Source of the DNA: Natronobacterium haloterrestre | Lineage (GTDB): Archaea > Halobacteriota > Halobacteria > Halobacteriales > Natrialbaceae | NCBI RefSeq assembly: GCF_900112205.1 | Contig: NZ_FOKW01000001.1 | Coordinates: 620,001-684,000 of the forward strand | Direction: 5' to 3' | DNA length: 64,000 bases | Part shown: positions 1 to 64,000 of the stretch, piece by piece | How the letters are laid out: each line of letters opens with the position of its first letter | How positions within the stretch are numbered: position 1 is the stretch's first letter | Position numbers and translations under genes: made by a program | Notes under the pieces: generated by a model | Told to the model about the DNA's origin: nothing | The model's database searches: none | The model's input: only the letters and a program-made list of their open reading frames with translations

Positions 1-1
1 T

Positions 2-655
2 TTCGGGACCGACCTCGCGGTCACCCACGGGTTCCGGTACGGCCCCGCGGTTCCCGCCGGCGAGATCACGCTCGAGCACCTGTATCGGGCGTTTCCGATG
101 ACCGGCCCCGTCGCTCGAGGGGGGGCGTACGGACAGCAACTGCTGAATCACATGGAGGCGTTCCTCACGGACAACTTCACGCCGTACGTCTACGAACAGG
201 AGGACGGCCGCGTCCGTAACTACTCCTCGAACGTCGAGGTGGTCGTCGATCCGACCGCGAAACGGGAACGCCGACTCGTCGACCTGATCGTCGACGGCGA
301 GTCGGTCGATCCCGAAGCGAAATACTCCGTCGCGACGTTCACCCGTCCCGGCGATCCCGAGCGGGACCTCGGAAACTGCGGGTTTCCCTTCAGCGACGTG
401 CACGTCGAGGACGGCGTCGTTCCGGTCGACGTCGTCGCCGACTACCTCGAGGATCACTCGCCGATCGACTACGGGGCGACGGACCCGGTCCGGACGCCCG
501 ACGACGGCGGCCGGGTCCAGAACACCCCGGCGGACGGCCCGTACCCGTACGTCCAGCCAGGCGTCGACTACGCCGACGGCGAAGCGTACGCCGAAACGCG
601 GCTGATCCCGACCGGGTCGGTCTTTCCGGATGGGAGTCACAACCGATATCGGTAG
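2..655 (+). CDS. 5'-nucleotidase/SoxB-like metallophosphoesterase, C-terminal part (5' truncated by window)
   Basis: The reading frame is open from base 2 to the TAG at 653-655, so the gene begins outside the window and about 217 C-terminal residues are visible. The pattern fits the C-terminal substrate-binding domain of the 5'-nucleotidase family: a Phe-Arg-Tyr-Gly loop near the start, a GEITLEHLY-type helix, then 'VDLIVDGESVDPEAKYSVAT'. The FRYG loop and the general arrangement recall SoxB, the thiosulfohydrolase branch, as well as ordinary nucleotidases. The metal-binding phosphoesterase domain is not in view, so substrate cannot be decided. The gene converges on gltB across about 270 bp without a recognisable gene. 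Confidence 0.75.
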   Translation, partial: FGTDLAVTHGFRYGPAVPAGEITLEHLYRAFPMTGPVARGGAYGQQLLNHMEAFLTDNFTPYVYEQEDGRVRNYSSNVEVVVDPTAKRERRLVDLIVDGESVDPEAKYSVATFTRPGDPERDLGNCGFPFSDVHVEDGVVPVDVVADYLEDHSPIDYGATDPVRTPDDGGRVQNTPADGPYPYVQPGVDYADGEAYAETRLIPTGSVFPDGSHNRYR

Positions 656-926
656 CACGAGCTTCCGGGAACGGGTACTCACGCAAACCGACGCGTGTCC
701 GGAAACGGGAGCGGGAGACGAGGAGGAAGACTGCTACGACGGATTCGGCGAACGAGGGGAGGAGGTGATCGACGTCAGGGGCTTCGAACCTCGATTCTCG
801 ACCGCAGATGGATTCCGGACGCGGAACGTCCCGCCGCCGCGTTCCCGGTTCCCGCTCACGTGACTGCTCGAGCGAAGCCCGTCGTCCTCCCTCTGTCCGG
901 TTACGGGCGGTAGGCCCCGCTGGCCC

Positions 927-3900
927 CTAGTCGTCGCTTGCCGCGAACTCCGTCGCGTCCGCTTCGACGGCCTTCTCCGGCGACTCGGGCAGTTCCTTCC
1001 GAACGTCGTCCGACCCCTGTTCCGCGATCGCCTCGCGGTAGGCGTCGGGCATCACTTTCACGAACCGCTCGAGGGTGCGCTCCCAGTTCTCGAGCAGGCG
1101 TTCGCCCCGGTCCGAGCCCGTGTAGGCGACGTGGTTCTCGACGAGGCGGCGCAGCATCTGCTCGTCTTCGTCCTCCAGGTCGTCGTACAGCGAGACCATC
1201 CCGGTGTTGGCACGGTCGGCGAAGGAGCCGTCGGGATCGTAGACGTAGGCCACACCGCCGGACATGCCCGCGGCGAAGTTCTTGCCCGTGTCGCCGAGGA
1301 CCGCGACGACCCCGCCGGTCATGTACTCACAGCCGTGGTCGCCGACGCCCTCGACGACGGCTTTCGCGCCGGAGTTGCGGACGGCGAAGCGTTCGCCGGC
1401 GACCCCGTTGACGTACAGTTGCCCGTCGGTCGCGCCGTAGAGCGCGACGTTCCCGATGGCGACGTTCTCGGTCGGTTCGTAGCCGGCGTCGTCGGGCGTC
1501 CGCACTGCGATCTTGCCGCCCGAAAGGCCCTTGCCGACGTGGTCGTTGGCGGTCCCATCGAGGTGCAGGGAGACGCCGTTCGCCAGGAACGCGCCGAAGC
1601 TCTGGCCGGCGGTCCCCTCGAGGTCGACCGTGAGCGTGTCCTCCGGGAGGCCGGGTTCGCCGTACCGGCTCGTGATGCGGTTCGAGAGCAAGGCGCCGAC
1701 CGCGCGGTCGACGTTCTCGACGCGCGTCTCGAGCGCGACCGGTTCCCGGTTCTCCACTGCGTCGGCGGCGGCTTCGAGGAGGTCCCGATCGAGGTGGTCC
1801 TCGAGGCCGTGGTCCTGCTCGCGGACCTTCCGGCGGACGTCGCCGCCGGGGTCGGCGAGTACCGCCGAGAGGTCGACGGTGCGGGCCTTCGGGTGGTCGA
1901 CGTCGTCGCGCTGCTCCAGGGCGTCGACGCGACCGATCATCTCGTCGACCGTCTCGAACCCTAACTCGGCCATGATCTCGCGCAGTTCCTGCGCGATGAA
2001 CGTCATGTAGTTGATGACGTGTTCGGGTTCGCCGGGGAACCGCTTGCGGAGGTCCTCGCGCTGGGTCGCGACGCCGACGGGACAGGTGTTCTTGTGGCAC
2101 TGGCGGGCCATCACGCATCCGCTGGTGACGAGCGAGGCGGTGCCGAAGACGTACTCCTCGGCACCGAGCAAGGCGGCGACCGCGACGTCGCGACCGGTCT
2201 TCAGCCCGCCGTCGGTCGAGACGCGGATGCGGTCGCGCAGTCCCGTCTCGCGCAGCATCTGGTTCGCCTCGGCGAGGCCGAGTTCCCACGGGAGGCCGGC
2301 GTTCTTGATCGAGGTGCGGGGCGACGCGCCCGTCCCGCCCGAGTGCCCCGAGATGTGGACCACGTCGGCGTTGGCCTTCGCGACGCCGGCCGCGACCGTG
2401 CCGATCCCCGCCTCGGAGACGAGCTTGACGTTGATGTCGGCGTCCTCGTTCGCGGCCTTCAGATCGAAGATCAGCTGTTTGAGATCCTCGATCGAGTAGA
2501 TGTCGTGCAGCGGCGGCGGCGAGATCAGCCCGACGCCGGGCGTGGACTTGCGGACGTGGGCGATCATCTCGTTGACCTTCTCGCCGGGCAGGTGGCCGCC
2601 CTCGCCGGGTTTCGAGCCCTGGGCCATCTTGATCTGGAGTTCGTCGGCCGAGGAGAGGTACGTCGAGGTGACGCCGAACCGGCCCGAGGCGACCTGCTTG
2701 ACGTTGCACTCTTTCTCCGTGCCGAACCGTTCGGGCGGCTCGCCGCCCTCGCCCGAATTGCTCTTGGCGCCGATCCGGTTCATCGCGATCGAGTTGTTCT
2801 CGTGGGCCTCCGGCGACAGGCTCCCGAGCGACATCGCCGCGGTGGAGAACCGCTCGACGATGTCTTTGACCGGTTCGACCTCCTCGACGGGGATCGACTC
2901 GCGGTCCGAGTCGAACTCGAGCAGGCCCCGCAGGGTCTGGAGCTCCTCGTTCTGGTCGTTGATCAGCGACGCGAACTCACGGTAGCGCTCGTAGTCGTTC
3001 GAGCGGACGGCCTGCTGGAGCGTGCCGACCGTCTCGGGGTTCCACTGGTGGTGGATGCCGTCGGAGCGGTGTTCGAACTCGCCGTGACGCTCGAGGTCCG
3101 AGTCCTCGCCTCCGAAGGCCGCGGTGTGGCGCTCTCGGAGGTCGGCCTCGATCTCGGCGAGACCGATTCCCTCGGTGCGGTTCTCGGTGCCCTCGAAGTA
3201 CTCCGAGACGACCTCGGAGTCGAGGCCGACGGCCTCGAAGATCTGGGCCCCCTGGTAGCTCTCGACCGTCGAGATACCCATCTTGGCCATCGTCTTCAGG
3301 AGCCCGTCCTCGACCGCGCCGACGTAGGCGTCGATCGCGTCCGCGGCGTCGGCACCGTCCGGGCCGGCCGTGATGTCCTCGATCGTTCGGAAGGCGAGGT
3401 AGGGGTTGACCGCGCCCGCGCCGTAGCCGATCAGCGTCGCGAAGTGGTGGACCGTCCGGGGCTCGGCGGACTCGACGACGAGCCCGACGTGGTTGCGCAG
3501 GCCGTTGCGGACGAGCCGGTGATGGACCGCGCCGGTCGCCAGCAGGCTCGGGATCGCGACGCGGTCGGCGGAGACGTTCCGGTCCGAGAGGACCAGGACG
3601 TCGTGGCCGGCCTCGATCGCCTCGACGGCGTCCGCGCGGACGCGTTCGATCGCCGCCTCGAGGGCCGTGCCGGACTCCACGTCGTCGTCGCGCTCGTAGG
3701 TAATGTCGACCGTCGCGGCCGTGAGGCCGTTGGCCTCACAGTCCCGCACCGCCTCGAGGTCGGCGTCGGTCAGCACGGGCGAGTCGAGGACGAGTTGCCG
3801 GGCGTGTTCGGGGGACTCGTCGAGCAGGTTGCGCTGGAACCCCAGCCGCGATTCGAGGGAGGTCACCAGTTCCTCCCGGATGTAGTCCAGCGGCGGGTTC

Positions 3901-5531
3901 GTGACCTGGGCGAACAGCTGCTTGAAGTACGAAAACAGCGGCCGGTTGAACTCCGTCAGCACCGAAAGCGGCGTGTCGTCGCCCATCGAGCCGACGGGGT
4001 CCTTTCCTTTCTTGGTCATCGGCTCGATCAGGTTCTCGAGTTCGTCGTGCGTGTAGCCGAAGGCGGTCTGGTAGTCCCGCAGGGCGGGAACCTCCGTCCG
4101 AGGGCTGCTGTCTGCGGTTTCCCGGATGTCGTCGACGTGGATCTGCTCACGGTCGACCCACTCGCCGTATCGGTCGTCGGTCAGGTCCTCGAAGACCTCC
4201 TCGTCCGGGATGACCCGGCCTTCTTCGGGGTCCGCGAGGAAGAGCTGGCCGGGCTGGAGCCGCCCGCGCTCCTCGACGTCGGCGGGGTCGGTCTCGAGCG
4301 CGCCGCTCTCGCTCGCGACGATCAGACGGTCCTCGCTCGTCACCTCGTACCGGCAGGGCCGGAGCCCGTTGCGGTCGAGGACTGCCCCGACGCGCTCGCC
4401 GTCGGTCGCCGCCACCAGCGCGGGGCCGTCCCACGGTTCGACCAGCGAGGCGTGGAAGTCGTAGAAGTCCTTGCGGTCCTCGTCCATCGCGTCGTCGCCG
4501 CGCCAGGCCTCGGGGACGAGCATCCGCAGGGCGTGCTCGAGGTCGCGGCCGTCCTGCATCAGGAGCTCCAGGGCGTTGTCGACGCTCGCGGTGTCTGACT
4601 GGTCGGGGTCGTCGATGATCGGCTTGACGGCCTCGGTCGCTCGCGGACGATGTCCGCTCGCGGTGTCCGTGGAACGTGGTTCCACGCAGTCGTCGATCGT
4701 CTCGCTCGCGATGTCCGTCTCGCGGGCGCGCATCCAGTTGACGTTGCCCTGGATGGTGTTGAACTCGCCGTTGTGGATGATCCGCCGATGGGGATGGGCG
4801 AGGTGCCAGGCCCCGAGGGTGTTCGTCGAGAACCGTTCGTGGACCATGACGAACGTCGACTCGAGGCGGTCGTCGGTCAGATCCGGGTAGTAGGTCGGGA
4901 GCTGTTCGCCCTTGAGCAGCCCCTTGTAGACGAGCGTGTCGGCGTTGAGCGAGCAGACGTAGAACCGCTCCGCGCCGTCGATATCGCGGTCCTCGACCTC
5001 GTTCTCGAGGGCGCGTCGTGCGACGTAGAGCCGGCGGTCGAACTCCTCGCCGGTCAGCCGCTCGTCGGGCGCGACGGCCACCTGCCACACGTCGGGTTCG
5101 GATTCGACCGCGGTCGCGCCGAGGTCCGTGTTGTCGGTGGGGACCGAGCGCCACTCGAGGGTCTCGAGGCCGTAGGTCGCGAAGGTGTCCTCGGCGAGCG
5201 CCCGGATCGTCTCGCGGGCCGCCTCGGACTGGGGGAAGAAGATCGAGCCGACCGCGTAGGTGTCGGGGAGATCGGTCTCGAGAACGTCAGCGAAGAACGC
5301 GTCCGGCGTCTGGAGCATGATACCCGCGCCGTCGCCGGTGTCCGCTTCGGCGCCGGTGGTGCCGCGGTGTTCGAGATTGACGAGCAGTTCGAGACCGTCG
5401 GCGACGACGTCGCGACCGCCCTCACCCGCGAGGTCCATTACGACGCCGACGCCGCAGTTCGACCGGGATTCCTCGGGATCGGCGAGACCCCGGGAGCGGT
5501 CGGTGGATACCGCTCTGTGTGGCTGTGACAT
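927..5531 (-). CDS. gltB: Glutamate synthase large subunit
   Basis: Makes two glutamates from glutamine and 2-oxoglutarate in ammonia assimilation. The 1534-residue protein has the full GltB order: an N-terminal glutaminase domain whose nucleophile is Cys26 (SNCGVGVV) after a short propeptide, a central domain, the FMN/2-oxoglutarate synthase domain, a [3Fe-4S] motif C-x5-C-x4-C (CVMARQCHKNTCPVG) near residues 1140-1151, and the C-terminal beta-helix domain with Gly-rich repeats. I chose ATG at 5531 over the in-frame TTG at 5549 because a TATA box at 5551-5560 lies about 25 nt upstream, giving a leaderless message. No small subunit gltD is nearby, so ferredoxin may be the donor (inference). 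Confidence 0.96.
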   Translation of the reverse strand: MSQPHRAVSTDRSRGLADPEESRSNCGVGVVMDLAGEGGRDVVADGLELLVNLEHRGTTGAEADTGDGAGIMLQTPDAFFADVLETDLPDTYAVGSIFFPQSEAARETIRALAEDTFATYGLETLEWRSVPTDNTDLGATAVESEPDVWQVAVAPDERLTGEEFDRRLYVARRALENEVEDRDIDGAERFYVCSLNADTLVYKGLLKGEQLPTYYPDLTDDRLESTFVMVHERFSTNTLGAWHLAHPHRRIIHNGEFNTIQGNVNWMRARETDIASETIDDCVEPRSTDTASGHRPRATEAVKPIIDDPDQSDTASVDNALELLMQDGRDLEHALRMLVPEAWRGDDAMDEDRKDFYDFHASLVEPWDGPALVAATDGERVGAVLDRNGLRPCRYEVTSEDRLIVASESGALETDPADVEERGRLQPGQLFLADPEEGRVIPDEEVFEDLTDDRYGEWVDREQIHVDDIRETADSSPRTEVPALRDYQTAFGYTHDELENLIEPMTKKGKDPVGSMGDDTPLSVLTEFNRPLFSYFKQLFAQVTNPPLDYIREELVTSLESRLGFQRNLLDESPEHARQLVLDSPVLTDADLEAVRDCEANGLTAATVDITYERDDDVESGTALEAAIERVRADAVEAIEAGHDVLVLSDRNVSADRVAIPSLLATGAVHHRLVRNGLRNHVGLVVESAEPRTVHHFATLIGYGAGAVNPYLAFRTIEDITAGPDGADAADAIDAYVGAVEDGLLKTMAKMGISTVESYQGAQIFEAVGLDSEVVSEYFEGTENRTEGIGLAEIEADLRERHTAAFGGEDSDLERHGEFEHRSDGIHHQWNPETVGTLQQAVRSNDYERYREFASLINDQNEELQTLRGLLEFDSDRESIPVEEVEPVKDIVERFSTAAMSLGSLSPEAHENNSIAMNRIGAKSNSGEGGEPPERFGTEKECNVKQVASGRFGVTSTYLSSADELQIKMAQGSKPGEGGHLPGEKVNEMIAHVRKSTPGVGLISPPPLHDIYSIEDLKQLIFDLKAANEDADINVKLVSEAGIGTVAAGVAKANADVVHISGHSGGTGASPRTSIKNAGLPWELGLAEANQMLRETGLRDRIRVSTDGGLKTGRDVAVAALLGAEEYVFGTASLVTSGCVMARQCHKNTCPVGVATQREDLRKRFPGEPEHVINYMTFIAQELREIMAELGFETVDEMIGRVDALEQRDDVDHPKARTVDLSAVLADPGGDVRRKVREQDHGLEDHLDRDLLEAAADAVENREPVALETRVENVDRAVGALLSNRITSRYGEPGLPEDTLTVDLEGTAGQSFGAFLANGVSLHLDGTANDHVGKGLSGGKIAVRTPDDAGYEPTENVAIGNVALYGATDGQLYVNGVAGERFAVRNSGAKAVVEGVGDHGCEYMTGGVVAVLGDTGKNFAAGMSGGVAYVYDPDGSFADRANTGMVSLYDDLEDEDEQMLRRLVENHVAYTGSDRGERLLENWERTLERFVKVMPDAYREAIAEQGSDDVRKELPESPEKAVEADATEFAASDD

Positions 5532-5550
5532 ACCACTTCGTAGCGGCAAT

Positions 5551-5560
5551 CGATATAAGA
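5551..5560 (-). promoter_or_regulatory. TATA box of gltB
   Basis: Reads TCTTATATCG on the minus strand, centred about 25 nt upstream of the ATG at 5531. This is the archaeal spacing for a leaderless transcript and decides the start codon. Confidence 0.6.
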
Positions 5561-5680
5561 GGTTGACCCATAATGACTAAATGTATTCTAGACACATCCA
5601 TATAGATATAAGGTGTGAATAGTCGCGGCGCGACAACTATCAGTTCGGCGCAGAAGGAAGGGAAATGTCAGAGGCACGTA

Positions 5681-5704
5681 GTGTTCACCCACCGGAGTGA
5701 ACAC
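5681..5704. promoter_or_regulatory. Perfect inverted repeat, possible operator
   Basis: GTGTTCAC, 8-nt spacer, GTGAACAC: a perfect two-fold symmetric site with half-sites 16 bp apart centre to centre. It sits about 150 bp upstream of the gltB start and 137 bp past the proS stop. Symmetry and spacing suit a dimeric helix-turn-helix regulator; the far position makes repression at the gltB promoter uncertain. Confidence 0.35.
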
Positions 5705-5841
5705 CACATCGAATTTTCGACGGCCGTTACCAAGCAACCTTGGGTTAAACGATTAGGTTCCGTGCGGACGGCTCACGCATTCGCCGTCGCCAGCGGCACC
5801 GGTCGAGTTACGGGAGAGAAGGCGGGAAAAGGCGGTGACAA

Positions 5842-7323
5842 TCAGTAAGACTTCGCGAAGTACGCGACCTCCTCGGCGGGGTCGCCACAGACGCCACACT
5901 CGTCGTGGTCGGGTTCGGGTACGTCACCCGCCGTCTCGCCGCCCTCGTCCTCGAGGGGCTGCATGACGATCTCCGCGGCGACCTTCTCCTTGATGGCCTC
6001 CTCGCAGGCCTCGTCGCCACACCACGGCGTCTTCACGTAGCCGCCGTGTTTGCCGATCGTCCCCATGATGTCCTCGGGGCTGTGGGCCTCCCGGACGTTC
6101 TCCTCTAAGTTCTCCTCGGCGGCCTCGTAGAGTTTGTCGTAGATCTCCTCGAGGTGGGCGTCGACCGTGTCGACGATCCCGGCGCGGTCGGCGACGGACT
6201 GTTCGTTGTCCGGGCGGTGGACCAGGGTGATCTCCTCGTCTTCGACCTCGTTGGGACCGATCTCCAGTCGGAGCGGGACGCCGTTGAGTTCGTGCTCGTT
6301 GAACTTGAAGCCGGGATTGCGCTCGTCGCGGTCGTCGAGTTCGACGCGGAAGCCGGCTTCCTCGAGGTCCTCGGCGATGTTTTCGGAGTACTCGAGGACG
6401 TCCTCCTTGGTGTCTTCCTGCCAGATCGGAACGATGACGACCTGCGTGGGCGCGATGGTCGGCGGGAGTACGAGCCCCTGGTCGTCGGAGTGGGTCATGA
6501 TGAGCGCCCCGAGCGCGCGCCAGGACAGCCCCCACGAGGTGGTGTAGGCCGTCTTCTCTTCTTCGTCCTCGTCGACGAAGGTGATGTCGAACGCCTCGGC
6601 GAAGCTCTGGCCGAGGTGGTGGCTGGTGCCGCCCTGGACGGACTTGCCGTCGGGCATCAGGGCCTCCACCGTCGTCGTCGTGTCCGCGCCGGGGAACTTG
6701 TCGTGTTCGGGCTTCTTACCACGCAGCACCGGGATGGCGAGGACGTCCTCGTAGACGCGCTCGTACTGGCCGAGGCGGGTCCAGACCTCCTCCCAGGCGC
6801 TCTCGTCGGTGGCGTGGGCGGTGTGGCCTTCCTGCCACATGAACTCCTTCGTGCGGAAGAACGGCTTCGTCTCCGTGGCCTCCCACCGGACGACGGAACA
6901 CCATTGGTTCAGCCGCAGGGGCAGGTCGCGGTGGCTGCGGGTCCAGTCGGCCATGAAGGGCGCAATGATCGATTCACTCGTGGGACGGACGGCCAGTCGT
7001 TCCTCGAGTTCCTCGTGGCCGCCCTGAGTCACCCACGCGACCTCGGGGTCGAACCCCTCGACGATGTCTTTCTCCCGCTCGAGGAACGACTCCGGGATGA
7101 ACATCGGGAAGTAGACGTTGTCGACGCCGGTCTGCTTGAACCAGCCGTCCAGTGCGTCCTGGATACGCTCCCAGAGGGCGTAGCCGCGGGGCTTCGTGAC
7201 GATGAACCCGCCCATCGGCGCGTAGTCCGCGAGTCCCGCCTTCTGGACCACTTCGGCGTACCACTCGCCGGGCTTGTGTGATTTCGACTCGGTGATACCG
7301 AGTTCCTGACTCTCGTCGCTCAT
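5842..7323 (-). CDS. proS: Prolyl-tRNA synthetase (archaeal/eukaryal type)
   Basis: Charges tRNA-Pro with proline in the cytoplasm. The 493-residue class II synthetase lacks the bacterial editing insertion. Visible features are the N-terminal 'GEWYAEVVQKAGLADY', the motif 2 region 'NQWCSVVRWE' with 'FFRTKEFMWQEGHTAH', and a C-terminal zinc-type cluster with Cys in 'WCGDEACEEA' and 'ECGVCGDP'. The protein ends in a Tyr (YFAKSY), typical of the archaeal type. A TATA-like TTTAATACT at 7346-7355 lies about 28 nt upstream of the ATG. Neighbouring gltB has its own promoter. Confidence 0.97.
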   Translation of the reverse strand: MSDESQELGITESKSHKPGEWYAEVVQKAGLADYAPMGGFIVTKPRGYALWERIQDALDGWFKQTGVDNVYFPMFIPESFLEREKDIVEGFDPEVAWVTQGGHEELEERLAVRPTSESIIAPFMADWTRSHRDLPLRLNQWCSVVRWEATETKPFFRTKEFMWQEGHTAHATDESAWEEVWTRLGQYERVYEDVLAIPVLRGKKPEHDKFPGADTTTTVEALMPDGKSVQGGTSHHLGQSFAEAFDITFVDEDEEEKTAYTTSWGLSWRALGALIMTHSDDQGLVLPPTIAPTQVVIVPIWQEDTKEDVLEYSENIAEDLEEAGFRVELDDRDERNPGFKFNEHELNGVPLRLEIGPNEVEDEEITLVHRPDNEQSVADRAGIVDTVDAHLEEIYDKLYEAAEENLEENVREAHSPEDIMGTIGKHGGYVKTPWCGDEACEEAIKEKVAAEIVMQPLEDEGGETAGDVPEPDHDECGVCGDPAEEVAYFAKSY

Positions 7324-7345
7324 TGGTTCGACAGTCAGTCACCGC

Positions 7346-7355
7346 AGTATTAAAC
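7346..7355 (-). promoter_or_regulatory. TATA box of proS
   Basis: GTTTAATACT on the minus strand, centred about 27 nt upstream of the proS ATG at 7323. Confidence 0.45.
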
Positions 7356-7441
7356 CATGCGAAGGCTACCGCGGGGCGGAACCGGCGATTCCCGCCGACC
7401 GGGCCGAACAAACGGCGCGTCGGTCCCTTCCTGTTGTCACA

Positions 7442-7451
7442 GATTTATACC
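7442..7451 (+). promoter_or_regulatory. TATA box of the quinone reductase gene
   Basis: GATTTATACC, about 25 nt upstream of the ATG at 7473; implies a leaderless transcript and rules out the longer in-frame start near 7323. Confidence 0.55.
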
Positions 7452-7472
7452 CCTCGCTACCAACGTAAACCC

Positions 7473-8444
7473 ATGCGCTCAATCCAGGTAACGGAGTACG
7501 GCGGCAGCGAGCAACTCGAGGCCGTCGAGACGGACCGCCCGGAACCCGACGCGGGCGAGGTTCGCATCGAGGTCGAAGCCGCGGGGATCAACTTCGCCGA
7601 TGTGATGCAACGTCGCGGCCACTACCCCGGCGGTCCCGAGACGCCCTACGTCCCCGGGATGGAAGCCGCGGGACGGATCGACGCCACCGGTGAGGGGGTC
7701 GGCCTGGAGGAAGGCGACCGCGTCGTCGCGATGCTGAACACCGGCGGCTACGCCGAGTACGCGACCGCCGACGCCCAGCGGCTCTTTCCCATCCCCGAGG
7801 GGATGAGCTTCGAGGAAGCCGCCGGCTTCCCCGTGCAGTTCCTGACCGCCCACGCCTGTCTGTTCGAGTGGGGCGGCTTAGAGGAGGGCGAGACAGTGCT
7901 GATCCAGGCCGCCGCGGGCGGGGTTGGCACGGCCGCCGTCCAGCTCGCCTCGAACGCCGGCGCCGAGGTGTTCGGCACCGCGAGCAGCCAGGAGAAACTC
8001 GATCTGGCCGCTGACCTGGGCTGTGATCACCCGATCAACTACACCGAGACGGACTTCCGCGAGGTCGTCGAGGCCGAGACCGACGGCGAAGGCGTCGACC
8101 TCGTCCTAGAGAGCGTCGGCGACGACGTCTTCGACCGGAGCCTCGACGCGATGGCCCACTTCGGGCGGATGGTCACCTACGGCGTCGCCAGCGGCGTCCC
8201 CGCCTCGGCCGAGAACCAGCGGTTGCTCTTCGAGAACAAGACCGTCAAGGGCTTCCACCTCGGTCAGGCGGCGTACCACGACCCGAACAGGGTCATGAAG
8301 GCCGTTCCGGACCTCACGCAGGGGCTGACCGAAGGTGACCTCCAGGTGATCCTCGGCGAGGAGTTCCCGCTCGAGGACGCCGCCGAGGCCCACCAGTACA
8401 TCGAGGACCGCAAGAGTTCGGGCAAGGTCGTGCTGAAGCCCTAG
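7473..8444 (+). CDS. NADPH:quinone oxidoreductase-like MDR-family dehydrogenase
   Basis: Medium-chain dehydrogenase/reductase of 323 residues. The N-terminal GroES-like domain carries 'AAGINFADVMQRRGHYP', the quinone oxidoreductase version without zinc-ligand cysteines. The Rossmann domain has the NADPH loop AAAGGVGTAAVQLA. Expected reaction is NADPH-dependent one- or two-electron reduction of quinones or activated alkenes in the cytosol; the true substrate is unknown. The start is the ATG 25 nt downstream of a TATA box. It is divergent from proS and monocistronic as far as seen. Confidence 0.88.
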   Translation: MRSIQVTEYGGSEQLEAVETDRPEPDAGEVRIEVEAAGINFADVMQRRGHYPGGPETPYVPGMEAAGRIDATGEGVGLEEGDRVVAMLNTGGYAEYATADAQRLFPIPEGMSFEEAAGFPVQFLTAHACLFEWGGLEEGETVLIQAAAGGVGTAAVQLASNAGAEVFGTASSQEKLDLAADLGCDHPINYTETDFREVVEAETDGEGVDLVLESVGDDVFDRSLDAMAHFGRMVTYGVASGVPASAENQRLLFENKTVKGFHLGQAAYHDPNRVMKAVPDLTQGLTEGDLQVILGEEFPLEDAAEAHQYIEDRKSSGKVVLKP

Positions 8445-8480
8445 ACTGAAGCCCCAGACTGAACCCGTCGAGGAAAGGGT

Positions 8481-8490
8481 ATTTATAGGA
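8481..8490 (+). promoter_or_regulatory. Likely TATA box of the kinase-KaiC operon
   Basis: ATTTATAGGA in an AT-rich patch after the quinone reductase gene. It lies about 105 nt before the ATG at 8592, implying a 5' leader of roughly 75-80 nt if used. Confidence 0.4.
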
Positions 8491-8591
8491 CTTCGAAAAT
8501 ACAGGTCGGTTGATAAACGTCCTATCAGTTCCTGTTCGCCGAGAATTCCCGGTTGGGTTGATTGTCCCCAAAACGAGTTCGTTCGAGACGA

Positions 8592-11500
8592 ATGCCGTCG
8601 CTTCGCGTACTGTACGTCGACGGGGAGTCGGCCCTCGAGCCGGTCGGCCGCTACCTCGAGTCCGAGACCGACGCGGCCGAGTTCGAGGTGCGGACCGAAG
8701 CGAGCGTCGACGACGCGCTCGCGACCCTCGAACGGGTCGACATCGACTGTATCGTCTGTGGGACGGCCCTCGAGGTCGACCCGTTGTCCGTTCTCCGGGC
8801 CGTTCGATCGGACGACCGGACGGTGCCGTTCGTACTGTTCGCCGACGAGGACGGGGCGTCGGCCGAGACGGTCAGCGACGCCTTCGCAGCCGGGGTGACC
8901 GACTACGTCCGGAAGGGAAACCAGGCGACCGAAGAATACGAGGTGCTCGCCCGCCGGATCGAGGCCGCATCCCGCGAGGAGAGTGAACTCTCGCTGGGTC
9001 CCGAGCGCGTCGAGGAGGCGATCGACCACGCCGCCGACGCCGTCTTCGTCACGAACACCGACGGCCGGATCGAGTACGCGAACGGAGCGTTCGAAGCGGT
9101 TACCGGCTTCTCCGCCTCGGAGGCGATCGGTCGGAACCCGCGGATCCTCAAGTCGGGCGAACAGGACGAGTCGTACTACGAGCAAATGTGGAGCGCGATC
9201 CTGGACGGCCAGGTCTGGGAGGAAGAGATCGTCAACGAACGAAAGTCCGGCGACCGGTACTTCGCCCACCAGACGATCGCTCCCATCGTCGGCGAGGACG
9301 GGACGGTGGAGAAGTTCGTCGCGATCCAGCGGGACGTGACCGACCGCCGACGCCTCGAGCAGGAGATCGAACGCTCCGCGAGCACGCTCTCGCGGCTCCA
9401 CGACGTGGCGTTCGAACCGAACCGCCCGGTCGACGAGAAACTCGAGCGTCTCCTCGAGATCGGAACGGAGTCGCTCGCGTTCCCGATCGGCTACGTCACC
9501 CGGATCGAGAACGGCACCCAGCGGATCGTCGCGGCCATCGGCGATCACGAGCGGATCCAGGAGGGGGCCACGGACCCGCTCGAGCAAACCTACTGTCGGC
9601 ACACCCTCGAGGCCGACGAACCGGTCGTGGTGACCGACGCCGCGAACGATCCAGAGTGGGAGATCGATCCGGCCTTCGAGCGGTTCGGGCTGCGCTGTTA
9701 CGTCGGCGCGAAGATCGTCGTCGAGGGCGACGTCTACGGGACCGTCTGTTTCGCGAGCGAGGAGCCACGGACGCCCCACGTCGGGCAGGTCCAGCAATCG
9801 ACCGTAAAGGCCCTCGCACAGTGGGTCGGCCACGAACTCGAGCGCCGGCGCTACGAGTGCGACCTCGAGCGCTACGAGGAGATCATCGAGAACGTTCCCG
9901 TCGGCGTCTTCCGGTCGACGCCCGGCGAGGAGGGGGCCTTCCTCGAGGTCAACGACGCGATGGTCGAGATGTTCGACGCTCCGTCGAAGGCGGCGCTGCT
10001 CGAGCGACCCCCCGCCGAGTGCTACCGGAACCCCGGCCGACGGGCGGAGTTCAGCGAGGCCCTCACCGAGTACGGAGAGCTCCGCAACGAGGTGATCGAA
10101 CTGGAGACGTTCGAGGGCGACCCCTTCTACGGCTCCCTCTCCGCGATCGAGCGACGCGACGGCGAGGACGTCTACTTCGACGGCATCCTCCAGGACGTCA
10201 CCGAGCGCGAGCGGACGAAGGCGGAACTCGCACGCAGCAGGGAACGGCTCCAGGTCCTGTTCGACCAGTCGCCAGACGCGATCATCGTCCACGATTCGGA
10301 CGGCTGTATCCTCGACGTCAACGAGAAACAGATCGAACAGACGGGGTACGACCGCGACGAGTTGCTCTCGATGAACGTCGGAGACGTCGAGACGGGGCTT
10401 TCGCTGCCGGAACTTCGGGGGATCTGGGAGGACCTCGAGCCCGGATCGGTTCTAGAAGTCGAAGGCGAACACCGGCGGCGCGACGGCTCGACGTACCCCG
10501 TCGAGATCTGGGTGAGCTGTATCGAACTGGACGACGAGCGGCGGTTTCTCGCGCTCAGTCGCGAGATCACCGAACGAAAGGAACGCGAGCGGGATCTCGA
10601 GCTTGCACACACCCAGCTCAGGCAGGTCATCGATCTCGTGCCCGACCTGATCTTCGCCAAGAACCGGGACGGCGAGTACATCCTGGCAAACGAGACCGTC
10701 GCCGACGTCTACGGGCGCTCGCTCGAGGAGATCGAGGGGAAAACGGACGCGGAACTGCTCGAGTCGGCGGCACAGGTGGAAGCCTTCCGGGCGGACGACC
10801 GCGAGGTCATCGAGTCGATGGAGCCCAAACACATCCCGGAGGAGGAGCTGACGGCCGCGGACGGCCGGACGCTGTTCATCGAGACGACGAAGATCCCGTT
10901 CGAGGTCGCCGGTACGGGCGAGCCGGCAGTCCTGGGCTACGCCCGGGACGTCACCGAACTCAAGGAGCAACGCGACAGGCTCGACCTGCTCAATCAGGTC
11001 GTTCGTCACGACGTCCGCAACGACATGCAGGTCGTCAAGGGGCGGGCGCAGTTACTCGCCGACCGACTCTCGGGTGCCGAAGCGGACACGGCCGCGGACG
11101 CGGACGCGCATCTGGATCTGTCCGCCGCCGAGGAACACCTCTCGGAGGTCCTCGAGTCGGCCGAGGAGGCCATCGAGTTGACCAAGACCGCACGCGATCT
11201 GACCGAGACGATGCTCGAGCGGGACGACGAACGACGGCCCGTGGCGTTGCCGCAGGTCCTGACCTCGCGGATCGACGCGATCCGCGCCCGCTACTCCGAC
11301 GCACGGATCTCCCTCGAGGGGTCGGTGCCCGAGGCGTCGGTGGTCGCCGACGACATGCTGACGTCGGTCGTCGACAACCTGCTCGTCAACGCGATCGTTC
11401 ACAACGACGCCGCCGAGCCGCGGGTGACGGTGTCGGCGGACGTCGAAGGCGACCGTGTCGTCCTCCGTGTCGCCGACAACGGGCCGGGCATTCCCGACAA

Positions 11501-11681
11501 CCGGAAGGCGGACGTGTTCGGGAAGGGGGAGACCGACATCGACAGCCCGGGGACGGGGCTGGGGCTGTACCTCGTCAGGACGCTCGTCGAGCAGTACGGC
11601 GGCGACGTCTGGGTCGAGGACAACGATCCCGAGGGGAGCGTCTTCACCGTTTCGCTCCGTCGCGCGGGTGACCGGGAATGA
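8592..11681 (+). CDS. Multi-PAS/GAF sensor histidine kinase with a receiver-like N-terminus
   Basis: Soluble sensor kinase of 1029 residues with no membrane segments. Order: receiver-like domain (about 5-125), PAS (137-255), GAF (266-423), three further PAS domains (about 426-541, 546-666, 669-790), a phosphoacceptor helix with His806 (VVRHDVRND), and a complete HATPase domain with N-box NLLVNAIVHND, DNGPGIP and GTGLGLYL. The receiver-like domain has Gly57 where the phosphorylated Asp would be expected (DCIVCGTAL), so it probably does not accept phosphate. Start ATG 8592 is preferred to the upstream TTG at 8562. It is the first gene of a co-directional group with the KaiC-like gene and a second kinase. 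Signal and cognate regulator are unknown. Confidence 0.92.
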   Translation: MPSLRVLYVDGESALEPVGRYLESETDAAEFEVRTEASVDDALATLERVDIDCIVCGTALEVDPLSVLRAVRSDDRTVPFVLFADEDGASAETVSDAFAAGVTDYVRKGNQATEEYEVLARRIEAASREESELSLGPERVEEAIDHAADAVFVTNTDGRIEYANGAFEAVTGFSASEAIGRNPRILKSGEQDESYYEQMWSAILDGQVWEEEIVNERKSGDRYFAHQTIAPIVGEDGTVEKFVAIQRDVTDRRRLEQEIERSASTLSRLHDVAFEPNRPVDEKLERLLEIGTESLAFPIGYVTRIENGTQRIVAAIGDHERIQEGATDPLEQTYCRHTLEADEPVVVTDAANDPEWEIDPAFERFGLRCYVGAKIVVEGDVYGTVCFASEEPRTPHVGQVQQSTVKALAQWVGHELERRRYECDLERYEEIIENVPVGVFRSTPGEEGAFLEVNDAMVEMFDAPSKAALLERPPAECYRNPGRRAEFSEALTEYGELRNEVIELETFEGDPFYGSLSAIERRDGEDVYFDGILQDVTERERTKAELARSRERLQVLFDQSPDAIIVHDSDGCILDVNEKQIEQTGYDRDELLSMNVGDVETGLSLPELRGIWEDLEPGSVLEVEGEHRRRDGSTYPVEIWVSCIELDDERRFLALSREITERKERERDLELAHTQLRQVIDLVPDLIFAKNRDGEYILANETVADVYGRSLEEIEGKTDAELLESAAQVEAFRADDREVIESMEPKHIPEEELTAADGRTLFIETTKIPFEVAGTGEPAVLGYARDVTELKEQRDRLDLLNQVVRHDVRNDMQVVKGRAQLLADRLSGAEADTAADADAHLDLSAAEEHLSEVLESAEEAIELTKTARDLTETMLERDDERRPVALPQVLTSRIDAIRARYSDARISLEGSVPEASVVADDMLTSVVDNLLVNAIVHNDAAEPRVTVSADVEGDRVVLRVADNGPGIPDNRKADVFGKGETDIDSPGTGLGLYLVRTLVEQYGGDVWVEDNDPEGSVFTVSLRRAGDRE

Positions 11682-11778
11682 GCGGGCGACCACCGGGGTC
11701 GACGCGAGGAGAATCGCCGACGAACCGAACTCGAAGAGGGCGCCGCGACGCGCGGCACCGATCGACTGGTTGGAATCC

Positions 11779-13272
11779 ATGACAGACAGCACCGAGAACG
11801 CGAGCAGGGAACCCGAACGGATACGCAGCGGTATCGACGGACTGGACGACGTCCTGCGGGGCGGACTGGTGACTGGACGGCTCTACCTCGTCTGTGGCCG
11901 CCCGGGGACCGGGAAGACGCTCCTGGGGATGCACTTCCTCGAGGCCGGACTCGAGCGCGGCGAGACGGTACTTTTCGTCCACGGCGAGGAGTCCCGCGAG
12001 GAGATACTCACGAACGGTTCGCGGCTCGGGATCGACATCTCCGACGCCGCGTTTCTCGACCTCGGGCCCGAGTCGGAGTTTTTCACGGAGGATCGGTCGT
12101 ACGACCTCGTCGATCCGGCCGAGGTCGACCACGACCGGTACACCCAGGACATCCACGAGGCGATCAGGGAGATCGATCCGGCGCGGGTCGTCATCGATCC
12201 CATCACCCAACTGCGATACATCGAACCCAACGAACACCAGTTCCGCAAGCGGATCCTCTCGCTCATGCGGTTTCTCAAGGAACGGGACACGACCGTCGTC
12301 ACGACGGCTACGGTCTCCGGCGACGGCGAGTACGACGTCGAGGTCCAGTCGTTGAGCGACAGCGTCATCGAACTCGAGCGTGGCGACGGCGGTCGACGGC
12401 TCCGGGTGACCAAACACCGCGGCTACGGGCAGAAGCGCGGCAGCCACGGGATGGAGATCAGGGACGGCGGAATCGACGTGTTCCCGGCGCTGGTTCCCGA
12501 GCGCCACGATCGGTCGTTCGATCCCCACCCGCTCGGCTCGGGGAACGGGGCGCTCGACGAACTCGTCGGCGGCGGCCTCGAGTCCGGTACCGTCACGTTC
12601 GTCAGCGGCCCGACGGGGGCCGGGAAGACGACCACGGCGGCGCAGTTCCTCGCACAGGCCGCGGCGGAGGGAACGAACGCCGTCCTCTATCTCTTCGAGG
12701 AAGGGGTCGACACGTTCACGCACCGGTCGGAGTCGGTGGGGCTGCCGATCACGGACCTGCGCGAGGAGGGGTCGCTCGCGGTCGAACCGATCGAACCGCT
12801 CTCGCTGTCCGCCGAGGAGTTCGCCCACATGGTCCGAGAGCGGGTCGAACGGGGGGACGCCGAGGTGGTGATGATCGACGGCATCGACGGCTACACGATG
12901 TCGCTGCAGGGCCGGACGGAGGGACTCGTACGGAAGCTACACGCGCTGACCCGCTACCTGAAAAACCGGGGCGTTACCGTGCTGGTCACGGACGAGATCC
13001 AGCAACTCGCCGGCGTGACGAACGCGACGAGCGCCAATCTCAGCTACATCGCCGACAACATCGTCTTCATCAGCTACCTCGAGGCCGACGGCGGGCTGGA
13101 GAAAGTGATCGGCGTGTTGAAGAAACGAGCGGGACCGTTCGACCGGACGCTGCGCACGTTCGAGATCACTGCGGATGGGGTCCGGATCGGCGGACCGGTG
13201 ACGAGCCACACCGGCGTTCTGCAGGGACGACCGCGAGAACGACAGACCGACGGCGGCGTAGGTGACCGATGA
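11779..13272 (+). CDS. KaiC-like double RecA-domain ATPase
   Basis: KaiC/RadA-superfamily protein of 497 residues with two tandem RecA domains. The first has Walker A GRPGTGKT (40-47) and the catalytic Glu pair in 'HGEESREE'; the second has GPTGAGKT (277-284) and 'LFEEGVDTF'. Both look competent for ATP binding and hydrolysis. Cyanobacterial KaiC is the clock protein; haloarchaeal homologues are generally thought of as signalling ATPases, so a clock role is not implied. It lies between two histidine kinases and its stop overlaps the next ATG (ATGA at 13269-13272). Start ATG 11779 is chosen; an in-frame GTG at 11669, inside the end of the previous gene, is an alternative. Confidence 0.9.
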   Translation: MTDSTENASREPERIRSGIDGLDDVLRGGLVTGRLYLVCGRPGTGKTLLGMHFLEAGLERGETVLFVHGEESREEILTNGSRLGIDISDAAFLDLGPESEFFTEDRSYDLVDPAEVDHDRYTQDIHEAIREIDPARVVIDPITQLRYIEPNEHQFRKRILSLMRFLKERDTTVVTTATVSGDGEYDVEVQSLSDSVIELERGDGGRRLRVTKHRGYGQKRGSHGMEIRDGGIDVFPALVPERHDRSFDPHPLGSGNGALDELVGGGLESGTVTFVSGPTGAGKTTTAAQFLAQAAAEGTNAVLYLFEEGVDTFTHRSESVGLPITDLREEGSLAVEPIEPLSLSAEEFAHMVRERVERGDAEVVMIDGIDGYTMSLQGRTEGLVRKLHALTRYLKNRGVTVLVTDEIQQLAGVTNATSANLSYIADNIVFISYLEADGGLEKVIGVLKKRAGPFDRTLRTFEITADGVRIGGPVTSHTGVLQGRPRERQTDGGVGDR

Positions 13273-14873
13273 GCGGCGACGCGGACCGGCCCAGCGGGAC
13301 TCCGGCGAGCGGAGACGACGGCGAGGGCAAGGGCAAGCGCGAGGGCGACGGTGACGGCGAGGGGGAAAGCGAGAACGGTACGACCGACGGATACCGACGA
13401 GTCCCGTCGACCGGCCTCGAGGACGGGTCCGAGGACACGATCCAGTTGCTCGTCGCCAACGACGGCGACCGGAGCGCCCTCCGGGAGTTGCTCGCCGACC
13501 GGTACCGGGTCGTCACCGACCGCCTCGAGGACGCGGACCTGTACCTCGTCGAGGATCGGGCGTTCCCGGAGTACCGCGAGGCGCTTCGCGAGCGGACCGA
13601 AACGGCCGACCCCACGTTCGTCCCCGTCGTCGTCGTCCGCGGACCCGACTCGAGCCGTCGCTCGTGGCCCGCGCTCGAGCAGCGGTCCGACCCGCCGGTC
13701 GTCGACGACGTCGTGGACGCGCCGATCGATCCGCCGCTTCTGTATCGACGCCTCGAGAGCCTGCTCGTCCGGCGTCGCCAGTCGATCGCGCTGGCGGACC
13801 AGGTCGCGACGCTCGAGGAGCGCGAACGCGAGCTTCGAGGGTTCAAGCGGGTCGTCGAACAGACCGGCCACTCGATCACGATCACCGACACCGACGGGGA
13901 GATCCGGTACGTCAACCCCAGTTTCGAGGAGGTAACGGGATACACGGCGTCGGAGGCGATCGGACGCAACCCTCGCATTCTCCAGTCCGGAGAGCACGAC
14001 GAGGCGTTCTACGAGGACCTCTGGGGGACGATCAGTTCGGGTGAGGTGTGGAAAGGCGAGGTCGTCAACGAGCGGAAAGACGGGACGCGGTACGTGGTCG
14101 AGCAGACGATCGCGCCGATCACCGCGAACGGCGACATCGAGGGCTACATCTCGGTCAACTCCGATATCAGCGACCGGATCCAGCGCGAGCGCGAACTCCG
14201 GCAACGAGAGCGCGAACTCGAGGTGCTTCGGCAGATCCTCACGCGCGTCCTCCGGCACAACATCCGGAACGCGCTCACCGTCGTCTCGGGGTACGCCGAG
14301 CGGATCGCGACCGACCTCGAGGAGCCCTACGCCGGGATGGGGGAGGCCATCCTCGAGACGACCGACAAGATCGAACGGACCAGCGAGAACGCCCGGGCGA
14401 TCAGCGCGATCCTCGAGGAGAGCGGCGGCGTGACCGAGCACGATCTGGCGACCGTCGTCGAGAACGCCGTCGCGACGGTCCGGGAGCGGTATCCGGCCGT
14501 CACCATCGACGTGGACGTCCCGTCGGAGTATCGGGTCCTCGCCGGGGCGCACCTGCAACACGCGGTCGACAACCTCGTCGAGAACGCGGCCCAGCACAAC
14601 GACGCCGACGAGCCGCGGATCGACATCGTCGCGGAGACGGCCGAGGACGTCCGGCTCGTCGTCGAGGACAACGGTCCCGGAATCCCGGAGCACGAACTCG
14701 AGCCACTCGACAGCGCGGAGGAGACGCCCCTCGAACACGCAAGCAGCACCGGCCTGTGGTTGATCAACTGGGTGGTCGAACTCTCGGACGGGTGCCTCGA
14801 GTTCGACGTCAGCGAGGACGGCACCCGCGTCGAGATCGAACTGCCGGCGGCGGGAACGGTCGATCCGGCGTGA
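13269..14873 (+). CDS. PAS-domain sensor histidine kinase
   Basis: Soluble kinase of 534 residues, translationally coupled to the KaiC-like gene by an ATGA overlap. It has an acidic low-complexity N-terminus of about 50 residues, a receiver-like domain (about 57-175), one PAS domain (about 190-310), a phosphoacceptor His330 in 'VLRHNIRNAL', and an HATPase domain with NLVENAAQHND and DNGPGIP. The second glycine box is the shortened STGLWL form. Its PAS domain closely resembles the first PAS of the upstream kinase (both contain 'SEAIGRNPRIL'), suggesting related ligands or a shared origin. No output regulator is encoded next door. Confidence 0.9.
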   Translation: MSGDADRPSGTPASGDDGEGKGKREGDGDGEGESENGTTDGYRRVPSTGLEDGSEDTIQLLVANDGDRSALRELLADRYRVVTDRLEDADLYLVEDRAFPEYREALRERTETADPTFVPVVVVRGPDSSRRSWPALEQRSDPPVVDDVVDAPIDPPLLYRRLESLLVRRRQSIALADQVATLEERERELRGFKRVVEQTGHSITITDTDGEIRYVNPSFEEVTGYTASEAIGRNPRILQSGEHDEAFYEDLWGTISSGEVWKGEVVNERKDGTRYVVEQTIAPITANGDIEGYISVNSDISDRIQRERELRQRERELEVLRQILTRVLRHNIRNALTVVSGYAERIATDLEEPYAGMGEAILETTDKIERTSENARAISAILEESGGVTEHDLATVVENAVATVRERYPAVTIDVDVPSEYRVLAGAHLQHAVDNLVENAAQHNDADEPRIDIVAETAEDVRLVVEDNGPGIPEHELEPLDSAEETPLEHASSTGLWLINWVVELSDGCLEFDVSEDGTRVEIELPAAGTVDPA

Positions 14874-14900
14874 CGTCGTTCGGTCTCCGTCATCGTTCGT

Positions 14901-14963
14901 AACGGCTCGTAACGGCTCGTAACGGCTCGTACCAGCGCAGCGGCCCGTACCAGCGTAGCGCCG
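14901..14963. repeat. Tandem repeats between converging genes
   Basis: Three perfect copies of the 10-mer AACGGCTCGT (14901-14930), then two copies of an 18-mer beginning CGTACCAGCG (14928-14945 and 14946-14963, 15 of 18 bases alike). They lie between the stops of the second kinase and the NUDIX gene. Possible roles are transcription end, slippage scar or spacer. Confidence 0.8.
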
Positions 14964-14978
14964 AGCGTTCGACGGTCG

Positions 14979-15545
14979 TCAGGAACGGCGTTCCGCCTCG
15001 TCGGCCCCGACGTCCTCGAAGGACACGTCCCACTCGAGGTCGTGACGGACGAACTCGGCCTCGTCCAGCGGCTCGCCGCCCCGGAACGCGAACTCGCCGG
15101 CGATCGTCCGTCCCTCGAGGACGCCGGGCAGCCAGAGCCGGTCGTCCTCCCACATCCGATCGTAGGGGACGTCCTCGATATCGACCCACTCCGGGCGGGC
15201 CTCGTCCGAGGCGGTCGGTTCGCCCTGGAACGCGGTCGTCCGGAAGACGTGACAGAACGTGTGGACCTCGCCGTCCAGCAGGAAGGTCAACTCGCCGGCC
15301 TTCTCGAGGTTGGCGGGGTCGATCTCCAGGCCGACCTCCTCGCGCGTTTCGCGGACGGCACACTCGCGGGGCGTCTCGTCGCCCTCGAGTTTGCCGCCGG
15401 GGCCGTTGTACCAGCCCTCGCCGAGCCCGCGGCGTTTCTCGATCAGGAGGACGTCGTCGGCGTCGGTCACGCCTGTCGCGTCGGTCGCGCTCGAGTCGTC
15501 GACGGTCCGCGCCCGCAGCGGGAAACACAGCGTCGCCTCGATCAT
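14979..15545 (-). CDS. NUDIX hydrolase, MTH1/8-oxo-dGTP diphosphatase-like
   Basis: The 188-residue protein has a perfect Nudix box (G-x5-E-x7-REUxEExGU: the segment from GGKLEGDE to REEVGL), which binds the metal and positions the catalytic glutamates. Around it, 'GWYNGPGGK' and 'MWEDDRLWLPGVLEG' match the MTH1 (NUDT1) arrangement, whose members sanitise oxidised purine nucleotides. A short acidic insertion near residues 15-30 is unusual. It sits next to a DNA-repair-type helicase-nuclease operon on the same strand but is separated by about 100 bp, so co-transcription is possible, not shown. Confidence 0.88.
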   Translation of the reverse strand: MIEATLCFPLRARTVDDSSATDATGVTDADDVLLIEKRRGLGEGWYNGPGGKLEGDETPRECAVRETREEVGLEIDPANLEKAGELTFLLDGEVHTFCHVFRTTAFQGEPTASDEARPEWVDIEDVPYDRMWEDDRLWLPGVLEGRTIAGEFAFRGGEPLDEAEFVRHDLEWDVSFEDVGADEAERRS

Positions 15546-15647
15546 ATCGGATCGTTCGGTCGAACCGACATAAGCGCACGTATCCGCGGCGTCGGCCGAT
15601 TATCACTCTGAACGGGGGGTGTCATCCGTCGGGCCGGCGACGCGGGG

Positions 15648-18600
15648 CTACGGGGCGTCGTCCCCCTCGAGGTACTCGTCGGGCGCGCAGCCGAGCGACC
15701 GGTGGGGACAGCGCCGGCAGTGCGGTCCGGGTGACGTCTCCCGGTAGGCGGGGTCGTCGACCGACTCGAGGGTCGCCAGGACCGCAGACCACGACGGCAG
15801 GGCCTCGTCGTCGGGATCGAAGAGGTCCACGCGCGGGGCGGCTCCGGGACCCTCCTCGCCGACGTAGACGTACCCGACGGCCGCGAGCGGCTCGTCGAAC
15901 CGGTCCTCGCAGGCGCGGGCGTAGAGCACGAGCTGGACCGCCTCCTCCGGCGGGATCCGCTCGGCGGTCGTCTTGTAGTCGAGCACGGCGAGTTCCCCGT
16001 CTGGCGTCCGCCGAACGGAGTCGACGTAGCCGACCACGTCGCCGGCGACGCCGTCGACCTCCTCGAGCGAGAACGGGAGTTCGGCCGCCAGCGGCTCCCA
16101 GTCGGCGACGGGCCGGTTGTACTCGTCCGCGGCGGCCGCGAAGAAGCGGTCGACGCAGGAAAGTACTTCTTCGCGGTACTCCTCGAGGCCGCGGGCGGTG
16201 AGCTGTCGACGGGCGGCCGTCTCCCACTCCGCTTTCGTCCCGTAGTCGCGGTGGAACGCCTCCTCGGCGACGTCGTGGAAGACGGTGCCGACGATTCGGG
16301 AGTTTCCATCGTCGGCGCCATCGCCGTCTCCGTCTCCGTCTCCGTCCCCGCCCCCGTCGCCGTCGCCGTCCCCGTTTCCGTCGTTGCCCTCTCCACTCGA
16401 GACCGTTCGGTCACCCACCGCAGGATCGTCGACCGCCCGGACCACGTGGTCCAGGTAGTGTTTCCGCGCACAGGTCTCGTGCGTCCGCATCGCCGTGTAG
16501 CTGTGGGTGATCGCGACCGGAAGCTCGGTCGCGTTCGCGAGCGTCTCGACCGGGAACCGGACGGCGTCGGTCGTCAGCGTCGACAGACTCCGCTCCGCGG
16601 GGACCCGGAGGGGGTCGTCCTCGAGGTCCCCGTAACTGGCCGCGTCGGCCGCGGGCAGGAGCGTCCCCGTCCGCAGCAGTCGGCCCAGGTAGTGGACCCG
16701 TTCGATCGCTTCTCGGGTCCGCAGGGGCTCGACGTGGCGGTCCTCGTAGTCGGCGTAGTAGGTGATCGATCCGGGCGTGACGCCGCTCGAGCGGGAAAGC
16801 GCGTCGGTCCGGTCGGCGACGCTCTCGGGGTAGGTCTCGCGGACCCGCTCGAAGCTCTCGGTCAGCGACGACCAGAGGTCCATCCGCCGGCCGGCCGTCG
16901 ACCACTGGACGGCATCGGGGAGACAGGCGTCGGCGGTCGAGACGCCGAGTTCGCCGGCCTCGTCGTCGCCCTCGTAGTCGTACTCGGAGCCGAACACGAA
17001 GAGGTGGTTCGCCGCCCGCGTGAGCGCGACGTGGAGCACTCGCCACTCCTCGCCGACGCTCTCGGCGGCGACGTCGGCGAGCAGCGGGGAGTCGTCGTCC
17101 TCGAGCGCCGCGGCCAGCAGGCGCTCGCGGGCGCGCTCGGCGTAGTCCGACTCGACGCACCACTCCTCGTCCGAGAGGTAGGGGACGAGCACGGTGTCGA
17201 ACTCCAGGCCCTTCGCCTGGTGGACCGTCATCACGTCCACACAGTCGTTCGAGCGCGTGCCCCGGGTTCGGTCGCTCCCGCCCCCCTCGAGGGTCGCCTC
17301 GAGCGCGTCGAGGAACTCGGGCGAGAGCGTCCGCAGCACGGTGTCGGCGTCGTAGGCCTCGACGAACCGCTCGATCCGGTCGAACTCGGCGCGCTCGTCG
17401 CCGGTCAGGTACCACTCGAGGTTCGTGACCTCCCGGAACCGCCGCAGGAAGCCCGACAGGGGGTAGACGCGACGATATCGGTCGAGCGTCGTGAGGTGGT
17501 CGCGGGCCCGCTCGAGGCGGTCGGGATGGGCCAGTCGGTCGCGCTCGATGCGGTCGTTTTCGTCCCCGTCGTCCTCGCCGTCGCCGACCGCGAAGACCGC
17601 ATCCCGGAGCGACCGGTCCTCCCCGCGGGCGTACCGCTGCAACGTTTTCAGGTCGCCCTCCGGGACCCGGTACCGGTAGAGCAACGCCCGTCGAAGGTAG
17701 GCGTCGGCGTCCGGATCTACGAGCGCCCTGAGGTACGACAGGACCGTCCGAATCCCGGGCGACACCTCGCCGCCCGGCGACCCGGACACCTCGTAGGGGA
17801 TCCGTCTGTCCTCGAGCGCGTCGGCGACGGCCTGGGCGTGGCGGTTCGTCCGGACGACGACCGCCAGGTGCTCGAGCCGTCGCCGGGGGACGTTCTCCGC
17901 CTCGCCGTTGAGCAGCCGCGAGACGGTCGTCGCGACCTGTTCGGCCGTCGGGCGTTCGATCTCGTCGCTCTCGACCTTGACGACGTGGTCGAAGGGGGGG
18001 TCGAGGGGAGAGTTCCCGTCCTCCTCGTCGGCGTACTCGTACTCCTCGTAGTCCGCGTACTCACCCCTGGTCCGTCCGTCCTCGCGTAGCCTCTTCGAGG
18101 ACTGGTGGCCGTACTCACAGCGGTTCGCGAGGTCGAGGATCTCCTGGCGCGAGCGGAAGTTGAGCCCGAGTTCGACCGCCTCGTGGTCGTCGTAGACCTC
18201 CTCGAGGCGGTCGAGCCCCTTCCGGTCGGTGCCGCGCCAGCCGTAGATCGCCTGGTCCTTGTCGCCGATGGCGAACAGCGACGGGCGGTCCGGGCCGCGG
18301 GTCAGTTCGGTGAGCAGGGAAAACTGGGTGTCGTCGGTGTCCTGGAACTCGTCGCAGTAGACCTGGGCCCAGCGGCCGGCGATCCCGTCGGCGACGGCCT
18401 CGTCCGCGAGCAGGTCGGTCGCCGTCCGGACGAGTTCGTCGAAGTCGAGCGCCCCCCGCTCGGCGAGCGCCTCGTGGTAGTCCGCGTAGACGTCGGCGTA
18501 GTGGCGCGCGAGCCGCAGGAACTCGACGTAGTGTTTCAGCCGCCCGAACGGGCTCTGCTCGAGTCGCTCCGTGGCCTCCCGTCGGACGGCGTTGCAGAAC

Positions 18601-19502
18601 AGCGCCCGCGGGAGCTGTTTCGTCTCGGGCTCCTCGAGCGAGAGCGCCTCGATCGTCCGGGTCACGCAGTCCTGGAGGACCTCGAGATAGCGGTCGACGT
18701 CGCGGACGACCGCCTCCTCGGTGAACGCCGGCGACTCCTCGATCTTCTCGCGGCAGTACTGTATCAGTTTCCCGTAGTCGACCAGCGACTCCGTCGCCTC
18801 CTCGAGGTGGTCGGGTTCGTTGAAGTACCGGAGCGCCTCGGCGTCGAACGAGAGGTCCGCGTTCGCCCGGCGCTCGAGCCAGAGGACGAACTCGGTGCAC
18901 AACTCGAGGGTGCGGACGTCGGGCAGTCGCTCGCGGAGTTCGTCGGGGTCGACGTCCTCCTGGCTCATCTCCTGGATGAACCCGTCGACCTCGCGGGTGA
19001 GTTCGGCCGGCGAGCCGTCGCCGGTGGCGGCCGCGAAGCCGTAGTCGTTCTCCGCGAGCAGGCGGCCGACGATCCGCCGCCGCTTGCGGTCGGTGACGAC
19101 GTCGAACTCCGGATCGTAGCCGAGGTAGTAGGCGTACTCCCGGACCAGCCGGTGACAGAACGAGTGGTAGGTGTAGACGTCGATCGCCGCCGCGGCGTCG
19201 GGGTCGAGTCGCTCGGTCACCGCGTCCCGGATGTTGCCCGCGGCCTCGTTCGCGAAGGTCAACACGAGCACGTCGTCGGGGTCGACCTCGCCGCCCTCGA
19301 TGGCGCGCTCGATCCGCATGAGCATCGTGGTCGTCTTCCCGGTGCCGGCCCCCGCGTCGACGGAGGTGCAGGCGGCCGTGCTCTCGATGACCGCCGTCTG
19401 GTTGCCCCGGGGCTCGAGGTCGCCGTCGCCCACGAGCAGGTCGGCGACGTCGTCGGTCGTCTCCGGGCTCGAGCGGTCGGTCCCGTCCGTTCGCTCAGGC
19501 AT
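15648..19502 (-). CDS. AddA-like UvrD-family helicase with C-terminal Fe-S PD-(D/E)XK nuclease
   Basis: The 1284-residue SF1A helicase has all motifs: Q-motif region, Walker A GAGTGKT (51-57), Walker B CDEFQD, GDKDQAIYGWRG, NFRSR, HQAKGLEFD and HVALTRA. The C-terminus is a RecB-type nuclease with GTVFHD, 'GYVDSVRR', LDYKTT (Asp about 1175, Lys about 1177) and the following QLVLY. Four cysteines flank it (about 1010, 1262, 1265, 1272), the layout of Cas4/AddB [4Fe-4S] nucleases. An Asp/Gly repeat linker (about 1035-1062) joins the halves. The ATG overlaps the end of the preceding gene by 8 nt. Likely role: processing of double-strand DNA ends with the two upstream gene products (inference). 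Confidence 0.85.
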   Translation of the reverse strand: MPERTDGTDRSSPETTDDVADLLVGDGDLEPRGNQTAVIESTAACTSVDAGAGTGKTTTMLMRIERAIEGGEVDPDDVLVLTFANEAAGNIRDAVTERLDPDAAAAIDVYTYHSFCHRLVREYAYYLGYDPEFDVVTDRKRRRIVGRLLAENDYGFAAATGDGSPAELTREVDGFIQEMSQEDVDPDELRERLPDVRTLELCTEFVLWLERRANADLSFDAEALRYFNEPDHLEEATESLVDYGKLIQYCREKIEESPAFTEEAVVRDVDRYLEVLQDCVTRTIEALSLEEPETKQLPRALFCNAVRREATERLEQSPFGRLKHYVEFLRLARHYADVYADYHEALAERGALDFDELVRTATDLLADEAVADGIAGRWAQVYCDEFQDTDDTQFSLLTELTRGPDRPSLFAIGDKDQAIYGWRGTDRKGLDRLEEVYDDHEAVELGLNFRSRQEILDLANRCEYGHQSSKRLREDGRTRGEYADYEEYEYADEEDGNSPLDPPFDHVVKVESDEIERPTAEQVATTVSRLLNGEAENVPRRRLEHLAVVVRTNRHAQAVADALEDRRIPYEVSGSPGGEVSPGIRTVLSYLRALVDPDADAYLRRALLYRYRVPEGDLKTLQRYARGEDRSLRDAVFAVGDGEDDGDENDRIERDRLAHPDRLERARDHLTTLDRYRRVYPLSGFLRRFREVTNLEWYLTGDERAEFDRIERFVEAYDADTVLRTLSPEFLDALEATLEGGGSDRTRGTRSNDCVDVMTVHQAKGLEFDTVLVPYLSDEEWCVESDYAERARERLLAAALEDDDSPLLADVAAESVGEEWRVLHVALTRAANHLFVFGSEYDYEGDDEAGELGVSTADACLPDAVQWSTAGRRMDLWSSLTESFERVRETYPESVADRTDALSRSSGVTPGSITYYADYEDRHVEPLRTREAIERVHYLGRLLRTGTLLPAADAASYGDLEDDPLRVPAERSLSTLTTDAVRFPVETLANATELPVAITHSYTAMRTHETCARKHYLDHVVRAVDDPAVGDRTVSSGEGNDGNGDGDGDGGGDGDGDGDGDGADDGNSRIVGTVFHDVAEEAFHRDYGTKAEWETAARRQLTARGLEEYREEVLSCVDRFFAAAADEYNRPVADWEPLAAELPFSLEEVDGVAGDVVGYVDSVRRTPDGELAVLDYKTTAERIPPEEAVQLVLYARACEDRFDEPLAAVGYVYVGEEGPGAAPRVDLFDPDDEALPSWSAVLATLESVDDPAYRETSPGPHCRRCPHRSLGCAPDEYLEGDDAP
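16318..16390 (-). repeat. Coding microsatellite for an Asp/Gly linker
   Basis: 6-bp repeats (CGTCTC/CGTCCC class on the plus strand) encode an alternating Gly-Asp linker between the helicase and nuclease parts of the AddA-like protein. All units are multiples of three, so length changes keep the frame. Confidence 0.75.
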
Positions 19503-20595
19503 CGAACCCCACCTCCGTCTCGAGGTAGTCGCCACAGCAGACCCGGTACGCACAGTCCGGACACTCCTCGTCGCGGACGTCGTCCCACCGCTCGCCCGGG
19601 TCGAACGCGCCCGCCCGGATGCGGTCGACGATCGACTCGAGCCGTCCGTCGACGGTCTCGTTGCGGTGTTCGTGGGTCATCCCGAACGTGTGGTGGTCGA
19701 CGTAGACGTCGGTGAGGTCGACGACCTCGATGTCAGTCTCGACGGTCTCTCTCACCCAGTTGATCGACGCGTTCGACCGGTCGGCAAGCGGAATCTGGAC
19801 GTACCGGCAGGTCCGCTCGGTCAGCCCGAGCCGGTCCCGATAGTTCCGGAGGCCGTCGAGGACCACGGCCGTCTCGAGCAGGGCGGCGGCCGGCCCGGGA
19901 TCGAACGCGTCGGCTTCGGGGTCGAAGTGGTCGACGAACCGGTCCTCGACGCGCTCCCAGTCCGAGCGGTACCGCAGGTAGCCGAGCGGCCACAGCGTCG
20001 GGACGAACCGCACGGCGACCAGCGACGAGCCGTCGGCGTAGAGGTAGTCGACGGGGGCCTCGAGGGTGACGGGATCGAGATCGCTGTCGACTTCGCTTTC
20101 ACTCGCCCGTGATCCGCCATCCGCAGCCCCGCTCGCAGGGGCCACCGTCGTCGAGAGTTCGAGGTCGGGACCGACGAGCGGCCGGTCCGCTTCCCGTTCG
20201 TCCTCGAGCCGACCGATGCCGGCCGCGTGCTCGGCGCCGACGCGGTCGACGTACGCCTCGAGCGTCGCCTCGAGGACGCGGCGCTCGTGACGTCGCTGGG
20301 CCCGTGAGTGGAAGTGTTCGTCGTGGTCGTCCCACAGCGTCGCCAGCCGTCGCGTGGCGCGTTCGGCGAGCGTTTCGGGGTCCGGATCGTCGCCGGCCGC
20401 ATCGACGAGCGCGTCACAGAGCGCCCGCCGCAGGAGCGCGACGCGTTCGACCGTGGCCTCGTCCTCTCCGTCGGTCTCTCCGCCCTCGAGGCCGTCGACG
20501 TGGGCGAACTCGTACCGTCGCGGACACTGGAGGTAGGTCCGAAGACCCTCGACGGAGATCGAGTCGGGGGGCGTTTCGGCGTCCCGGTCAGTCAC
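19495..20595 (-). CDS. Fe-S PD-(D/E)XK-like protein with a degenerate nuclease site
   Basis: A 366-residue protein with one Cys near the start (Cys24 in YLQCPRRYEF) and a C-terminal cluster C345-x2-C348-x5-C354, the four-cysteine layout of Cas4 and AddB iron-sulfur nucleases. In the expected active site the D-x-K pattern seen in the downstream protein (LAVLDYKTT) is replaced by LVAVRFVPT, so catalysis is probably lost. The start is the GTG at 20595, which overlaps the preceding stop by 8 nt (20588-20595), mirrored by an 8-nt overlap with the next gene (19495-19502). I read it as the detached Fe-S domain of an AddB-like subunit; this is inference from motifs and order. Confidence 0.7.
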   Translation of the reverse strand: MTDRDAETPPDSISVEGLRTYLQCPRRYEFAHVDGLEGGETDGEDEATVERVALLRRALCDALVDAAGDDPDPETLAERATRRLATLWDDHDEHFHSRAQRRHERRVLEATLEAYVDRVGAEHAAGIGRLEDEREADRPLVGPDLELSTTVAPASGAADGGSRASESEVDSDLDPVTLEAPVDYLYADGSSLVAVRFVPTLWPLGYLRYRSDWERVEDRFVDHFDPEADAFDPGPAAALLETAVVLDGLRNYRDRLGLTERTCRYVQIPLADRSNASINWVRETVETDIEVVDLTDVYVDHHTFGMTHEHRNETVDGRLESIVDRIRAGAFDPGERWDDVRDEECPDCAYRVCCGDYLETEVGFDA

Positions 20596-22855
20596 GCCGC
20601 ACCACCTCCCCCGCCGCGAACTCGAACTGCGAGCGGACCGCCTCGGCGAGTTCGTCGTCGACGTCACCCTCATCGAGGACGAGCGCGATCTCCTCGAACA
20701 GCTCCTCGGTCGCCGCGAGGTCCGCCTCGCCGCCGGTGCTGGCCTCCCGGAGCACCCGCTCGAGTTCCCCGCGGGGCTGGTCGAGCAGGGCCTCGACGGC
20801 GTTGCTCTCGCCGTAGATGGCCGCGTTCGATTCGGTGGCGACGTCCTCGAGCGCCAGCCCGGGGGTCGACTCGATCAGTTTCAGGTACCTGGATTCGTCG
20901 TAGCTGCGGCGCAGACCGCCGGAGCCCCGCTCGTAGGAACAACAGTAGAGACGACGCGTCGCGGCCCGGGCGCCGAGCGCGAGCCGTCTTCGGGCCCGCT
21001 GGGCGTGGTAGGCGTCGAAGGGGTCGCCGACCGCGTCCGGTCCGTCGACCGGCGCGAACGTCTCCGCGACGGTCCCGGCGGACGGGCCGGTGACGGCCGG
21101 GTACGCCGACGACTCGCGGAGCCAGGTCGAGGGAAACAGTTGCGTGAGGAACTGCTCGCCGGGGTAGGTGTCGTCGACGAGGTCGAGCAGGAAGACGACC
21201 GCCCGCGGCTCGTACTTGAGGTCCTCGACGGCACAGACCGTGACGCCGCCGGTCGGCGGCTGCGTTTCGACCGAATGGACGTACGGCGCGTCGTACTGGA
21301 TCGTCCGCCGGAGCATCCGGCGCAGCCCGTCCCAGTCCGGCGCGACGAGGTCCGTCTCCTCGACGAAGTCGGCGATCTCGAGGACGCGGCGAATCCCCTC
21401 GTACTGCTCGCGGGCGTCGACCCACTCCTCGTCGCCCGCGATCCGACCCTTGAGGTCCGTCCGGCGGATCCACCGCCGGAGCGAGCGGGCGACGCTCGCG
21501 TCCCCACAGGCCTCGAGCAGGTCCGGCGAGAACCCCTCGACCCGCGCTCGCAGGCGCTCGAGGGCGGCCTCGCGGTCGTACTCGGTACGGGAACGGGGGC
21601 CGTCGTCGGCCTCGCTCGCGCCCTCGGACGCGAGGTCGGCGTCCCGCGCCCGCTCGCACTGGAGCGTAACGAACGCGTAGAGTTCGTTGACCGCCGGATC
21701 CTCCGCGAGGGAGGGCGTGCCGATCGTCGCGGTCGGGATTCCGGCCTCCCGAAGGCGTCGCCTGGTCTCCGGCACGCGCTCGATCGACGGGACGGCGACG
21801 GCGAAGGCGTCGTAGCTCCAGTCGTGGCGGTCCTCGAGCGCCCCGATCTCCGTGGCGACGGCCCGGACCTGTTCGCGGGGCGTGCGGGCCCGAATCCGCC
21901 GGGCGCGACCGATCGGCTCGTCTCCGGCCTCGAGGTCCGGCGGCTCGCCGGTCGCGAGAAAGCGGACGAGTTCGGCGTGGGGCGGTCGGTCGGCGGCACC
22001 GTCGGGGTGGGAGTCGATCCGCTCGAGGGCGAGCCCCGGTTCGTCGTCGACAACGTCCGCGACTCGGCCCGGTTCGACGCGGGTCCGCTCGACGCTGGCG
22101 TGGCCTTCCCCGAGACAGACCAGGTCGGCGTCGGCCGTCAGCGCGCCGAGGTAGCGCCGGTCGAGGCGGCGGAACTCCTCGAACTCGACGGCGAGCACGG
22201 CGTCGAACGAGTCGGTCACGCGAGAGCGGAGGCCGTCGGCGTCGTCCTCGAGCAGCGAGAGCGCCCGCGGGATCACGTCCGCCCGTTCGACGTAGCCGCG
22301 GTCCTCGAGTTCGTCGTGGAACCGGTCGTTCATCGCGTAGAGGAAGGCGAGGCAGTCGTCGGTCCGGCTGCGTGGAGCCTCTCCGTCCGCACTCTCCGCT
22401 TCCGGAACGTCCTCGAGTCCGACCCGCTGCCGGGTTGCCGCGAGCAGCAACTGCCCGACGTCGCGGGCGAAACTCTCCCGCCGGGCGGCCCGCCGGAGGT
22501 AGTCGGGCACGTCCCTGCTCGCGCCCTCGATCACGAGCGAGACGAGTTCGATACGCTCCTCGTACTCGAGTCGGTCGAGGGTCGGGTCGTACTCCTCTAG
22601 GACCTTCGAGGCGTGTTCCGGCACCGACTCGACGCGGGGCGAACTGGGCCCGCCGTCGTCGGAGTGAACCGCGGCGAGGCGGCGGCGAACCGACTCCTGC
22701 CCCGAGGGGTGGCGTTTCAGGACCAGGACGTTTCGGGGGCCGTGCTCCTCGGCGAGGGCCGCGTACTCGCGGGCGACGGCCTCGAGGGGGTCGCTCCCGG
22801 TGGCGGGGACCGGCCGGAGCCTGCAGACGCCCTCGAGGGGAAACTCGGTCGGCAT
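20588..22855 (-). CDS. AddB/RecC-like inactive helicase subunit
   Basis: A 755-residue protein with a degenerate UvrD fold. The Walker B region is AVEFEEFRRLD instead of DEFQD, the GDxDQ motif is replaced by GEGHAS, and the motif V region reads 'VEDLKYEPRAVVFLLDLVDD' where helicases have HxxKGLEFD. No GxGKT loop is present near the N-terminus ('VLVLKRHPSGQES'). This is how RecC and AddB differ from their active partners. It is the first gene of a three-gene operon with 8-nt overlaps throughout. Probable role: non-motor partner for DNA-end binding in a helicase-nuclease complex (inference). A TATA box lies at 22885-22892. Confidence 0.65.
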   Translation of the reverse strand: MPTEFPLEGVCRLRPVPATGSDPLEAVAREYAALAEEHGPRNVLVLKRHPSGQESVRRRLAAVHSDDGGPSSPRVESVPEHASKVLEEYDPTLDRLEYEERIELVSLVIEGASRDVPDYLRRAARRESFARDVGQLLLAATRQRVGLEDVPEAESADGEAPRSRTDDCLAFLYAMNDRFHDELEDRGYVERADVIPRALSLLEDDADGLRSRVTDSFDAVLAVEFEEFRRLDRRYLGALTADADLVCLGEGHASVERTRVEPGRVADVVDDEPGLALERIDSHPDGAADRPPHAELVRFLATGEPPDLEAGDEPIGRARRIRARTPREQVRAVATEIGALEDRHDWSYDAFAVAVPSIERVPETRRRLREAGIPTATIGTPSLAEDPAVNELYAFVTLQCERARDADLASEGASEADDGPRSRTEYDREAALERLRARVEGFSPDLLEACGDASVARSLRRWIRRTDLKGRIAGDEEWVDAREQYEGIRRVLEIADFVEETDLVAPDWDGLRRMLRRTIQYDAPYVHSVETQPPTGGVTVCAVEDLKYEPRAVVFLLDLVDDTYPGEQFLTQLFPSTWLRESSAYPAVTGPSAGTVAETFAPVDGPDAVGDPFDAYHAQRARRRLALGARAATRRLYCCSYERGSGGLRRSYDESRYLKLIESTPGLALEDVATESNAAIYGESNAVEALLDQPRGELERVLREASTGGEADLAATEELFEEIALVLDEGDVDDELAEAVRSQFEFAAGEVVRRD

Positions 22856-22884
22856 CGATACGTCACCCTGTAGGGTAGAATAGG

Positions 22885-22892
22885 TATTTAAA
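22885..22892 (-). promoter_or_regulatory. TATA box of the AddAB-like operon
   Basis: TTTAAATA on the minus strand, about 33 nt upstream of the ATG at 22855. A small palindrome CCCTGTAGGG (22866-22875) lies between it and the start codon, near where transcription should begin, and could be an operator. Confidence 0.5.
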
Positions 22893-22909
22893 CGTACGGC
22901 GACGGGCCG

Positions 22910-23707
22910 TCACCGGTAGGCGAGTTTGAGTTCGATCTCGTTGACCGCACCCAACAGGAGGTCCGGGATCTCCTCCCGGAAGTAGGAGCCGGTGAGCCGC
23001 TTTGCCGGTCCCGCGACGGAGACGGCCCCGTAGACGTCGCCCTCGAGGACGATCGGTGCCCCGACGGCGCGGATCCGCTCGTGGGACTCCCGGTCGTTGA
23101 ACGCGACGCCCTCCTCCTGGACCGCGGCAAGTTCGTCCTCGAGGTCGGCCGGCGACGTGATCGTCCGATCGGAGACGCCAGCGAGGCCGCCCTCGAGGAG
23201 TTCCGCGCGCCGTTCCTCGGGGAGTTCCGCAAGGATGGCCTTGCCCGCCGAAATCGTGTGCAGCGGCTTCCCTCTGCCGACCCAGGAGTCCGTGGGCACG
23301 CCCCGTTCGCCCACGCGCCGGTCGACGTAGACCCCGCGGCCGTTCTCCTCGGCCACGAGGTTGACAGTCTCGCCCGTCTCCGCGACGAGTTGCTCGAGGA
23401 CGGGATCCGCAGCCTCGAGCAGGTCGCGGTAGTGCCGTTTCGCCCGCTCGCCCGTGTCCATGAATTTGAGGCCGAGCCGGTAGCCGTCCTCCTCGGCGAC
23501 GACGTAGCCGTGATCGCGCAGCGTCCGGAGGTGGTCCGAAGCCGTGCTGTTGGCGACGTCGACGGCGTCGGCGATCTCGGTCAGGCGCGCCCGCTCGCGG
23601 TCGGCGAGGGCGTCGACGATGGCGAAGGTGGTCTCGGTTGCCTTGATGCCCGATCCGGCGGTCGAGCCGGACCCTGCTCCCTCATCCGACCCGCTGTTCG
23701 GTCCCAT
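22910..23707 (-). CDS. IclR-family transcriptional regulator
   Basis: The 265-residue protein has an N-terminal winged helix-turn-helix (about 20-90; 'LTEIADAVDVANSTASDHLR') and a C-terminal IclR effector domain with 'GKAILAELPEERR' and 'GDVYGAVSVAGP'. IclR proteins bind DNA as dimers or tetramers and sense small organic acids or aromatics. It precedes no gene in its own direction within 50 bp, but the MFS transporter and ThDP enzyme lie directly upstream on the same strand, making them likely targets (inference). A palindromic GGGATATCCC about 25-35 nt upstream may be both TATA and self-operator. Confidence 0.9.
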   Translation of the reverse strand: MGPNSGSDEGAGSGSTAGSGIKATETTFAIVDALADRERARLTEIADAVDVANSTASDHLRTLRDHGYVVAEEDGYRLGLKFMDTGERAKRHYRDLLEAADPVLEQLVAETGETVNLVAEENGRGVYVDRRVGERGVPTDSWVGRGKPLHTISAGKAILAELPEERRAELLEGGLAGVSDRTITSPADLEDELAAVQEEGVAFNDRESHERIRAVGAPIVLEGDVYGAVSVAGPAKRLTGSYFREEIPDLLLGAVNEIELKLAYR

Positions 23708-23791
23708 ACCGGTGGAGACACCGGATTCGGGATATCCCTTTTGGAAGCCGGCCCGATCGAACGAAAGGCGGCGAAACGGTCGGCGGCCGGG

Positions 23792-25081
23792 TCAGGGTCG
23801 TTCGCCGTACCGGTACAGCACGACCGCCAGCACGGCGCCGACGGCCGGGAACGCCGCGAGTCCGGCGAACGTCCCCGCGATCGACGTGATCTCGAGGAGG
23901 TAGCCGGTGATCGCCGCGCCGGCGGCGCCGATGCCGAAGGTCCCGAGGTAGGTGTAGCCGTAGGAGAGCCCCCGGTCACCCGGCGGGCTGTACTCGGCGA
24001 TCGTCGCCTGATACATCGGCTGCAGGGCAAAGAGGAGGAACCCGAGCAGCACGCTGACGACGAGCAGCGAGGCCAGCCCGGCTTCGGCCGCGGGGACGAA
24101 GAGGAGGGCCACGACGGCCAGCGATCCGAAGATCGCCACGAGGCCGGTCTCCGTGGGGATCCGATCGGTCAGCTTCCCGCCGACGAACTGGCCGGCCATC
24201 CCGACCATCAGCAGGCCGGCGTAGAGGTACGACGCGGGATCGAACTCCTCGGCCATCGGACTGTCCGGATCGAACAGCTGGAGCTGATCGACGACGTCGG
24301 GCATGAAGCCGCCCAGGACGTCCGGCAGGAAGGTCAGCGTGCCCCGGTAGAACAGCCCGTTCATCATCACGACGAAGATCGCGATCGTGAAGCCGAAAGT
24401 AAACAGCGTGCGGGTGTCCTCGATGAAACCGGACAGCGAGGTCGGCGCGTCGTCGGCGTCTGGATCCGCGTCGGCATCGGCACCGCCGTCGGCACGGACG
24501 GCCGCGGTCTCGTCGAAACTCGCGGTGACCGCGTACGCGATCGCGATCACCGCCGGCAGGACGAGCAGGCCCGTGACGAGCCGCCAGTCGAAGAAAAGCA
24601 GGAGGACGGCGGTGATCAGCGGCCCGAACGCGATGCCGAAGTTGCCGGCCATCCCGTGATAGGCGAAGCCGGTGCCGCGCTGTTCGACGCCGGTCGAGAT
24701 CAGCGAGAGGCCCGCGGGGTGGTAGATGCTGGCGGCGACGCCCCAGAGACAGAGCGCGATCGTGATCGTCACGATTCCCTGTGCGGCACCCAAAAGGAGG
24801 AAGGAGCCGCCCATACCGGCGAGACAGACCAGGACGAGTTCTCGAGAGCCGAACTTGTCGGCGAGGACACCTGCAGGCAAGGCCCCGAGGCCGAACAGCC
24901 CGTATCCGATCGCGACCGCGGTCCCGAGTACCGCTGTCGTCACGTCGAACTCGGTCAGCCAGATCACCATCAGGATCGGAATCGAGAGCTCGTAGGTGTG
25001 GACGACGGCGTGGGAGATCATCACGAATCCCGTGATGGATCTGTCGTTGTCGTTCATCCCGCCCGACTGCTCCGTGCTCAT
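23792..25081 (-). CDS. Major facilitator superfamily transporter
   Basis: A 429-residue membrane protein with about twelve hydrophobic helices and a central hydrophilic loop rich in Asp/Ala (about 195-225). The loop after helix 2 carries 'GVLADKFGSRELV', the MFS GxLaDrfGrr signature. The general look is of bacterial drug or organic-acid permeases; the substrate is not decidable. It lies between an IclR regulator and a ThDP-dependent decarboxylase-like enzyme on the same strand, suggesting uptake or export of a carboxylate used by that enzyme (inference). TATA-like CGTTATGCG lies about 28 nt upstream. Confidence 0.88.
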   Translation of the reverse strand: MSTEQSGGMNDNDRSITGFVMISHAVVHTYELSIPILMVIWLTEFDVTTAVLGTAVAIGYGLFGLGALPAGVLADKFGSRELVLVCLAGMGGSFLLLGAAQGIVTITIALCLWGVAASIYHPAGLSLISTGVEQRGTGFAYHGMAGNFGIAFGPLITAVLLLFFDWRLVTGLLVLPAVIAIAYAVTASFDETAAVRADGGADADADPDADDAPTSLSGFIEDTRTLFTFGFTIAIFVVMMNGLFYRGTLTFLPDVLGGFMPDVVDQLQLFDPDSPMAEEFDPASYLYAGLLMVGMAGQFVGGKLTDRIPTETGLVAIFGSLAVVALLFVPAAEAGLASLLVVSVLLGFLLFALQPMYQATIAEYSPPGDRGLSYGYTYLGTFGIGAAGAAITGYLLEITSIAGTFAGLAAFPAVGAVLAVVLYRYGERP

Positions 25082-25210
25082 GCGTGTCGGACAGACGGAG
25101 ACCCTCCCGCATAACGATTGCTAACTCCAGACGGCCGAAACCGGCAGAATTGGGCGGTATCGTCGGGATCGTTCGGATCGACGAGAGGTCGTGTCGGCGT
25201 TGCCGAGCCG

Positions 25211-26872
25211 TCACTCGTCCGCGTTCATCCAGACGCTCGCCTGGGGCTCGAGGGGATCCGTCGGCACCTCCACCAGCGTCGGCCCGTCGCGCTCGAGGGC
25301 CTCGCCGACCGTCGCGGCGATCCGGTCCGGTGTCTCCGCCCGCATCGTCTCGAGACCCATTCCGTCGGCGACGGCGACGAAGTCGATCGGGACGTCCGTC
25401 CAGCCGTACTCGCTTTCGCCCATCCGGTAGCTGCGCTCGGCCTCCTCGCTGATGATCGCGTAGTCGCTGTTGTTGAGGACGACCACGGTGACGTCTAACT
25501 CCTCCTCGGCGATCGTGTGCAGTTCGTGGACGCACATCATCAGCCCGCCGTCGCCCGTGAGCGCGACGACGTCCCCGTCGGGGTTCGCGATGGCCGCCCC
25601 GATCGCCGACGGGACGCCGGTCCCCATCGTCGCCCACGATCCGGGGTTGACGTAGTCGCGGGGGTCGTAGGCCTCGAACGCGACCAGCGTCCACAGGCGG
25701 AAGCCGCCCGCGTCGGCCGTCACGACGGCGTCCCGCGGGATCGTCTCGCGGAGCGCTTCGAGCGCGCTGACGGTGGTAAGCGGCGGTTCGTCGCCCTCGC
25801 GCAGGGCCGCGATCCGGTCTCGGGTTCCCGTTCGTGCCTGCCGGGCGCGCTCGAGCCCTGCCTCGTTCGCGATCTCGCGGTCGGAGTCGGCGAGTTCGTC
25901 CTCGAGCGCCGCCAGCGTCTTCGCGGCGTCGGCGACGATCCCGACCGTCGGCTCGTAGCCGGTGCCGACGTCGGACGCCTCGAGCGTGACGTGGACGAGG
26001 TCCTCGGGGATCTCGATCGACCAGTTCTTGGTCGTCACCGCGTCGAAGTCGGTACCGACGCCCAGGGCCGCGTCCGCCTCGGCGATGCACTCCTTGACTG
26101 CCGTGCCCGTCCCGCCACAGAGCGTGCCCGCCGCAAGGTCGTGGTCGTCGGGAAAGGTCCCTTTGCCCTTGTAAGTCGTGATGACGGGGGCCTCGAGGCG
26201 TTCCGCGACGGCCCGGAGTTCGTCCGCGGCCTCGGCCGACCGCACCCCGCCGCCGGCGACGATAATCGGTGCGGCCGCGTCGGCGAGGAGGTCGGCCGCC
26301 GCGGCGAGGTCGTCCGCGGGGACGTCCCCGGGCGCGTTCGCGGGTTCCTCGGTCTCACCGGAGGCGGCCAGCGGCACGTCCATCGGAAGGAAGTTCTTCG
26401 GGATGCCGACCCGGACCGGCCCCTTCGGTGGCGTGCGAGCGACTTCGATCGCTCGCTCGAGTTCCGCGACCGTGCTGTGGGGCGTCTCGACCGTGACGTT
26501 CTCCTTGACGACGTTGTCGTAGGTGTCGGGCGGCGTCTCGTGGATGCCGTCGCCGCCCCGGATCTCGGGTTCGGTCTCGACGGCGATATGCAGCATCGGC
26601 GTGCAGTCGTTTTTCGCGTTCTTCAGGCCGTTCATCGCGTTCATGTCACCGGGGCCGGGGATGACGACCGTCGCAGCCATCTCGCCGCTCGTCTCGGCGT
26701 AACCCCACGCCTGGTGAGAGACCGCGGTCTCGTGGCGGGCCATCACGAACTCGATGTCGTCGCGTTCGCCGATGGACTCGTTCAACGGGAGGGTCTGCTT
26801 TCCGGGGATGCCGAACAGCGTGTCGATGCCGTTGTCCACCAGGCAGTCGATGACGGCCTCGTTTACCTGCAT
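25211..26872 (-). CDS. ThDP-dependent enzyme, acetolactate synthase/decarboxylase-like
   Basis: A 553-residue protein with the three-domain acetolactate synthase fold. The N-terminal pyrimidine-binding domain has the conserved Glu in 'ARHETAVSHQAWGYA', the central domain follows, and the C-terminal pyrophosphate domain has the GDG...NN motif ('LTGDGGLMMC' to 'VVLNNSDY'). Such enzymes decarboxylate 2-oxo acids or join them; acetolactate synthase itself is unlikely to be certain because ilvN is absent. Start ATG 26872 is preferred over TTG 26881. Genomic company of a transporter and an IclR regulator suggests catabolism of a 2-oxo acid or related compound. Confidence 0.85.
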   Translation of the reverse strand: MQVNEAVIDCLVDNGIDTLFGIPGKQTLPLNESIGERDDIEFVMARHETAVSHQAWGYAETSGEMAATVVIPGPGDMNAMNGLKNAKNDCTPMLHIAVETEPEIRGGDGIHETPPDTYDNVVKENVTVETPHSTVAELERAIEVARTPPKGPVRVGIPKNFLPMDVPLAASGETEEPANAPGDVPADDLAAAADLLADAAAPIIVAGGGVRSAEAADELRAVAERLEAPVITTYKGKGTFPDDHDLAAGTLCGGTGTAVKECIAEADAALGVGTDFDAVTTKNWSIEIPEDLVHVTLEASDVGTGYEPTVGIVADAAKTLAALEDELADSDREIANEAGLERARQARTGTRDRIAALREGDEPPLTTVSALEALRETIPRDAVVTADAGGFRLWTLVAFEAYDPRDYVNPGSWATMGTGVPSAIGAAIANPDGDVVALTGDGGLMMCVHELHTIAEEELDVTVVVLNNSDYAIISEEAERSYRMGESEYGWTDVPIDFVAVADGMGLETMRAETPDRIAATVGEALERDGPTLVEVPTDPLEPQASVWMNADE

Positions 26873-27004
26873 ACCGGCCAATATTGCGGGGACAGCGTAA
26901 AGCTTGAGGATACCGTTCCCCCCACGGGGAAAAGAGAAGGGACGGAGCGACGACCGACGGGCCCCGGGGACACCCGAATTCGGTCTTTAGCTTCCGCTTC
27001 GGCA

Positions 27005-27014
27005 ACCCTTAATA
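27005..27014 (+). promoter_or_regulatory. TATA box of the CBS-domain gene
   Basis: ACCCTTAATA, about 27 nt upstream of the ATG at 27038; leaderless spacing. Confidence 0.45.
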
Positions 27015-27037
27015 GTCGTTCCTGACAACTCCCGGGT

Positions 27038-27445
27038 ATGGAAGACATTTTCGTGGCACGAGTCATGTCCTCGTCGCTACATACCGTCTCGCCGGACACC
27101 CTCGTCGAGGACGCCGGCCAGGTAATGCTCGAGAACGAGATCGGCTCGGTCATCGTCGTCGACGACGAGGGCGGCCTCGAGGGAATCCTCACCTCGACCG
27201 ACTTCGTCGACATCGTCGCCCAGAGCCACCCCAAGGCCGAGACGACCGTCTCGCGGTACATGACCACCGACGTCATCACGGCCTCCGCCCAGGACTCGAT
27301 CCGCGACGTCGCCGACCTGATGATCGAACACGGGTTCAAACACGTCCCCGTGGTCGACGAGACCGAAGGCGTGATCGGCATCGTCACGACGACCGACCTG
27401 GCGTCGTACCTCTCGCGGCTCCAGTCGCCGAGCCCTGACGAGTAA
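27038..27445 (+). CDS. Two-CBS-domain protein
   Basis: A 135-residue protein made almost wholly of a CBS pair: first domain about residues 5-60 ('VARVMSSSLHTVSPDTLVEDA'... 'EGILTSTDFVDI'), second about 75-130 ('VSRYMTTDVITASAQDSI'... 'IGIVTTTDLASYL'). CBS pairs bind adenosine nucleotides or SAM and sense energy state; no catalytic or DNA-binding part is present, so it likely acts through a partner. It is divergent from the ThDP enzyme and followed by an inverted repeat. Confidence 0.92.
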   Translation: MEDIFVARVMSSSLHTVSPDTLVEDAGQVMLENEIGSVIVVDDEGGLEGILTSTDFVDIVAQSHPKAETTVSRYMTTDVITASAQDSIRDVADLMIEHGFKHVPVVDETEGVIGIVTTTDLASYLSRLQSPSPDE

Positions 27446-27737
27446 CGAGCAAGGACGGCGTCTTCTCGCGGATCGCAGCAGCGATATCGCGACGTCGTAT
27501 CGGCCCGGTAGAGGACGCAGGCGCTCTCGCGTCCGGTTCGGCCGGAACGCTGACTATGGTTCGGTATGAATGACTATTCGGTCTCACGACACTCGTGCCT
27601 CTGACACGCTCCCCGTGAGACCGTTTTCGGACTCGAGTCGTCGAAAGTGGCGTGAGCTAGCCGTCGCGTTTTTCAGCGGTGCAATCTGAGTATCGAAGAC
27701 ACCTGATACTTGCGAGTTTGCTCGCGCTGCAGAATTA
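27446..27737. other. Intergenic region between CBS gene and tRNA-Ala
   Basis: About 290 bp with no supported gene. The only structure seen is a 10-bp inverted repeat at 27579-27623. The base composition is less GC-rich than in the genes around it. Confidence 0.55.
27579..27623 (+). repeat. Perfect 10-bp inverted repeat followed by TTTT
   Basis: CGGTCTCACG (27579-27588) and CGTGAGACCG (27614-27623) with a 25-nt loop, followed by TTTT. It lies 134 bp past the CBS gene stop. The shape resembles a stem terminator or a structured small RNA, though the loop is long for a classical terminator. Confidence 0.5.
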
Positions 27738-27809
27738 TGGACTCGCCGGGATTTGAACCCGGGGCCTCTTCCTTGCGAAGGAAGCGATCTGCCACTGATC
27801 TACGAGCCC
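27738..27809 (-). tRNA. tRNA-Ala (anticodon CGC)
   Basis: Minus-strand 72-nt cloverleaf: acceptor GGGCTCG paired with CGAGTCC, discriminator A, anticodon stem CTTCC/GGAAG with loop TTCGCAA, T arm CCGGG-TTCAAAT-CCCGG. The G3-U70 wobble pair, the main alanine identity element, is present. CCA is not encoded. No intron. Confidence 0.95.
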
Positions 27810-27926
27810 GCACCCGTTTCTAACCCGGGTTTCTATTTGTACCTTGTGTTTCGTCGGAAGATCGTGATTCGTACGCACGCACTGGCATGGGCGCCGCGGT
27901 CGTGCCCCTCGAGAGCCCCCTCGAAG

Positions 27927-29099
27927 TCACGACCGTTCGTCCTCGTTCCCCAGACCTCGCAAGCGCCGAATCCGGGCCTCGGTCGGAGGATGGGTCCGGA
28001 ACGGTCCCGACGTCCGGTCCTCGAGCGCAGGTGGCAGCACGTCCAGGGCGACGATCGACCGTTCCCACTCCCGGAGATCCGTCTCCGGCTTGTACCTGGC
28101 GCCGGCAAGCGTCTCGAGGGCGCCCGCCAGCGGAGCCGGCGAGCCGACCAGCGCGGCCGCACCGGCGTCGGCGTGCCACTCCCGGCCGCGGGAGAGGACG
28201 GCGACGCCGACCTGGCCGTACAGCCGCAACGCGCCGAAGACGGCGTTCCACAGTAGATCCCCGATGTCCGACGATTCGCGCTCGATCCAGTCGTCGGCGA
28301 TCACCACCGGGACGATGGCGGCGGCCATGAGCCGACTGTCCCAGTTCGCCAGGTGACTGACCTCGTGGGCCAGAACGGCCTCGAGTTCCGCGTCGGAGAG
28401 CCGTTCGCACAGCCCCGTCGACACCACGATCACGGCCGAGTCGCCGCTTCCGACCGTGAACGACTCGGGTCGATCGGTCTCGGTGACGTACACGTCGGGC
28501 ACGGGGACGCTCGCGAGCGTGGCGAGTCGCCTGACGGTCGCCTCGATCTCCGGATCGATCGCCGCAACGGGGTCGCTGTCGGCGATCAGTCGGTCCCGGA
28601 GCCGGCGGATCTCGCGGCGGGATTCGGCAACCAGCAGGACCACGACGAGGAAGCCGCTCAGCCCGAACCCAACCAGCAGGCCCTCGGTCGTCGACCGCAC
28701 CGCCTCGAGCGCCCCTGCGACGGCGGCGCTTCCGTCGACGATCGCGAGGTACAGACAGCCGATCAGGCCGCCCGTGACGAAAAGCGAAGACGGGGTCGGC
28801 CGAAACAGGTACTCGACGGGCGTGTAACTGGTTATCAGCGGCCACCAGTTAATGACGACCAGCGGCCCGAGGGCGGCGAGAATCGCTGCGGCCGCGGGCG
28901 AAAGGGCCGTCAGGTCGCTGAGTCCGGGAAACGAGCCAACGAGTCCGAACCCGGATTCGATCCACTCCCAGGCGACGAGGCCCAGCACCCCTCCGATCAG
29001 GCCGACGACGACCGCGACTGCGATCGACAGCGTCACGAGGACGCCGACGGCGACGGCCATGCGAACCAGCAGTGACAGCCGAAGTCGGTACTCGTTCAT
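27927..29099 (-). CDS. M48-family membrane metalloprotease (HtpX-like)
   Basis: A 390-residue protein with several N-terminal membrane segments (about 10-35, 65-90 and a pair around 110-165) and a C-terminal protease domain. The zinc motif HEVSH is at about residues 244-248 ('LAHEVSHLANWDSRLM'), followed by a further hydrophobic segment and 'EWHADAGAAALVGSP', which supplies the third ligand region. HtpX-type proteases act on misfolded membrane proteins, with the active site on the cytosolic side. The C-terminus carries 'THPPTEARIRRLRGL', a common M48B ending. It stands alone between tRNA-Ala and a rhomboid protease on the same strand. Confidence 0.9.
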   Translation of the reverse strand: MNEYRLRLSLLVRMAVAVGVLVTLSIAVAVVVGLIGGVLGLVAWEWIESGFGLVGSFPGLSDLTALSPAAAAILAALGPLVVINWWPLITSYTPVEYLFRPTPSSLFVTGGLIGCLYLAIVDGSAAVAGALEAVRSTTEGLLVGFGLSGFLVVVLLVAESRREIRRLRDRLIADSDPVAAIDPEIEATVRRLATLASVPVPDVYVTETDRPESFTVGSGDSAVIVVSTGLCERLSDAELEAVLAHEVSHLANWDSRLMAAAIVPVVIADDWIERESSDIGDLLWNAVFGALRLYGQVGVAVLSRGREWHADAGAAALVGSPAPLAGALETLAGARYKPETDLREWERSIVALDVLPPALEDRTSGPFRTHPPTEARIRRLRGLGNEDERS

Positions 29100-29271
29100 C
29101 GCTTATGACCTGTTGGCTACGAATCAGAACAGCTGCACAAAAACGTTCCGGACACGTCGATAGCACAGTGGATACCCCGGAAACGGCCGGAACCCACTAT
29201 CGCAGGCGTCTCCCCACGCTTCGGGTCAACTCGAGGGGCGTCGATCCGTCCTCGTCGCTCGAAGGCTGGCG

Positions 29272-30003
29272 TCAGGATCTGGTTCGTCCGCCGACGTGTA
29301 ACACCCGTGCTCGGCCGGCGAACAGCCCCAGCAGGAACCCGGCGAAGTGTGCGATCAGCGCGACTCCCGGCGACGCCGTCGCCAGGGTCACGGCCGCCGC
29401 CAGGACGACGAACACCGTGATCGCCACCCACCGTGGAACGTCGACGAACGAGGCCAGGCCCGCAGACAGTCGGTTCGAGGCGATCAGATAGCCCATCAGC
29501 GCGAAGACGGCCCCGCTCGCGCCGAGTACGCCCGGCCGGCCCGTCGCGGCGACGAGCGGACTCGCCAGGACGGCGTCGGTCAGGAGGATCTGCGAGATAC
29601 CGGCCAGCGCACCCGTGATCGCGAAAAACAGGTGAAACCGGAGCCGACTCGTCGCGCGGGCGATCGGCCAGCCGAACAGGAACAACGCGACGCTGTTCGA
29701 GAGGAGATGGCCCATTCCGCCGTGGGCGTAGACACTGGTCACGATCGTCCAGGGGTTGTCCGTCAGCGGCGGCGAGAGCACGAACAGGCCGCCCATCGCC
29801 CCCGCGAACGCCGCCACCCCCTGCAGGAGGTAGACGGCCAGGAAGACGACGAGAATCTCGAGCACGGGACTGCCCGAGCCCCCGTTCGGGTTCGACTTCG
29901 GACCCCGACCCCGGCCGTCCTCCGGGCTCGAGTTGGGGGTCGCGTCGGAGGGCGACCGTGCCGGCCGTCGGTTTCGCGTTCCCTTCCTGTTCCCGCTTGG
30001 CAT
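29272..30003 (-). CDS. Rhomboid-family intramembrane serine protease
   Basis: A 243-residue protein: a basic, Ser/Pro-rich cytosolic N-terminus of about 45 residues, then six hydrophobic helices. The catalytic Ser is in GASGAVFALMGY, the paired His in 'ALIAHFAGFLLGL', and 'HGGMGHLLSNSVAL' supplies the helix-2 His/Asn region. Rhomboids cleave transmembrane substrates within the bilayer. Start ATG 30003 is used; an in-frame GTG at 30039 would add 12 residues. Two membrane proteases in a row (with the M48 gene) hint at membrane quality control, although nothing shows they share a transcript. Confidence 0.9.
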   Translation of the reverse strand: MPSGNRKGTRNRRPARSPSDATPNSSPEDGRGRGPKSNPNGGSGSPVLEILVVFLAVYLLQGVAAFAGAMGGLFVLSPPLTDNPWTIVTSVYAHGGMGHLLSNSVALFLFGWPIARATSRLRFHLFFAITGALAGISQILLTDAVLASPLVAATGRPGVLGASGAVFALMGYLIASNRLSAGLASFVDVPRWVAITVFVVLAAAVTLATASPGVALIAHFAGFLLGLFAGRARVLHVGGRTRS

Positions 30004-30358
30004 ACGTTCATTCGGGGAGCGAGACCCAAAAGTCTGCACGCCTTACGCGGGTCGTCGACGGCGAATGTGTGCGTTTCTTCCGTAGGCTCGAGTTACGCCT
30101 CGGAAGAAACGGCACCAGCGGGGCCGTAGCGGCGTTCATCGACGGTTACGGACGGCTCGAGAGCGGTCGAACGGACCGTCGGCGTCCGCGAAACGGGAGT
30201 GATCGTGGACTGCGGTGGCCTGTAATCGATCGGTACGATCGTCCCCAACGTCTCATCCGTCACGCCGTGGACCGCGGGCACGGATACACCGGTAGCTCCC
30301 TGTCGCGGTAAAAACGGAAAATCGGAACGTGGCGTCCGGTCACCCGGCGCCGGTCGGA
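30004..30358. other. Intergenic region between rpsJ and the rhomboid gene
   Basis: About 355 bp. On the minus strand just after rpsJ there are T-rich runs (see 30309-30322). No gene, repeat or RNA could be supported in the rest. Confidence 0.5.
30309..30322 (-). terminator. T-rich tract after rpsJ
   Basis: On the minus strand the sequence about 40-50 nt after the rpsJ stop reads GATTTTCCGTTTTTA. Runs of T are the usual archaeal termination signal; this would end the tuf-rpsJ transcript. Confidence 0.4.
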
Positions 30359-30667
30359 TCAGTCCTCGAGGACGATCTCGATCGAGACGTCGTTCGGCAC
30401 CTGGATGCGCATGAGCTGTCGGAGTGCGCGTTCGTCGGCGTCCAGATCGATGAGGCGCTTGTGGACGCGCATCTCCCAGTGCTCCCACGTCGCGGTGCCT
30501 TCGCCGTCAGGCGATTTCCGGGTCGGCACCTCGAGGGTCTTGGTCGGCAGCGGGATCGGACCGCTGAGGTTGACGCCGGTGTTGTTCGCGATCTCGCGGA
30601 CGTCGTCGCAGATGTCGTCCAGGTCGTCGGGACTCGTGCCCGCGAGTCGAACGCGTGCCTGCTGCAT
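30359..30667 (-). CDS. rpsJ: 30S ribosomal protein S10 (uS10)
   Basis: The 102-residue small-subunit protein has the S10 signatures '[17 protein letters not shown]', '[18 protein letters not shown]' and '[12 protein letters not shown]'. It sits in the ribosome head. The ATG follows the EF-1alpha stop with no gap (TAA ATG), the usual archaeal tuf-rpsJ pairing, so the two are co-transcribed. Confidence 0.98.
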
Positions 30668-31930
30668 TTATTTCTCGTTGACCTCGAGGACCTTGCCGGC
30701 CGCGATGGTCTGACCCATGTCGCGGATGGCGAAGGAACCGAGTTCGGGGATCTCGCTGGACGGCTCGATGCTGAGGGGCTTTTGCGGTCGGATGGTGACC
30801 ACAGCAGCGTCGCCCGACTGGATGAAGTCGGGGTCTTCCTCGGCGACCTCGCCGCTCGAGGGGTCCATCTTCTTGTCGATGGATTCGATGGTACAGGCGA
30901 CCTGTGCCGTGTGGGCGTGGAAGACCGGCGTGTACCCGGCCGTGATGACCGAGGGGTGCTGCATGACGACGATCTGGGCCTGGAAGGTCTCGGCGACCTT
31001 CGGCGGGTCGTCGGCGGGGCCACAGACGTCACCGCGGCGGATGTCGTCCTTGCCGATGCCACGGACGTTGAACCCGACGTTGTCACCGGGCTCGGCCTTG
31101 GGCACCTCTTCGTGGTGCATCTCGATGGTCTTGACCTCGCCACCGACGTCCGAGGGCTGGAAGACGACGTCGTCGCCCGTGTTCATGACACCGGTCTCGA
31201 TACGTCCGACGGGGACGGTACCGATACCGGAGATCGTGTAGACGTCCTGGATCGGGAGTCGGAGCGACGCGTCCGTCGGCGGCTCCGGCTCCGGCAGGTC
31301 GTTCAGGGCCTCGAGCAGGGTCTCGCCGTCGTACCAGTCCGTGTTGTCGGAGGGTTCGGCGATGTTGTCGCCTTCGAACGCCGAGATCGGGATGAACGAG
31401 GCGTCGTCCGTGTTGAACTGGACCTGCTGGAGCAGCTGGTTGACTTCGTCGACGACTTCGTCGAAGGTGGATTCCTTGTAGTCGACGACGTCCATCTTGT
31501 TGACGCCGATGATGAGTTCGTCGATACCCAGGGTGCGGGCCAGGAAGACGTGCTCCTGGGTCTGGGGTGCGACGCCGTCGTCGGCGGCGACGACGAGGAC
31601 GGCGTTGTCGGCCTGGCTCGCGCCAGTGATCATGTTCTTGACGAAGTCGCGGTGGCCAGGACAGTCGACGATGGTGAAGTCGTACTCGTCGGTGGAGAAC
31701 TCCTGGTGGGCGATGTCGATGGTGACACCACGCTCTCGCTCCTCGGCGAGGTTGTCCATCACGTAGGCGAACTCGAAGCCGCCCTTACCCTTCTCTTCGG
31801 CTTCTTCGCGGTGCTGTTCGATGACGTGCTCGGGTACGCTCCCCGTCTCGTAGAGGAGTCGCCCCACGAGCGTACTTTTCCCGTGGTCAACGTGACCGAT
31901 AATGGCCAGGTTCTGGTGTTGTTCGCTCAT
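30668..31930 (-). CDS. tuf: Translation elongation factor EF-1alpha
   Basis: A 420-residue GTPase that delivers aminoacyl-tRNA to the ribosome. GTP motifs are clear: GHVDHGKST (residues 12-20), DCPGHRDF and NKMD; the effector region '[15 protein letters not shown]' precedes the second of these. Domains II and III follow with '[16 protein letters not shown]' and the C-terminal beta barrel. A strong TATA box lies about 25 nt upstream, as expected for a highly expressed gene. Directly followed by rpsJ. Confidence 0.98.
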
Positions 31931-31950
31931 TGTTGTAGCTCACGCGCAGA

Positions 31951-31962
31951 GGCGCTTATATC
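31951..31962 (-). promoter_or_regulatory. TATA box of tuf-rpsJ
   Basis: GATATAAGCGCC on the minus strand, centred about 27 nt upstream of the tuf ATG. Confidence 0.6.
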
Positions 31963-32126
31963 GGTCTCTTTCGCTCGTTGCGGTTAAAACCATTTCGAAA
32001 GCGTATTCAGATGATCCCGACGCCCTCTGGCGGTTTGTGTACTGTCCACACGGTTTCGCGACCTCGAGTCCCGACGATCCGTCGGGGATCGACCGCCGGA
32101 TATGCTCGCGAGCCGACGCTGTTCGG

Positions 32127-33086
32127 TCAGTCGTCGCGTTCGAGGTCGGGAAGCCGGCCGACGTCCGACAGCACCGCCGTCGCCGTCTCCGGACCGCCGG
32201 CGCCGCGCCCGCTCGAGTGCAGCGAGCCCGCGTGGCGGGTCTCGATCTGGACGATGTTTCGCGTGCCCGTGACCGCGAGCGCGCCGTTCTCGGGCACCAG
32301 TCGCGGGCCGACGCGGACGCCGTCGCGGGTCGCCTCGCCGATCAGGCGGATCGTCCGGCCGTCCTCGGCCGCCAACTCGAGTGCACTGCCGGGGACGTCC
32401 TCGATTCCTTCGACGGTCGCGTCCTCGAGCGAGAACCCGCCGTCCGCGAGCACGTTCGCCAGAATGACGAACTTCAGCGCGGCGTCGGTGCCGTCGACGT
32501 CGAAGGTCGGATCGGCCTCGGCGACGCCCAGGTCCTGGGCCTCGGCGAGGACGTGCTCGTAGTCGAGCCCCTCGGCGGCCATCCGCGTCAGAATGAAGTT
32601 CGCGGTACCGTTGAGGACGCCACGGACGGCGGTCACGGCCTGTGGCGTGCAGTCCTCGATCGTCGACAACACCGGGATGGCTCCGCCCACCGTCGCCTCG
32701 AAGCGCACCGAGCCCGCGCTCTCGGCCTCGAGCGCGCGCAGTTCGTCGTAGCGTTCGGCGACCGGCCCCTTGTTCGCCAGCACGACGTGGCGGTCGGCCT
32801 CGAGCGCGCGCGTGACGTGACCGAATCCCGGTTCGGCGTCGCCGAGGGTCGTCGGCGTCGCCTCCACGAGGACGTCGTACTCGGTCTCGAAGACCTCCTC
32901 GGGGTCCGCGGTTCCGACGCCGTCGCCCCCTTCCTTGCGGGACACGGCGTCGTCGACGGGGATCCCGTCGGGGTCGACGGCCGCGCTGGAGGAGTCGGCG
33001 AGCGCGACGACCTCGTGGCCGTAGTCGCCTGCGAGCGTCGCGACGGAGCGGCCGACGTCGCCGGCACCCAGGACGGCGAGTTTCAT
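32127..33086 (-). CDS. hom: Homoserine dehydrogenase
   Basis: Reduces aspartate-4-semialdehyde to homoserine for threonine and methionine synthesis. The 319-residue protein begins with a Rossmann loop (VLGAGDVGRSV) and has 'VLANKGPVA' and the catalytic-domain signature 'GVLNGTANFILTRM' with 'AQDLGVAEADPTFD'. It ends without the C-terminal ACT domain found in many bacterial Hom proteins. A GGAGGTGA Shine-Dalgarno lies just upstream of the ATG, inside the end of the upstream ACT gene, with which it overlaps by 4 nt (33083-33086). Confidence 0.96.
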   Translation of the reverse strand: MKLAVLGAGDVGRSVATLAGDYGHEVVALADSSSAAVDPDGIPVDDAVSRKEGGDGVGTADPEEVFETEYDVLVEATPTTLGDAEPGFGHVTRALEADRHVVLANKGPVAERYDELRALEAESAGSVRFEATVGGAIPVLSTIEDCTPQAVTAVRGVLNGTANFILTRMAAEGLDYEHVLAEAQDLGVAEADPTFDVDGTDAALKFVILANVLADGGFSLEDATVEGIEDVPGSALELAAEDGRTIRLIGEATRDGVRVGPRLVPENGALAVTGTRNIVQIETRHAGSLHSSGRGAGGPETATAVLSDVGRLPDLERDD

Positions 33087-33706
33087 GCGCTCTCACCTCC
33101 CAGTAGCGGCTCGACGACGGTGAGACCCTTTTCGGACCCCAGCGACCGGATCGCCTCGAGCGCCTCGTTCGACCGGCCCGAGTCGATCGCGAGGCGAACG
33201 CGCGCGCTCGAGACGGATTCGGTTCCCTCGGGTGCCGTCAGCGAGAGATCCAGCACGGCGGCGTTTGCCCCCGACTCGATCCGCGAGAGTGTATCGGAGA
33301 GGTCGTTCTCGACGAGGTCGCCTACAAGGACGACGCTGATCTCCTCGCCGTAGTGCTCCTCGCCGGCCTGGATGACGTTGACGCCGGCCTCGCGCAGCCC
33401 CGTCACGACGTCGTCGAACCGGTCCGGCGGGCACTCGAGGTCGACCTCGACGGGGATGTGACCGCGTGGCGTGATGTTCCCCCGCTCGTGGTGGATGCTC
33501 AGCAGGTTCCCCCCGTTGTCTGCGATCGGGGCGAGGGCACGGAGCAACTCGCCGGGCTCGTCGACGAGCTCGAGCCGGACTGTGTAGGCGCGAACGCCGC
33601 CGTCGGTCTCGGTCTCGGTTTCGGTTTCAGTCCCCGATTCCGATTCGCTGCCGCCGCCGATGTCCGTCTCGGGGTCGCGCTCTCGGTCGACGGGCTCGTT
33701 ACCCAT
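33083..33706 (-). CDS. Double ACT-domain regulatory protein
   Basis: A 207-residue protein: an acidic Thr/Glu-repeat N-terminus (to about residue 40), an ACT domain ('YTVRLELVDEPGELLRALAP'), and a second, weaker ACT-like half ('EISVVLVGDLVENDLSDTL'). ACT domains bind amino acids. Coupling to hom by an ATGA overlap suggests it is the allosteric module of homoserine dehydrogenase, supplied in trans (inference). The ATG at 33706 is preferred over the upstream GTG at 33736 because GGAGGTGA lies about 6 nt before it. TATA-like CCTATACG is near 33780. Confidence 0.85.
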   Translation of the reverse strand: MGNEPVDRERDPETDIGGGSESESGTETETETETDGGVRAYTVRLELVDEPGELLRALAPIADNGGNLLSIHHERGNITPRGHIPVEVDLECPPDRFDDVVTGLREAGVNVIQAGEEHYGEEISVVLVGDLVENDLSDTLSRIESGANAAVLDLSLTAPEGTESVSSARVRLAIDSGRSNEALEAIRSLGSEKGLTVVEPLLGGESA

Positions 33707-33868
33707 CGGCGTCACCTCCCGGTCGCAGGCGTCCACACGTCGTCATGGTGTATGACTCCGTAACTGAGTCGTAAAAACGTATAGGCGTTCCCAAAACTGA
33801 CCGTCCCTGTCAACGGTGTGCATACGGCGGTTCCGACGCGAACCGGTGTGACCGGCTCGAGGGACGCG

Positions 33869-34273
33869 CTAGAGGTGGTCCTTGCCCGGGTTCGACGACC
33901 CCCAGTCGCCGCGGCCGCCCTCGGTCCGGTCGACCCCCATGATCGATTCCGGCTGGTCGGGGCCGCCGAGGGTGTCGCGGGCGTCCGGGACGCGAACCGT
34001 GACTTCCTCGACTTCGGGCCACTTGATGAGTTCAGCCTCGATGTTGCCCGTGGTGACGTCGCTGACCGAACACCCCTTGCAGCCGCCGCCGAGTTCGACG
34101 ACGACCTCGCCGGAGTCGGGGTCGGCCTTCCTGACGGCGCTCGTCCCCCCGTGCATCTGGATGATCGGCATTTCGCGGCTGAGCCACTGCTCGACGCGTT
34201 CGCGGAGCGACTCCTCGGAATCGTCGGCGTCCGCGTCGGTACCGGTCCCGGTATCGGCGTCGGATCTGGTCAT
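33869..34273 (-). CDS. NifU C-terminal (NFU) domain protein
   Basis: A 134-residue protein whose core (about 25-105) is the NFU domain with the cluster-binding CxxC in GGGCKGCSVSD. Such proteins assemble or carry [4Fe-4S] clusters to client proteins. The N-terminus is a short acidic Asp/Thr-rich stretch. Start ATG 34273 is chosen over the longer frame because a TATA-like CCTATTCAC lies about 28 nt upstream. Many Fe-S clients occur in this window (NuoB, NuoI, GltB), but no operon link exists. Confidence 0.88.
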   Translation of the reverse strand: MTRSDADTGTGTDADADDSEESLRERVEQWLSREMPIIQMHGGTSAVRKADPDSGEVVVELGGGCKGCSVSDVTTGNIEAELIKWPEVEEVTVRVPDARDTLGGPDQPESIMGVDRTEGGRGDWGSSNPGKDHL

Positions 34274-34480
34274 CGTCCGCACTAGACGCTCGAGGGGTGA
34301 ATAGGTTTGGTTCGAGAAAACGATAGTGGTTAATAATCCACGTTCGGCGGGCGAGGCGGGCGGTTCGACCCGATCCGTCACGTCCCGGCGAACGGATCGC
34401 GGACGAACGCCGTCAGCGGGCCGCCCGTCCTCGCACCGCGGGGCGGTGACGGCGGCGTTCGGCGACGGGGCGTTCGATCG

Positions 34481-35071
34481 CTACGTCCGGTCGCCGAGGA
34501 CGGCCCCGACGACGCCGCCGGTCCCGGCGAACACCGCGGGGTAGATCACGCCCGCGAAGACGATCGCCGGGAGCGTGTCGGGTGCGCCGCTCGCGCCGCC
34601 GACGGTCACCTCGAAGAGGAAGATGCCGGCGATCATGAGGACGAGATAGCCCGGAATCGTCGCCAGGCCGACGACCAGTCCCTCCGTCGCCTCCGACGCG
34701 CCGCGGTAGGTGGCGAGGGCGATACCGGACGCGAACAGCAGCCCGATCGGGATCGCAAACAGGACGAGGGAGAACCCTTCCTCGCCGCCGATGTACGACG
34801 CGGCCTGGGTCCCCAGGATCGGGACGTCGCGGAACACCGTCTCGGCCAGGTGGGCGTTGTAGAACACCCAGCCGACCATCTCGTAGGTCGCCGGTTCGCC
34901 GTTGAAGGCTTCGATCACTCGGTTGAGCGGGGATTCACGGACCTCTCCGGAGACGACCAGATACGTGAGGACGTAGCCGACGACCCACGTGGCGACGCCG
35001 GCGACCGCGCCCTCGAGGACGGGGACGGAGACGGGGACGGGGAATCGATCGTCGTTCGCGTTAGCGGACAT
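34481..35071 (-). CDS. Haloarchaeal membrane protein of unknown function
   Basis: A 196-residue protein with about five hydrophobic helices (near 18-40, 105-125, 132-158 and 165-192, plus a less clear central one) and a conserved-looking 'VGWVFYNAHLAE' loop. I recognise the pattern from haloarchaeal membrane proteins but no function. The start follows the stop of the upstream membrane gene by only 2 nt, so the two are one transcript. Confidence 0.75.
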   Translation of the reverse strand: MSANANDDRFPVPVSVPVLEGAVAGVATWVVGYVLTYLVVSGEVRESPLNRVIEAFNGEPATYEMVGWVFYNAHLAETVFRDVPILGTQAASYIGGEEGFSLVLFAIPIGLLFASGIALATYRGASEATEGLVVGLATIPGYLVLMIAGIFLFEVTVGGASGAPDTLPAIVFAGVIYPAVFAGTGGVVGAVLGDRT

Positions 35072-35073
35072 GA

Positions 35074-35670
35074 TTACTCACTTCCCGTATGGGTCGTTTC
35101 GTCGTCGGCATCGGTTTTTCGACTCGGCTCTCCCGCGACGCGTCCGGTCTCGGTGTCTCTCGCGTCGGCGTCGGCGACGACCCGCTCGGCGAGCAACTCC
35201 GCGATCGGATCCAGCGAGACGTAGATCCGCGCCGCGAGGATCGCGAGCGGGCCAAGCGCCAGTACCAGGAACAGCACGTCGTAGGTCCACGCCAGCCTCC
35301 CGAGCAGCGGGGCGATAGCGGGCTCGAGCCCGCGGTGGGCGACGAGGACGGCCACGAGGACGACGAACAGCTGGACGATCGAGGCGACGTCGTCGACGAC
35401 CGACGGGGGTCCGTCGGCTGTCGAGCGGACGAGCGACGCGAGCGCGGGCGCTAACCACAGGAGCAAGCCGACGATCGCAACCGTCACGACCGCGCCGACG
35501 ACCGCGACGAACGTGACCGGCGTCCCCGGGATCACGCGCCCGACGCCGGGGAGCACGGAGAGCAGCGAGAGCAGTAGTATCGCCGAGAGGGTTGCAAGCA
35601 GGAGCTTTCCGACTGACTGGACCGTCTCGCGGTCCATCGTTGCGGGGTACTTCGAGCGGTCGTAGGTCAT
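35074..35670 (-). CDS. Membrane protein of unknown function
   Basis: A 198-residue protein with a short polar N-terminus ('TYDRSKYPATMDRET'), four or five transmembrane helices (about 20-40, 50-75, 95-115, 130-155) and a polar acidic tail. No family signature recognised. ATG 35670 is chosen because a TATA-like TTTATTAGG lies about 32 nt upstream (near 35699-35707); the frame extends much further upstream without support. It forms an operon with the membrane gene that begins at 35071. Confidence 0.72.
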   Translation of the reverse strand: MTYDRSKYPATMDRETVQSVGKLLLATLSAILLLSLLSVLPGVGRVIPGTPVTFVAVVGAVVTVAIVGLLLWLAPALASLVRSTADGPPSVVDDVASIVQLFVVLVAVLVAHRGLEPAIAPLLGRLAWTYDVLFLVLALGPLAILAARIYVSLDPIAELLAERVVADADARDTETGRVAGEPSRKTDADDETTHTGSE

Positions 35671-35839
35671 GATGCGCTCGAGGGTGGGAACCGACGGGCC
35701 TAATAAACGGACGGTCATCAACGTTGATTTTTCGGAATTGACGACGTTTTCGAACGTTTTACGCGGCCGGTCTGACGGGCGAGCGTGGCTCCCTCGGGCG
35801 ATATCTCGAGTCGCTGTCGGCGGTCGATTCCCGTTCGGT

Positions 35840-38533
35840 TCACGGTCGGTCGCGACCGGCCGACTCGCCGACCGCTCCCTCGAGTTCCGCGTGGAAGTCG
35901 ACCGCCATGGCCTCGTCCGCGGTGACGACGAGTGGATTGACCTCGAGTTCGCGGATCGTGGGCTGTTCGACGGCCAGCCACGAGACACGGACCAGCGCGT
36001 CCGCGAGCGAGTCGACGTCGGCCTCGGGTCGACCGCGGGCACCCTCGAGCACGCCGTCGGCCTCGATCGACCGGAGAAGTTCCTCGGCGTCGGCCCGCGA
36101 AAGCGGTGCCAGCGCGTGGGCGACGTCCTCGAGGTGTTCGACGAATACGCCCCCGAGTCCGAACGTGACCAGCGGCCCGAACCGCGGGTGGCGAGTGACG
36201 CCGACCAGACACTCGACCCCCTCCGGAACCATCTCCTGCACGAGGACGCCCCGGACGGTCGCCCCGGGCGCGTTCGATTCCACGCGCTCGCGCAGGCGGT
36301 CGTAGGTCTCGCCGGCTTCGTCGGGCGGAACGTCGACGGCGACGCCGCCGACGTCCGTCTTGTGCGACAGCGCAGGTGTCACGGCCTTCATCGCGACCCG
36401 TCCGCCGATCTCCCGGGGGGCGTCGACCGCCTCCGCCCGGGTCGTCGCGAGCGTCGCGGTCGGGGTCGAAACGCCGTAGGCCTCGAGAACCTCGAGGGAG
36501 TCGACTCCCAGGGTCGTCTCGCCGGAACGCAGTCGCTCGCGAACCATCGACTCGACCCGGTCGTGGTCCGCGTCGACGGGATCGGCCGGTGACCGGGGCT
36601 CGCGACGGTCCGCCGCGTACGAGGCGGCCGCCCCGAGCGCCGTCGCGGCCCGCTCCGCGTCGGAGTAGTTCGGCACGCCGGCGTCCGAGAGGGCGTCCTG
36701 GACGGGGGCCTCGAGCGGCCCGCCGGAGAAACAGGTGACGACGGGCACCCCGTACCGCCGGCCGGCGTCGCCGACGGCCCGCGCGAGGTCGGCCCGCGAG
36801 ACCAGCGGGTGTGGCGTCGTGACGACGATCGCGGCGTCGACGGACGGCGCGGCGAGGACCGTCTCGAGGGCGTCGACGAACCGGTCGACGTCCGCGTCCC
36901 CGAGCACGTCGACGGGGTTCGCGGCGCTTGCGGCGTCGGGGAGGGCCCGTTCCAGTTTCCGCTCGGTGTCAGCGCCGAACTCCGCGAGGGTCAGTCCGGA
37001 GGCAGCGACGGCGTCGGTCGCGAGGACGCCGGGCCCGCCCGCGTTCGTCACGACGGCGACGCGGTCGCCCGCGGGCAGCGGCTGGCTCTCGAACAGGGCC
37101 ACGAGGTCGTACAGCGAGCGCTGGGACTCGACGCGGATCACGCCGCCCTGGTCGAAGGCGGCGTCGAACCCGGCGTCGTCGCCGAGGAGTGCCCCGGTGT
37201 GGGAGGCCGCCGCCTTCTGGCCGGCCTCGCTTCGACCCGATTTCAGCGCCACGACCGGCGTCGACGCGGTCACCTCGCGGGCCGCCTCGACGAACGCCCG
37301 ACCGTCCGAAACGTCCTCGAGATAGGCGAGCACGACCGACGTCTCCGGGTCCCGGCCCCAGTGGCGCAACAGCGTCGCCTCGTCGAGTCCGGCGGCGTTG
37401 CCCAGCGAGACGACGTCCCTGACGCCGACCCCCTCCGCGTCGGCCCAGTCGAGGATCGCGGTGATCATCGCGCCCGAGTGGCTCAGGACCGAGACGCCGC
37501 CGGCCGACGGGATCTCGGGGGCGAAACTCGCGTTCATGTCGCCGCGCGTGCTGGCGACCCCGAGCGCGTTCGGCCCGATCAGCGCGAGGTCGTGTTCGGC
37601 GGCGAGTTCTCGGAGTTCCGCCTCGCGGCTCGCACCCTCGTCGTCGCTCTCGCCGAAGCCTGCCGAGAGGACGGCCACCGCGTCCGCTCCGGTCTCGCCC
37701 GCCTCGCGAACGGCCCCGAGGGCAGCGTCGCGGGGCAGGGCGACGACCGCGAGGTCGACGTCGCCGTCCTCCAGCGCCGACAGCGACGGGACACACTCGA
37801 GCCCAAGCACCGACCCGTGCCGGTCGGTGACGGGGACGACCTCCCCTTCCTCCCCGTCGAACCCATCGCGGAGGTTCTCCACGACGAGGCGGCCGATCGA
37901 TCCCTCGCGGTCGGTCGCCCCGACGACGGCGACGGTCTCGGGATCGACGAGCGCCTCGACGTCCCGCGGCGCGGTGACGTCGGCCCTGCGGGCCGGCGAG
38001 TGGCCGGTCCGGGCCGCCTCGGGTGACTCGAGGTCGACCTCGAGGACCGCCTCCTCGTCCCCGGCGTCGGTTTCGTCGGCCGGCCCGCGGTCCGGCCCGT
38101 CGACGAACGTGCCCGCCTCTCCGAGTTCGGCGGCGAGTCGTGAGAGCGACGCCCGGGGCCCGCTGATCGACACGGAGCCCGGGGACGCGTCGTCTGCTCG
38201 GCGGCGCGCCACGAGCTGTCTGGCGAGTTCCGTTCCGATCTCCGGGTCGGTCCCGGCCTCGAGGGTGACGGAGGCGGCCCCGTCGTCGGCGACGGCGAAC
38301 CCGAGGGGGCGGTCGGCGTCGTCGACCGCGACCAGCGCCGGGTCGCCGTCCCGGTACCCGTCAGGCAGGACGTCCGGTCCGGAGCGGTCGATCCGGTCCG
38401 ACCGCTCCTCGAGCGAGTACACCGTACAGCTCGTTCCGTCGTCGGTCACGTACCGCGGACACCGCGGCGGACAGGACCTCGTTCCGTCGCAGTCGTCCGG
38501 TCGCCAGACCGGGCAGGCGTTCTCGGGTGGCAT
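35840..38533 (-). CDS. acd: Acyl-/acetyl-CoA synthetase (ADP-forming), fused alpha-beta, with N-terminal extension
   Basis: An 897-residue protein that would convert acyl-CoA, ADP and phosphate to the acid, CoA and ATP, or the reverse. From about residue 190: CoA-binding domain ('VAVVGATDREGSIGRLVVENL'), ligase-CoA domain, phosphohistidine site 'ASHTGALLGDD', then a C-terminal ATP-grasp domain ('RVAMKAVTPALSHKTDVGGV', 'ELEVNPLVV'). The first 190 residues are extra: a five-cysteine head (Cys7, 15, 21, 25, 36) and a segment resembling part of a GNAT fold ('EIGTELARQLVARRR'). Acetate versus longer or branched acids cannot be told. Monocistronic. Confidence 0.9.
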   Translation of the reverse strand: MPPENACPVWRPDDCDGTRSCPPRCPRYVTDDGTSCTVYSLEERSDRIDRSGPDVLPDGYRDGDPALVAVDDADRPLGFAVADDGAASVTLEAGTDPEIGTELARQLVARRRADDASPGSVSISGPRASLSRLAAELGEAGTFVDGPDRGPADETDAGDEEAVLEVDLESPEAARTGHSPARRADVTAPRDVEALVDPETVAVVGATDREGSIGRLVVENLRDGFDGEEGEVVPVTDRHGSVLGLECVPSLSALEDGDVDLAVVALPRDAALGAVREAGETGADAVAVLSAGFGESDDEGASREAELRELAAEHDLALIGPNALGVASTRGDMNASFAPEIPSAGGVSVLSHSGAMITAILDWADAEGVGVRDVVSLGNAAGLDEATLLRHWGRDPETSVVLAYLEDVSDGRAFVEAAREVTASTPVVALKSGRSEAGQKAAASHTGALLGDDAGFDAAFDQGGVIRVESQRSLYDLVALFESQPLPAGDRVAVVTNAGGPGVLATDAVAASGLTLAEFGADTERKLERALPDAASAANPVDVLGDADVDRFVDALETVLAAPSVDAAIVVTTPHPLVSRADLARAVGDAGRRYGVPVVTCFSGGPLEAPVQDALSDAGVPNYSDAERAATALGAAASYAADRREPRSPADPVDADHDRVESMVRERLRSGETTLGVDSLEVLEAYGVSTPTATLATTRAEAVDAPREIGGRVAMKAVTPALSHKTDVGGVAVDVPPDEAGETYDRLRERVESNAPGATVRGVLVQEMVPEGVECLVGVTRHPRFGPLVTFGLGGVFVEHLEDVAHALAPLSRADAEELLRSIEADGVLEGARGRPEADVDSLADALVRVSWLAVEQPTIRELEVNPLVVTADEAMAVDFHAELEGAVGESAGRDRP

Positions 38534-38619
38534 GCGTGGGATCGGTGTCGATCGCTCGGCGAATTCCTTTCAGGGGAACGACGTCTCGTCCCATCAACGT
38601 TCCCCCGAACGCGGCGGTT

Positions 38620-38722
38620 CGCAACTGAGGTCGCGGGCCGAACGCTCTCGTTCGAGAGGGAGTACACGAGTTCCTCGGGCGAAAGGCTCGTGACGGCCCC
38701 GAAACCGGTCACGACGACCCGG
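38620..38722 (-). pseudogene. Possible beta-ketoacyl synthase N-terminal remnant
   Basis: A minus-strand frame overlapping the antiporter stop encodes RVVVTGFGAVTSLSPEE, then LVYSLSNESV. This matches the opening of FabF-type ketosynthases (RVVVTGLGAVTPLG, then a helix), after which similarity ends within about 30 codons. No start codon is convincing and the rest of the gene is missing. I read it as a deletion remnant; chance resemblance is possible. Confidence 0.35.
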
Positions 38723-39971
38723 TCAACCGATTGATCACCGGCGTCGCCGTCACCCCGTGGACCACGATCGAGATCACGATCACCGCGCCGACCACGGCCC
38801 ACAGGAGGTCGGCGTCCGCGAACGCCCCCTCGTTCAGCCCGTGCGCGAGGTAGTAGAACGAGCCGATTCCTCGAATGCCGAAGAAGGCGATCGTCGCCCG
38901 TTCCGCCCACGCGCGCTCGAAACCGAGCATTCCGAAGACCCCGGCGAGCGGTCGCACCAGGAACACGATCGCCACGGCGGCGATCACCCCCTCGACCGTC
39001 AGTGCCCCGAGCAACCCGCCGGCGATCGCCCCGCCGAAGAAGAGCATGATGATCGCCATCACCGTCTGTTCCGCGAGTTCGCTGATTTCGTGGAGCGACT
39101 CGTTGTAGTCGTGGGACCGCTCGTAGTCCCGGATCGCCACCGCGGCGACGAAAACCGCGATGAAGCCGTAGCCGCCGGCGAGTTCCGTGATCCCGTAGAC
39201 GAACAGCGTCCCGGCGATCGCCTCGAGGCCCTGGACCGAGCGAGCGATCTGCGTGTCGGGGTTCGTCAGGAAAACCGCCCACGCCGTTATCCGGCCGAGG
39301 ACGACGCCCAGGAGCGTGCCGGCCGCGATCTTGTACAGGACGTCGATCAGCAGCCACTCGCCGATCCAGTTGCCGGGCGCGAGGCCGACGAGCGCGATAG
39401 CGATCGCGAGGTTCGTGAACGGGAACGCGAACCCATCGTTGAGCCCCGCCTCGGACGAGAGCGCGAACCTGACTTCGTCCTCTTTCCCCTCGACATCGTC
39501 CCGGTGTTCCGACTCGTTTCCCTCACCGGGGTCAGCAACCTGCACCTCGGACGCCAGGACCGGGTCCGTCGGCGCGATACAGGCCCCGAGCAGGATCGCC
39601 GTCGGGAGGAAGAGTCCGACGTACCACCAGCCGACCAGCGCCGCGCCGGCGATCGAGAGCGGCATGGTGATGGCGAGCAGTCGCCACGTCGATGCCCACG
39701 CGCGCAGCCCCGGGACGCGGTCGATCTTCAACCCGACTGCCATCAGCGCGACGATGACGCCGAACTCCGCGAGGCGTTCGGTCGCGTGACTCTGCTCGAG
39801 CGGGTCCGGCGGCGGAACGCCGATCGGGAGGCTGAACGCGATGATCCCGAACCCGACGAAGAACATGGGCATCGAGATGGCCCGATCGGAGACGAGTCGC
39901 GGCAGCACGGCCACGCCGAACATGACGATACCCAACAGTACCAACAAGATCTCGTACAACTCGAACGCCAT
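38709..39971 (-). CDS. Na+/H+ (cation:proton) antiporter, CPA family
   Basis: A 420-residue membrane protein with about twelve helices. The ion-site helix has 'GACIAPTDPVLASE', a TDP motif typical of NhaP/CPA1 antiporters, and a later 'FFGIRGIGSFYYLAHGL' corresponds to the conserved G-x-R-G region. A charged loop ('NESEHRDDVEGKEDEVRF') follows the TDP helix. It probably exports Na+ in exchange for protons, important at high salt. ATG 39971 is the first start that leaves a hydrophobic N-terminus; the frame is open for over 120 codons upstream without support. Confidence 0.9.
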   Translation of the reverse strand: MAFELYEILLVLLGIVMFGVAVLPRLVSDRAISMPMFFVGFGIIAFSLPIGVPPPDPLEQSHATERLAEFGVIVALMAVGLKIDRVPGLRAWASTWRLLAITMPLSIAGAALVGWWYVGLFLPTAILLGACIAPTDPVLASEVQVADPGEGNESEHRDDVEGKEDEVRFALSSEAGLNDGFAFPFTNLAIAIALVGLAPGNWIGEWLLIDVLYKIAAGTLLGVVLGRITAWAVFLTNPDTQIARSVQGLEAIAGTLFVYGITELAGGYGFIAVFVAAVAIRDYERSHDYNESLHEISELAEQTVMAIIMLFFGGAIAGGLLGALTVEGVIAAVAIVFLVRPLAGVFGMLGFERAWAERATIAFFGIRGIGSFYYLAHGLNEGAFADADLLWAVVGAVIVISIVVHGVTATPVINRLTGSS

Positions 39972-40065
39972 CGATGTCTCCCAACACACGGCAACGGCGT
40001 CCTTGAGTGCGATGCAGGCGCTTGCAGAACCAATCCCTTTGCCCGGGGGCGGCCGAAGACGTTCC

Positions 40066-40710
40066 ATGTACTCGGACTCGGACTCGGACTCGAGGCCGGA
40101 CTCGGACTCCGGATCGTTCGCACGCGGCGGGACGAACCCGACATCGACACGACGGCAATTGCTCCGATGGGGCAGCGTTGGGGGGGTCTGGCTACTCGCC
40201 GGCTGCACGGAAGACGTCGGCGAAGAGTTCCCGTCCAACCGCAAATGGCCCGTGTCAGAACTCACACCCTCGCTTCCCGTCCGGGAACGGACCGAAGTCC
40301 TCGAGCAGCGCATCGAAGCCGTCGCCGACGAGACGATCACCGACGAGGCGGAATTCGCGGACGCGTTCGACGACTACGCACTCGAGATCGAGTCCGTCGA
40401 CCGTTCCCGGGACGTCCTCGAGGTCGAGTACCTCAATACGCGACTGTACGCGGAAGGGAACCTTCACGACATCGGGCCGATCGCGGGTGCGTTCGCGGCC
40501 CTGGTCGACTCCGGGTACGACGCGGTCACGCTCGGGATAACGATCTTGGACGGCGCGCCAGCCTCGTACGGATCGGCGGAGGTCCACGCCGACTGGGCCC
40601 ACCGGTACAACGACGGGGAACTCTCCGCCGCGGAGTACGGCGAACTGGTGGCGACGACGCTCGAGTCGAAGCGCGATTCGCCCGGGATCGAGGTGTCCCC
40701 TGGCGAGTGA
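40066..40710 (+). CDS. Tat-exported lipoprotein of unknown function
   Basis: The 214-residue protein has a twin-arginine signal ('TRRQLLRWGSVGG') ending in a lipobox (LLAGC), so it should be exported folded and anchored by a lipid on the Cys, common in haloarchaea. The n-region is unusually long and carries Ser-Asp repeats from a ggactc microsatellite. The mature part is mixed alpha/beta ('VLEVEYLNTRLYAEGNLH') without a recognised domain. Start ATG 40066 could be replaced by an ATG about 18 codons upstream. Its stop overlaps a small downstream ORF by GTGA. Confidence 0.78.
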   Translation: MYSDSDSDSRPDSDSGSFARGGTNPTSTRRQLLRWGSVGGVWLLAGCTEDVGEEFPSNRKWPVSELTPSLPVRERTEVLEQRIEAVADETITDEAEFADAFDDYALEIESVDRSRDVLEVEYLNTRLYAEGNLHDIGPIAGAFAALVDSGYDAVTLGITILDGAPASYGSAEVHADWAHRYNDGELSAAEYGELVATTLESKRDSPGIEVSPGE

Positions 40711-40871
40711 GTCCCGGAGCGATTGGACCTGTTCCGACTACCGATACCAGGCTCAGCGCACACATACTGATATCCGCGTTCTTCGCGCTCGGCGCGGGAA
40801 CCATCGGATGCTGGATCGTTGATACGCTGAGAAAAGACGTTCTCCGAGATTCTGAGCCGTTTACCCGGTAA
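40707..40871 (+). CDS. Small single-span membrane protein, unannotated-type ORF
   Basis: A 54-codon ORF beginning with GTG at 40707, overlapping the lipoprotein stop (GTGA, 40707-40710), and ending at TAA 40869-40871. It contains one clear transmembrane segment ('HILISAFFALGAGTIGCWIV') followed by a charged tail rich in Arg/Lys/Asp. The overlap and membrane topology support a real gene coupled to the lipoprotein; no family is recognised. Confidence 0.45.
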   Translation: MSPGAIGPVPTTDTRLSAHILISAFFALGAGTIGCWIVDTLRKDVLRDSEPFTR

Positions 40872-41034
40872 GTGAGGGCGTCCTGCTGGCTACGTCGGAG
40901 GTGTCCCTACCTCGGAAACGAGATCGACGCTCCGGTGTCGACACTGATAAAAAATCATTTCCGAGAGTCTTTAATCCGACCCCTATAATCGTCTGGCCGG
41001 GAAAACGGGCGTTTTAGTCCTTCTTACGCCAAAA

Positions 41035-41137
41035 TAGTCCCGGGCGGATTCGAACCGCCGTCATGGGCTCTCTTCCGTACCGGTCGGAACCGAACACGTC
41101 CAAAGGCCCATATGATTGGCCACTACACCACGGGACT
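41035..41137 (-). tRNA. tRNA-Gln (anticodon UUG) with an intron
   Basis: Minus-strand gene: acceptor AGTCCCG paired with CGGGACT (A1-U72 end pair), discriminator A, T arm GGCGG-TTCGAAT-CCGCC. The first exon (41100-41137) ends CCTTTGG, the second resumes A-GCCCA. The anticodon stem TGGGC/GCCCA encloses loop C-T-TTG-G-A. The intron is 41070-41099, about 30 nt, just 3' of position 37, as for archaeal introns cut at a bulge-helix-bulge; the exact cut may shift by a base or two. Confidence 0.92.
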
Positions 41138-41201
41138 TCTCGTCACACCCGTCCCGCGTACCTCGCAGTTCCTGCGGAACTGCTCGCCATCACGGGACTT
41201 C
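41129..41201. repeat. Direct repeat of the tRNA-Gln 5' edge with a hairpin between
   Basis: CACGGGACTTC occurs at 41129-41139, where it covers the tRNA-Gln 5' end, and again at 41191-41201. Between them is a perfect hairpin GCAGTTCC-TGC-GGAACTGC (41165-41183). The second copy is a partial duplicate of the tRNA 5' end and leader. Confidence 0.7.
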
Positions 41202-41234
41202 ACTCCTCGAGTAGTGGGCCGCGGCACAATAGTG

Positions 41235-42014
41235 TTACTTTTCGTCGCGAGGTGTAACCGTTATCGCCCCCGCTTCGGCGCGCCGATGACACCGTCGGCA
41301 GAGCGACACCACGTTCGATAACGTATGCGCCTCCTCGGGTCGATCGAACGATCGAACAGGCTCGAGGTGGTGGACGTCCGGATTCCGGCCGATCTGCTCC
41401 CTCGTCGCGCCGCAGTACTGACACTCGTAGTCGTCGCGTTCGAGGGCCCGTCGTCGCACGCGCCACCACTGCCGGCCGTACTCGATCGGACCGCCCTCCC
41501 ACTGGTGATGATCGGGACCGACGACGTGCTCCGAGAGCCACTCCCCGTAACACTCGAGCGTACAGAAGACGCCCCGCTCCCGCTTTTCGAGTCGCTTCGG
41601 TCGGACCTCGAGGTCGGTCCCGCAGGCCCGACACGGCTCCGTTACTCGCTCACCCCTCTCTGGGTATTTCTCCGGCAGTAGCCCGTCGGCTGCGTCGACA
41701 CACGACGGACAGTAGACTCCTTCCTTCGACGACGGGTAGTACGAAAACTCCGATCCGCAGATCGCACAGGACGCCGTCTCCTTCGCGTCCCTCCAGTTGC
41801 CGTTGTGTTCCCCCGCGTTCGGATCACAGTCGTCGCAGTAGGACTGACGGGACTTCGGGTCGTAGAACGCCGTCCCACAGCCCTTGCAGGTTCGGTTCGG
41901 GAGCGATTCGCCGTGAACTTTAGTGTGGTGCTGGCGAACGCCCCGTTCGGTCTCGAGTTCGCGGCCGCAGGTCGGACACGTCGTTCCGACGTCGGGGTTC
42001 GTCTCCGTTCCCAT
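41235..42014 (-). CDS. HNH endonuclease with multiple zinc fingers
   Basis: A 259-residue protein. The N-terminus has a C2H2 finger (CPTCGRELETERGVRQHHTK), followed by at least three further CxxC pairs ('CKGCGTAF', 'CAICGSEF', 'CRACGTDL' with partners downstream). The C-terminal third is an HNH nuclease: 'CQYCGATREQ', the catalytic DVHHLEP, and 'LCRRCHRRAE'. It should nick or cut DNA at a site chosen by the fingers. It lies about 100 bp from the intron-bearing tRNA-Gln, so a selfish or restriction-like role is possible. A TATA box (TTTATATACC, about 42044-42053) lies 30-40 nt upstream. Confidence 0.87.
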   Translation of the reverse strand: MGTETNPDVGTTCPTCGRELETERGVRQHHTKVHGESLPNRTCKGCGTAFYDPKSRQSYCDDCDPNAGEHNGNWRDAKETASCAICGSEFSYYPSSKEGVYCPSCVDAADGLLPEKYPERGERVTEPCRACGTDLEVRPKRLEKRERGVFCTLECYGEWLSEHVVGPDHHQWEGGPIEYGRQWWRVRRRALERDDYECQYCGATREQIGRNPDVHHLEPVRSFDRPEEAHTLSNVVSLCRRCHRRAEAGAITVTPRDEK

Positions 42015-42043
42015 CGGGGACCCGGAGCGACTGGCCTCGGGAC

Positions 42044-42053
42044 GGTATATAAA
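42044..42053 (-). promoter_or_regulatory. TATA box of the HNH gene
   Basis: TTTATATACC on the minus strand about 34 nt upstream of the ATG at 42014; one of the clearest TATA boxes in the window. Confidence 0.55.
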
Positions 42054-42107
42054 CGTCAGGACAAGGGGCCGGTTCGCAGTGGCCGGTACCGGACGGCCGG
42101 TGGTCGG

Positions 42108-43307
42108 TTACAGGTAGCCTTCCTCGGCCAGCCGCTCGATCCCTTCCTCGAGTCGCTCCTCGCTCGCGGCGTAGGAGATCCGGGCGTAGCCGGGCGTCCC
42201 GAAGGCGCTGCCGGGGACGGTGGCGACGTGGGCGTCCTCGAGTGCGCCCTCGCACCAGGCCTGATCGTCGGCTCGCGGCTGGTCGCCGCTCGCATCGTCC
42301 GAGGCACGTAGCGCCTCGCTGTCGTCTACGGGCAACATCATGTAGAACGCACCGTCGGGCACCGCGACGTCGACGCCGTGGTCGTCGAGCAGGTCGACAA
42401 CCAGATCGCGGCGCTCCTCGAAGGCCGCGACCATCTCCTCGACGGCCTCGTCGGTGTTCTCGAGGGCCTCGACGCCGGCGTGCTGGACGAAGTTCGCGGC
42501 CGACGAGACGGAGTGGCTGTGGAGTTTGCCGGCCTGGTCGATCAGGTCCTCGGGGCCGGCGAAGTAGCCCAGCCGCCAGCCGGTCATCGAGTAGGCCTTC
42601 GAGAAGCCGTTGACCGTCACGGTGCGGTCTGCCATCCCCTCGAGCGTGCCGAGGCTCGTCTGTTCGACGCCGTAGGTGATCTCCTTGTAGATCTCGTCGG
42701 AGATCACCGTCACGTCGTGTTCGACCGCCAGGTCGCGGACGCCCTCGAGCGCGGCGTCGGAGTAGACCGCGCCGGTGGGGTTCGACGGCGAGTTGACGAC
42801 GAGCAGTTCGGTCTCGTCCGACACTGCGTCGGCGAGGTCATCGAGCGCGGGCTCGAGCTGGAAGTCGGTCTCGGAGAGGTCGACGCGCGTGAGGTCGCCG
42901 CCGGCCATCTTGACCATCGCCTCGTAGGAGACCCAGGCGGGGTCGAGCAGAACGACTTCGTCGCCGTCCTCGACGAGAGCCTGAACGATCTCGTACAGCG
43001 CCTGCTTCGCGCCGGGGGTGACGATGATCTCCTCGGGGCCGTGGTCGAGGCCGTCGTCGGCGAGTTTCTCGGAGATGGCCTCGCGCAGTTCGATGATGCC
43101 GGCGGAGGTGGTGTAGCCGGTGTGGCCGGCGTCCATCGCCGCCTTCCCGGCCTCGACGATGTTTTCGGGCGTCGGGAAGTCGGGTTCGCCGACGGAGAGG
43201 TCGACGACGTCGGCCCCTTCGTTTTCCAGTTCGGTCGCGAGCGCGGAGATGGCGAGCGTTGCGGACGGTTCGACTCGAGTCAAGCGGTCGGTGAAGTCCA
43301 TGGTCAT
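42108..43307 (-). CDS. Aspartate-type PLP aminotransferase (class I)
   Basis: A 399-residue PLP enzyme of fold type I, subgroup Igamma. The PLP lysine is in 'NGFSKAYSMTGWRLGY', with 'NSPSNPTGAVY', 'VISDEIYKEI' and the C-terminal Arg in 'YARISYAAS'. It would transfer amino groups between aspartate (or related amino acids) and 2-oxoglutarate. A short acidic insertion ('ASDDASGDQPRADDQ') is a haloarchaeal addition. ATG 43307 and ATG 43301 are both possible starts. It lies 54 bp after ribH on the same strand, so they may be co-transcribed. Confidence 0.93.
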   Translation of the reverse strand: MTMDFTDRLTRVEPSATLAISALATELENEGADVVDLSVGEPDFPTPENIVEAGKAAMDAGHTGYTTSAGIIELREAISEKLADDGLDHGPEEIIVTPGAKQALYEIVQALVEDGDEVVLLDPAWVSYEAMVKMAGGDLTRVDLSETDFQLEPALDDLADAVSDETELLVVNSPSNPTGAVYSDAALEGVRDLAVEHDVTVISDEIYKEITYGVEQTSLGTLEGMADRTVTVNGFSKAYSMTGWRLGYFAGPEDLIDQAGKLHSHSVSSAANFVQHAGVEALENTDEAVEEMVAAFEERRDLVVDLLDDHGVDVAVPDGAFYMMLPVDDSEALRASDDASGDQPRADDQAWCEGALEDAHVATVPGSAFGTPGYARISYAASEERLEEGIERLAEEGYL

Positions 43308-43361
43308 GGGATGGGATGGATCGGTTTGGTGGGGTCGCCCGTGACGGTATTGGCGGTCCCC

Positions 43362-43784
43362 CTAGTCTTCGGTTTCGGCTTCGGGAAGTTCTGCGACGAG
43401 GTCGAGCGCGCCGTCGACGGCCTTCGCAGCGTTCTCGACGCGCTCGCGGGCCTCGGCGGCGGACATTCCGGGACCGGTCACGCCGAGGGTCACGGGGGTG
43501 TCACGCTCGAGACTGACGTCGGAGAGCCGCTGTGCCGTCGCGTCGGAGATCACCTGGTCGTGGTCGGTGTCGCCGGTGATCACGGTCCCGATCACGGCGA
43601 CGGCATCGACCGCCTCGCGGCGCGCCAGCCTGTCGGCCGCGAGCGGGGCGTCGTACACGCCCGGCACGTGAACGGTGTCGTACACTTCGGCCCCTGCCTC
43701 GCTGGCGGCCTCGAGGGCGACGTCTTCCATCTGCTCGGTGATCGATCGGTTGAACTCGGCGACCACCAGTCCGAGCGTGGTCAT
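43362..43784 (-). CDS. ribH: 6,7-dimethyl-8-ribityllumazine synthase
   Basis: Penultimate step of riboflavin synthesis, condensing the pyrimidine intermediate with dihydroxybutanone phosphate. The 140-residue protein has the lumazine synthase pattern 'LVVAEFNRSITEQM' at the start, 'VHVPGVYDAPLAADRL', and the active-site segment 'GTVITGDTDHDQVI' containing the catalytic His. Such enzymes form 60-mer or pentamer shells. A TATA-like CTTTTACCC lies about 26 nt upstream of the ATG. Divergent from purK. Confidence 0.95.
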   Translation of the reverse strand: MTTLGLVVAEFNRSITEQMEDVALEAASEAGAEVYDTVHVPGVYDAPLAADRLARREAVDAVAVIGTVITGDTDHDQVISDATAQRLSDVSLERDTPVTLGVTGPGMSAAEARERVENAAKAVDGALDLVAELPEAETED

Positions 43785-43985
43785 AGGCGTGCGGTGGCAG
43801 TGACGGGTAAAAGAGATACCGTTTCGCGCGCCACGCCTTCGCGCGCCCAGGCGTCTGGGGCGTCGCTCGACGCAGCCATGGTACCGTGTCCGACCGTGAG
43901 AGCGAGGAACTACCTATCCTCGATCGTGAGTATATCGTGGGTCGTCCGAGGCCGTAGTAACCACGATTGTGCGCTAAATTGAGAA

Positions 43986-43996
43986 CCCTTAAGCGG
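43986..43996 (+). promoter_or_regulatory. TATA-like promoter of purK
   Basis: CCCTTAAGCGG centred about 28 nt before the purK ATG at 44019. Confidence 0.4.
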
Positions 43997-44018
43997 CGGC
44001 ACGGACAACTGCCGCGCG

Positions 44019-45176
44019 ATGACAACGCTACGGACGCCGGGACCGACGATCGGAGTCGTCGGTGGCGGACAGCTCGGTCGAATGCTCGCCGAGGCGGCCG
44101 CGCCGCTCGGTGTCGAGGTGATCGTTCTCGACCCGACGCCGGACTGCCCGGCCGCACTCGTCGCGCGCGACCAGATCGTCGCCGACTTCGACGACGAGGC
44201 CGGCATCCGGGAACTGGCCGCCCGATCGGACGTCCTCACCTTCGAGATCGAACTCGCCGACCAGACCGTCCTCGAGCGCGTCAGCGAGAAGTCCGGAACG
44301 CCGGTCCACCCGAAGCCGTCGACGCTCGAGACGATCCACGACAAGCTGGTCCAGAAACGGGAACTCGAGGCGGCGGGGGTCCCGGTGCCGCCGTTCCGCG
44401 CGGTCGAGGACGCCGACGACGTCCGGGAGGCGATCGACGACTACGGCGCGCCGGTCATGCTGAAGGCCCGGACCGGCGGCTACGACGGGCGCGGAAATGT
44501 GCCCGTCGAGTCCAAATCGGAGGCCGAAACGGCCCTCGAGTCGGTCGCCGGACCCGCGATGGTCGAGTCGTTCGTCGACTTCGAGCGCGAGGTGTCGGTC
44601 ATCGCCGTCAAGGGCGCAGGCGAGACCGCCGCCTTCCCCATCGGGGAGAACGTCCACGAAGACGAGATCCTGCGGGAGACGATCGTACCCGCGCGCTCGA
44701 GCGAGGCCGTCGAGGAGCGCGCCCGCGAGGTCGCCGAGGACGTGCTCGAGGTGATGGACGGCCGGGGCGTCTACGGCATCGAGTTGTTTGAAACCACTGA
44801 CGGGGAGATCTTGCTCAACGAGATCGCACCCCGGCCCCACAACTCCGGCCACTGGACGATCGAGGGCGCACAGAGTTCGCAGTTCGAACAGCACGTCCGT
44901 GCCGTGCTCGGATGGCCGCTTGCGGCCACCGACCTCCGTTCCCCGACCGTCATGACGAACCTGCTGGCCGACGTCGACGAGGAACAGGAGGCGAGACTGA
45001 GCGATATCGACCGGATCCTCGAGACGCCCGGCGCGAACCTCCACTGGTACGGCAAGCGAGAGGCTCGACCCCTGCGCAAGATGGGCCACGTGACGGTGAC
45101 CGCACGGGACGACGAGGGCGTCGCGGCGCTTCGCGACCGAGCGGTCTCGCTTCGGGAGTCCGTCACGTTCGAGTGA
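44019..45176 (+). CDS. purK: 5-(carboxyamino)imidazole ribonucleotide synthase
   Basis: ATP-dependent carboxylation of AIR to N5-CAIR in purine synthesis. The 385-residue ATP-grasp enzyme starts with 'GVVGGGQLGRMLAEAAAPLG' and has 'ETIHDKLVQKRELEAAGVP', 'VMLKARTGGYDGRGN' (ATP-binding Gly-rich loop) and 'LNEIAPRPHNSGHWT', all PurK hallmarks. It works with purE, encoded 550 bp downstream, the two being separated by one small ORF of unknown role. Confidence 0.97.
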   Translation: MTTLRTPGPTIGVVGGGQLGRMLAEAAAPLGVEVIVLDPTPDCPAALVARDQIVADFDDEAGIRELAARSDVLTFEIELADQTVLERVSEKSGTPVHPKPSTLETIHDKLVQKRELEAAGVPVPPFRAVEDADDVREAIDDYGAPVMLKARTGGYDGRGNVPVESKSEAETALESVAGPAMVESFVDFEREVSVIAVKGAGETAAFPIGENVHEDEILRETIVPARSSEAVEERAREVAEDVLEVMDGRGVYGIELFETTDGEILLNEIAPRPHNSGHWTIEGAQSSQFEQHVRAVLGWPLAATDLRSPTVMTNLLADVDEEQEARLSDIDRILETPGANLHWYGKREARPLRKMGHVTVTARDDEGVAALRDRAVSLRESVTFE

Positions 45177-45249
45177 CGACTGATCGACTACCTCGACGCG
45201 AACGTGTTCGCCCAAAACGGCCGTCTCGAGGCCCGTAGCGTGGAAAACG

Positions 45250-45257
45250 TTTTATGC
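45250..45257 (+). promoter_or_regulatory. TATA box of the 105-residue ORF
   Basis: GTTTTATGCG region, TTTATGC centred about 27 nt before the ATG at 45281; leaderless spacing supports the ORF as a gene. Confidence 0.45.
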
Positions 45258-45280
45258 GATATCGGGTAATGTAAGAGGAC

Positions 45281-45598
45281 ATGCTCGATACGGATCAACT
45301 CCTCGAGCGGCTTTCGAAGGGTCGCGGATCGGAAATCGACCTCGATCCTCAGCCGACTGAAGCCGAGATTCGCGAGGTCGTACAGCGACTCAAAGCCGAG
45401 GGGCTGTGCGGCCGCCGGGTCGCCGAACACCGACTCGTCCCGCACTTCATCGCGAACGAGGGCTACGGCCAGCGCGAACTGGAACTCCTGGAGGAGATAC
45501 TCGAAGCGGAGTACGAGGGAACCGATCTCTGTCTGAAGACCCGTCGCTCCGAGTGCAGTCGCCTGCGGGGCGGCTGTCAGGGGCAGGGGTCGCGCTGA
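45281..45598 (+). CDS. Conserved-looking hypothetical protein between purK and purE
   Basis: A 105-residue soluble protein of unknown family. The N-terminal half is helical and charged ('PTEAEIREVVQRLKAEGLCG'), followed by a basic segment. The C-terminus holds three cysteines (TDLCLKTRRSECSRLRGGC) with one more at about residue 44, which could bind metal. An archaeal TATA box at the right distance supports expression. Its place between two consecutive purine enzymes may be chance or mean a small partner; no function is assigned. Confidence 0.65.
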   Translation: MLDTDQLLERLSKGRGSEIDLDPQPTEAEIREVVQRLKAEGLCGRRVAEHRLVPHFIANEGYGQRELELLEEILEAEYEGTDLCLKTRRSECSRLRGGCQGQGSR

Positions 45599-45731
45599 GG
45601 GACGACCAGGGCTGAATTCCGGGTCGAATCCGGCGGTACGGTTCGATTCGGCCCTACAGCCGACGCCCGGAACGGTACTGAAACGGTCCGAATCACCACC
45701 TTTCATTGCCTCCGGAACGGAACCCGCGCGT

Positions 45732-46379
45732 ATGACCGCACCGGCAGTCGACGACCTGATCGACCGACTCCACGAGGAGGCCACGGCGGATCGACCCGAC
45801 GAGGAAACCCCCGACGTCGGGATCGTGATGGGCAGCGACTCGGACCTCGAGACGATGATGACCGGCGGCCGTCGTCGCGGGGCCTACGACGCGTTCGTCG
45901 ACGAACTCGGATTCGCCGAACAGACCGACTACGAGGACCCGCCCGCGGAGCGGTTCACGTTCGAGACCTACGTGACGTCCGCCCATCGCACCCCCGACCT
46001 GATGACTGCCTACGCCGAGACGGCCGAGGATCGGGGCCTCGAGGTAATCATCGCGGGCGCAGGCGGGAAGTCCGCGGACCTGCCGAACATGACCGCGTCG
46101 ATCGCGTACCCGTTGCCGGTGATCGGCGTGCCGGTCCAGGAGAAGTCCGTCGACAGCGTCATCGGGATGCCGACGGGCGCGCCGCTGGTCGCCGTCGACG
46201 CGGGCAAGTCGTTCAACGCGGCGCTGTCGGCCGCCCAGATTCTCGCGCGACGACACGAGGAGGTACGAGAGCGACTGGTCGACTACCACGAGGGGCTTCG
46301 GGAGGGCGTCGGTTCCGTTTCCCGGGAACTCCACGACGAGGGAACGCCGGCGTTCCGCGACCGTCGCGGTGAGCAGTGA
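45732..46379 (+). CDS. purE: N5-carboxyaminoimidazole ribonucleotide mutase
   Basis: Moves the carboxylate of N5-CAIR to give CAIR, the step after PurK. The 215-residue protein has the class I PurE motifs 'GIVMGSDSDLETM' and 'TSAHRTPDLM' (catalytic His), plus 'IAGAGGKSADLPNM'. It carries extra residues in the front half ('GGRRRGAYDAFVDELGFAEQ') and a 45-residue tail compared with the roughly 160-residue bacterial enzymes. Functional pairing with purK is clear from the pathway. Confidence 0.96.
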   Translation: MTAPAVDDLIDRLHEEATADRPDEETPDVGIVMGSDSDLETMMTGGRRRGAYDAFVDELGFAEQTDYEDPPAERFTFETYVTSAHRTPDLMTAYAETAEDRGLEVIIAGAGGKSADLPNMTASIAYPLPVIGVPVQEKSVDSVIGMPTGAPLVAVDAGKSFNAALSAAQILARRHEEVRERLVDYHEGLREGVGSVSRELHDEGTPAFRDRRGEQ

Positions 46380-46680
46380 TCGCCGGTCGGCGCTGGGGCG
46401 GCGTTTCGGAATCGATAATCGGTGATCGCCGCCCGGGGTTTGCCTCCAGTCGATGATTCCCGGCGGGCGAACTCGCGGCCCTCCGGGAAATCGGAAGCAG
46501 GAGTACGGACGGTTCTCGGCCCCAATCGGATTTTATTCAGTATTTCAGCTTCGATACATAGTATGACGTGATTGTTCAGGCGAGGACACCCCGCGAACCC
46601 GTCGCTTGGCACGTCACGGGCCGGAAAACGAACAATGAACCCTTATATGCGTGCGGTCTGAACCTCCGAACGTTACGGAG
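46380..46680. other. Intergenic region upstream of the nuo operon
   Basis: About 300 bp. There is an AT-richer island around 46525-46570, which includes a TATA-like ATTTTATTCA, and the operon TATA box at 46641-46650. A 37-codon ORF (from about 46454) shows no supporting feature. The island may be an upstream promoter or regulator binding region. Confidence 0.5.
46641..46650 (+). promoter_or_regulatory. TATA box of the nuo operon
   Basis: CCTTATATGC centred about 35 nt upstream of the nuoA ATG at 46681, giving a leader of roughly 8-10 nt. Confidence 0.55.
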
Positions 46681-47085
46681 ATGAACGACTGGATAGCGAT
46701 CGGGGCGCTCGCGCTCGTGGGACTGTTGATACCGCTGGGGATGATGGCGGTGTCGTACCTGCTACGGCCGAGTGTACCCGAAACGAACAAACGTGCCACC
46801 TACGAGAGTGGCGAGGTTCCGACCGGCGGAACGCGCGTCCGCTTTAACATCCAGTACTACATGGTTGCGCTTCTGTTCCTCGTCTTCGATATCGAGACCG
46901 TCCTGCTGTTCCCGTGGGCGGTGGTGTACCTGGATGCGGTCGAGTCGGATGCCGTCTCGCTGACCGAGATCCTCGGGCCGATGGTCGCGTTCGTTGTCAT
47001 CCTGCTCGTCGGACTCGCGTGGGCCTGGCGCAACGGCGCAGTACAGTGGGCACAGACACCTCGTCAGGTGGAGAGCGACCGGTGA
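46681..47085 (+). CDS. nuoA: Complex I-type oxidoreductase subunit A
   Basis: A 134-residue membrane subunit with three helices (about 6-30, 60-85, 95-115). It has 'VPETNKRATYESGEVPTG' followed by 'RFNIQYYMVALLFLVFDIET', the NuoA/NdhC signature. It forms part of the quinone-site region of the proton-pumping complex. ATG 46681 is chosen from the position of the TATA box, not the frame opening at 46651. First gene of an eleven-gene operon. Confidence 0.96.
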   Translation: MNDWIAIGALALVGLLIPLGMMAVSYLLRPSVPETNKRATYESGEVPTGGTRVRFNIQYYMVALLFLVFDIETVLLFPWAVVYLDAVESDAVSLTEILGPMVAFVVILLVGLAWAWRNGAVQWAQTPRQVESDR

Positions 47086-47091
47086 TAGATC

Positions 47092-47811
47092 ATGAGTAGC
47101 GACGAACCAGAAACACGACCACGGCAAACGATACACGACAGCACAGCGCCGTCGACGGACACCCGCGATTCCCGAATCGGAGAGGGCGTCGACGACCGCT
47201 TCAATTCGAAGCTCCGTGAGGCCTTCGGCGCATCGCCGTTCATCCTCACGAAGTTCGACGAATTCATGAACTGGGTGCGGGGGAACTCGATGTTCATGCT
47301 GCAGTTCGGGATCGCCTGCTGCAGCATCGAGATGATCCACACCTACGCGATCAAACACGACGTCGACCGCTACGGTGCGGGGGTCCCGCGTGCCTCCCCG
47401 CGGCAGGCCGACGTCATGATCGTCCCCGGGACGATCGTCTCGAAGTTCGGCCCCCGAATGAAGCGGGTCTACGACCAGATGCCCGAACCCAAGTTCGTCG
47501 TCGGGATGGGCTCGTGTACGATCTCCGGCGGCCCCTTCCAGGAAGGGTACAACGTCGTCAAAGGCGCCGAGGAGATCATCCCGATCGACATTCACGTCCC
47601 GGGCTGTCCCCCGCGACCGGAGGCGCTCATCTACGGGATCCTCAAACTGCAAGAGCGGATCCAGAACGGTGAGTCCTCGCCGGTCGTCGTCAAACCCTAC
47701 GAACTCGAGCAGTTCGGGGACCTGCCGGAGGACGAACTGGTCCAGAAACTGGCCGACGAGATCGACGAAGACGACCTCGTCATGCGGTACAACTGGGCTG
47801 ATTCGCCATGA
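47092..47811 (+). CDS. nuoB: Complex I-type subunit B (cluster N2)
   Basis: A 239-residue subunit binding the terminal [4Fe-4S] cluster N2 that passes electrons to quinone. Ligands are visible: the tandem Cys76-Cys77 (ACCSIEM), Cys in GSCTISGGPF, and Cys in 'VPGCPPRPEALIYG'. The first 50 residues are an acidic, probably flexible extension. It starts 6 nt after nuoA and overlaps nuoCD by ATGA. Confidence 0.97.
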   Translation: MSSDEPETRPRQTIHDSTAPSTDTRDSRIGEGVDDRFNSKLREAFGASPFILTKFDEFMNWVRGNSMFMLQFGIACCSIEMIHTYAIKHDVDRYGAGVPRASPRQADVMIVPGTIVSKFGPRMKRVYDQMPEPKFVVGMGSCTISGGPFQEGYNVVKGAEEIIPIDIHVPGCPPRPEALIYGILKLQERIQNGESSPVVVKPYELEQFGDLPEDELVQKLADEIDEDDLVMRYNWADSP

Positions 47812-49475
47812 GTACGGGAATAGAGCAGACGCCGGCAGACGGAGAGACGCTCACCGAAGACGAACTCGAGGCGCTGATCGGTGATCGCGCGATCGCCCGC
47901 GACGATCACATGAACGCGCCGGGGTTCGTCGTCAATCCGGACGAGGTCCAGAGCGTCCTCTCGGATCTCAAGGAACGCGCCGGCTACGACCACCTCTCGT
48001 CTGTCACCGCACAGGAGTACGAGGACCGGTACGAGTCGATCTACCACCTCAAGAAGTACGCCGACGCGAGCGACGAGGTCAGCGTCGTCGTGCCGACCGC
48101 CAGCGACGATCCGGTCAGCGAGAGCGCCGAACCGGTGTTCCGTACCGCCGACTGGCACGAACGCGAGGCCTACGACCTCGTCGGCATCGAGTACGCCGAC
48201 CACCCGGACCTGCGTCGCATCCTGCTGCCGGAAACCTGGCAGGGTCACCCGCTCTCGAAAGGCTACGACCAGGAGAAGCCCCAGGTGGTGACCCTTTCCG
48301 AGCACGCGAACCCGCTCGAGAGCGACCACCGGGAGTCGGGCGGGGAATCGGACACGATGTTCCTCAACATCGGTCCTCACCACCCCGCGACACACGGCGT
48401 GCTCCACGTCGAGACGGTACTGGACGGCGAGACGGTCGTCGACGTGGAACCGGACATCGGTTACCTCCATCGCTGCGAGGAGCAGATGTGCCAGCAGGGG
48501 ACCTACCGCCACCAGATCATGCCCTACCCCGACCGCTGGGACTACGTCTCCTCGGGGCTGCTAAACGAGTGGTCCTACGCGCGGGCGATCGAGGACCTCG
48601 CCGACATCGAAGTCCCCGAGTACGCTCAGGTGATCCGGACGATGGGCGCGGAACTCTGTCGGATCGCCTCGCACATGCTCGCGCTGGGGACGTTCGCGCT
48701 GGACGTCTACGGCGAGTTCACCGCCATCTTCCAGTACACGTTCCGCGACCGCGAGGTCGTCCAGGACATCCTCGAGGACCTGACGGGCCAGCGGATGATG
48801 TTCAACTACTTCCGCGTCGGCGGGGTCGCCTGGGACCTGCCCGAACCCCGCGAGGAGTTCTTCGAGAAGACACGGGACTTCCTCGACGAACTCCCGGCGA
48901 AGGTCGCCGAATACAACGACATGGTCACCTCGAACGAGATCTTCCAGACCCGGTGTATCGACACCGGTGTCCTCGAACCCGAGGTGGCCAAGGACTACGG
49001 CTGTACGGGCCCCGTCGCCCGCGGCTCCGGCGTCGACTACGACCTCCGTCGGGACGACCCCTACGGCTACTACGAGAACCTCGACTGGGACGTCGTCACC
49101 CGGGACGGCTGTGACAACTACGCGCGCGTCCTCACCCGCATGGAGGAGGTCGAGGAGTCGGCCAAGATCATCCAGCAGTGTCTCGACCTGCTCGAGGACT
49201 GGCCCGAGGACGACCGCGAGGTGCAGGCCAACGTGCCCCGCACCCTGAAGCCGGACGCCGACGCCGAGACCTACCGCGCGGTCGAGGCGGCCAAGGGCGA
49301 ACTCGGGATCTACATCCGGTCGGACGGCACCGACAAGCCCGGCCGGTTCAAGATCCGCAGTCCGTGTTTCTCGAACCTGCAGGCGCTCGGCGAGATGGCC
49401 GAGGGCGAGTACATTCCGGATCTGGTCGCGTCGCTGGGTAGCCTAGACATCGTGCTCGGGGAGGTGGATCGATGA
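47808..49475 (+). CDS. nuoCD: Complex I-type fused subunit C/D
   Basis: A 555-residue fusion. The N-terminal part (to about 160) is the NuoC domain, ending in 'YDLVGIEYADHPDLRRILLPETW'. The rest is NuoD, the 49-kDa-type subunit lining the quinone site: 'MFLNIGPHHPATHGVLH' holds the conserved His pair, and 'GYLHRCEEQM' and 'PKPGRFKIR'-like 'DKPGRFKIRSPC' follow. The fusion is common in archaea. ATGA overlaps on both sides (47808 and 49472). Confidence 0.96.
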   Translation: MSTGIEQTPADGETLTEDELEALIGDRAIARDDHMNAPGFVVNPDEVQSVLSDLKERAGYDHLSSVTAQEYEDRYESIYHLKKYADASDEVSVVVPTASDDPVSESAEPVFRTADWHEREAYDLVGIEYADHPDLRRILLPETWQGHPLSKGYDQEKPQVVTLSEHANPLESDHRESGGESDTMFLNIGPHHPATHGVLHVETVLDGETVVDVEPDIGYLHRCEEQMCQQGTYRHQIMPYPDRWDYVSSGLLNEWSYARAIEDLADIEVPEYAQVIRTMGAELCRIASHMLALGTFALDVYGEFTAIFQYTFRDREVVQDILEDLTGQRMMFNYFRVGGVAWDLPEPREEFFEKTRDFLDELPAKVAEYNDMVTSNEIFQTRCIDTGVLEPEVAKDYGCTGPVARGSGVDYDLRRDDPYGYYENLDWDVVTRDGCDNYARVLTRMEEVEESAKIIQQCLDLLEDWPEDDREVQANVPRTLKPDADAETYRAVEAAKGELGIYIRSDGTDKPGRFKIRSPCFSNLQALGEMAEGEYIPDLVASLGSLDIVLGEVDR

Positions 49476-50548
49476 ACGCGGCGACACCACTCCAGAGCGA
49501 TACCGTCCTGCTTCCCGAGCGAATCGGCGAACTGACCGGACTGGCGGAGTTCGGGCTCGCCGGCGAACTGCTTGCGACGTTTATCGCCGCGTTCATCGTC
49601 GGTAACCTGATGCTCGCGATGACCGGCGTCGCAGGCCCCTGGGCGAAGCGAAAGATCACGGCCGCGTTCACGGACCGGATCGCGGTCAACCACCTCGGTC
49701 CCGGCGGCATCCTGATCATCGTCGCCGACTCGGTCCGCCTGCTCTCGAAGGAGAACATCATCCCCGAGAACGCGGACCGACCGGCCTACGACCTCGCGCC
49801 GATCGTCATCGCCGGTTCGGCGCTCCTGGGGTTTGCCGTGATCCCGATGGGCAACGGCGTTCACCTCGCCGACCCCGAGGTCGGTCTGGTCTACGTCTTC
49901 GCCGTCGCGGGAATCGCGTCGATCGGCCTGATGATGGCCGGCTACGCGTCGGGGAACAAGTACTCGATGCTCGGTGGACTACGGGCGGTCGCACAGAACA
50001 TCGCCTACGAGATCCCGCTCGTCGTGACCGGGATGTCGGTCGTGCTCTTCGCGGGTTCGCTGCGGATGAGCGAGATCGTCGCCGCACAGAGCGAGCCGCT
50101 GATTACGATCGCCGGCGTGGCGATCCCCGCGTGGTACGCGCTCGTCAACCCGTTCGCGTTCGTGCTGTTCCTGATCGCGAACTTCGCCGAGGTCGGCCGG
50201 AACCCGTTCGACATGCCGGAGGCGCCGGCGGAACTCATCGCGGGGTACCAGACCGAGTACTCCTCGGTCTACTTCGTGCTGGTCTATCTCGGCGAGTTCC
50301 TCCACATCTTCCTCGGAGGTGCGATCATCACGACGATCTTCCTCGGCGGTCCCGCCGGGCCCGTCCTGCCGGAGATCGTCTGGTTCATCATCAAGATCTG
50401 GGCGGTGTTCCTGCTGACCCAGTGGCTCCGCTCGGCGATCCCGCGGGTTCGAATCGACCAACTCATCGAAATCGGGTGGAAGGGCCTGCTGGTCCTTTCG
50501 TTCGCTAACCTCTTCCTGACCGCAGCAATCGTCGGGGTGATTCAATGA
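49472..50548 (+). CDS. nuoH: Complex I-type subunit H
   Basis: A 358-residue membrane subunit with about eight helices linking the quinone site to the proton pumps. Signatures: 'GPWAKRKITAAFTDRIAVNHLGPGG', 'SAAIP'-type loop and 'NPFDMPEAPAELIAGYQTEYS', the classic NuoH loop lined with Glu residues. 'RSAIPRVRIDQL' near the C-terminus is also typical. Overlaps nuoCD and nuoI by ATGA. Confidence 0.96.
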   Translation: MNAATPLQSDTVLLPERIGELTGLAEFGLAGELLATFIAAFIVGNLMLAMTGVAGPWAKRKITAAFTDRIAVNHLGPGGILIIVADSVRLLSKENIIPENADRPAYDLAPIVIAGSALLGFAVIPMGNGVHLADPEVGLVYVFAVAGIASIGLMMAGYASGNKYSMLGGLRAVAQNIAYEIPLVVTGMSVVLFAGSLRMSEIVAAQSEPLITIAGVAIPAWYALVNPFAFVLFLIANFAEVGRNPFDMPEAPAELIAGYQTEYSSVYFVLVYLGEFLHIFLGGAIITTIFLGGPAGPVLPEIVWFIIKIWAVFLLTQWLRSAIPRVRIDQLIEIGWKGLLVLSFANLFLTAAIVGVIQ

Positions 50549-51006
50549 TCGGACTACTCAAATCAATGGCAACGACGATGAAACACGCGCTGGACGGCTC
50601 CACCTTCACGGTGGAGTATCCGAAAACCGCTCCCGACGTCTCGCCGCGGTTCCGTGGCGTCCACAAGTGGAGTCAGGAGCGGTGCATCTGGTGTCGACAG
50701 TGCGAGAACGTCTGTCCGAACGACACCATCCAGATCGTCATGGACGACCAGCGCAACGGGGAACAGTACAACCTCCACATCGGCCAGTGTGTCTACTGCC
50801 GACTCTGCGAGGAGGTGTGCCCGACCGACGCGATCCTGCTCACCCAGAACTTCGAGTTCACCGCCGACACGAAACACGATTTCGTCTACAACAAAGAGCA
50901 GTTGAAGTCGGTCCCGTGGTACAAGGACATCGACCCGCTCGAGTCGCGCGAACCCGACCGGGGCGCGTGGATCGGCGAGGGTGAAGGGGAGGTCGACTAC
51001 CAGTAA
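50545..51006 (+). CDS. nuoI: Complex I-type subunit I (2 x [4Fe-4S])
   Basis: A 153-residue ferredoxin-like subunit with two CxxCxxCxxxCP motifs: CIWCRQCENVCP and CVYCRLCEEVCP, for clusters N6a and N6b. They carry electrons from the electron-input part to NuoB. Because NuoE, F and G are missing from this operon, the input is probably a ferredoxin or another donor docking here (inference). Confidence 0.97.
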   Translation: MIGLLKSMATTMKHALDGSTFTVEYPKTAPDVSPRFRGVHKWSQERCIWCRQCENVCPNDTIQIVMDDQRNGEQYNLHIGQCVYCRLCEEVCPTDAILLTQNFEFTADTKHDFVYNKEQLKSVPWYKDIDPLESREPDRGAWIGEGEGEVDYQ

Positions 51007-51008
51007 CA

Positions 51009-51308
51009 ATGCTAGAGACAATCGCGTTCGCGCTGTTCGCGTTCGTGACCCTCGCCAGTGCCGCCGGGGTCGTCCTGTTGAAAGACCCCTGGCACTCGGC
51101 GCTCATGCTTGGCGTAGCGCTGCTTTCGGTCGCGATCCACTACGTCATGCTTGCCGCGGAGTTCGTCGCCATGATGCAGGTGCTCGTCTACGTTGGCGGC
51201 GTGCTCATCCTCGTCACCTTCGCGGTGATGCTCACCCAGCGTGAGCAGGACGAGGATCTGCACGCGACCGACACGAGTACCAGTTCCGACGAGGTGATGG
51301 GACCATGA
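51009..51308 (+). CDS. nuoJ1: Complex I-type subunit J, N-terminal half
   Basis: A 99-residue membrane protein with three helices matching the first part of NuoJ: 'DPWHSALMLGVALLSVAIHYVML' and 'VQVLVYVGG'-type 'MQVLVYVGGVLILVTFAVML', which contains the pi-bulge helix region. The usual single NuoJ is split into two genes here. It follows nuoI by 2 nt and overlaps the second half by ATGA. Confidence 0.92.
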   Translation: MLETIAFALFAFVTLASAAGVVLLKDPWHSALMLGVALLSVAIHYVMLAAEFVAMMQVLVYVGGVLILVTFAVMLTQREQDEDLHATDTSTSSDEVMGP

Positions 51309-51760
51309 CGACCGGACCGGAGATCCGAACGGGGAAAACGCTCGTTCCGGGAGTGCTCGCCGTCGCCCTCTTCGGACTGATGGGACTGATCGTCCTGAAC
51401 ACGCCGTTCGGGGCCGGCGACGGCGCGGTCGGCTTCCCGGAGGGCATCTCGATCACCTCCGAGATCGGCTACGCGCTGTTCGATCTCGGGGCGCTCCAGT
51501 CCGGAGCGATGGCGATTCCCGAAACCGAGACGTTCCTCGCGGCGTTCCTGCTGATCGCGCTGACGCTCGACGCCGCGCTCGACGCCTCGATCGTGCTGGC
51601 AAAGCGCGAGGAAGAGGGCGAACCGGTCGCAGCGCTCTCGAGTCAGGATACGGGTGCCGGTGCTGGCGCCGCCGCGACGGCCGAGACCGGAACCGGTGAC
51701 CGGACGGCGGTTACCGACGGCGGCGACGAGGCCGCCGAGTCCGGAGGTGAGACGCGATGA
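51305..51760 (+). CDS. nuoJ2: Complex I-type subunit J, C-terminal half
   Basis: A 151-residue protein with two hydrophobic helices (about 15-35 and 75-98), matching the rest of NuoJ, and a long Ala/Thr/Gly-rich acidic tail that is probably disordered. The overlap with nuoJ1 is a clean ATGA, so this is a true gene split and not a frameshift. Overlaps nuoK by ATGA. Confidence 0.85.
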   Translation: MTTGPEIRTGKTLVPGVLAVALFGLMGLIVLNTPFGAGDGAVGFPEGISITSEIGYALFDLGALQSGAMAIPETETFLAAFLLIALTLDAALDASIVLAKREEEGEPVAALSSQDTGAGAGAAATAETGTGDRTAVTDGGDEAAESGGETR

Positions 51761-52068
51761 GCGTCGCCGCCGGGGTCGAGTACTACGTCCTCCTGTCGAT
51801 GGGGCTGTTCTGTATCGGCCTCTTCGGCATCCTGACGCGTCGTAACGCACTGATGTTCCTGATGTCCGTCGAACTCATGCTGAACGCGGCGAACATCAAC
51901 CTGATCGCGTTCGCGTTCTATCACGGCAACCTCACCGGCCAGGTGTTCGCCCTGTTCACCATGGCGCTGGCTGCCGCCGAGGTCGCCGTCGGACTCGGGA
52001 TCATCCTGGTGCTGTACCGCAACTTCCGTGACGTCGACGTCACGGTACCGACGACGATGAGGTGGTAA
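51757..52068 (+). CDS. nuoK: Complex I-type subunit K
   Basis: A 103-residue three-helix membrane subunit with the conserved buried glutamates in 'FLMSVELMLNAANINLIAF' and 'AAAEVAVGLGIILVLYRN', which are central to proton translocation. Starts within the nuoJ2 stop (ATGA) and ends 1 nt before nuoL. Confidence 0.97.
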   Translation: MSVAAGVEYYVLLSMGLFCIGLFGILTRRNALMFLMSVELMLNAANINLIAFAFYHGNLTGQVFALFTMALAAAEVAVGLGIILVLYRNFRDVDVTVPTTMRW

Positions 52069-52069
52069 G

Positions 52070-54106
52070 ATGGAAGGTGCATTCAGTTACGCTCCAGCGA
52101 TCGCGGCGTTCCCGCTCGTGGCCTTCGTTGTCGCCCTCGCGTTCGGCAAGTACATGCCGAAGAAGGGGGCGCTGGCGGGCATCCTCGCGACGGCAGGCTC
52201 GTTACTGCTGTCCGTGGTGATGCTCGTGGCCGTCGCGAGCGGCGAAGTGTATCACGGGACGATCTACGAGTGGGCGGTCGGCGACGCGCTGACCGAGGTC
52301 GGTGCCGACGGGATCGAGTTTACTTTCGGCATACTGATCGATCCGCTGTCGGCGCTGATGCTCGTGATCGTCTCGCTCGTCGCGTTCCTCGTCCACGTCT
52401 TCAGCCTCGGGTACATGAACGGCGAGGGAGAGACCGGGCTTCCGCGGTACTACGCCGGGCTCGGCCTCTTTACCTTCAGCATGCTCTCGTTCGTGCTCGC
52501 GGACAATCTGCTGATGGCGTTCATGTTCTTCGAGCTCGTGGGCCTATGTTCGTTCCTGCTGATCGGGTTCTGGTTCCGGACCCGCAGCGCGCCCTCGGCG
52601 GCGAAGAAGGCGTTTCTGGTCACCCGCTTCGGTGACTACTTCTTCCTGATCGGGGTCGTCGCGATCGCGTCCACGTTCGGCACGCTGCAGTTCGCCGGCG
52701 AGGAGTCGTTCGTCGCGGCCGCCGAAACGGCCATCGCCGACGGAACGACGCTGTTCGGATTCGGACCCGAGACCTGGGTAACGATTACCGGTCTCCTCGT
52801 GCTCGGCGGGGTCATCGGCAAGTCCGCGCAGTTCCCGCTGCACACCTGGCTTCCGGACGCGATGGAGGGCCCGACGACCGTCTCCGCGCTCATCCACGCG
52901 GCGACGATGGTCGCGGCCGGGGTCTACCTCGTCGCCCGGATGTTCGGCTACTACGCCCAGTCCCCGACCGCGCTGTCGATCATCGCGTTCGTCGGCGGGT
53001 TCACCGCGCTGTTCGCGGCGACGATGGGCGTCGTCAAGGACGACATCAAGCAGGTGCTGGCGTACTCGACGATCAGCCAGTACGGCTACATGATGCTCGG
53101 CATGGGCGTCGGCGGCTACGTCGCCGGCGTCTTCCACCTGATGAACCACGCCTTCTTCAAGGCGCTCCTGTTCCTGGGTGCGGGCTCCGTCATCGTCCTC
53201 ATGCACCACGAACAGGACATGTGGAAGATGGGCGGCCTGAAGGACAAGGCACCCGTCACTTACTGGACGTTCCTCGCGGGCGCGCTGGCGCTGGCGGGCA
53301 TCGTCCCGTTCTCCGGCTTCTGGTCGAAGGACGAGGTGCTGTACGACGCCCTGATCGTCGGCCTGGAACAGCCCGTGATCCTCGCGGCCTACGCGATGGG
53401 CCTGCTCGCCGTGTTCTTCACCGGCTTCTACACGTTCCGGATGGTCTTCCTGACCTTCCACGGCGAACCCCGGACCGACACCGCCGAGAACCCACACTCG
53501 GTCGGCTGGTCGATCAAGTTCCCGCTCGTCGTGCTGGGTGCGCTCGCGCTGCTCGCCGGCGTCGCGAACCTCGCACCTGTCGCGAAGCTGACCGGGATGG
53601 ACATCACGTACCTCGAGTTCTGGCTCGACGGCGAGTACGGCTACGTGGAGGGGCTGACCTACCACGACTACCACGAACTGGTGGCGTTCGAGGAAGGGTA
53701 CATTAGCTCCGAGACGGTCACCATGCTGCTCGGTGCTGGCCTGTCGCTGGGCCTGGCGGTGGCCGGCGCGGTCACCGCACACGTGCTGTACAACGTGCCG
53801 GAACCGACCCGACACACGGCGAAACTCGGCGGCGCGTACGACGTCCTGCGCAGCAACTACTACCAGGACGAGTACCAGGTCTGGCTCGCCGAGGGACTGA
53901 CGCTGCCGCTGGCTCGAGCCGCCGACCGGTTCGACCAGACGGTGATCGACGGCGTCGTCAACGGCGTCTCGACCGCCAGCCTGTTTGGCGGCGACCGGGT
54001 CAAGCGGATCCAGACCGGTATCGTGACGAACTACGCGGCCCTGCTCGTGGCCGGGTTCATCGCCTTGCTTCTCGTCCTCGGCTTCATCGGGGGGTGGTTC
54101 CTATGA
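52070..54106 (+). CDS. nuoL: Complex I-type subunit L (antiporter-like)
   Basis: A 678-residue antiporter-like proton pump. Conserved parts: 'MFFELVGLCSFLLIGFWF' with the pump Glu, 'SAQFPLHTWLPDAMEGPTT' with Lys and His of the channel, and 'DDIKQVLAYSTISQYGYM'. The C-terminal extension contains the long lateral helix that braces the pump module. Its stop lies inside the start of nuoM (ATGATGA, 54103-54109). Confidence 0.97.
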   Translation: MEGAFSYAPAIAAFPLVAFVVALAFGKYMPKKGALAGILATAGSLLLSVVMLVAVASGEVYHGTIYEWAVGDALTEVGADGIEFTFGILIDPLSALMLVIVSLVAFLVHVFSLGYMNGEGETGLPRYYAGLGLFTFSMLSFVLADNLLMAFMFFELVGLCSFLLIGFWFRTRSAPSAAKKAFLVTRFGDYFFLIGVVAIASTFGTLQFAGEESFVAAAETAIADGTTLFGFGPETWVTITGLLVLGGVIGKSAQFPLHTWLPDAMEGPTTVSALIHAATMVAAGVYLVARMFGYYAQSPTALSIIAFVGGFTALFAATMGVVKDDIKQVLAYSTISQYGYMMLGMGVGGYVAGVFHLMNHAFFKALLFLGAGSVIVLMHHEQDMWKMGGLKDKAPVTYWTFLAGALALAGIVPFSGFWSKDEVLYDALIVGLEQPVILAAYAMGLLAVFFTGFYTFRMVFLTFHGEPRTDTAENPHSVGWSIKFPLVVLGALALLAGVANLAPVAKLTGMDITYLEFWLDGEYGYVEGLTYHDYHELVAFEEGYISSETVTMLLGAGLSLGLAVAGAVTAHVLYNVPEPTRHTAKLGGAYDVLRSNYYQDEYQVWLAEGLTLPLARAADRFDQTVIDGVVNGVSTASLFGGDRVKRIQTGIVTNYAALLVAGFIALLLVLGFIGGWFL

Positions 54107-55623
54107 TGATCGAAGCGCTCATCGCGGTCGCACTGGTCGGTGCACTGGTCACCTTCGTCGCGCCGAATCGCGTCGCGGGGAAACTGGCCTTCGCGATCAG
54201 CCTGGTGCCCGCCGCGCTGAGCCTGTGGATGTTCTCGGCGTTCGACGGCGTCGGGAACGCCCTGCTCGAGGGCGACCTCGCCTACGAGTCCCAGTACGAG
54301 TGGCTCGAACTGAGCGAGTACACGATCTCGTGGTTCGTCGGACTCGACGGCATCAGCATGCCGCTGGTCGTCCTGACGACCGTCCTCTGTACGCTCGCGA
54401 TCGTGAGTTCGTGGACGCCGATCGACGAACGCGAGTCCCAGTTCTACGGGCTCGTCCTCTTCATCGAGGCGAACCTGATCGGCGTCTTCGCGGCGCTCGA
54501 CTTCTTCGTCTGGTTCATCTTCTGGGAAGCGGTGCTGATCCCGATGTACCTGCTGATCGGCGTCTGGGGCGGTCCGCGCCGGAAGTACGCGGCGATCAAG
54601 TTCTTCGTCTACACGAACGTGGCCTCGCTGCTGATGTTCGGTGCGTTCATCGCCCTGGTGTTCGCCCTGCCCGAGGTCACCACCTTCGCGCTGCCCGAGA
54701 TCGCGGCGGCGATGCTCGCGGGCGGTCCGGAGGCGCTGTTCGGCGTCGCCGGCTCGACCCTGGCGTCGATCGTCTTCGTCGCGATGTTCCTCGGGTTCGC
54801 GGTGAAGGTGCCCGTCGTCCCGTTCCACACGTGGCTGCCGGACGCCCACGTCGAAGCGCCGACGCCCGCGTCGGTGCTGCTGGCCGGCGTCCTGCTGAAG
54901 ATGGGGACCTACGCCCTGCTCCGGTTCAACTTCACCATGTTCCCGGACCAGGTCGCCGCGTACTCGGTGCCGATCGCGGCCATCGCGGTCATCAGCGTCA
55001 TCTACGGCGCGATGCTCGCGCTCGCGCAAACGGACCTCAAGCGGATCGTCGCCTACTCCTCGGTGTCGTCGATGGGCTACGTCATCCTCGGCCTGATCGC
55101 CTACACCCAGTTCGGGGTCGGCGGCGCGACCTTCCAGATGGTGTCTCACGGCCTGATCTCCGGACTGATGTTCATGGCGGTCGGCGTCATCTACAACGCG
55201 ACCCACACCCGGATGGTCACCGACATGTCCGGGCTCGCCGATCGGATGCCCGTCGCGGTCGGCATCCTCGTGGCCGGCGCGTTCGGCTACATGGGACTGC
55301 CGCTGATGAGCGGCTTCTACGGCGAGTTCACCATCTTCTTCGGCTCGTTCCACTCCCAGCTACTCGAGTACGCGCCGCTGTTTACCGCGGCGGCGATGTT
55401 TGGCATCGTCATCGTCGCGGGCTACCTGCTGTTCGCGCTCCAGCGGACCGTCTTCGGACCGTACCGGCTCGAAACCGACTACGAGGTCGGCCGCGCCCCG
55501 CTGCACGACGTCGCCCCGATGTTCGTGCTGCTTGGACTGATCATCCTGCTCGGCGTGGCCCCCGAACTGATATTCGAGATGATAACCGACGCAGTCGATC
55601 CGATCATCGGAGGTGAGGTGTAA
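54103..55623 (+). CDS. nuoM: Complex I-type subunit M (antiporter-like)
   Basis: A 506-residue antiporter-like pump subunit: 'FFVWFIFWEAVLIPMYLLIG' with the key Glu, 'VPVVPFHTWLPDAHVEAPTP' and 'TDLKRIVAYSSVSSMGYVI'. ATG 54103, overlapping the nuoL stop, is chosen instead of the GTG at 54094. Its TAA overlaps the nuoN ATG by one base. Confidence 0.96.
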   Translation: MMIEALIAVALVGALVTFVAPNRVAGKLAFAISLVPAALSLWMFSAFDGVGNALLEGDLAYESQYEWLELSEYTISWFVGLDGISMPLVVLTTVLCTLAIVSSWTPIDERESQFYGLVLFIEANLIGVFAALDFFVWFIFWEAVLIPMYLLIGVWGGPRRKYAAIKFFVYTNVASLLMFGAFIALVFALPEVTTFALPEIAAAMLAGGPEALFGVAGSTLASIVFVAMFLGFAVKVPVVPFHTWLPDAHVEAPTPASVLLAGVLLKMGTYALLRFNFTMFPDQVAAYSVPIAAIAVISVIYGAMLALAQTDLKRIVAYSSVSSMGYVILGLIAYTQFGVGGATFQMVSHGLISGLMFMAVGVIYNATHTRMVTDMSGLADRMPVAVGILVAGAFGYMGLPLMSGFYGEFTIFFGSFHSQLLEYAPLFTAAAMFGIVIVAGYLLFALQRTVFGPYRLETDYEVGRAPLHDVAPMFVLLGLIILLGVAPELIFEMITDAVDPIIGGEV

Positions 55624-57146
55624 TGGCGGTGTTCGATCTCCCCGGCTGGACGGGACTCGCACCCGCGCTGATCCTGGCGGCGACGGCGCTCGCGCTGTTC
55701 GTCGTCGACAGCATCTCGCCGCGGTCCGCCAACCGCGCCCTGCTGGCCGGCGTCTCGGCGACCGGGGCGCTGGCCTCGCTGGCCGTCGCGGTCTGGTTCA
55801 TCGCCGCCGGCGTCGGGCAGGGCGGTATCGACGGGCTCGGCGTCATCGACCTGTTCGACGGCCAGTTCGTCGTCGACGCGATGGCGCTGTACTTCATGAT
55901 CGTCGTCGCGGTCGTCACCGCCCTGGTGTCGGTCGCCAGCTACGACTACATGGCGGACCACACCTACCAGGCCGAGTACTACTCGCTGCTGATCCTGGCC
56001 GCCACCGGGATGTCCACGATGGCAGCCGCCAACAGCCTCGTGACGATCTTCATCGCGCTCGAGTTGACGAGCCTGCCGTCCTACGCCCTGGTGGCGATCC
56101 TGAAGGACAACCGCGGCAGCGTCGAGGCCGGCCTGAAGTACTTCCTGATCGGCGCGCTGTCGTCGGCGATCTTCGTCTACGGGGTGTCGCTGGTCTACGG
56201 CGCGACCGGCCACCTGCAACTGGATGCCATCGCCGTGGCGCTCGAGGAGGACGTCGCGGACGGCTTCGGCGGCCTGCTGGGACTCGGCATCCTGATGCTG
56301 ATCGGCGGGTTCGCGTTCAAGACCGCGAGCGTGCCGTTCCACTTCTGGGCGCCCGAGGCCTACGAGGGCGCGCCGGCCCCGATCAGCGCGTTCCTGTCGT
56401 CGGCCTCGAAGGCCGCCGGCTTCGTGATCGCGTTCCGCGTGTTCACGACGGCGTTCCCGCTCGAGGTCACGGGCGAACTCATCGGGCTCGACTGGACGCT
56501 CGCGTTCGTCATCCTCGCGATCGTCACGATGACGGTCGGGAACTTCGCCGCGGCTACCCAGGACAAGGTCAAGCGGATGCTCGCCTACTCGTCGATCGGC
56601 CACGCCGGCTACGCCCTGATCGGCCTCGCCGGGCTGACCGTCGACGGCGGCGAGCTCGTGATGGGCGCGGCGATGATGCACCTGCTGGTCTACGGCTTCA
56701 TGAACACGGGTGCGTTCCTGTTCGTCGCCCTGGCCGAGTACTGGGGCGTCGGTCGCACCTTCGAGGATTACAACGGGCTCGCGAACCAGGCACCGGTCGC
56801 CTGTTTCGCGCTCGGGATCTTCCTGTTCAGCCTGGCCGGCATCCCGCCGCTGGGTGGGTTCTGGAGCAAGTACTTCCTGTTCACCGGCGCGATCAGCGTC
56901 GGCACCACGTCCATGCTGCTGGTCGCGGCCGCGCTGGTGGTCAACAGCGCCCTCTCGCTGTACTACTACTCGCGGCTGGTCAAAGCGGTCTGGATCGAGG
57001 AGTCGGTCGTCGATCGGGACACGCTGGCACAGCCGACCGGCCTCTACGCGGCGATCGTCTTCGCGGCCGTGATGACGGTCGTCCTGCTGCCCGCGTTCGG
57101 GCCGGTCTCCGAGACGGCGATCGACGCCGCGGCCGCCGTGATCTGA
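55623..57146 (+). CDS. nuoN: Complex I-type subunit N (antiporter-like)
   Basis: A 507-residue third antiporter-like subunit, last gene of the operon: 'FIALELTSLPSYALVAI' with the conserved Glu, 'KTASVPFHFWAPEAYEGAPAP' and 'DKVKRMLAYSSIGHAGYAL'. The set A-B-CD-H-I-J1-J2-K-L-M-N is complete except for the NADH module E-F-G, as in the archaeal F420/ferredoxin-type and haloarchaeal complexes. Pyrimidine repeats follow the stop. Confidence 0.96.
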   Translation: MAVFDLPGWTGLAPALILAATALALFVVDSISPRSANRALLAGVSATGALASLAVAVWFIAAGVGQGGIDGLGVIDLFDGQFVVDAMALYFMIVVAVVTALVSVASYDYMADHTYQAEYYSLLILAATGMSTMAAANSLVTIFIALELTSLPSYALVAILKDNRGSVEAGLKYFLIGALSSAIFVYGVSLVYGATGHLQLDAIAVALEEDVADGFGGLLGLGILMLIGGFAFKTASVPFHFWAPEAYEGAPAPISAFLSSASKAAGFVIAFRVFTTAFPLEVTGELIGLDWTLAFVILAIVTMTVGNFAAATQDKVKRMLAYSSIGHAGYALIGLAGLTVDGGELVMGAAMMHLLVYGFMNTGAFLFVALAEYWGVGRTFEDYNGLANQAPVACFALGIFLFSLAGIPPLGGFWSKYFLFTGAISVGTTSMLLVAAALVVNSALSLYYYSRLVKAVWIEESVVDRDTLAQPTGLYAAIVFAAVMTVVLLPAFGPVSETAIDAAAAVI

Positions 57147-57180
57147 TCGGCGGGCCCACTCGAGTCGAATAACCGTTTTC

Positions 57181-57222
57181 CCGTTCCGTTCTGTTCCGTT
57201 CTGTTCCGTTCCGTTCCGTTCC
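57181..57222 (+). repeat. 10-bp pyrimidine tandem repeats after nuoN
   Basis: Four tandem units of C(C/T)GTTCCGTT (57181-57220) preceded by ACCGTTTTCC. The strand is pyrimidine-rich in the direction of nuoN transcription and starts 34 nt past its stop, so it may serve as the operon terminator. Confidence 0.75.
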
Positions 57223-57316
57223 ACGCATCCACGTTCGCCGTCGACCGAACTACGACCCTCGAGCGCCGGCCGATCGACCGGTAACTTTTCCCCGCCGGAC
57301 TGACAACCCGGGATAA

Positions 57317-58915
57317 ATGGTTTTCCGGCTCGTCCTCGGGTGCGGGACCGTCGGTCGCCAGGTCGTCGAACGCCTGGCCGAGCGCGGCGACGGCGACGAC
57401 CGGCTGCTGGTCATCACCGACGACGAGGCGCTCGTCGAGACCCTCCGCGACGAGAGCATTCCAGCACGACACGCCGATCCGGCAGCCCCCTCCACCATCG
57501 AGAACGTCGAGACGCCGGACCTCCTGTTCGTCGGCAGCGACCGGACGGACGTCAACCGCGACGCCGTCGAGACCGCCCGCGACCGGTTCCCAGAGGTCGA
57601 GATCGTCGCCTACCTCGGCGGGAACTCCACGCTGACCGACCGGACGACCTTCGGCGGGCACGCGGACCGGATCGTCGACGCCGACTCGCCGATCGTCGAG
57701 ACGGTGCTCGAGTCGGCGGCGACGACGACCGCGGAGGCGGCGATCGAACTCCGGCGGCTGCTCGACTCCGTAGACGGTCGCCTCGCCGTCGTCACCCACG
57801 ACAACCCGGATCCGGACGCCATCGCGAGCGCGACCGCGCTCGTCGATATCGCCGAGTCGGTCGGCGTCGAGGCCGACGCCTGCTACTTCGGCGACATCTC
57901 CCACCAGGAGAACCGGGCGATGGTCAACCTGCTCGACCTCGACCTTCGGAACCTCGCGTCCGACGCCCCGCTCGAGGAATACGCGGCGTTCGCGCTGGTC
58001 GATCACTCCCGCCCGGGCGTCAACGACGGCCTGCCGGAGGACCTCGACGTCGACATCGTCATCGACCATCACCCGCCGCGCGGGCCGGTACCCGGCCGGT
58101 TCGTCGACCTGCGGGAGGGGGTCGGCGCGACCAGTACCGTCCTGACCGAGTACGTCGATCGGTTCGGGTTGCCGTTCGACACGCGGACGGCGACGGCGCT
58201 TTTGTACGGCATTCGCGTCGACACCAACGACTTCTCGCGGGAGGTCGCGCCGGCGGACTTCCGTGCGGCCTCGACGCTTCAGCCCCACGCAGACACGTCC
58301 GTCCTGCGCCAGATCGAGCAGCCGACGATCGAGGGCGACACTCTCGAGACGATCGCTCGCGCGATCAAGAACCGCGAACAGCGGGATTCGGTGGCGGTAG
58401 CAAGCGTCGGCCGTCTCTCGGATCGCGACGCGCTCCCGCAGGCGGCAGACCAGTTGCTCGCGATGGAGGGGATCGAGACGACGCTCGTCTTCGGCTTTCG
58501 CGACGAGATGGCGTTTCTCTCCGCGCGTTCCCGGGCGAACGACGTCGACCTGGGCGAGACGCTCCGGGACGCGTTCGACCGGATCGGGAGCGCCGGCGGC
58601 CACGCCGACATGGCCGGCGCACAACTCGAGGTGGGGGTCCTGGGACAGGTCGACGACGAGGACGAGGCGGAGTCGATCGTCAGCGTCGCCGAGGAAGTGA
58701 TCACCAATCGATTTTTCGAGGCGATCCGGACCAGGCCGGGCGTCCCCGCGGGGGCCTACGATCGGACCAGCGAGTGGCTGTTTACCGTCTCGGAGGGCAG
58801 CGACGTAGGCGAGACCGGAGTCGACGCGTCGGCCGCGTCGGGGCGGACGGACTCGAGTCCGGCCCCGGGTTCGGGACGGTACGAGGACGAGACGACGGAC
58901 TCTGACGGGGAGTGA
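57317..58915 (+). CDS. DHH-family phosphoesterase with N-terminal Rossmann (TrkA-N-like) domain
   Basis: A 532-residue protein. Residues 1-120 form a NAD-binding RCK-like domain ('VLGCGTVGRQVVERLAERG'). From about 150, a DHH phosphoesterase with motifs 'THDNPDPDAIASA', 'LVDHS' and VIDHHPP (the DHH signature), then a DHHA1 domain with 'SAGGHADMAGAQL'. Relatives hydrolyse nanoRNA, pAp or cyclic dinucleotides; the pairing with a nucleotide-sensing Rossmann domain suggests regulation by NAD(H) or a dinucleotide (inference). The C-terminal 45 residues are disordered and acidic. Confidence 0.88.
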   Translation: MVFRLVLGCGTVGRQVVERLAERGDGDDRLLVITDDEALVETLRDESIPARHADPAAPSTIENVETPDLLFVGSDRTDVNRDAVETARDRFPEVEIVAYLGGNSTLTDRTTFGGHADRIVDADSPIVETVLESAATTTAEAAIELRRLLDSVDGRLAVVTHDNPDPDAIASATALVDIAESVGVEADACYFGDISHQENRAMVNLLDLDLRNLASDAPLEEYAAFALVDHSRPGVNDGLPEDLDVDIVIDHHPPRGPVPGRFVDLREGVGATSTVLTEYVDRFGLPFDTRTATALLYGIRVDTNDFSREVAPADFRAASTLQPHADTSVLRQIEQPTIEGDTLETIARAIKNREQRDSVAVASVGRLSDRDALPQAADQLLAMEGIETTLVFGFRDEMAFLSARSRANDVDLGETLRDAFDRIGSAGGHADMAGAQLEVGVLGQVDDEDEAESIVSVAEEVITNRFFEAIRTRPGVPAGAYDRTSEWLFTVSEGSDVGETGVDASAASGRTDSSPAPGSGRYEDETTDSDGE

Positions 58916-58962
58916 CGGACGGAAAAGGGTCGATTCGGTACGTGAGGAACGATTCAGTACGC

Positions 58963-58972
58963 AGTATTTTTG
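58963..58972 (+). promoter_or_regulatory. TATA box of the CBS/ParB-like gene
   Basis: AGTATTTTTG centred about 29 nt upstream of the ATG at 58997, supporting that start over the GTG-type frame opening at 58970. Confidence 0.45.
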
Positions 58973-58996
58973 CGCACGGACCGGTTATCGTCGGCT

Positions 58997-59803
58997 ATGG
59001 AGGTTGCGTCGGACCGGCGGAAACCCCAGGTCGAGGAGTACATGACGCGGGACGTGGCGACGGTATCCCCCGACGCGACAGTCGAAACCGTCGCGACGCG
59101 GATCGCCGAGAGCAACGAGCACAACGGGTTCCCAGTCTGCGAGCGCCGTCGCGTCGAGGGGTTCGTCAGCGCCCGCGACCTGCTGCTGGCCGACGACGAC
59201 GAGCCGATCTTCAAGGTGATGACGACGGACCTGCTGGTCGCCCACCCCGAGATGAAAGTGACCGACGCCGCCCGCGTCATCCTCCGGTCCGGGATCCAGA
59301 AACTGCCGGTCGTCGACGACGCCGGTAACCTCGTGGGCATCATCTCGAACGCCGACGTCATCCGAAGCCAGATCGAACGAGCCACGCCCGAGAAGGTCGG
59401 CAAACTGCTGCGTACCCTAGAGCAGATCCACGACATCGACCTCGCACAGGAGCGCCGAACCGTGTCGCTGGCCGACCTCACGCCGACACAGGGGAAGGTG
59501 TATGCCGACGAACTCGAGGGGCGACGCTACGAACTCGAGCGAGGGCTGGCCGAACCGCTTGTGGTCATCGACAACGGCGGGACGCTGTTGCTCGCGGACG
59601 GCCACCACCGGGTGCTGGCGGCCGACCGGATCGGTATCGACGAGATGGACGCCTACGTCATCGTCATCGACCACGAGATCGACCTGGGGATGGCGAGAAC
59701 GGCCGAGAAAGAAAACCTGGAGCGAATCGACGACATCGAGGTCGTCGACTACGCGCGCCACCCGCTGGTCCAGACGACGAAGCGGCTACAGTCGGACGAG
59801 TAG
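58997..59803 (+). CDS. CBS-pair protein fused to a ParB/Srx-like domain
   Basis: A 268-residue protein: two CBS domains (about 15-70 and 75-135; 'VEEYMTRDVATVSPDATVET', 'KLPVVDDAGNLVGIISNADV') followed by a ParB-like domain (about 155-250) with the signature 'LLLADGHHRVLAADRIG'. CBS pairs sense nucleotides; ParB-like domains bind CTP or DNA or act as sulfiredoxin-like enzymes. The fusion suggests a nucleotide-controlled regulator (inference). Leaderless start. The gene follows the DHH phosphoesterase by 81 nt with its own TATA box. Confidence 0.85.
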   Translation: MEVASDRRKPQVEEYMTRDVATVSPDATVETVATRIAESNEHNGFPVCERRRVEGFVSARDLLLADDDEPIFKVMTTDLLVAHPEMKVTDAARVILRSGIQKLPVVDDAGNLVGIISNADVIRSQIERATPEKVGKLLRTLEQIHDIDLAQERRTVSLADLTPTQGKVYADELEGRRYELERGLAEPLVVIDNGGTLLLADGHHRVLAADRIGIDEMDAYVIVIDHEIDLGMARTAEKENLERIDDIEVVDYARHPLVQTTKRLQSDE

Positions 59804-59871
59804 GCGGGAGCTCGGGACCTGTCGGAAGCGCTGACTACATAGTTATCCGTCCGCGTATAGTACGCCGTTCG

Positions 59872-60648
59872 ATGACAGGATCCGCGACCGTGACCGAGTC
59901 CGACTCCCCCGACAACCCGGATGACGTCGACCGCGTACTCATCGCCGGCGCGAGCGGGGGCACCGGGACCGAACTGCTGTCGGTCCTGCGTCCCACCGAG
60001 CCGATCGTCCGCGGGACGACCCGCTCGCACGCGAACGTCGAGACGCTCGAGCGTCACGGGGCCGACGAGGTGGTCGTCGCCGATTTCTTCGAACCGCGAG
60101 ACGTCGTCGAAGCCGTTCGTGACTGTGACGTCGTCTACTGTGCGCTTGGCACGCCGCCGAGCTACCGCCACACCGTCGGCGGCCGGCTGATCGACCGAAC
60201 CGGCGTCAGCAACCTCGTCACGGCCGCCCTGAGCGAAGGGGTGTCGTACGTCGTCTACGAGAGCGCGATCGGCGTCGGCCGATCGAAGGCCGGACTGTCC
60301 CTGCCCGCGCGGTTGCTCATCCGTGGCTCGCTCCGCGCGAAACAGGACGCCGAGGCCGTCCTCCGGCGGTCGGGCCTCGAGTACACGATCGTCCGTCCGG
60401 GTCGGCTCACGAACGCGCCGCCGCGTGGCGACGTCCTCGTCGGTGAGGGCGGCGACTCCGTGTCGGGCTCGATCCCGCGGGCCGACGTCGCGCGGATCAT
60501 GGCTGCCGCGCCGTTCACCCCCGACGCCCGCAACCGGACGTTCGAGGTGGTCAGCCGCGACGGCCTCTCGGGGACGCCGACGAACCTCGTCCACCCCGAC
60601 TGGGCGTTCGACGAACTCGATATCACCGAGGAGCAACTCCGTACGTAG
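59872..60648 (+). CDS. Atypical short-chain dehydrogenase/NAD(P)-binding protein (NmrA-like)
   Basis: A 258-residue single-domain Rossmann protein with nucleotide loop 'VLIAGASGGTGTELL' near residue 22. It lacks the classical YxxxK dyad spacing and matches the atypical SDR_a5/NmrA-like group ('LEYTIVRPGRLTNAPPRGDV', 'VARIMAAA'). Such proteins are NADPH-dependent reductases, redox sensors or chaperones for photosynthetic-type complexes; the role here is unknown. It converges on the prenyl synthase gene. Confidence 0.85.
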   Translation: MTGSATVTESDSPDNPDDVDRVLIAGASGGTGTELLSVLRPTEPIVRGTTRSHANVETLERHGADEVVVADFFEPRDVVEAVRDCDVVYCALGTPPSYRHTVGGRLIDRTGVSNLVTAALSEGVSYVVYESAIGVGRSKAGLSLPARLLIRGSLRAKQDAEAVLRRSGLEYTIVRPGRLTNAPPRGDVLVGEGGDSVSGSIPRADVARIMAAAPFTPDARNRTFEVVSRDGLSGTPTNLVHPDWAFDELDITEEQLRT

Positions 60649-60661
60649 TGACGTGGGTTGG

Positions 60662-60693
60662 ACCGGAAGGGAACGAAAGGGAACGAAAGGGAA
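60662..60693 (-). repeat. 10-bp tandem repeat after the prenyl synthase gene
   Basis: GAACGAAAGG occurs at 60671-60680 and 60681-60690 with partial copies on both sides. On the minus strand it reads as pyrimidine-rich CCTTTCGTTC just beyond the stop of the prenyl synthase at 60707, so it may serve as a terminator. Confidence 0.7.
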
Positions 60694-60706
60694 AGTCGGC
60701 CCCGAG

Positions 60707-61771
60707 TCAGACGTCCCGCTCGATCACGAACTCCGTAAACTCCCGGAGTTTGCGGTCCGTCTCGTCGTCGAACTCGACCGCCTCGAGTTCCTCGCGGGCC
60801 CGGGCGGCGAGTTCGAGCGCCCGGTCGCGGGCGTACTCGATGCTACCGGCCTCCTCGAGGATCGATAACGCCTCGAGCACTTCCTCGTCGGTGTTCTCGT
60901 CGGCCCCCAGGATCTCGGAGAGCCGGGCGGCTGTTTTCGGAGCACTCTCCTCCAGGGCGTGGATCACGAGCAGGGTCTTTTTCCCCTCGCGGACGTCGTT
61001 CCCGAACTCTTTGCCGAAGTCCCCCGCACGACCCAGGGAGTTCTCGACGTCCAGGATGTCGTCGCCGATCTGGAAGGCGACCGCCGTCAGTTCGGCGTAC
61101 CTGGCGACGGCCTCCTCGATCTCTGCCGACTGGTCCGTGATAATCGCGGCCAGTCGGGCGACGATCCGCCCGAGACAGCCCGTCTTGCACGCACACATCT
61201 CGAGGTACTGTTCGGCCGTCACGTGAACCTCACCCTGGTTGTGCCACCGGATGTCCATCCCCTGCCCGAGATGGGTCCGGTTGAGTTCGTCCATCAGCAT
61301 CTCGTAGGCGGCCAGGCGCTGTTCGGCCGACACGCCGGCCGGGTTCTCGGTGACGATCTTCAGCGGCAAGAAGTACATCGCGTTGCCGGCGTTCAGCGCG
61401 ATGTCCTGGCCGTAGAGGTGGTGTAACGCGGGCTCGCCGCGCCGTATCGACGCCTCGTCCTCGACGTCGTCGACGATGATCGTGCCGTTGTGAAGGATCT
61501 CCGGAATACAGGCGTAGGGCAGGTACTCCGCCGGGTCCTCCCCGAACCCCTCGACGAAGACGAGAAAGAGTACGGCTCGCCACCGTTTGCCGCCCCGATC
61601 GAGCAGTTCCCAGAGCGGATCGGCAAGCGCACGCTGGATCCCCTCCGGGTCGTATTCGTAGGTCGGCTCGCCGAAGAACGACTCGAGGTACTCGGCGTCG
61701 ATCTCCCGCGGGACGATGTCCGCGATGGCTTCGTCGATCGCCGGCCGCCACTCGGCAAGCGTCTCCCGCAT
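60707..61771 (-). CDS. idsA: Polyprenyl (geranylgeranyl-type) diphosphate synthase
   Basis: The 354-residue trans-prenyltransferase adds isopentenyl units to allylic diphosphates for archaeal lipids or quinone side chains. The first Asp-rich motif is DDVED in 'IIVDDVEDEA'; the second is DDILD in 'QIGDDILDVENSLG'. Residues 4 and 5 before the first motif are Thr and Gly, not the bulky aromatics of farnesyl synthases, consistent with C20 or longer products. A Cys-rich loop 'MCACKTGCLGR' carries the conserved Lys-Thr. ATG 61771 is chosen because a TATA-like CTTTTTTACC lies about 28 nt upstream. Confidence 0.93.
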   Translation of the reverse strand: MRETLAEWRPAIDEAIADIVPREIDAEYLESFFGEPTYEYDPEGIQRALADPLWELLDRGGKRWRAVLFLVFVEGFGEDPAEYLPYACIPEILHNGTIIVDDVEDEASIRRGEPALHHLYGQDIALNAGNAMYFLPLKIVTENPAGVSAEQRLAAYEMLMDELNRTHLGQGMDIRWHNQGEVHVTAEQYLEMCACKTGCLGRIVARLAAIITDQSAEIEEAVARYAELTAVAFQIGDDILDVENSLGRAGDFGKEFGNDVREGKKTLLVIHALEESAPKTAARLSEILGADENTDEEVLEALSILEEAGSIEYARDRALELAARAREELEAVEFDDETDRKLREFTEFVIERDV

Positions 61772-61845
61772 ACTCCCCTCGAGAGCAACCGGGGTAAAAA
61801 AGATTCTCAGTTTCGTGTGACTGTTGCCGTCGTCGTCATCGTCAA

Positions 61846-61908
61846 GTGAGACGTGTTGAACGAGTTGACCGAGTGAGACGTATTGACCGAGTGGGACGAG
61901 TTGAACGA
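61846..61908. repeat. Degenerate 9-bp tandem array (seven units)
   Basis: Units GTGAGACGT, GTTGAACGA, GTTGACCGA, GTGAGACGT, ATTGACCGA, GTGGGACGA, GTTGAACGA in direct succession. It lies upstream of the prenyl synthase promoter and before a small plus-strand gene. Non-coding as far as seen. Confidence 0.75.
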
Positions 61909-61997
61909 GAAGGCGATGGAAAGCCGGAACGCGCATCGTTGTCCCGTTCGCCGGTCACAAACTATTTCCTCCAGTCGTTCGAAGCGAATGTCAACCA

Positions 61998-62246
61998 ATG
62001 CCACATATCAAGGGGATGGTCCACGGATTCGCCGCGATGGCGACGCTGATCGTGGGGTCGATACTCACCGATGTCGTCTCGGAACACGCGGCGGTATTCC
62101 GGGAGCTTTCGGCGCTGTCGATCGAACTGCTGACGGACGTCGGTCAACTCCCGATCGACGAGGAAGTCGCCGGAATCGTCGTTCCGGTGGGGGTACTGAT
62201 GGGGATCTGGGTATTCCTGTTCGAACTCAGGCAGGTGACCAACTGA
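61998..62246 (+). CDS. Small membrane protein of unknown function
   Basis: An 82-residue protein with two hydrophobic helices (about 8-26 'GFAAMATLIVGSILTDV' and 58-76 'AGIVVPVGVLMGIWVFLF') separated by an acidic amphipathic stretch. No family recognised. TATA-like ACTATTTCC lies about 35 nt upstream. A possible IS605-type end begins right at its stop codon, so the C-terminus could have been altered by an insertion. Confidence 0.6.
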   Translation: MPHIKGMVHGFAAMATLIVGSILTDVVSEHAAVFRELSALSIELLTDVGQLPIDEEVAGIVVPVGVLMGIWVFLFELRQVTN

Positions 62247-62248
62247 CA

Positions 62249-62284
62249 TCCTCCCCGCCCTGAAGCCGGGCTTTCTCCTCGCAC
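62249..62284 (+). mobile_element. Possible IS200/IS605 (TnpB-type) terminal remnant
   Basis: ACATCCTCCCCGCCCTGAAG followed by CCGGGCTTTCTCCTCGC resembles the conserved hairpin end of haloarchaeal IS1341/IS605-type elements, usually ATCCTCCCCGCCC, a small loop, then a GGGCTTTCTCC tail. A short hairpin (GCCC-TGAAGCC-GGGC, 62259-62273) is present. No transposase or TnpB gene is nearby, so it would be a solo end. Confidence 0.4.
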
Positions 62285-62396
62285 TTCCGTAACGATCGTC
62301 GCCCGCGCGGACGACCTCGAGTGCGGGCCGTAACCGCATACTATTTCGAATCGAAAAAGCGGTACAGTTACCACACCCCAGTGCCACCCATCCCGC

Positions 62397-63707
62397 ATGA
62401 CCGACTGGATCGGCGACTGCTTCACCAGCGACGCCGGGTGGAACCACCTCGAGGAACTGGTCGACATCGGCAACCGGATGGCCGGAAGCGAGGGCGAACG
62501 CGAGGCCGCGGAACTGACTCGCGACGCGCTCGAGGCCGCCGGCGCACGGAACGCACGCCTCGAGACGTTCGACATCCAGGGCTGGACCCGGGGCGACAGC
62601 GCGGTCCGAGCGGGCGAGGCGGACCTCGACTGTATCGCCCTGCCCCGCAGTCCCGACGACGCGGCGACCGCGCCGCTCGTCGACCTCGGCTACGGCCTGC
62701 CCGAGGACTTCGAGGCGGCCGACCTCGAGGGGAAAGTCGCGATGGTTCGCAGCGACATCCCCGACTACTACGAGCGCTACATCCATCGCCGGGAGAAGTA
62801 CTACCACGCCGTCGAGCACGGCGCGGCCGCGTTCGTCTACCGCAACCACGTCGAGGGCTGTCTCCCTCCGACCGGCAGCGTCGGGACGGAAGACGATCCG
62901 ATCGGCGAGATTCCGGCCGTCGGCGTCTCGAGCGAGGTCGGCGCCAGACTGGCCCGCCGCTACGACGGCGAGGAGATCGAGGTTCGGGTCGACGCGGACC
63001 TCCACGAGGCGGAGAGCCAGAACGTTCACGCCGAACTCGGCCCCGACACGGACGAGTGCGTGCTCGTGACCAGCCACGTCGACGCCCACGACATCGCCGA
63101 GGGGGCGCTGGACAACGGCGCAGGGACGGCCATGGTCGTCGAACTCGCGAACGCCCTCGCGGGCCGGGAAGACGAACTCGAGACCCGCGTCGAGTTCGTC
63201 GCCTACGGCGCGGAGGAGGTCGGCCTGGTCGGGTCCGCGTACCACGCCGACGTCGCGGACCACGACGCGATCAAGGCGATCGTCAACAGCGACGGGGTCG
63301 TCGGCGACCGCACGCTGTCGCTGACCACCCACGGGTTCGACGGACTCGAGTCCGCCGTAGAGGCCGTCGCCGACCGGTTCGATCACCCGATCGAGACGGT
63401 CCCGAAACTCGGGCCCCACAGCGACCACTGGCCGTTCGTCCAGCACGGCGTTCCCGGCTACCACGTCAAGTCGACCTCAGACGAGGTCGGCCGCGGCTGG
63501 GGCCATACCTTCGCCGACACCCTCGAGAAACTCGAGAAGCGCAACCTTCGCGAGCAGGCAATCCTGTTGACCGGACTCGTCGTCGATCTGGCGAGCGACG
63601 AGCGGACGGTCGAACCCCGCGAGCCCGAGGCGATCGCCGCCGACCTCGAGGACCAGGGCCTCGCCGAGGGGATGCGGATCACCGGCGACTGGCCGTACGA
63701 CGAGTGA
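62397..63707 (+). CDS. M28-family zinc aminopeptidase
   Basis: A 436-residue co-catalytic zinc peptidase. An N-terminal part begins 'WIGDCFTSDAGWNHLEEL', then a protease-associated-like insertion (about 100-190), then the M28 core: 'VTSHVDAHDIAEGALDNGAG' (His and Asp ligands), 'YGAEEVGLVGSAYHA' (catalytic Glu pair), and 'GPHSDHWPFVQHGVPGYHVK' with 'HTFADTLEKL'. No signal peptide, so it acts in the cytosol, probably trimming peptides. No operon partners. Confidence 0.93.
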   Translation: MTDWIGDCFTSDAGWNHLEELVDIGNRMAGSEGEREAAELTRDALEAAGARNARLETFDIQGWTRGDSAVRAGEADLDCIALPRSPDDAATAPLVDLGYGLPEDFEAADLEGKVAMVRSDIPDYYERYIHRREKYYHAVEHGAAAFVYRNHVEGCLPPTGSVGTEDDPIGEIPAVGVSSEVGARLARRYDGEEIEVRVDADLHEAESQNVHAELGPDTDECVLVTSHVDAHDIAEGALDNGAGTAMVVELANALAGREDELETRVEFVAYGAEEVGLVGSAYHADVADHDAIKAIVNSDGVVGDRTLSLTTHGFDGLESAVEAVADRFDHPIETVPKLGPHSDHWPFVQHGVPGYHVKSTSDEVGRGWGHTFADTLEKLEKRNLREQAILLTGLVVDLASDERTVEPREPEAIAADLEDQGLAEGMRITGDWPYDE

Positions 63708-63815
63708 CGCTGTCACCCCGGGCGGTGGCGATCGGAACCGGCGATCTCCGGAACCGACGCCGTGACGGTGGCGGACAACCGCACGCTTTTGATTGGGCCG
63801 TGTGAACTTGGGTAC

Positions 63816-64000
63816 ATGGATGCCGCCCCGTGGCTCGCCGACGACGAGCCGATCGTCGGCGTCGTCGATCCCGGGTCGGAGGCCGCGTCGCCGTCCGGGA
63901 CCGACATCGCCGCTACGATCGAGGCGACCGTACCCGATCTTGAGGGCTCGATCGCGGCGGAGAGCGTCGCGGAGATCCTGTCGGGGGATCCGTCACTCTT
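63816..64000 (+). CDS. Unidentified protein, N-terminus only (cut by window end)
   Basis: An open frame from ATG 63816 to the end of the window, 61 codons, no stop. It begins MDAAPWLADDEPIVGVVDPG and continues with an alternating hydrophobic/acidic pattern that suggests a Rossmann-like alpha/beta start. The opening recalls some haloarchaeal NAD-kinase-like proteins, but this is too little to name it. Confidence 0.5.
   Translation, partial: MDAAPWLADDEPIVGVVDPGSEAASPSGTDIAATIEATVPDLEGSIAAESVAEILSGDPSL

Follow-up and report, generated by a model that had tools for sequence, protein, structure and literature searches.

A KaiC-like double ATPase of Natronobacterium haloterrestre is encoded directly ahead of a histidine kinase that carries an N-terminal pseudo-receiver domain, hereafter psREC, in the 64,000-nucleotide window that we analysed (the whole stretch of DNA). 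Comparison of gene neighbourhoods suggests that the conserved unit is this pair, KaiC plus psREC kinase, rather than a three-gene cassette that also includes the kinase upstream. We favour, at a probability of roughly 0.6, the reading that the two genes form a module, in which a non-clock KaiC is coupled to a cytoplasmic kinase whose psREC reads the state of KaiC.

Organization of the locus

The three genes lie in the order HK1, KaiC, HK2, all on the forward strand:

8592..11681, + strand: HK1, soluble histidine kinase of 1029 aa (open reading frame, Pfam domains, motifs)
11779..13272, + strand: KaiC-like double RecA-fold ATPase (open reading frame, Pfam domains, motifs, tree)
13269..14873, + strand: HK2, soluble psREC-PAS-HisKA-HATPase kinase of 534 aa (open reading frame, Pfam, motifs)

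The start codon of HK2 (ATG, 13269-13271) overlaps the stop codon of KaiC (TGA, 13270-13272) in an ATGA of four shared bases, and 97 bases separate HK1 from KaiC, without coupling. Both kinases contain PAS and HATPase domains together with H-, N- and G-box motifs. HATPase_c scores over the cut-off in HK1 and HK2, and the H-box histidine of each is assigned by sequence; HisKA is matched in HK2 only, below threshold, and HK1 has no listed HisKA match. No membrane helix is found in either kinase (maximum 19-residue Kyte-Doolittle mean 1.38). The open reading frames, domains and motifs thus bear out the first-pass annotation in describing a KaiC-like double ATPase between two soluble PAS kinases, with an ATGA linking it to the second. 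The dN/dS ratios between this genome and genome G081 (HK1 0.21, KaiC 0.15, HK2 0.27) indicate purifying selection on all three genes.

KaiC belongs to a subfamily separate from clock KaiC

The sequence elements of the ATPase are as follows:

11896..11919, + strand: CI Walker A, GRPGTGKT (motif)
11986..11991, + strand: CI catalytic Glu pair (motif, alignment)
12607..12630, + strand: CII Walker A, GPTGAGKT (motif)
12697..12702, + strand: CII catalytic Glu pair (motif, alignment)
13042..13047, + strand: Ser-Tyr at the place of the clock KaiC autophosphorylation sites Ser431-Thr432 (alignment)

The protein has two P-loops, two Glu pairs and two K-x-R fingers, and PF06745 matches it over two stretches with 240.1 bits, placing it among the double ATPases of the KaiC superfamily. 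In most bacterial members of the subfamily the first Glu pair is degenerate.

A clock-type identity is ruled out by a profile score, the residues at the autophosphorylation site and the position in the tree. Specifically, the protein scores 176.6 bits against TIGR02655, the circadian clock KaiC equivalog, versus a curated cut-off of 546.25. Ser-Tyr occupies the site in this KaiC and in 79 of 87 aligned rows, and Ser-Thr in eight of nine clock-type sequences. In a tree rooted at midpoint, with long-branch rows retained and an outgroup row (L133) on a very long branch, the clock-type group (9 rows, support 99/96) is separate from the subfamily of this KaiC (52 rows, 97/99), and the bacterial rows are nested within haloarchaeal diversity. 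The PRK09302 model is likewise below its cut-off (262.9 versus 408). Furthermore, the genome has no match to PF07689 (KaiB).

The N-terminal domain of HK2 is a predicted pseudo-receiver

HK2 is composed of the following elements:

13437..13805, + strand: psREC, predicted pseudo-receiver and conserved partner domain of the KaiC subfamily (profile, predicted fold)
13842..14177, + strand: PAS domain (Pfam), missing from most Natrialbaceae psREC kinases
14256..14258, + strand: H-box phospho-acceptor His330 (motif by sequence)

The psREC, of about 125 residues, has no match to any Pfam model. Its AlphaFold2 model (pLDDT 88.6) finds receivers as its best structural matches (VIA-align Z 13.8, rmsd 2.1 over 114 residues); among the best 50 listed matches, Z ranges from 12.3 to 13.8 with receivers at the top. 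In HK2 the active-site positions are changed, with Glu in place of Asp, Arg in place of Thr/Ser and Ala in place of Lys. Across 140 aligned psREC rows, the receiver Lys is retained in one and the phospho-site Asp in 117, the latter fitting some remaining phospho- or metal-linked function better than docking alone. The modelled receiver fold together with the lost active-site residues indicates that psREC is a pseudo-receiver. A SasA-type front domain is ruled out by this predicted fold and by a Pfam scan of HK2 that gave no KaiB match.

The PAS segment SEAIGRNPRIL, which the first-pass annotation had noted as shared by the two kinases, indeed occurs in each of them without being peculiar to the pair. 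A search with the HK2 PAS domain matched an unlinked kinase of this genome through two of its PAS repeats, at 58% and 54%, versus 45% for HK1, and these better matches rule out the segment as the sign of a matched HK1-HK2 pair.

KaiC and the psREC kinase are conserved as a pair

KaiC is followed immediately by a psREC kinase gene in 63 of the 68 loci from Natrialbaceae, in 52 of 59 loci of other Halobacteriales families (60 were fetched, and in one the KaiC gene was not called) and in 14 of 20 named loci. These counts come from overlapping locus sets, in which adjacency among relatives partly reflects common descent. Neighbour proteins other than those scanned with Pfam are identified by reading. 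The remaining six named loci, all bacterial, have a stand-alone receiver first after KaiC; a psREC gene is called directly after that receiver in five of them, and in the sixth (L062) the profile places psREC at the expected position. The psREC domain is constant across these kinases, and their PAS matches number from 0 to 3. The pair also occurs in records titled Cyanobacteria, Chloroflexi, Christensenella and Sedimentisphaerales.

Whole-genome searches agree with the locus counts. The psREC profile gave 78 matches in 125 Natrialbaceae genomes, of which 70 lie just downstream of KaiC and a further two adjoin KaiC in another orientation; four of 70 KaiC places have no psREC downstream on the same strand. 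KaiC and psREC occur together in 55 of these genomes, KaiC alone in one (at a contig edge), psREC alone in four and neither in 65 (Fisher p 2e-29). A psREC kinase can thus persist alone, as in these four (G060, G061, G065 and G076), where no KaiC match reached the cut-off. Of 146 cyanobacterial genomes, seven have psREC, and precisely these seven have KaiC at E below 1e-100; no psREC was detected at E 1e-12 in the 60 cyanobacterial genomes with only weaker, clock-type KaiC. The pair thereby provides a sequence profile by which the subfamily can be told apart from clock-type KaiC.

A possible route from KaiC to the kinase

In the module that we favour, KaiC, presumed to be a hexamer, would bind and hydrolyse ATP and might autophosphorylate at the Ser-Tyr site, and energy status or another input would change its state. 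The psREC, lacking the receiver Lys and Thr/Ser, would dock on KaiC rather than accept phosphate in the usual way, and the docked psREC would control autophosphorylation of the attached kinase; a timing role is conceivable. The kinase would then hand its phosphate to a response regulator, which could be the stand-alone receiver or HalX protein encoded beside KaiC in relatives and would be unlinked here. A REC-HalX gene lies upstream of KaiC in four of 68 Natrialbaceae loci and one of 59 other-family loci; in this genome, with 23 receiver matches, no receiver gene adjoins the module apart from HK1 with its own weak match. Counting against the module are the psREC kinases in genomes with no KaiC match, the KaiC places with no psREC following, the frequent retention of the phospho-site Asp and the degenerate first Glu pair of most bacterial members.

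A broader version of this reading, which we hold tentatively and at somewhat less than even odds, is that psREC is a dedicated KaiC-reading domain, providing a KaiB-free, SasA-independent route from KaiC to a kinase in haloarchaea and several bacterial phyla. The route would have moved between domains as a unit and would be the output arm so far missing for KaiC proteins of non-clock type, with Ser-Tyr autophosphorylation replacing Ser-Thr.

The signal could also run in reverse, although we consider this unlikely: HK2, and HK1 as well, would sense through PAS and GAF domains and so determine which ATPase or kinase state KaiC adopts, and KaiC would act as an output hub on other proteins. In cyanobacteria, the Kai core or its inputs are the targets of the KaiA and CikA pseudo-receivers, as described in sections of PMC12632262; HK1 is a typical sensor, and in other families HK2 commonly takes a multi-PAS form. 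However, no PAS domain is matched in 55 of the 63 psREC kinases of Natrialbaceae, leaving no evident input domain besides psREC. Moreover, the receiver or HalX gene beside the pair in relatives points to phosphotransfer as the output.

HK1 is probably a genus-level addition

HK1 consists of a receiver-like N-terminus, PAS, GAF and further PAS domains, an H-box and HATPase. Its elements, and a candidate promoter element, are:

8480..8487, + strand: possible archaeal TATA-like box before HK1, TATTTATA (stretch kept in G081)
about 8592-8966, + strand: degenerate receiver-like N-terminus, part of HK1
about 9426-9815, + strand: GAF, part of HK1
11007-11009, + strand: H-box His806 (motif by sequence)

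The element at 8480..8487 is called TATA-like for its resemblance to archaeal TATA boxes. The 147 bases ahead of HK1 are 51% A+T, versus 30% in the 97-base HK1-KaiC gap, where no TATA-like box was seen.

A dedicated KaiC-gated system of all three genes, with two output kinases and a clock-like timer, is improbable. The order and strand of HK1, KaiC and HK2 are alike in three genomes of the genus, and the constraint on all three genes and the gap without a TATA-like box are in its favour. However, conservation of the three-gene order in relatives, on which this reading leans, fails beyond the genus: HK1 lies upstream of KaiC in three of its five genomes; counted over 68 other Natrialbaceae loci, it has this place in two, both from the same genus, and other kinases occupy the place in other lineages. 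The contig that encodes the closest full-length HK1 relative outside the genus (64% identity, genome G118) has no KaiC match. The genus-only linkage and this unlinked homologue exclude HK1 from the conserved unit, and the absence of KaiB from the genome and the position of KaiC outside the clock clade also stand against a three-gene clock. HK1 thus appears, from these gene neighbourhoods, to be a genus-level addition to the KaiC locus; with its multiple PAS domains and GAF it might serve the favoured two-gene module as an extra input, probably on the same transcript. The KaiC-gated two-component system without KaiA or KaiB that had been proposed at first pass accordingly fits the pair of KaiC and psREC kinase, but not a symmetrical kinase-KaiC-kinase unit.

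A gene order without functional link, maintained through inheritance or moved as one block, is very improbable: both gene types are common in haloarchaea and some psREC kinases occur without KaiC, but the pair is kept across archaeal and bacterial records and psREC is almost confined to positions beside this KaiC subfamily.

Comparison with known systems

The analogy to KaiC-SasA of Synechococcus elongatus, drawn in the first-pass annotation, holds insofar as the N-terminal domain of a soluble histidine kinase appears to couple it to a KaiC double ATPase. It breaks down at that domain, which has a predicted receiver fold in HK2 and a KaiB-like thioredoxin fold in SasA, and at the non-clock KaiC and the lack of a KaiB match in the genome. 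CikA and KaiA likewise have pseudo-receivers at work in the Kai system, according to portions of PMC12632262. That of CikA binds KaiB, whereas here KaiB is absent and psREC heads a kinase encoded beside KaiC.

SasA homologues outside cyanobacteria have no KaiB-like domain, and the known output pathway is missing in archaea, where the pathway must differ, as stated in portions of PMC5520375. The pair described here supplies a concrete candidate partner domain for the signal output of KaiC beyond the cyanobacterial clock and, if the favoured reading is true, a function for a pseudo-receiver without any Pfam match here.

Parts of this picture are already published. KaiC-like ATPases have been proposed as archaeal signalling hubs (Makarova, Galperin and Koonin 2017, as cited in a passage of PMC5847659). 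In Haloferax volcanii, cirC, the sole double-domain cir gene, adjoins the kinase gene fixL, and its deletion disturbs light-dependent cir gene expression (PMC3941300, relevant sections). CirC and fixL are probably the same module; those sections discuss no pseudo-receiver. Among open-licence papers we found no description of a KaiC-psREC module, nor anything on it in those on Pseudomonas KaiC operons; a paper on myxobacterial KaiC (PMC11832031) treats KaiC homologues and, in the sections available, not the KaiC-psREC pair. Haloferax is the model host pointed to for genetic study of the module, and a Haloferax larsenii plasmid carries it.

Gene layout of the kinase–KaiC–kinase locus

Three open reading frames on the plus strand at 8592-14873 encode a histidine kinase (HK1), a double-domain KaiC ATPase and a second histidine kinase (HK2), in the order described in the first-pass annotation, with the KaiC and HK2 genes overlapping as ATGA.

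8480-8487, upstream of HK1: TATTTATA, candidate TATA-like box, kept in G081, a genome of the same genus
8592-11681, plus strand: HK1, open reading frame
11779-13272, plus strand: KaiC, open reading frame
13269-14873, plus strand: HK2, open reading frame

The 97-base gap between HK1 and KaiC is 30% A+T and contains no box like TATTTATA, and the box before HK1 together with its lack in the gap is compatible with a single transcript, for which these sequence features are only suggestive. A gene convergent with HK2 (14979-15545, minus strand), by eye NUDIX hydrolase-like, probably lies outside the KaiC-HK2 module.

KaiC and a pseudo-receiver kinase form a conserved unit

A KaiC search returned matches in 56 of 125 Natrialbaceae genomes at E 1e-20 and, at E 1e-60, in 227 of 392 genomes from the order Halobacteriales (63 of 95 genera). 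We fetched 68 of the 70 Natrialbaceae places with a double-domain KaiC, leaving out the window itself and a place at a contig edge. From outside the family we took the first 60 loci on the list, of which 59 were counted because the KaiC gene was uncalled in one; genes were called with a home-made gene caller. The next same-strand gene after KaiC is a kinase carrying the ~125-residue N-terminal domain of HK2, here termed psREC, at 63/68 Natrialbaceae, 52/59 non-Natrialbaceae and 14/20 named loci, sets that overlap in part (L044 and L100, for example, yield the same proteins from contigs of equal length). At the remaining six named loci, all bacterial, a stand-alone receiver directly follows KaiC, and a psREC gene was called right behind it in five (L056, L059, L060, L061 and L063, where the receiver thus sits between KaiC and the psREC kinase) and detected by profile search in the sixth (L062). 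A stand-alone receiver is also next after KaiC at one further Natrialbaceae locus and three further non-Natrialbaceae loci. Neither partner adjoins KaiC at L113, L120, L121 and L131 of the Natrialbaceae set or at L168, L212, L215 and L221 of the other; at L113, psREC is present downstream of a split KaiC and was overlooked by the gene caller. The KaiC-psREC kinase module is real and widely conserved. KaiC lies in two frames at L113 and L172, possibly decaying copies or sequencing errors.

The sensor domains of the downstream kinase are variable and psREC is constant. Of the 63 Natrialbaceae kinases, 55 have no PAS match, 6 have one and 2 have two; of the 52 non-Natrialbaceae kinases, 18 have none, 19 have one, 13 have two and 2 have three. 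On a Haloferax larsenii plasmid (L224), two consecutive psREC kinases of 357 and 823 aa follow KaiC, a short one and a PAS-containing one, and on an Acaryochloris plasmid (L225) two opposite-strand kinases flank KaiC, with a psREC match that is clear upstream and weak downstream.

Within the three-gene order, the step from KaiC to the second kinase is conserved but HK1 is not: a kinase of any kind lies upstream of KaiC at 2/68 Natrialbaceae, 3/59 non-Natrialbaceae and 3/20 named loci; the first-pass annotation had met the module in its least conserved version. HK1 also precedes KaiC in G081 and G082, and the remaining two genomes of the genus, G080 and G083, gave no KaiC match. Genome G118, outside the genus, carries a full-length HK1 relative (64%) on contig C25 and KaiC matches on C9, C28 and C38. 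Some upstream kinases contain a canonical receiver, read by eye (L047, L048).

The front domain of HK2 has a receiver fold

HK2 has the domain order psREC-PAS-HisKA-HATPase. The front domain gave no Pfam match at E 0.001, nor did that of one bacterial relative, and the front part of HK2 has no second match anywhere in the 4.50-Mb host genome. For a structural model built from a 33-row alignment (pLDDT 88.6), Foldseek retrieved three PDB entries with an E value of at most 0.001, all receivers, and VIA-align ranked receivers on top (Z 12.3-13.8 among the 50 matches listed). Only one of 140 psREC rows keeps the receiver Lys, and most have Arg or another residue at the Thr/Ser position. At the phospho-site, 117 rows carry Asp, 12 Gly, 10 Glu (as in the window) and 1 Ser. 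The receiver fold combined with these active-site losses identifies a pseudo-receiver, with the Asp retained by most relatives.

psREC accompanies a KaiC subfamily distinct from clock-type KaiC

The window KaiC matches Pfam KaiC in two stretches (240.1 bits), its closest solved structures are KaiC proteins, and it keeps two Walker A motifs and two Glu pairs, as initially noted, along with two K-x-R fingers. It falls below the NCBIfam cut-offs for clock KaiC and shares 26-28% identity with clock-type KaiC, the KaiC of the cyanobacterial circadian clock, versus 40-48% with bacterial members of its own subfamily. The autophosphorylation site is Ser-Tyr, as in 79/87 aligned rows, the window's own counted (others SH 6, NY 1, SN 1); Ser-Thr occupies it in 8/9 clock-type KaiCs fetched from cyanobacteria. 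In a 62-row tree with long branches on two rows and a root for drawing only, the nine clock-type rows form a single supported group (99/96), and 52 archaeal and bacterial rows of the window subfamily group apart (97/99). Most bacterial KaiC rows have a degenerate first Glu pair.

Searching the 125 Natrialbaceae genomes with a psREC profile (E 1e-5) gave 78 matches: 70 share the strand of KaiC and lie up to 3 kb downstream of it, two adjoin it in another orientation and six are elsewhere. KaiC and psREC co-occur in 55 genomes, with KaiC only in 1, psREC only in 4 and neither in 65 (Fisher p 1.9e-29, a test that ignores relatedness). Among 146 cyanobacterial genomes, KaiC (E 1e-20) occurs in 67 and psREC (E 1e-12) in seven, exactly those whose KaiC match is below E 1e-100; the other 60 KaiC-bearing genomes, with best KaiC matches of ~1e-38 to 1e-52, contain no psREC at E 1e-12. 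Loci L232-L235 (G060, G061, G065, G076) encode a psREC kinase, yet these genomes have no KaiC match at E 1e-20; their kinases are perhaps orphan readers with another partner.

Candidate mechanism and output

In our best reading, KaiC would act as a switch, psREC as its reader and the kinase as the output. We infer the KaiC-psREC contact and the direction of control on top of a demonstrated genomic and structural part. In the cited papers, KaiC ATPases are proposed as hubs of archaeal signalling (proposal cited in PMC5847659), the archaeal output pathway is given as missing (PMC5520375), pseudo-receivers are described in KaiA and CikA (PMC12632262), cirC adjoins fixL and cir mutants lose light-dependent cir expression (PMC3941300), and CirA, another KaiC homologue, is the subject (PMC13286277). 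The open-licence literature searched gave no account of a pseudo-receiver kinase specific to KaiC.

In the host genome, the presumed regulator is unlinked to KaiC-HK2. The gene directly upstream of KaiC encodes a REC-HalX regulator at L108-L111, all four from Natrialbaceae, and at L214 from Halorussus, whose annotation likewise gives a HalX domain protein, an ATPase and a PAS kinase; a stand-alone receiver lies downstream of KaiC in bacteria and some haloarchaea (L119, L216, L219, L222). Relatives thus hold a complete regulator-KaiC-kinase set. At L108-L111 and L214, regulator, KaiC and psREC kinase all run in the same direction, forming a complete two-component set around KaiC.

Follow-up and report, generated by a model that had tools for sequence, protein, structure and literature searches.

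A haloarchaeal helicase-nuclease operon with an AddB-type subunit divided into two proteins

The bacterial AddAB and RecBCD machines are textbook knowledge. The Fe-S nuclease fold of AddAB is required for binding DNA ends, and to our knowledge AddB is known solely as the partner of AddA. The dead helicase fold of AddAB scans the strand (PMC4824097). RecC combines an inactive helicase fold with an inactivated nuclease fold that encloses one strand as a hoop; it has been suggested that RecBCD went through an AddAB-like stage, prior to inactivation of the RecC nuclease (PMC1185551). AdnAB has been reported from Actinobacteria only (PMC6452273), and UvrD-Cas4 fusions, described on their own or in various contexts with no pair of AddB-like partners, have been proposed as defence parts (PMC5704561). 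The Argonaute-PLD (APAP) pair of haloarchaea is a tested defence system, near which only “a helicase-encoding gene” is mentioned (PMC11442185). Among the opened papers that pair haloarchaea with AddAB, none described an archaeal AddAB, and the literature searched, with subscription papers largely outside it, held no description of a split AddB or of an AddB-type subunit combining a dead nuclease with retained cysteines.

The operon described here was found in Natronobacterium haloterrestre (assembly GCF_900112205.1), within a window of 64,000 nt that corresponds to positions 620,001-684,000 of the forward strand of NZ_FOKW01000001.1. Public records name its three genes “DNA helicase UvrD”, “PD-(D/E)XK nuclease family protein” and “ATP-dependent DNA helicase”. 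The genes are henceforth referred to, in operon order, as B1, B2 and A, and together as the trio. The features are as follows:

20588..22855, minus strand: B1, 755 aa, helicase-like half of AddB, lacking Walker A (profile, predicted model, motif check)
19495..20595, minus strand: B2, 366 aa, GTG start, Fe-S nuclease-like C-terminal half of AddB, active site lost
15648..19502, minus strand: A, 1284 aa, ATG start, UvrD-type SF1A motor with C-terminal PD-(D/E)XK nuclease and four-Cys set
20588..20595, minus strand: 8-nt overlap of B1 stop and B2 start, GTGACTGA (read from sequence)
19495..19502, minus strand: 8-nt overlap of B2 stop and A start, ATGCCTGA (read from sequence)
16992..19403, minus strand: A residues 34-837, SF1A helicase motor, UvrD-helicase and UvrD_C (Pfam)
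15696..16304, minus strand: A residues 1067-1269, PD-(D/E)XK nuclease domain with catalytic residues (Pfam, alignment)
19534..19563, minus strand: B2 C345-x2-C348-x5-C354, three C-terminal putative Fe-S cysteines, the first of the four being C24 (alignment)
22885..22892, minus strand: TATA-like TTTAAATA, ~30 nt 5' of the B1 start (read directly)

The TATA-like TTTAAATA is a possible archaeal promoter for the operon. An earlier, sequence-only reading of this DNA had reported three genes overlapping by 8 nt at each junction; its coordinates were right, and both minus-strand overlaps are exactly 8 nt. The frame offsets at both junctions are compatible with an overlap of 8 nt or of 4 nt (ATGA) in 47 related loci, so translational coupling is kept and not due to chance.

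Subunit A contains UvrD-helicase (8e-52), UvrD_C (3e-24) and PDDEXK_1 (1.5e-20) domains by Pfam. In an alignment of 19 family members, Walker A, DEFQD, GDxDQ, NFRS and the motif V and VI residues are invariant, the nuclease is intact (H1076, D1161, D1175-Y-K1177 and Q1190), and cysteines 1011, 1262, 1265 and 1272 are invariant. A long Gly-Asp repeat (GDGDGD...) located directly before the nuclease core (window 16300-16400, minus strand) differs in length among relatives. When compared with solved structures, the A family profile scored PcrA/UvrD (277 bits) above AdnB (212), AddA (190) and RecB (127), and A fell below the NCBIfam AddA equivalog cut-offs (127 of 708 bits). A tree of 48 trio A proteins, 17 canonical haloarchaeal AddA from unsplit operons and two UvrD-Cas4 fusions, built by a quick method with a midpoint root and without bacterial AddA, placed the trio A on one branch and the AddA on another with support of 100 each; the grouping of A with the fusions (L101 and L102) depends on the midpoint rooting. 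The canonical haloarchaeal AddA are also devoid of the C-terminal cysteine set that trio A carries. Based on the profile ranking, the separate branch and the cysteine set absent from canonical AddA, A has an AddA-like architecture and yet, as far as tested, is not AddA by descent. That the closest relative of A by profile and tree is other than AddA counts against an AddAB-type reading of the operon. GajB models match the UvrD core that A shares, and no GajA-like gene of Gabija was found among the annotated neighbours of the trio in the window.

As a single sequence, B1 yielded nothing useful from Pfam (no match), NCBIfam, PADLOC or PDB. Its family profile returned AddB of B. subtilis as the top match among all PDB chains (E 3.4e-6), and hhalign aligned it with unsplit haloarchaeal AddB (probability 98%, E 1.5e-13). 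The predicted structure (mean pLDDT 77, pTM 0.75) has an SF1A helicase fold and matched AddB 4cej_B with a Z of 23.8 over 625 residues, model residues 8-743 corresponding to AddB 2-766 with the C-terminal helices included. Plain UvrD structures rank higher by Z (27.3 vs 23.8), which counts against the AddB identity of B1; the UvrD alignment covers fewer residues than that of AddB and little beyond residue 675. A motif check showed Walker A to be absent from B1 in 48 of 48 loci. The equivalents of the AddB residues linked to Chi control in B. subtilis were not conserved in an HMM alignment of 20 rows (at the E129 equivalent, 9 of 20 rows have E and the B1 of the window has A; the F68 equivalent is mostly L), and the Chi sequence itself varies from species to species.

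B2 was matched by Pfam PDDEXK_1 (E 2e-9). Its family profile gave chance matches only against PDB sequences, and structure comparison was required. The predicted structure (pLDDT 89, pTM 0.88) best matched AddB 4ceh_B (Z 15.4, 287 residues), model residues 3-363 corresponding to AddB 776-1138; the AdnA nuclease was tied with AddB (Z 15.0), Cas4-type proteins ranked lower, and the match to RecC was weak (Z 6.0). By hhalign, B2 aligned with unsplit haloarchaeal AddB at its C-terminal nuclease end (97.5%, E 7.7e-12). In the predicted models, B1 and B2 tile AddB as 2-766 and 776-1138 with a ten-residue gap. A frameshift or an assembly error as the cause of the split was ruled out by the genes' own starts and the phase kept across ~50 loci. 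Cysteines 24, 345, 348 and 354 of B2 are conserved in 51 rows, with Y at 345 as the single exception, and their spacing is that of unsplit haloarchaeal AddB (CxxCx5C).

In 30 loci, including that of the window (the window clade), the catalytic H, DxK, Q and Y of B2 are replaced, and nearly all of these loci have R, K or Q at the first D of DxK. The DxK pair is intact in 17 loci, where H, Q and Y are nearly always present too (the sister clade). When B2 state was mapped onto the A tree, whose alignment has no columns in common with B2, a single change was needed; since unsplit AddB retain the nuclease motifs, one loss of B2 catalysis is the simplest reading. The B2 of the window clade is under purifying selection, with a dN/dS of 0.25-0.34 in three comparisons.

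These results bear out the sequence-only reading of A as a UvrD-type protein with all helicase motifs and a C-terminal PD-(D/E)XK nuclease (Pfam domains, invariant motifs and four invariant cysteines), of B1 as a helicase-like protein with lost motifs (AddB-type fold, Walker A in 0 of 48 loci), and of B2 as a short Fe-S protein (four conserved AddB-type cysteines and the PDDEXK_1 match, the cluster itself being putative). The similarity of the 755-residue protein to AddB or UvrD, on which that reading had staked its idea beforehand, was found by profile, structure and hhalign. Its division of AddB into a dead helicase half (B1) and a nuclease-like half (B2) is supported by the PDB profile, both models, hhalign and conservation of the trio, while its “dead nuclease” is true of the window clade only, the motifs of the sister clade being intact. 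Its AddAB-like operon stands as far as the SF1A motor-nuclease and the AddB-type B1 and B2 are concerned. The HMM and structure searches against AddA, AddB, RecC, AdnAB and Cas4 that it had proposed identified B1 and B2 as AddB but showed that A is not a canonical AddA and lies nearer PcrA/UvrD, AdnB and UvrD-Cas4.

B1 was detected in 107 of 292 Halobacteria genomes, comprising 65 of the 75 sampled in Natrialbaceae, the family of the window, and 42 of 217 elsewhere (counted from the listing). Its relatives occur on 16 plasmids, and no B1 match was found in phage records. Outside Halobacteria (247 genomes of the phylum), the two weak B1 matches, G381 and G464, were UvrD-Cas4 fusions of 1018 and 1046 aa and not the trio. 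The survey across haloarchaea, in which all trio loci were located via B1, showed the trio to be conserved, as the earlier reading required: it is complete in every locus with enough flank, as separate and never fused genes in ~50 haloarchaeal loci. In one plasmid trio (L116, G061:C2:240000-256000), A seems broken, reduced to an open frame of 540 aa next to a B1 and a B2 that look intact. The order B1-B2-A corresponds to addB-addA, and the distance matrices of A, B1 and B2 agree with an r of 0.94-0.99.

Other end-processing systems are encoded in the same genome. Mre11-like and Rad50-like genes, adjacent and in that order (L164), were identified by an AAA_23 search and judged by sequence start, size and order; the Rad50 zinc-hook model was uninformative, being negative even for Haloferax volcanii. 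NurA is present in this genome and in 288 of 292 genomes, which rules out the trio as a NurA replacement. Two unsplit addB-addA operons lie on other contigs, G000:C17 (L070:6490-13351) and G000:C26 (L069:4883-12045), and unsplit AddB relatives occur in up to 63 of 292 Halobacteria, a count in which a few weak matches are probably spurious. Also encoded is a 971-aa fusion of a Dna2/Cas4-like nuclease with an AAA_11/AAA_12 (SF1B-type) helicase (L071:6123-9035). Given the Mre11/Rad50-like pair, NurA and the two addB-addA operons, the trio supplements, rather than replaces, the known end-processing systems. The contrast drawn earlier, that archaea use Mre11-Rad50 and HerA-NurA instead of AddAB, was too strong for a genome that has the mre11-rad50-like pair, nurA and both addB-addA operons. 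The need for a repair role is not obvious, because the genome has these other end-processing enzymes.

The operon resembles AddAB of B. subtilis (3u44, 4cej) in its motor-nuclease chain, its AddB with an inactive helicase fold and an Fe-S nuclease fold, and the addB-addA order. It differs in that AddB, one polypeptide there, is two proteins in the trio, that B2 is catalytically dead by sequence in the window clade, and that A has its own Fe-S cysteines and is nearer UvrD/AdnB than AddA. The unsplit haloarchaeal AddB-AddA operons (L069 and L070) share the gene order and a homologous B subunit, whereas their AddB is a single ~1075-aa chain whose nuclease motifs are intact, and their AddA lacks the four-Cys set and occupies the separate branch. 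B1 and B2 of the window clade are in the same catalytic state as RecC, with both folds predicted to be inactive; RecC, however, is a single chain, B2 retains four cysteines, and the structural match between B2 and RecC is the weak one given above. No RecD-like 5'-3' SF1B helicase gene was found in the operon or among the annotated neighbours of the window trio. The likeness to mycobacterial AdnAB lies in the A profile, which scores AdnB above AddA, and in the match of the B2 model to the AdnA nuclease, but AdnA and AdnB each combine motor and nuclease in a single chain, and in the trio only A does so. The UvrD-Cas4 fusions L101 and L102 have the domain order of A (UvrD motor and Fe-S PD-(D/E)XK) as well as its four-Cys set.

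The operon probably encodes a three-subunit AddAB/AdnAB-type helicase-nuclease which, in Natrialbaceae, performs housekeeping trimming of broken chromosomal ends for recombination. Homology, motif loss and retention, operon conservation and purifying selection are directly observed, and from them we infer a complex of A, B1 and B2, occupied Fe-S sites and processing of DNA ends. By analogy with AddAB (PMC4824097) and RecC (PMC1185551), A would unwind and cut the DNA that B1 and B2 guide. A would be the sole 3'-5' motor and, in the window clade, the sole nuclease. B1 and B2 would correspond to an AddB severed in the linker that joins the helicase-like part to the nuclease-like one, and would jointly form a non-catalytic arm, in which the dead helicase fold of B1 may provide a passage for the unwound strand and the Fe-S fold of B2 may grip the DNA end or channel a strand, as the inactivated nuclease domain of RecC does. 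The Natrialbaceae trio would most likely unwind and trim broken chromosomal DNA ends ahead of recombination.

The sequence-only reading had proposed an end-resection or an anti-phage machine, and both roles are putative. The window clade is chromosomal in Natrialbaceae and has stable neighbours, a synteny that favours the repair role. Most Natrialbaceae loci have a small CBS-domain-like protein upstream and many have a NUDIX gene downstream. The neighbours of the window trio are NUDIX, IclR, MFS, TPP enzyme, kinase and KaiC-like genes, and no defence gene was found adjacent to it among the annotated neighbours. An IclR regulator, an MFS carrier and a TPP-dependent enzyme (window 22910-26881) separate the trio from the CBS-domain protein. 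The same set is found in L039; it looks like a later insertion, as the full set is missing from most other Natrialbaceae loci. Just past the NUDIX gene, on the other strand, a double KaiC-like ATPase is flanked by PAS/GAF histidine kinases (window 8562-14870).

The sister clade, with its intact B2, is frequently located on plasmids and in defence islands. Genes for a prokaryotic Argonaute of ~890 aa and for a PLD protein lie 5' of B1 in L062, L063 and L117; the Argonaute and PLD matches by Pfam and PADLOC are those of L063, and L062 and L117 were assigned by gene size, gene order and Argonaute matches. These loci (L063:965-12244, L062 and L117) probably represent a five-gene operon of Argonaute, PLD nuclease, B1, B2 with active motifs and A, which would connect the published Argonaute-PLD defence system to an AddAB-like machine. 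The 292 genomes contain ten Argonaute homologues with an identity of 86% or more, and every one belongs to such a locus: nine share a contig with the trio at a constant distance, and for one the trio is on a neighbouring contig number. Other trio loci lie near DISARM drmA/drmB, BREX brxC/pglZ and methyltransferase/DEAD-helicase genes. In part of the sister clade, the trio directly follows the Argonaute and PLD genes of an APAP-like pair, whereas the window clade has no Argonaute neighbour. These neighbours favour a defence role of the sister clade, and this link counts against the repair reading. They also support the alternative that the window-clade trio is itself an anti-virus or anti-plasmid machine against foreign linear DNA, its fixed chromosomal place reflecting domesticated constant defence, as do the proposal of UvrD-Cas4 fusions as defence parts (PMC5704561) and the plasmid-borne B1 relatives. 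We regard this alternative as unlikely though a serious competitor: the window locus has metabolic and signalling neighbours and no adjacent defence gene, its synteny is conserved across Natrialbaceae, and its evolution is slow with congruent distances.

Every catalytic motif is present in A, and stand-alone UvrD-Cas4 fusions exist (PMC5704561; L101 and L102), so that A might act alone as a UvrD-Cas4 helicase-nuclease, with B1 and B2 as separate regulators or parts of another complex. This is improbable given that B1, B2 and A occur together in every locus (all loci having been found via B1), that their genes overlap and their distances co-vary, and that B1 and B2 tile AddB, an AddA partner. 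It is least probable that B2, dead by sequence only, cleaves DNA via a changed active site: D183 is invariant in 51 of 51 rows, but all of the 30-locus clade has other residues in place of H, DxK, Q and Y.

As a tentative proposal, archaea may have independently reached a RecC-like state, in which AddB was split and the nuclease part, with its Fe-S cysteines retained, became catalytically inactive a single time, during a shift from mobile Argonaute-linked defence to chromosomal repair or the reverse. In that case, the sister-clade trio would be a built-in helicase-nuclease providing Argonaute guides or opening Argonaute targets. Inactivation of an AddB-type nuclease, of the kind known from RecC, is now seen in archaea, where active and dead sisters coexist and only the Fe-S cysteines are retained in the latter; with live and dead B2 sisters that both keep the cysteines, what the Fe-S fold does beyond cleavage can be put to the test. 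A concrete identity is gained for the helicase gene mentioned near Argonaute-PLD, and the trio would add an overlooked, predicted end-processing enzyme to the haloarchaeal set.
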